Part shown: one piece after another, positions 1 to 13,025 of the stretch
Numbering within the stretch: position 1 is the stretch's first letter
Layout: each line of letters starts with the position of its first letter
Assembly: GCA_001564255.1 (NCBI GenBank)
Contig: LKNC01000054.1
Span: 1 to 13,025 of the forward strand
Length of the DNA: 13,025 bases
DNA from: Natrialbaceae archaeon Tc-Br11_E2g1
GTDB taxonomy: Archaea > Halobacteriota > Halobacteria > Halobacteriales > Natrialbaceae
Reading direction: 5' to 3'
Program-made: the position numbers and the translations under genes
Notes under the pieces: generated by a model
Seen by the model: the letters and a program-made list of their open reading frames with translations, nothing else
What the model was told of the DNA's origin: nothing
Database searches by the model: none

Positions 1-468
1 GGCGCGTTCGGGACGGTGGACGTATTCGTCCGTGAGTGGCTTCCCGACCGCGTGGACGCTCGCGATCGGAACGACGACGTCCGCCGATCGGGGGAGTCGT
101 GGTTCGTGATCGCCCGGCGCTTTGAGCTCGCGGGTCCGTGCGCCGTCGGCCTTGACGAGTACGGGGCCGTCGTGGGCGTCCGCGATGGCGTCGATTGCCT
201 CGAGGTCGTAGCCCTCATACCGATCCTCGCGGTCGCGGTCGGCGACGAGTCCACGCGGGAAGGCCCCGGCGGTTTCGAGGGCCACGACGGGGTCGTCGGT
301 CACGGACACGTCGGTCACGTGGGGATCGAAAATCGGGATCCGGACCGTCGCGGTCACGACCGCACGCTCGAGCCCGTTTGCGAGGGCGTACAGCGTCGTC
401 TTCTTTCCGCCCGCGCCGACGACACAGAGCGTTCCGGTCTCGGCCTCGAGGGCGTCGACGACGTTCAT
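1..468 (-). CDS. yqeC: YqeC-family molybdenum-enzyme accessory protein (C-terminus off the window)
   Basis: The first 156 codons are present; the C-terminus lies beyond the left edge. Residues 14-24 read VVGAGGKKTTL, a phosphate-binding-loop-like motif typical of this family. Later family signatures are KADGARTRELKAPGDHEP (around 112-129) and VVVPIASVHAVGKPL followed by a HRPE motif near the end of the visible part. The family is usually annotated as a selenium-dependent hydroxylase accessory protein and in bacteria often sits beside molybdenum hydroxylase genes; its biochemical role is not settled. The ATG at 468-466 overlaps the torD stop as ATGA, so the two are probably translationally coupled. 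A GGAG lies only two bases before the ATG, too close for a normal ribosome site. Here it follows a formate dehydrogenase operon and no selenoprotein is visible, so a role in Mo/W cofactor handling is my inference. Family assignment is from motif recognition. Confidence 0.83.
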   Translation of the reverse strand, partial: MNVVDALEAETGTLCVVGAGGKKTTLYALANGLERAVVTATVRIPIFDPHVTDVSVTDDPVVALETAGAFPRGLVADRDREDRYEGYDLEAIDAIADAHDGPVLVKADGARTRELKAPGDHEPRLPRSADVVVPIASVHAVGKPLTDEYVHRPERA

Positions 469-1118
469 CTCTCCGGGCCGTCGGGGACGTGGACCGACGC
501 GGCGAGGCTATACCCCGGCGAGAGTTCCTCGAGATCGAGCCCCAGCCCGTGTGCGTCGGCCTCGAGGACGCCCTCGAGAACCCAGCCGACCGCCTCGTAG
601 AAGGGGTGGTCGGCGACTTCCCGGACGTCGGCGGCCAGGTCCGGGAGCCACCAGCCGTGGGCCTCGAGGAACGCCCGTCGGGAGTCGTCGTCGCCGTCCC
701 GGGCGAGGATCTCGAGGGCAGCGAGGGAGACGGCGGCGTGGTCGGCTTCCTCGCGGAGCTGGTCGGACGGGAAGATCCCGAGGTCGCGATAGGAGCTCTT
801 GACGGCCGCGAGCGGTTTGCCGAGGTAGTCGTCGGCGTACCACGACTCGTGGACCTGGAGCCTCGGGCGTGGCCCGACGAACAGCCTGGTGTGGACCCGC
901 TTTAGCTCCTTGGCTTCCTCGGCGGGATCGTCGACCGTCTCCCGCCACTCCTCGAGTCCCTCGAGGCCGGTGTCGAGTGCCTGTGGTGTGGCTGACTCGG
1001 GGAGCGGTTCCGCTGTGAGTCCCTCGACGGCCGCCTCGTCGGGTGCGTCCGCGAGCACGCTCGAGCAGAACGCGTACAGTTGCGCGATCTCGGCTGTCTC
1101 GTCTACAGTTTCGGTCAT
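465..1118 (-). CDS. torD: TorD/DmsD-family molybdoenzyme maturation chaperone
   Basis: The product is 217 residues, the normal size for this all-helical cytoplasmic chaperone family. Such proteins bind the Tat signal or apo-form of an exported molybdoenzyme and hold it until the cofactor is inserted. Recognisable features are RLFVGPRPRLQVHESWY at about 78-94, a Y-x-x-x-G segment at 110-114 (YRDLG), and the acidic EEADHAAVSLAALE at 123-136, matching the family's EPDDH-type region. I chose the ATG at 1118; an in-frame TTG at 1133 would add only MLSHA. There is no Shine-Dalgarno sequence before the ATG. It lies 55 nt downstream of the membrane-anchor gene and overlaps yqeC by four bases. The likely client is the Tat-exported FdhA encoded upstream, which is inferred from position. 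Confidence 0.88.
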   Translation of the reverse strand: MTETVDETAEIAQLYAFCSSVLADAPDEAAVEGLTAEPLPESATPQALDTGLEGLEEWRETVDDPAEEAKELKRVHTRLFVGPRPRLQVHESWYADDYLGKPLAAVKSSYRDLGIFPSDQLREEADHAAVSLAALEILARDGDDDSRRAFLEAHGWWLPDLAADVREVADHPFYEAVGWVLEGVLEADAHGLGLDLEELSPGYSLAASVHVPDGPER

Positions 1119-1133
1119 GGCGTGTGACAACAA

Positions 1134-1156
1134 TTATAACGGGGTCGGGTTAAGTC
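1134..1156 (-). promoter_or_regulatory. Candidate internal promoter before torD
   Basis: The 55-nt gap between the membrane-anchor gene and torD contains two AT-rich patches on the minus strand: CTTAACCC near 1147-1154 and GTTATAATTG near 1131-1140. The first would place transcription start a few bases before the torD ATG. The second is too close to the ATG for a leaderless start. The gap could instead be an ordinary intra-operon spacer, so torD-yqeC may have its own promoter or be read from fdhA. Weak evidence. Confidence 0.3.
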
Positions 1157-1173
1157 GGTTGATTCGGTCGATG

Positions 1174-2253
1174 CTACATCGGGAGCACGATCGGCGTGAA
1201 CTCCCCGGCCAGCAGGTACGACAGCGTCAACGCGACCTTTCCGACGATCACGCAGACGGCTGCGAGGGCGTACGCCGTCGTCGCCCCGGAGGGTGCCAAC
1301 GCGTCACGACGCTGACCGAGGGCCGCGCCGGCCGTCAGGGCGATCGGAACGACGACGCCGACGACGACGCCGACGCCGACGAACAGCCAGGCGTAAGAGC
1401 CAACCAGGTTGTCGACGCCCGACTGTGCCTCCGGGACCTGTGCGGGCAGGGCGAGGACCGTCACGACGAGTGCGATAAGGGCCAACACGAGCAGTCCGGC
1501 ACCACTGAGCGCGGCCGTCTGGAGCTCCCGGCCGAGCGAGCGTTCGGTCACGGCCGTCAGACCGACGGCGGCGACCAGTCCCGCACCGAGCCCGCTAAAG
1601 ATCTGGACGGGGAGCAAGAACGTCTTGTCCCACAGCGGGACCCGGTCGTAGGGGCCAGAGCCCAGGGCCATCGCCGAGTAAACGAGGACGCCGGCGGCGA
1701 AGAGGCCGAAGAACGCCCCGAGTCCGAGCCGGGCGGGGCCGGAGGGACGAGTGGTGTCCGCCACCGTGTCGATGGTATCGAGGAGGCCGACTCGAGAGAC
1801 GATTCCGCGGACGCCGCCGACGGTCCGATCCCCGGTGGCCGCCTTGGCGGACCCACCGTCGGTTGCGACCTCCGGCGCGCTGGGCCGGGCCTTCCCGAAG
1901 GAGGTCCAGGCGAACATCAGGACGGTCCCGACGGCGAGACCACCGAGCATGTACGCGCCGATGGTCATCCACGAACCGAAGTTCGTCATCGACAGTGGGA
2001 CGAGCATCGCGCGAAACGGCGTCGCGAGGTGGGAAAGCAAGATCGGCGGTCCGATGAGGATGCCGGCCAGCCCGATGAGATACCCCGAAGAGGCGAGCCG
2101 GCCGTATTCGGGGGCGTTCAGTCGATGTGAGAGCACGTCGGCGACGTAGGCGGTCAGGTACGCGCCGCCTGCGAGTCCGAGCAAGGCGACGTAGACGGCG
2201 ACTTGCCAGTCCCACTGCGTGTACGGAAGTTCGAACGTGACTTCCACCGACAT
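1174..2253 (-). CDS. NrfD/PsrC-type membrane anchor subunit of formate dehydrogenase
   Basis: The product is 359 residues with about eight hydrophobic helices (roughly 17-38, 55-77, 95-118, 176-197, 211-232, 247-269, 284-311, 325-349). The N-terminal WQVAVYVALLGLAGGAYLTA is a typical NrfD-family first helix. An approximately 55-residue hydrophilic loop lies between helices 3 and 4. NrfD/PsrC proteins carry no haem and exchange electrons between a four-cluster Fe-S subunit and the quinone pool. The gene starts 2 nt after the stop of the Fe-S subunit gene, with GGAGG nine bases before the ATG. The in-frame open region extends upstream to 2400 inside the Fe-S gene, but that extension is Arg-rich and is an overlap artefact. 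Pairing this anchor with FDH, instead of a cytochrome b556 FdnI-type subunit, makes a DMSO/polysulfide-reductase-like architecture. Confidence 0.88.
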   Translation of the reverse strand: MSVEVTFELPYTQWDWQVAVYVALLGLAGGAYLTAYVADVLSHRLNAPEYGRLASSGYLIGLAGILIGPPILLSHLATPFRAMLVPLSMTNFGSWMTIGAYMLGGLAVGTVLMFAWTSFGKARPSAPEVATDGGSAKAATGDRTVGGVRGIVSRVGLLDTIDTVADTTRPSGPARLGLGAFFGLFAAGVLVYSAMALGSGPYDRVPLWDKTFLLPVQIFSGLGAGLVAAVGLTAVTERSLGRELQTAALSGAGLLVLALIALVVTVLALPAQVPEAQSGVDNLVGSYAWLFVGVGVVVGVVVPIALTAGAALGQRRDALAPSGATTAYALAAVCVIVGKVALTLSYLLAGEFTPIVLPM

Positions 2254-2255
2254 CG

Positions 2256-2861
2256 TTAGCTCCCTCCGGTGATTTTCTCCGCGTCGTCCCCGAAGATGAT
2301 CTGTGCAGCCTCGTCGGTAAACGGCACCTCGATCCCGTCCTGTTCCATCTTCTCCTCGAGTTCCTCGGGGGTGCCGAAGATGAGCGCGTCGGTCGGACAC
2401 TCCGAGGCACAGGCGGGCTCGAGACCGTGTTCCTGTCGGGGCTCACAGGTTGTACACTTGTCCATGAGCCCGTCGCTTTTCGCGCCTAGTGGACTGCTCT
2501 CTTCGGCGTCGGGAACCGTCTCGTCCGGGTACTGTGGCGCGCCGAAGGGGCACCCGACTGCACAGTAGTGACAGCCGATACAGGTATCGGCGTCCACCCG
2601 GACGGTGCCGTTGTCGCGGTAGAAAAGCGCCTCGGTCGGACAGACGTCGATACACGCCGCGTCCTCGCAGTTGTAACACTGCATCGGCTTGCTCGTTTCC
2701 TCTTCGGTCCCGTGGGCGAGGGCGACCACCTTGATGCGGTCGCTCTCCGGTGGGAGGTCCCATGTTCGCTGGCAGGCGACTTCACAGGCCCCACAGTCGA
2801 TACAGGAATCCCAGTTGGGGATCACTCGTGCCGTTCCTCCGTCTGACTCTTGTGTACTCAT
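2256..2861 (-). CDS. Four-[4Fe-4S] electron-transfer subunit (DmsB/FdnH-like)
   Basis: The product is 201 residues with sixteen cysteines in four groups: C20, C23, C26, C30; C62, C65, C70, C74; C94, C97, C100, C104; and C136, C139, C151, C155. This is the standard arrangement of the beta subunit of complex iron-sulfur molybdoenzymes, which wires electrons from the catalytic subunit to the membrane anchor. Signature pieces include CIDCGACEVAC, the CP after C74 and CPFGAPQYP. No transmembrane helix or Tat signal is present, unlike FdnH of E. coli, which has a C-terminal helix. This fits an NrfD-type anchor and export as a passenger bound to the Tat-signalled FdhA. It lies 10 nt after fdhA, with AGGTGA upstream as a probable weak ribosome site. 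The acidic linker 113-135 is of the haloarchaeal type. Confidence 0.92.
   Translation of the reverse strand: MSTQESDGGTARVIPNWDSCIDCGACEVACQRTWDLPPESDRIKVVALAHGTEEETSKPMQCYNCEDAACIDVCPTEALFYRDNGTVRVDADTCIGCHYCAVGCPFGAPQYPDETVPDAEESSPLGAKSDGLMDKCTTCEPRQEHGLEPACASECPTDALIFGTPEELEEKMEQDGIEVPFTDEAAQIIFGDDAEKITGGS
2263..2267 (-). promoter_or_regulatory. Shine-Dalgarno site of the NrfD-type gene
   Basis: GGAGG on the minus strand ends nine bases before the ATG at 2253 and lies inside the last codons of the Fe-S subunit gene. It fixes the start of the membrane anchor gene and argues against the longer in-frame extension. It is one of few clear ribosome sites in the window. Confidence 0.7.
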
Positions 2862-2871
2862 TGGTGTTCAC

Positions 2872-5838
2872 CTATCGCTTGTGGCGGTTCATGCGCTGTT
2901 CTTGCCACTGCAGTTGTCGCTCCGAGAGTTCGGGGACCTCGTCGTCGTCGGCCACGCGGACGTTACACAGGGTCGTCTTCGTCTCCTGCATCTGCGTCTC
3001 CCGGTCGTACGCCGGCGCGGTCCCGCAGTTGATCGTCTCGCCGATCACCAGCGGCTCGAGGCCGTCCGGGACGTTCTCCATGACCCTTTCACCCTCGAGG
3101 ATGCCCGACCAGTGGTACGGCGCGAACGCGTGATCGCGTGCGACCCGTTCTGTCACCCTCGTCTGGACGAACATCTCCGCGTGGGGTGTCGTGACGGCGA
3201 TCCAGTCGCCGTCCTCGACGCCGAGTTCGTCGGCCCGGTCGGGGTGGATCTCCAGGTACATCATCGGCGCGCGCGAGGCCGTACCGAGCGTACTCCGGGT
3301 CACCGCGCCCGCACCCTTGTGTTCGACCTGTCGTCCCGAGGTGAGGACCAGCGGCTCATCGAAATCACCCACGTCCTCGAGTTCGGTCATCGCGTCGATG
3401 TTGTCCTGTTGGACGGCCGCGTTGTCGAGTTCGACCCGCCAGTGGTCCTCGACGCGTTCGTTACACGGGAAGTCATCGACGAGGTCCGGTCGCGGGGTCA
3501 CCGCGGGTTCGCGGTGAACCGGGAACTCGTCGGTGAGGTTCCACGCTTTCGTCCGGGCACGGCCACGGCCCCACGGCGAGTCGGGCTGTGGGTTGTCGAA
3601 CTCCTCGTACATCTCGGGGTCGACGTCGTAACCCTCCTCGGCGAGCGCCAGGGCGGTGTCGTAGACCGACAGGTCGTCGTCCTCGGCGTACTCCATCGGA
3701 ATCGTCTTGGCGGCCGGCTCTTCCGGATCCGGGAGTACGGTCGAGAAAAGCGGGTACTGCGGGACGCCTTCGATCTCGTTGTCGCCGTCCCACCAGTCGG
3801 GGTCAAAGGAGTCCCGAAGCTGGTAGTTGTCCTCCGGACTCTCCCACCAGCGAGCACGGAAGTCCTGTCCGCCCTCGGCGGGATGTTTCGAGGCGTCGTA
3901 GAGGATCGGCGTTCCGGGGTGATCCTCGTGCCAGCAGGGCCAGGGCAGGCCGTAGTACTCGCCGTGAAGCTCGTGGTCCTCGTCGACGTCGGCTTTGAGG
4001 TCCGTGGGGCTGAACAGTTCGGAGTTCTCCTGGTGGGCCTTGAGTCGCTCGGGGGTGTGGCCAATGTAGCCGACCGATCGAACGCCGAGGTTCCACTCGC
4101 GGGTGACGTCCTCGACCTCGTCGTAGTCGAAGTGCTCGCCGAGACCGAGGTGTTCGGCGAACTCACAGAGCAGCTTCCAGTCGGCTTTCGAGTCGTGGCG
4201 GGGCTCGATCGCCTTCGAGCGCCACTGGACCTGCCGGCCGGTGTTCGTGACGCTGCCCGCCTCCTCGATGTTCGTCGCCGCCGGCAGCATGTAGACGTCC
4301 GTGTCGGTCTCGGCGAGTTCGGCGACCTGGTTCGGGAAGACGTCGACGTTGACGATGAAGTCCAGTTCGTTGACCGCCTCCCGGACCTTCCCGTACTCGG
4401 TGAGCGAGGCCAGGCCGTGTCCCCAAAAGATCGCCGCCCGGAGCGGATCGGGCTGGTAGATCTCCCACTCGTCGTCGAGGACGCCCTCGTACCAGCGGGC
4501 GACGGTGAAGCCGTTTTTCTCCATGAGCTCCTGGCGTCCCTGGAAGCGGTCCTCGAGTAGCTCCTCGTAGCTGATCTCTCCGGAGGTACTCGGCGTCTCC
4601 GACCAGACGTTCGCCCAGTGTTCCCAAGCACCCTCGTCTAGGCCGTAGTAGCCCGGAAGCGTACTCGAGTCGACCCCGAGGTCGGTCGCGCCCTGGACGT
4701 TGTCGTGGCCACGGAAGATCGGCGTGCCCCCGCCGGACTGGGCGGCGTGGCCGAGCGTGAGGTTGAGGATCGCGTACGCGCGGGTGTTTCCGGTTCCGTT
4801 GTTGTGCTGGGTTCCACCCATCGCCCACTCGACGCTGCTGACTTCGGCCTCGGCGAGCTCTTCGGCGAGTGCCTCTAGCTCCTCGACTTCCGTCCCACAG
4901 ACGTCCGACACCGTCTCGAGGTCGTACTCGGGGAGGACGTCCTCGCGGAACTCCTCCCAGTCCAGCACGCGGCTCTCGATGAACTCCTCGTCGTGGGCCT
5001 CGAGGTTTTCGACGATGTGGTAGACCAGCCCGTAGATGAAGGCGACGTCGGTTCCCGAGCGAAACCGGTAGTAGTCGTCCGACGCAGCCGCGGTCTTCGT
5101 ATAGCGGGGCTCGGCGACGATGTGTTTCCCGCCACGTCGCTGGGCCTCCTGGAAGAACTGCCAGGCGACGGGGTGGCTCTCGAGGGGGTTGTGGCCGATG
5201 ATGAGGTTCACACCGACGTTTCGCATGTCGTTCGAGTTGTTCGTCATCGCGCCGACGCCCCAGGTGTTCGCGATCCCCTCAACCGTCGTCGAGTGGCAGA
5301 TCCGGGCCTGGTGGTCGACGTTGTTCGTCCCGTAGATCGAGGCGAGTTTCCGGAACAGGTACGCCGCCTCGTTGGAGTGTTTCGCCGAGCCACACCAGAA
5401 CGTCCCGTGTGGGCCGGTCTCCTCGCGGATGTCCTCGAGGCGGCCGGTAATCTCATCGAGAATCTCGTCCCACTCCATGGCGACCCACTCCCCGTCCTCG
5501 AGTTTCAGTGGCTCTTTGAGTCGCTTATCGGAGTTGACCGACTGGGTGAGCGAGGCGCCTTTCGAACAGACGCCCCCGCGGTTGACCGGGTTGTCCTGCC
5601 ACGATTCCTGGCCGACGACCGCGTCGTCTTCGACCGACATCTGGACACCACAGCCGACCGAACAGTGGGTACAGACGGTTTTCACCAGGTCGTCGCCAGC
5701 GTCGGGATCGACGACGGCGTCCTCGTCGTCGTCCATCCGCTGGAGGAGTGTTCGCCCACCGACTGCCGTGGCGAGGGCGCCTCCTGCGCCGGCCTTGATG
5801 AACCCCCGCCGGTCGAGGTCTAATGATGAGTTTGCCAT
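2872..5838 (-). CDS. fdhA: Tat-exported Mo/W formate dehydrogenase, catalytic alpha subunit
   Basis: The product is 988 residues, close to the E. coli FdnG class. Residues 10-15 (RRGFIK) followed by a hydrophobic Gly/Ala stretch form a Tat signal. C56, C59, C63 and C91 form the proximal [4Fe-4S] site, and K93 in CSKG matches the conserved relay lysine. C181-H182 in ARICHSTTVEG occupies the place of selenocysteine-140 and His-141 of E. coli FDH-H, so this is a cysteine-type enzyme. MTNNSND (199-205), NPLESHP and RGHDNVQGATDLG (375-387, with R375 equivalent to Arg-333) are formate-dehydrogenase signatures and argue against DMSO or nitrate reductase. The C-terminal molybdopterin-dinucleotide-binding domain is present (LTSGRQVEHKGAGAVTR onward). 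It should oxidise formate to CO2 outside the membrane, passing electrons to the two following gene products. Mo or W cannot be decided from sequence. Residue equivalences are from memory of the family. Confidence 0.92.
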   Translation of the reverse strand: MANSSLDLDRRGFIKAGAGGALATAVGGRTLLQRMDDDEDAVVDPDAGDDLVKTVCTHCSVGCGVQMSVEDDAVVGQESWQDNPVNRGGVCSKGASLTQSVNSDKRLKEPLKLEDGEWVAMEWDEILDEITGRLEDIREETGPHGTFWCGSAKHSNEAAYLFRKLASIYGTNNVDHQARICHSTTVEGIANTWGVGAMTNNSNDMRNVGVNLIIGHNPLESHPVAWQFFQEAQRRGGKHIVAEPRYTKTAAASDDYYRFRSGTDVAFIYGLVYHIVENLEAHDEEFIESRVLDWEEFREDVLPEYDLETVSDVCGTEVEELEALAEELAEAEVSSVEWAMGGTQHNNGTGNTRAYAILNLTLGHAAQSGGGTPIFRGHDNVQGATDLGVDSSTLPGYYGLDEGAWEHWANVWSETPSTSGEISYEELLEDRFQGRQELMEKNGFTVARWYEGVLDDEWEIYQPDPLRAAIFWGHGLASLTEYGKVREAVNELDFIVNVDVFPNQVAELAETDTDVYMLPAATNIEEAGSVTNTGRQVQWRSKAIEPRHDSKADWKLLCEFAEHLGLGEHFDYDEVEDVTREWNLGVRSVGYIGHTPERLKAHQENSELFSPTDLKADVDEDHELHGEYYGLPWPCWHEDHPGTPILYDASKHPAEGGQDFRARWWESPEDNYQLRDSFDPDWWDGDNEIEGVPQYPLFSTVLPDPEEPAAKTIPMEYAEDDDLSVYDTALALAEEGYDVDPEMYEEFDNPQPDSPWGRGRARTKAWNLTDEFPVHREPAVTPRPDLVDDFPCNERVEDHWRVELDNAAVQQDNIDAMTELEDVGDFDEPLVLTSGRQVEHKGAGAVTRSTLGTASRAPMMYLEIHPDRADELGVEDGDWIAVTTPHAEMFVQTRVTERVARDHAFAPYHWSGILEGERVMENVPDGLEPLVIGETINCGTAPAYDRETQMQETKTTLCNVRVADDDEVPELSERQLQWQEQRMNRHKR

Positions 5839-5846
5839 ACGTCAGG

Positions 5847-5867
5847 ATTATTAAGGGGCTTAATATT
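5847..5867. promoter_or_regulatory. AT-rich palindrome overlapping the fdh core promoter (candidate operator)
   Basis: TATTAAG (5849-5855) and CTTAATA (5859-5865) form a perfect 7-bp inverted repeat around GGG. Extending outward by two bases gives eight matches in nine. It lies between the TATA-like box and the fdhA start and partly overlaps the box, where a bound repressor would block transcription. AT-rich promoters produce short palindromes by chance, so the assignment is tentative. Confidence 0.4.
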
Positions 5868-5870
5868 AAA
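5861..5870 (-). promoter_or_regulatory. TATA-like box of the fdh operon
   Basis: On the minus strand this reads TTTAATATTA, centred about 27-29 nt before the fdhA ATG at 5838. No Shine-Dalgarno sequence precedes that ATG. This is the expected spacing for a leaderless haloarchaeal transcript starting at or beside the start codon. Confidence 0.65.
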
Positions 5871-5930
5871 TCATGTGTTTTATTTCTGAGGCGTAGACGT
5901 GGCTGGCAACCTACATGTAAAACCCTTAAC

Positions 5931-5954
5931 TATAACTACCGGGACATTTAACCC
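5931..5954 (+). promoter_or_regulatory. Two nested TATA-like boxes before the AOR-like gene
   Basis: TATAAC (5931-5936) lies about 27 nt before the GTG at 5960, and ATTTAACCC (5946-5954) lies about 28 nt before the ATG at 5978. Each box is at leaderless spacing for one of the two in-frame starts. The sequence alone does not tell which is used; family length favours the ATG. Confidence 0.45.
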
Positions 5955-5977
5955 GTGCAGTGACCGAAACGCCCTCA

Positions 5978-7768
5978 ATGCCCATCGTGGACAGGATACT
6001 GCGAATCGACCTCACCGCGGGGAGTGTGACGAGCGAGGAGATCCCCGAGCCGTGGCTCGAGCGCTACGTCGGCGGGAAGGGGATCGGTGCCCGCTACCTC
6101 TACGAGGAACTCGAGGCGAGGGTCGACCCCCACGCGCCGGCGAACGTCCTCGCGTTCGTGGTGGGACCGCTGACTGGCTACACGCCAGGGGACCAGCGAT
6201 ACGCCGCGATCACCAAGTCCCCGCTGACAGGCACCTTCCTCGATTCCTATGCCGGCGGCACGTTCCCCGCCCGCCTCGCCGGTTCCCTCGGCGAGCACAT
6301 GGGCGTCCTCGTCACCGGCGAGGCCGACGAACCGGTCGTCCTCTCGATCGAGGACGGGGAGGGGTACCTCGAGGCCGCCGACGACCTGTGGGGGCTCGAC
6401 GCCGCCGAGACCTGCGAGCGGTTCCCCGACGCCGCCGTCGCCTGCGTCGGTCCGGCCGGAGAGGCCGGCGTCCAGTACGCGACGATCGCCTCCGACGGCG
6501 GCGACCACCACGCCGGCCGGGGTGGGGCGGGGACGGTGATGGGGGCGAAACAGCTCAAGGCCGTCGTCGCCCGCGGCCGCGAACCCGACCCCGACCGGCT
6601 CGCGGACCTGCGCGCGGCGTACGTCGACGCCTTCGCCGACAGCGACGCCGGCCGGTGGCTCGCAGCCAGCGATACCTTAGAGACGGTCGATTTCGCGAAC
6701 GAGGTCGGTGCCCTCCCGACCCGAGGCTGGCAGGAAGGCCGTTTCGAGGGTGCAGATCGGATCGGTATCGAACAGGCCCGCGAGCGTGCGAACGAGCGCG
6801 AACGACCCGACGATCCAGTCCCCGGTGGGTTCCGGATCGACAGCGACGAGGGCGAGAGCGTCCCACGCGGGGCGACCCCCATCTCCCTCGGGGCGGGCCT
6901 CGGCATCGACGACTTCGACGCGGTGGCCACGCTCGGAGCGGTCTGTGACCGACTCGCGATGGACGTCATCACCGCGGGCAACGCCGTAGCCTGGGCGATC
7001 CTGGCGAGCCAGGAGGGGTTGATCGACCGCGACCTCGAGTTTGGCGACGAGACGGCCGCCCGCCGGCTCATCGAGGAGATCGCCCACCGTTCGAGTCCAC
7101 TCGGGGACGCACTCGCCGGGGGCGTCGGGGGCGCGGCCGACCGCTTTGGCGGCGACGAGTTGATCCCCACGGTCAAGGGGATGGAGCTGTCCTCTTATGA
7201 CCCCCGGAGCGCGGAGGCGATGGCCCTGGCCTACGCCACGAGCGACCGTGGGGCCTGCCACCGGCGCGCCCGGCCGGTCGAACTCGAGGCGGTCTCCGGC
7301 GAGGAGTGGAGTGCCGACCGACGGATCTCGACGGTCATCGCCGAGCAAAACCGCCGAGCGGTGCTGTGGAGTCTCGTCGCCGACGACTTCCTCGAGGAGG
7401 TCATCGACCCCGAGTCCGGAGCCGAGTGGCTCGGTGCCGTCGGCTACGACATCGCGCCCGAAGAGGTCGCCCGCGTCGGCGAACGGATCTGGACGCTCGT
7501 CCGACTGTTTAACGTCCGTGAGGGCTTTACCCGCGAGGACGACGAACTGCCCGCGGCGCTCACCGATCCGTTAGAGGGCGGCCCACACGACGGGGCGGCC
7601 ATCGATCCCGATGCCTTCGAGGCCGTTCTCGAGGGCTACTACGCCGCCCGTGGCTGGGATCGACGGGGTCGGCCGACCAGCGACCTCCTCTCGCGGCTGG
7701 ATCTGACGGGGGTTCCCGACGGGGAGACACCCGTTCCCGAGGGTCCCGACGGGAGAACCGAGGGGTGA
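5978..7768 (+). CDS. Aldehyde:ferredoxin oxidoreductase (AOR) family protein lacking the Fe-S cluster ligands
   Basis: The product is 596 residues (602 if the GTG at 5960 is used; numbering here is from that GTG). AOR signatures are DRILRIDLTAGSV (11-23), GPLTG, TKSPLTGTF (85-93), GPAGE, AGRGGAGTVMGAKQLKA (185-201), LGAGLGIDDFDAV (310-322), YDPRSAEAMALAYATSDRG, and GERIWTLVRLFNVREGF (507-523). Compared with Pyrococcus furiosus AOR, recalled from memory, the C-x2-C-x3-C segment is RPDDPVPGGF (282-291) with no cysteine. The D-x-x-G-L-C motif is W470-SLVAD, and the catalytic Glu of PEYE is Ala305. Asn93 is Tyr97; the D330/D335 pair and H434 remain. Only four cysteines occur (152, 162, 329, 433). 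It is divergent from fdhA across a shared promoter region. The frame is intact, so it is probably a working but non-canonical protein; aldehyde oxidation is doubtful. The ATG is preferred because it gives the usual N-terminal length. Confidence 0.88.
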   Translation: MPIVDRILRIDLTAGSVTSEEIPEPWLERYVGGKGIGARYLYEELEARVDPHAPANVLAFVVGPLTGYTPGDQRYAAITKSPLTGTFLDSYAGGTFPARLAGSLGEHMGVLVTGEADEPVVLSIEDGEGYLEAADDLWGLDAAETCERFPDAAVACVGPAGEAGVQYATIASDGGDHHAGRGGAGTVMGAKQLKAVVARGREPDPDRLADLRAAYVDAFADSDAGRWLAASDTLETVDFANEVGALPTRGWQEGRFEGADRIGIEQARERANERERPDDPVPGGFRIDSDEGESVPRGATPISLGAGLGIDDFDAVATLGAVCDRLAMDVITAGNAVAWAILASQEGLIDRDLEFGDETAARRLIEEIAHRSSPLGDALAGGVGGAADRFGGDELIPTVKGMELSSYDPRSAEAMALAYATSDRGACHRRARPVELEAVSGEEWSADRRISTVIAEQNRRAVLWSLVADDFLEEVIDPESGAEWLGAVGYDIAPEEVARVGERIWTLVRLFNVREGFTREDDELPAALTDPLEGGPHDGAAIDPDAFEAVLEGYYAARGWDRRGRPTSDLLSRLDLTGVPDGETPVPEGPDGRTEG

Positions 7769-7808
7769 CGTCGTCCGCTGGGACGTTTGCCCTGTGACCG
7801 AGGCTGAC

Positions 7809-7842
7809 GTGACAGTCACCACTGGCGGTCGTTCACGTGAAC
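7809..7842. promoter_or_regulatory. Two palindromes upstream of the winged-helix gene promoter
   Basis: GTGAC-A-GTCAC (7809-7819) is a perfect odd palindrome and GTTCACGTGAAC (7831-7842) is a perfect 12-bp palindrome. The second ends about 15 nt before a TATA-like box at 7857-7863, just upstream of the expected TFB recognition element, where archaeal activators or autoregulators bind. Both lie in the 247-bp gap after the AOR-like gene. That the adjacent winged-helix protein binds them is inference. Confidence 0.45.
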
Positions 7843-7856
7843 CCGGCGGAACGAAC

Positions 7857-7863
7857 ATATAAC
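7857..7863 (+). promoter_or_regulatory. TATA-like box for the winged-helix gene
   Basis: ATATAAC within a GC-rich gap is the only strong AT-rich box between 7769 and 8015. It predicts transcription start near 7885, which would leave a leader of roughly 130 nt before the ATG at 8016. That is unusually long for a haloarchaeal gene. Confidence 0.5.
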
Positions 7864-7945
7864 CGGGCCGGCATAACATCAAGGTAGCAGGACGTTCGAT
7901 TCGGTACTGGTGGTCCGCCGGGCCCGAACGCGTGAGGAACCGACG

Positions 7946-8008
7946 ATGGCCGTCCGGTTCGATTCACACGCCGACACCCGGCGGAGTACCAGTCCCGGCG
8001 GATGGTGA
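7946..8008 (+). CDS. Possible 20-codon upstream reading frame
   Basis: An ATG at 7946 opens a frame of 20 codons (product begins MAVRFDSHADTRR) ending in TGA at 8006-8008, seven bases before the ATG of the winged-helix gene. It falls inside the predicted long leader. There is no ribosome site, and the product is basic rather than acidic, so chance is the more likely explanation. It is recorded because a short leader peptide immediately before a regulator start could affect its translation. Confidence 0.15.
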   Translation: MAVRFDSHADTRRSTSPGGW

Positions 8009-8015
8009 CCGCACT

Positions 8016-8411
8016 ATGGTATTCGATACACTCCTGGCCCGCCTGTCGTCTCTGTGGCGGTCGGACTCCTCCGGCGAGGACACGCCCGAAGAGTCCGACA
8101 CAGCGACGGCTGGCGACCGGGCCACGACGGACGACGAGATGTTGAGCTACGCAGACCAGGTCGAGTACGGCGTCGACGAACGCGACCTCGCCGACGAGGA
8201 CCGGATCCTCAGACTGCTCGTCGAACGCGGGGGACGGGTCGACAAGGCGACGATCCTCGAGAAAACCGGGTGGGGCCGGGACCACCTCGAGGCGGTCATC
8301 GCGGGGATGGAAGACGACGATCAGGTCAGTTCGATCACCGTCGGGCGAAACGAGGTCGTCTGTCGGCGCGGGTTCGAACCCAAAGGGTACCGATCGCACC
8401 TGGGGGAGTAA
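8016..8411 (+). CDS. Small winged-helix DNA-binding protein
   Basis: The product is 131 residues. The first half (1-55) is acidic and low-complexity (GEDTPEESDTATAGD). Residues about 58-118 fit a winged-helix fold: DEDRILRLLVERGGRVDKATI forms helices 1-2, LEKTGWGRDHLEAVIAGMEDDD the recognition-helix region, and QVSSITVGRNEVVCRRGF the beta wing. No ligand-binding domain or cysteine cluster is seen. I chose the ATG at 8016; a GTG at 7932 would add 28 residues of non-acidic sequence. It is preceded by two palindromes and a TATA box and may regulate itself. It follows the AOR-like gene on the same strand, so it could be a local regulator of the formate dehydrogenase/AOR region, but nothing directly shows its target. 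The specific family is not recognised. Confidence 0.75.
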   Translation: MVFDTLLARLSSLWRSDSSGEDTPEESDTATAGDRATTDDEMLSYADQVEYGVDERDLADEDRILRLLVERGGRVDKATILEKTGWGRDHLEAVIAGMEDDDQVSSITVGRNEVVCRRGFEPKGYRSHLGE

Positions 8412-8420
8412 CGGAAGCCG

Positions 8421-8437
8421 GCCGGTGGGGTTTTTCT
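8421..8437 (+). terminator. Candidate terminator after the winged-helix gene
   Basis: GC-rich GCCGGTGGGG is followed by TTTTT (8431-8435) and then CTCCC, ten bases beyond the stop codon. T-runs after GC-rich DNA commonly end archaeal transcripts. The same T-run lies about 27 nt before the ATG at 8461 and could instead act as the TATA-like element of the next gene. Confidence 0.4.
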
Positions 8438-8460
8438 CCCGGGGGATGCTCCGTCCAGGC

Positions 8461-9945
8461 ATGGCGTCCGGGGAACCAAGCGACCGGTGTGGGTTCGTCC
8501 TCGAGCGTGCGCGGCTGCCGACCCCCGTCCCCTCGAGGTGGGGCCTCGAGGCCGGCGAGTGGTACGAACAGTCCCGCGGGGTGTGCTGTCGCCGAAAGCG
8601 GTGGGACGGCCACGACCGGTGTGTCTGGCACGCCGACGTCGCCCACAAGTCCTGGCGGGACCTGCCGCCGACCGAACGGCTGGAACGTCTGGACGGGGCC
8701 GCCCTCCGTGGTGCGGAGATACGCGACCGGGTCGACTTCCTCGAACGTGGGCTCCGCGGGGCGGATTTCTCCGGGGCCCACCTCTCGAACGCGACCTTCG
8801 ACCGATCGCTTCTCAGGGTGACCGCCTTCGACGGGGCCGTGGCTCGAGGCGCAACGTTCACGAACGCGACCCTCGAGGGCGCCTCCCTCGTCGACGCCGG
8901 ACTCGCCGGGACGGCCTTCGACAGCGCCGTGCTCGTCGACGCCGACCTCTCAGGGTCGAACCTGCGAAACAGCGACCTCTCGCGGTCGATCGCCGTCGGC
9001 GCGACCCTCCCCGACGTGTCCCTCGAGGACGCCACGCTCGAGGGTGCCGTCTTGCGGGACACCGATCTCGCCCGTGGGTCGTTTCGAAACGCCTCGCTTG
9101 CGGACGCGACCCTGAAAGACGCCGACGCGACCCGGGCGAACTTCCAGAACGCCGACCTCTCCGACGGGGACCTCGTCGGTGCGGACCTCTCTGGAGCCGC
9201 CGTAGACGGCGGTACCCTCACCCGCTGTGATCTCTCGGAGGCGACACTGACCGACGTGACCATCCAGCGTGGGGTACTCACGGAGGCGAACCTGCGGGCC
9301 GCCACGGGGCCGCCTGCGACCGTCAGTCACACGACTCTCGCCGACGCGGTCCTCGAGGACGCCGACTTTTCGGGCGTCGACGCCCGCGAGGCCGACCTCA
9401 CCCGCGTTCGGGCGCGGGACGTCGATCTCTCCGGGGGCTCTCTCCGATCGGCGACCGCCGTCGGCGCGGAGCTGACCTACGCCGACCTCGCGGGAGCCGA
9501 CCTCACCCGGGCGAACCTCGAGGACGCACAGCTTTCCTACGCCACAGCCCCCACGGCGACGTTCTCCGGTGGGACCCTCTCGGGGGTCGCGCTGTGGGGG
9601 AGCGATCTCTCCGGGGCACGATTGCTCGACGTCGACGCCCGCGGGATAACCCTCCGCGACGCCACACTCTCGCGGGCGACCCTGGCCGGGGGTGAGTTCA
9701 CCGGCGCGGACCTCCGGGGAGCCGATCTGACGGGCGCGAGCCTCCGTGGGGCCACCCTCGTCGGTGTGGACCTCCGCGAGGCGGACCTCTCCGGGGCGAA
9801 CTTACAGAACGCCGATCTCAGGGGGGCGACACTACACGGCGCGACCCTCGAGCGGGCAACCCTCAAGGGTGCGACCCTGTCCGAACGACGGCTGGACGGC
9901 GTTTCCCTGGCCGGCGTCGACATAGACCGGGCCACCCTCGAGTGA
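8461..9945 (+). CDS. Long pentapeptide-repeat protein with Cys/His N-terminal cap
   Basis: The product is 494 residues. Residues 1-75 form a non-repeat cap with C10, C42, C43, C54 and H57 (CCRRKRWDGHDRCVWH), which looks like a small metal-binding or knuckle motif. From about residue 77 the chain becomes A(D/T)(L/F)xx pentapeptides. After a one-residue slip between I87 and F93, the central Leu/Phe register runs without any insertion to L493, giving about 81 pentapeptides or roughly 20 turns of a right-handed quadrilateral beta-helix. No signal peptide or membrane helix is visible. Pentapeptide proteins act in varied ways, including DNA mimicry (MfpA/Qnr), so the function is unknown. I chose the ATG at 8461; a GTG at 8425 and an ATG at 8446 are in frame but add residues outside the conserved cap. 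It starts 49 nt after the winged-helix gene. Confidence 0.88.
   Translation: MASGEPSDRCGFVLERARLPTPVPSRWGLEAGEWYEQSRGVCCRRKRWDGHDRCVWHADVAHKSWRDLPPTERLERLDGAALRGAEIRDRVDFLERGLRGADFSGAHLSNATFDRSLLRVTAFDGAVARGATFTNATLEGASLVDAGLAGTAFDSAVLVDADLSGSNLRNSDLSRSIAVGATLPDVSLEDATLEGAVLRDTDLARGSFRNASLADATLKDADATRANFQNADLSDGDLVGADLSGAAVDGGTLTRCDLSEATLTDVTIQRGVLTEANLRAATGPPATVSHTTLADAVLEDADFSGVDAREADLTRVRARDVDLSGGSLRSATAVGAELTYADLAGADLTRANLEDAQLSYATAPTATFSGGTLSGVALWGSDLSGARLLDVDARGITLRDATLSRATLAGGEFTGADLRGADLTGASLRGATLVGVDLREADLSGANLQNADLRGATLHGATLERATLKGATLSERRLDGVSLAGVDIDRATLE
8731..9942 (+). repeat. Coding tandem pentapeptide repeat array (15-bp period)
   Basis: This part of the gene encodes about 81 consecutive pentapeptides. 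At DNA level the 15-bp units are diverged but share a GCGACCCTCxxxGGx or GCCGACCTCxxxGGx pattern, with the middle codon for Leu or Phe. No insertion breaks the 15-bp period. The least typical units lie near 9301-9330, where ATGPP-ATVSH still keeps register. Confidence 0.85.
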
Positions 9946-9956
9946 CTGGACAACGC

Positions 9957-9963
9957 TTTTAGG
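9957..9963 (+). promoter_or_regulatory. TATA-like box before the 9986 gene
   Basis: TTTTAGG is centred about 27 nt before the ATG at 9986, and there is no Shine-Dalgarno sequence between them. This fits a leaderless transcript separate from the pentapeptide-repeat gene, whose stop is at 9945. The T-run may also help terminate that gene. Confidence 0.55.
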
Positions 9964-9985
9964 AACCCGACCGACTCCTGAGAGT

Positions 9986-10810
9986 ATGGGCGATGACGAC
10001 GGGCCGCTGGAGGACCTCCGGGAACTGCCGACTGTCGTCTCCCGGAGCTACGACGGCGTCGATCCCGGGACGCTCCTGACGACACTCGAAGGCCGACTCG
10101 AGTCCGGTCCGTACGGGAGGATAACCGTCGAGGAACTCTCCCTCGAGGGGTCCGATGGAAAACTGGTCGCGGTCACCGACCTCGAGGCCGCCGGGACCGG
10201 GACGGTCGAGTATCGCCCGTACGGCCCACACGGCGCGATGGCGGTCGTCGTCGGACTGCTGTTTGCACTCCCCTCGTTTTTCATCACGATCTTCCTCTCT
10301 TTCCTCGGGATGTACTTCTACGCCAAAGAGACGGAAGCCGAGTTTCCGGTCGCCCGCCGGACAGCGCTTCGGGCGCTTCTCACGGTAAGCGACGATGGCG
10401 AGACCACGACCGTCACCTACGCCGGGGACACGGTGCTCACGGTCGACACCGATCGTCTCCAGGGGTACGACCTCGCCCACCGGAAGGCGGTCGTCGCCGC
10501 CGTCACCGACTGGCACAGCCGGATCACGGACGGAAACCCGTACTACGAGACGTTCGACGACGTATTCTTCGGCCAGCACATAGACGCCTGGTGGAACCGC
10601 AACGCCGGTGCCGACGCCGAGACCGTCAGGGACCTCGAGGCCGAGATCCGGGAGCGACTCGAGTGGCAGGGGGCGTACACCGAGGGCCTCCTCGAGACGG
10701 CCCCGGAGTCCGCCTCCGAGGACCTGACGTCCGGACGGCCGACCGTCGACCTCGAGGCCATCGCCGAGGACCTGGATCGACACCTCGAACGCGGGGGAAC
10801 GAACGCCTGA
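9986..10810 (+). CDS. Unrecognised membrane protein with a single helical hairpin or helix
   Basis: The product is 274 residues and I do not recognise the family. A hydrophilic N-terminal part (1-80) is followed by one strongly hydrophobic stretch at about 84-112 (MAVVVGLLFALPSFFITIFL onward) that contains a Pro. It is either a long single helix or a tight hairpin. The C-terminal 160 residues are acidic and soluble, with beta-like DDGETTTVTYAGDTVLTVDTD, an aromatic patch (NPYYETFDDVFFGQHIDAWW at about 183-202) and a predicted helical tail rich in Glu/Arg. No catalytic motif or signal sequence is evident. The acidic composition and frame-long codon pattern support a real gene. It is convergent with the methyltransferase gene, with five bases between the two stops. 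Confidence 0.75.
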   Translation: MGDDDGPLEDLRELPTVVSRSYDGVDPGTLLTTLEGRLESGPYGRITVEELSLEGSDGKLVAVTDLEAAGTGTVEYRPYGPHGAMAVVVGLLFALPSFFITIFLSFLGMYFYAKETEAEFPVARRTALRALLTVSDDGETTTVTYAGDTVLTVDTDRLQGYDLAHRKAVVAAVTDWHSRITDGNPYYETFDDVFFGQHIDAWWNRNAGADAETVRDLEAEIRERLEWQGAYTEGLLETAPESASEDLTSGRPTVDLEAIAEDLDRHLERGGTNA

Positions 10811-10815
10811 TCGGC

Positions 10816-11859
10816 CTACCCCTCGAGTGGGACGTGTTCGGCCCGGTAGCCACCGTCGAGTTCTTCGACGTCGTCGACGGCGTACAGCCGGATCCCCGTC
10901 TCCATTTTCGTCATCACGGGCACGTCGTAGTGGTCGGCGTCGTACTCGAGGCCACCACCCTCCTCCCGGCGACGCCGAACGAACGCCCGGTGGTCCTCGA
11001 GGCGCTGGTCTCCGATCGCCCGCGAGAGGTGGTCGACCCCGGCGACCCGCTCGTCGAAGACCGGGACGAACTCGGACTCGAGTTCACAGCCCACGGAGTT
11101 CCGGCCGGCACACATCGCCGCGAGCGATGTCGTCCCCGTCCCCCAGAAGGGGTCGAGGACGGTGTCGCCGTAGGTCGAGAACATACAGACGAGCCGGTAG
11201 GGGATTTCGAGGGGGTAGGCGGCCGACCGCTCGCGGAGCTCGTCGCCCTCGAGCGCCTGGAGCTCGCCGGTGACGTCGGTCCAGACGTCGGTAAACCAGC
11301 GGTTGCGTTCCTCCCAGAAGTACGCCGCCTCGTACCGGCGGTCGGCGTAGGCCTCGAAACTCCGGGTCGAGGAGCCGTTCCGGAAGATCAGCACGTACTC
11401 GTGTTCTAAGGTGACGTAGGCGTTCGGCGGGATCATCCCGCTGCCCATGAACTTCGCGGCGCTGTTCGCGGGCTTTCGCCAGAGCACGTCCGGCAGCGGA
11501 GCGAAGCCACGCTCCTCGAAGGCTTCGGTGATCCGGACGTGATTGGGGTAGACCCGAAAGCTCCCGTCGACGCTTCGGGTCGCGTCGCCGACGTTGATAC
11601 AGGCGATCCCGCCGTCGACGAGCACCCTCGAGACTTCCTCCCAGACGCGATCGAGCCGGGCGTGCATCGCCTCGAAGGCGGCTTCCCCGTCGCCTGCTTC
11701 GAGGGCGTCCCCGATCGACGGCTCGAGGTCCACAAAGAGGTCGTCCCACAGTTCGATCATCGGGTACGGGGGCGACGTTACGACGAGTTCGACCGAGTCG
11801 TCTTCCACGTCGGCCAGCTCACTCGAGTCGCCGACGATGACGCGATGGGACGTCTCCAT
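10816..11859 (-). CDS. zim: Orphan beta-class N4-cytosine DNA methyltransferase, probably the CTAG methylase Zim
   Basis: The product is 347 residues. The catalytic motif TSPPY at 28-32 comes first, and the S-adenosylmethionine-binding motif DPFWGTGTT (236-244) comes after a central target-recognition region. This is the order of the beta class, and SPPY (rather than DPPY) points to N4-cytosine. VSRVLVDGGIACINVGD (76-92) and AGRNSVGCELESEF (251-264) are further conserved blocks. Halobacteria carry a conserved orphan m4C methylase, Zim, linked to CTAG methylation (HVO_0794 in Haloferax volcanii). The length, the lack of any restriction endonuclease gene nearby and the extreme rarity of CTAG in this window fit that identity. 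The naming is by recognition, not alignment. It starts 56 nt downstream of the acidic membrane protein gene and may be co-transcribed with it. Confidence 0.85.
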   Translation of the reverse strand: METSHRVIVGDSSELADVEDDSVELVVTSPPYPMIELWDDLFVDLEPSIGDALEAGDGEAAFEAMHARLDRVWEEVSRVLVDGGIACINVGDATRSVDGSFRVYPNHVRITEAFEERGFAPLPDVLWRKPANSAAKFMGSGMIPPNAYVTLEHEYVLIFRNGSSTRSFEAYADRRYEAAYFWEERNRWFTDVWTDVTGELQALEGDELRERSAAYPLEIPYRLVCMFSTYGDTVLDPFWGTGTTSLAAMCAGRNSVGCELESEFVPVFDERVAGVDHLSRAIGDQRLEDHRAFVRRRREEGGGLEYDADHYDVPVMTKMETGIRLYAVDDVEELDGGYRAEHVPLEG

Positions 11860-11915
11860 TGCCCCTCACTGTCGGCGTTTCCCCCTTAGCTTCTTCGTCA
11901 CCGACGTCGTCCGGC

Positions 11916-12449
11916 CTACTCCTCGTCCTCGCCGGCCGTGACACCCACGTCGTCTCCTTCGTCTCCGTCCGTCGTCGATCCGTCTTCGGGCTCGACTGCC
12001 GGTTCGAACTCCTCGATGGGTTCCCACTCCTCCGTTTCCTCGGAGGACCGTCGACGACGCAGGAGTGCGATCAGGCCGGCGATCCCCGCCACGACGGCGA
12101 GCTTGCGCAGACGGCTCCCGCCGGAGTCCTCGTCGTCTTCGGTTTCGGCTTGCGCCGTCTCCGCCTCCTCGACCTCCTCGGTCCCACCTTCCTGGTCGAT
12201 CAGGTCCTCGACGGGCTCGTCCTGGCTTTCGTCGCCTTTCCGCCGGGACCCGAGAATGTAGCCCACTGCGACACCGAGCCCCATAATCGCCCCCGTAAGC
12301 GGGACACGTCGCTTTTTCACCCCACCGTCGTCGGCGTCCTCGACCGCCTCGACGATCGGCTCTCGCATCGACGTCTCCATTCCTTTCCCGACCGCTTCCT
12401 TTACCACGCGCTCCGATAGGCCCGTTTCGTCGGTTTCGTTCTCGGCCAT
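11916..12449 (-). CDS. Acidic membrane protein with two short Gly-rich helices
   Basis: The product is 177 residues and no family is recognised. Two hydrophobic segments are visible: about 49-68 (VPLTGAIMGLGVAVGYILGS, flanked by KKRR and RRK) and about 115-131 (KLAVVAGIAGLIALL, followed by RRRR). The linker (70-112) and tail (135-177) are extremely rich in Glu and Asp and probably disordered. The basic flanks would put both helix ends with RRK/RRRR on the cytoplasmic side. I chose the ATG at 12449 because a TATA-like box lies about 26 nt upstream; the open frame runs 13 codons further to 12488 through that box. The gene precedes the methyltransferase on the same strand by 56 nt. Confidence 0.7.
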   Translation of the reverse strand: MAENETDETGLSERVVKEAVGKGMETSMREPIVEAVEDADDGGVKKRRVPLTGAIMGLGVAVGYILGSRRKGDESQDEPVEDLIDQEGGTEEVEEAETAQAETEDDEDSGGSRLRKLAVVAGIAGLIALLRRRRSSEETEEWEPIEEFEPAVEPEDGSTTDGDEGDDVGVTAGEDEE

Positions 12450-12471
12450 ATTCCGCTCGAGTACATCAATG

Positions 12472-12478
12472 TAAATAG
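12472..12478 (-). promoter_or_regulatory. TATA-like box of the 12449 gene
   Basis: On the minus strand this reads CTATTTA, centred about 26 nt before the ATG at 12449. There is no Shine-Dalgarno sequence between, so a leaderless transcript is expected. It may also drive the methyltransferase gene downstream. Confidence 0.6.
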
Positions 12479-12660
12479 TTCTGTCCAACGTTTCGATGGG
12501 TTCTCTCGGGACGCCCGTCGGTACACACGTCTTACCGCTCCGGTCCCGTCCCGGTAATATCCGACTAACCGGTATCCGTCACAGCCGGCTTCGACGTTCA
12601 GCGCCCGCACAGACCGGTACGAAGATCTGTTCGACCCCGGCGTCGAGACGGCGGCCGGAC

Positions 12661-12676
12661 CGCCTCCCGGGAGGCG
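12661..12676. repeat. Perfect 16-bp GC-rich palindrome
   Basis: CGCCTCCCGGGAGGCG reads the same on both strands. It has no spacer, so as RNA it would fold poorly without opening the centre; a protein-binding site is an alternative. It lies about 150 bp upstream of the rightward gene start and 210 bp upstream of the leftward one. Confidence 0.5.
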
Positions 12677-12782
12677 ACGGCGGCCTCGAGGGGGAGGTGG
12701 ATGGACCCACGCCGTCGGACAGAACGGCGTTTCGCCCCTCGAAACCACCGTTGCCGGATTTCCGTCCTCTGGTCTGTCAGTG

Positions 12783-12801
12783 AATAATAGATCCCATAAC
12801 G
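12783..12801 (+). promoter_or_regulatory. Candidate promoter of the right-edge gene
   Basis: ATAATAG (12783-12789) and CATAACG (12795-12801) are the only AT-rich patches before the right-edge gene. The first suits a leaderless start near 12819 slightly better, and the second suits 12828. Weak evidence. Confidence 0.35.
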
Positions 12802-12827
12802 AAGCGACGCCGGGATCGATGGGACGT

Positions 12828-13025
12828 ATGAGCGTCATCCGGCAGCCTGGGGTGCTCGGTCGGACGACACAGCGGCGACTCGTCGGGGTAGCCGCGGCGG
12901 TTTCCGCGGCGGCGATCGAGACGGTCGCCTTTACGCTCTGGTTCGTCCTCGTCGTCGACTCCCGGTCGCTCTCGGCGGCACTCGCCGGCCTCGGCTTGCT
13001 GTTCTGTGGTGCCCTGCTCAGGACC
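12828..13025 (+). CDS. N-terminal part of an unrecognised membrane protein (runs off the window)
   Basis: Sixty-six codons are present with no stop before the right edge. After a basic N-terminus (IRQPGVLGRTTQRRLVG) there are two hydrophobic segments, at about 18-43 (AAAVSAAAIETVAFTLWFVL onward) and 49-64 (SAALAGLGLLFCGALL), separated by DSR. This fits a multi-helix membrane protein with a cytoplasmic N-terminus. An in-frame ATG at 12819 would add MGR and cannot be excluded. No family could be assigned from this fragment. Confidence 0.6.
   Translation, partial: MSVIRQPGVLGRTTQRRLVGVAAAVSAAAIETVAFTLWFVLVVDSRSLSAALAGLGLLFCGALLRT

Follow-up and report, generated by a model that had tools for sequence, protein, structure and literature searches.

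Background

The closest described relatives of the protein treated here belong to the AOR/WOR family, e.g., the Pyrococcus furiosus enzyme (PfAOR, 1aor), FOR (1b25), 9mqx and WOR83 of Haloferax volcanii (9q1t). The cysteine motif of the [4Fe-4S] cluster occurs in 99 % of the family members, and the fourth cluster cysteine is hydrogen-bonded by the proximal pterin (PMC10413684); the section on this motif does not describe the remaining members. Aldehyde-oxidising members carry a second-shell set of Thr243, Glu313, Tyr427 and His448 (PfAOR numbering). Glu313, with a role in proton transfer, is called universally conserved in known AORs (PMC12096430; also PMC13328260), while the equivalent Glu of the Aromatoleum enzyme is given as 82 % conserved in the family (PMC10413684). 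The usual second-shell residues are missing from BamB and YdhV; by the description in PMC12096430, a Cys of the protein ligates the metal in these clades, whose redox chemistry is known or assumed.

Two further systems, those around FdhD and YqeC, are related to the locus by task or gene content. FdhD is the usual sulfuration factor of formate dehydrogenases (FDH). In M. extorquens, fdhD is essential for a W-FDH, and the path of MoeA1, MobB, MobA and FdhD finishes the bis-pterin cofactor and hands it to the FDH (PMC13197769). YqeC has been proposed as an accessory protein of selenium-dependent molybdenum hydroxylases, its gene lying together with yqeB and YgfJ-family genes (PMC2276186). Formate use has been demonstrated for Halodesulfurarchaeum (PMC5437934), which shows that functional FDHs exist among haloarchaea; for most of the species considered here FDH activity is a prediction from genes, which counts against the explanation proposed below.

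The haloarchaeal protein AORx resembles the AOR/WOR family in a near-full-length match, in Thr243, Tyr427 and His448 and in several cofactor contacts, but lacks the cluster cysteines and Glu313, has Arg for Glu311 and Gly for Tyr312, and is tied to FDH and YqeC genes. It shares with the YdhV and BamB clades the lack of the usual second-shell residues (PMC12096430). The task proposed below is that of FdhD and the M. extorquens path, yet no sequence relation to FdhD was found. Like the YqeC/YgfJ (MocA-type)/SelD module (PMC2276186), AORx loci place a YqeC-family gene near a nucleotidyltransferase and a molybdoenzyme; here, however, the molybdoenzyme is an FDH, the transferase is closest to MobA, and AORx is added. 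The titles and beginnings of abstracts searched, with subscription papers and supplements outside this scope, contained neither a cluster-less haloarchaeal AOR clade nor a link between YqeC and FDH. The main text of PMC13328260 has neither of the word stems 'haloarch' and 'Halobacteria' and names halophilic archaea once, for Clade 83, which is described in PMC9424855.

Methods

The window is the whole stretch of DNA analysed, 13,025 nt of Natrialbaceae archaeon Tc-Br11_E2g1 (GCA_001564255.1, LKNC01000054.1, positions 1-13,025, forward strand). AORx is the name used here for the Cys-less AOR-family gene and protein of the window and for its clade. Cluster positions refer to PfAOR (1aor). The list of second-shell residues was taken from PMC13328260 and PMC12096430. 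Arg76 and Gly95 were equated with pterin contacts of the Aromatoleum enzyme by adding one, and its Asp361 was taken as Asp343, a correspondence of numbering only.

The alignment was assembled from 120 homologues listed of 2087, from ORFs of the best 80 among 133 loci of named genomes and from paralogues of the own genome. Nine rows, being fragments or broken or duplicate ORFs, were left out (two of L061, L067, two of L068, L072, L084, L005 and P0001). Later, 107 of 112 further proteins listed in a search with a Cys-bearing relative were added, the five short ones (P0186, P0187, P0189, P0203, P0211) being omitted. The final alignment compared 190 AORx rows (two collections with some copies; 177 distinct sequences, 119 groups at 90 % identity) with 128 Cys-bearing relatives.

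Gene neighbourhoods were sampled by profile searches at 67 haloarchaeal loci among the best 80 of 133. The neighbour profiles were built from the neighbours at the same loci, and their representatives were identified independently. Co-occurrence was counted in 242 genomes of the haloarchaeal class. AORx was found in 120 of them at E<=1e-150; this count was too low because genes matched in two pieces were missed, and a repeated search of the 122 negatives at 1e-70 added 13 genomes with split matches. Among the AORx genomes, the seven that had no TIGR01591 match were searched for a relative of the window's FdhA; this search did not include three YqeC genomes with neither TIGR01591 nor AORx.

Results and discussion

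AORx and the genes of the window

The reading frame of AORx runs uninterrupted from GTG 5960 or ATG 5978 to its stop codon (Table 1). A Pfam scan places the protein in the AOR/WOR sequence family, with AFOR_N at 210.7 bits (cut-off 29.8) and AFOR_C at 316.1 bits (cut-off 27) as its only matches; the FdhD domain PF02634 was not matched. Among PDB sequences, 9mqx, 1b25 and 1aor match over about the whole length (E 1e-84 to 3e-73) and 9q1t matches at E 2e-69. The AOR domain starts almost at the N-terminus, and inspection by eye revealed no twin-arginine signal.

On the minus strand, diverging from AORx, lies the gene row yqeC-torD-nrfD-fdhB-fdhA. The FdhA has a twin-arginine (Tat-like) start, DRRGFIK, as judged by eye; since AORx has none, a role in assembly is more likely for it than that of a subunit in the exported enzyme. 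The yqeC gene, absent from the first-pass annotation of the window, follows directly after torD as an open frame with the YqeC domain from about 26 residues in. The region between fdhA and AORx is likely a shared control region of both genes, and the same divergent order occurs in two other loci (L008, L066). Farther along the plus strand, a 506-aa pentapeptide-repeat protein (8425-9942) is preceded by a DUF7343 protein (7932-8411).

Table 1 Features of the window (nucleotide positions; residue numbers of AORx counted from ATG 5978)
Feature	Position	Strand	Description	Basis
yqeC, cut by window edge	1-507	-	TIGR03172 118.2 bits (cut-off 73); neighbour-YqeC profile 253 bits	
TorD-type molybdoenzyme chaperone	465-1133	-	PF02613 59.4 bits; other TorD models below cut-off	
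NrfD-type membrane subunit	1174-2253	-	PF03916 54.6 bits	
fdhB-like, ferredoxin-type subunit	2256-2861	-	NF038355 126.5 bits, below cut-off of 240	
fdhA-like, FDH catalytic subunit	2872-5838	-	Cys-His motif ARICHSTTV; TIGR01591 451 bits, below cut-off of 666	
Divergent intergenic region, fdhA/AORx	5839-5977	.	AT-rich	
AORx	5978-7768	+	596 aa from ATG 5978; alternative start GTG 5960 gives 602 aa	ORF list, Pfam
Thr233 (PfAOR Thr243)	6674-6676	+	kept in 190/190 listed rows	
Lost cluster site 1	6803-6832	+	RPDDPVPGGF (residues 276-285) replaces C-x2-C-x3-C (PfAOR C288, C291, C295)	alignments
Lost active-site acid block	6866-6874	+	residues 297-299 R-G-A replace E311-Y312-E313	alignment
His428 (PfAOR His448)	7259-7261	+	kept in 190/190 listed rows	
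Lost cluster site 2	7370-7387	+	SLVADD, within WSLVADDF (464-471); Asp469 replaces PfAOR C494	alignments

Loss of the [4Fe-4S] cluster site

The first-pass annotation had held that all four cysteines of the [4Fe-4S] cluster are lost, and the alignment to 1aor bears this out. The P. furiosus numbering it gave (C288, C291, C295, C494) was correct, the reference having Cys at all four positions. None of these cysteines is present in any of the 190 listed AORx rows, which thus lack the cluster site of the redox members. At the position of C494 all 190 listed AORx rows have Asp, whereas all 128 listed Cys-bearing relatives have Cys. All four cysteines are present in 127 of these 128 relatives, the sole exception being a distant Bathyarchaeota row (L083) in which the third is missing. 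Intermediates between the two groups were not found among the rows aligned. The whole protein of the window has four cysteines, at 146, 156, 323 and 427 in ATG numbering (given earlier as 152, 162, 329 and 433), with no C-x2-C among them and hence no cluster site, as had been noted. Cys323 and Cys427 align with PfAOR C337 and C447, positions that are Cys in all 190 listed clade rows; the loss is therefore specific to the cluster sites. Being common to all 190 listed rows of one clade, the loss is due neither to chance nor to an assembly error, and the question whether a clade shares it, raised with the first observation, is answered. The six other AOR-family loci of the own genome have kept the four cluster cysteines and Glu313; the genome (G000) thus holds seven AOR-family loci though it is incomplete (67.7 % complete).

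Loss of the active-site acid and conserved residues

A second loss was overlooked in the first-pass annotation: Glu313 is Glu in none of the 190 listed AORx rows and is replaced by Ala, Ser or Gly. Glu311 is changed to Arg in 189 and Tyr312 to Gly in 190 of these rows; E311 and E313 are kept in all 128 listed Cys-bearing relatives. The earlier statement that the surrounding AOR blocks are well kept needs correction for the E-Y-E block of the active site (PfAOR 311-313). Of the second-shell set of the aldehyde-oxidising members, Thr243 and His448 are retained in all 190 listed rows and Tyr427 in 187, and Glu313 is missing throughout. By itself, the loss of Glu313 does not end redox chemistry, considering its 82 % conservation (PMC10413684) and the second shells reported for BamB and YdhV (PMC12096430). 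With cluster and Glu313 both missing, aldehyde oxidation by the accepted mechanism is not expected of AORx. An enzyme that passes electrons or hydride straight to a partner (an FDH cluster, F420 or NAD) without a [4Fe-4S] cluster of its own would fit the close genetic link to FDH and electron-transfer subunits, and redox members without the usual second-shell residues exist in BamB (PMC12096430). We consider it very unlikely, as Glu313 is gone together with the cluster in every listed member and the Tat-like start of the window's FdhA has no counterpart in AORx.

The positions that contact the cofactor are largely conserved in the listed AORx rows, with Arg76 in 180, Gly95 in 190 and Asp343 in 190 of 190. 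Asp in place of the fourth cysteine could preserve the hydrogen bond to the pterin. AORx has His for Arg182 and Trp for Asp489, yet neither is a marker of the clade since its closest Cys-bearing relatives usually have His182 as well, and some also have Trp489. Sixteen positions are nearly invariant and clade-specific in the listed AORx rows. These patterns bear on a scaffold or regulator free of cofactor, for which the AOR fold would serve only as a protein-protein platform, either in assembling FDH or for YqeC. The missing catalytic and cluster residues and the linkage to FDH and YqeC would agree with such a role; a pure scaffold would, however, have no need for the invariant or nearly invariant residues that contact or surround the cofactor (Arg76, Gly95, Asp343, His448), and we regard it as unlikely.

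Origin and selection

In a tree of 100 chosen rows (69 Cys-less and 31 others) the Cys-less proteins stood on one side of a branch with an SH-aLRT support of 100, requiring one change. As they form one clade among Cys-bearing relatives, the phylogeny indicates that the cluster cysteines were lost a single time. A wider tree of 93 chosen rows had P0223-P0225 as the nearest Cys-bearing rows, of which P0224 is named Hadarchaeales. Over 40 close AORx pairs, dN/dS had a median of 0.21 and a maximum of 0.285; AORx is under purifying selection, conserved and no relic. Together with the intact frame this agrees with the first-pass annotation, which had argued against decay by frameshift.

Gene neighbourhoods in other haloarchaea

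The genetic partners of AORx are YqeC, a MobA-like nucleotidyltransferase and FDHs that vary in architecture. The representatives of the neighbour families were assigned as YqeC (TIGR03172, 160.6 bits, cut-off 73), FdhA (TIGR01591, 745.8 bits, cut-off 666) and a transferase of PF12804 that is closest to MobA but stays below the cut-off of the MobA model (99.6 versus 151.85 bits). At the 67 haloarchaeal loci from the best 80 of 133, FdhA was encoded near AORx in 38 and YqeC in 36, of which 35 within 1 kb. TorD and an HdrA/MvhD-like protein were found at 21 and 20 loci, respectively, and the MobA-like transferase at 13. In 57 of these 67 loci AORx was accompanied by one or more of the three proteins YqeC, MobA-like transferase and FdhA. 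The remaining ten had none of the three within the stretch examined, which counts against an explanation by FDH maturation. The expectation of the first-pass annotation that such a clade might sit beside fdh genes thus holds for many genomes. None of the three was encoded at six loci of Cys-bearing haloarchaeal relatives (9-16 kb each).

All 30 neighbouring FdhA ORFs examined have the Cys-His motif of FDH, in several subtypes. Their lengths are roughly 710, 910-1060 and 1100-1200 residues, and the partners are NrfD, HdrA/MvhD or NuoF-like proteins. With the motif constant and the architecture variable, an accessory role of AORx fits better than that of a fixed subunit. A role of AORx as partner of another AOR was dropped, a second AOR ORF being present in three of the 67 loci, two of them at distance 0. 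Two further neighbour families were seen at these loci. Cluster c7 (e.g., L039:9725-10783 and L013:15415-16425; the L039 member matches DUF7124) occurs in 22 of 67 loci. Of its 23 hits, 20 lie no more than 1 kb from AORx, and no family member was found in the window. Cluster c4 (e.g., L042:10929-11324), of about 130 aa, is near AORx in 15 of 67 loci, its representative having no Pfam or NCBIfam match.

The composition of the neighbourhoods also bears on a non-redox tungsto- or molybdopterin enzyme, in which Thr243, Tyr427 and His448 would serve hydration, isomerisation or lyase chemistry on a formate-linked C1 compound. Acetylene hydratase, of another family, is a precedent for such non-redox chemistry. 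The conservation of these three residues around the metal site and the steady link to FDH genes are in line with this activity. We nevertheless judge it unlikely, because both metal-adjacent acids are gone (Glu311 to Arg, Glu313 to Ala, Ser or Gly), the tightest genetic tie is to the cofactor-maturation genes YqeC and MobA-like transferase and not to a single pathway enzyme, and the FDH partners differ in architecture.

Co-occurrence in haloarchaeal genomes

AORx was present in 133 of the 242 genomes and not found in 109. YqeC occurred in 170 genomes, including all 133 with AORx (Fisher p 3e-34); no genome among the 242 was positive for AORx and negative for YqeC. TIGR01591 (E<=1e-160) was matched in 172 genomes and in 126 of the 133 with AORx (Fisher p 2e-20). 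The remaining seven have a relative of the window's FdhA, hence an FdhA-type gene is present in 133 of 133. As a control, NarG was uninformative, with no match in the 242 genomes at the threshold chosen, and NasA was used instead. NasA correlated weakly with AORx (OR 1.9, Fisher p 0.02), which counts against our preferred explanation. Stratification within genera gave z values of 6.6 for YqeC (15 informative genera), 4.3 for FDH (15) and 3.0 for the NasA control (14).

Of the 167 genomes that combine YqeC with an FdhA-type gene (160 recognised by TIGR01591, seven by the relative of the window's FdhA), 34 had no AORx; the protein is therefore not obligatory and not needed by every such FDH. Two of 20 examined among these 34 genomes (G044, G185) have a YqeC of the SelD-linked kind. 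Its absence from 109 genomes, 34 of them with both partners, would be in line with a decaying paralogue or a hitchhiker that lies near FDH genes by accident. This origin is disfavoured and in our view extremely improbable: against it stand the low dN/dS, the clade-specific, nearly invariant positions, the co-variation with YqeC within genera and the lack of any AORx genome without YqeC.

Twelve genomes have a TIGR01591 protein without YqeC. At seven of their loci (L118, L121, L123, L124, L126, L127, L129) FdhA was readable as the longest frame, and there it shows an LTEH or ITEH variant of its own; at the remaining five another protein occupies the longest frame. The LTEH/ITEH variant represents an FdhA-like subtype of 757-798 aa with an NRLCH motif, observed in the YqeC-less genomes G014, G039, G087, G157, G228, G236 and G237.

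FdhD, YqeC and selenium

FdhD (PF02634) was found in none of the 242 haloarchaeal genomes, and the same search was positive in 8 of 14 control genomes including methanogens. PMC11448449 assigns YqeC to selenium-dependent hydroxylases and mentions a C. difficile deletion without obvious phenotype, which counts against our preferred explanation. SelD exceeded its cut-off in 13 of the 145 genomes searched, and 73 of the 84 AORx genomes examined had no SelD over cut-off. In a YqeC tree of 41 rows, three SelD-linked proteins and those of G044 and G185 lay on one side (support 100/100), the other 36, including that of the window, on the opposite side. The AORx genomes differ from those of the SelD module in both respects, i.e., mostly no SelD over cut-off in the genomes examined and a YqeC of a separate clade. 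From this split and the scarcity of SelD, there appears to be a second role of YqeC in haloarchaea, one linked to FDH. A SelD-YqeC pair was seen in the own genome (G000:C38:4367-6249) and at similar places elsewhere, its YqeC falling outside the FDH-linked clade. The tree did not bear out the idea that AORx goes with a single YqeC subtype, as AORx-positive and AORx-negative genomes mix in the main YqeC clade. AORx appears to be an add-on in most but not all genomes with an FDH-linked YqeC.

Proposed function

The first-pass annotation had suggested a role without electron transfer, e.g., as a cofactor carrier, and such a role fits best. The kept cofactor frame and the partners in maturation speak for a protein that carries the FDH cofactor or provides a platform for it. 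Four points absent from the first-pass annotation, namely loss of the E-Y-E block, the truncated yqeC in the window, the tight association with YqeC and the failure to detect FdhD, shift weight towards cofactor maturation and away from a non-redox enzyme. On this comparative genomic basis, we give about even chances to AORx being a protein of AOR fold that, acting with YqeC, carries the FDH cofactor or serves as a platform for its maturation. The cofactor-free scaffold and, slightly less probable, the non-redox enzyme are the main alternatives. The protein would no longer be an aldehyde oxidoreductase and would serve FDH maturation in haloarchaea. It may still bind tungsto- or molybdopterin. 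Asp469 would stand where PfAOR has Cys494, beside the proximal pterin, and Arg297, the substitute for Glu311, would hold a ligand of more anionic character. AORx would then present the cofactor for a YqeC-dependent finishing, e.g., a sulfuration or a metal or dinucleotide maturation. Alternatively, it might pass the cofactor to FdhA in the cytoplasm, elsewhere the job of FdhD. More tentatively, it is possible that haloarchaea, in which no FdhD was detected, mature their FDH via YqeC and that a tungsten enzyme stripped of cluster and acid carries the tungsto- or molybdopterin on which YqeC installs the terminal chalcogen ligand.

Conclusions

By the published description, all members of the AOR/WOR family bind a W or Mo bis-pterin and 99 % of them a [4Fe-4S] cluster. 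The AORx clade, present in more than half of the haloarchaeal genomes sampled, departs clearly from this picture, having lost the cluster together with the catalytic acid and kept the cofactor frame. Through its association with FDH, YqeC and a MobA-like transferase where no FdhD is detectable, it offers an entry to the role of YqeC and to an FdhD-free maturation of FDH. If the proposed function is true, AORx would be, within the literature searched, the first member of the AOR family to deliver a cofactor in a non-redox role, and it may possibly help in the heterologous production of Mo/W formate dehydrogenases.
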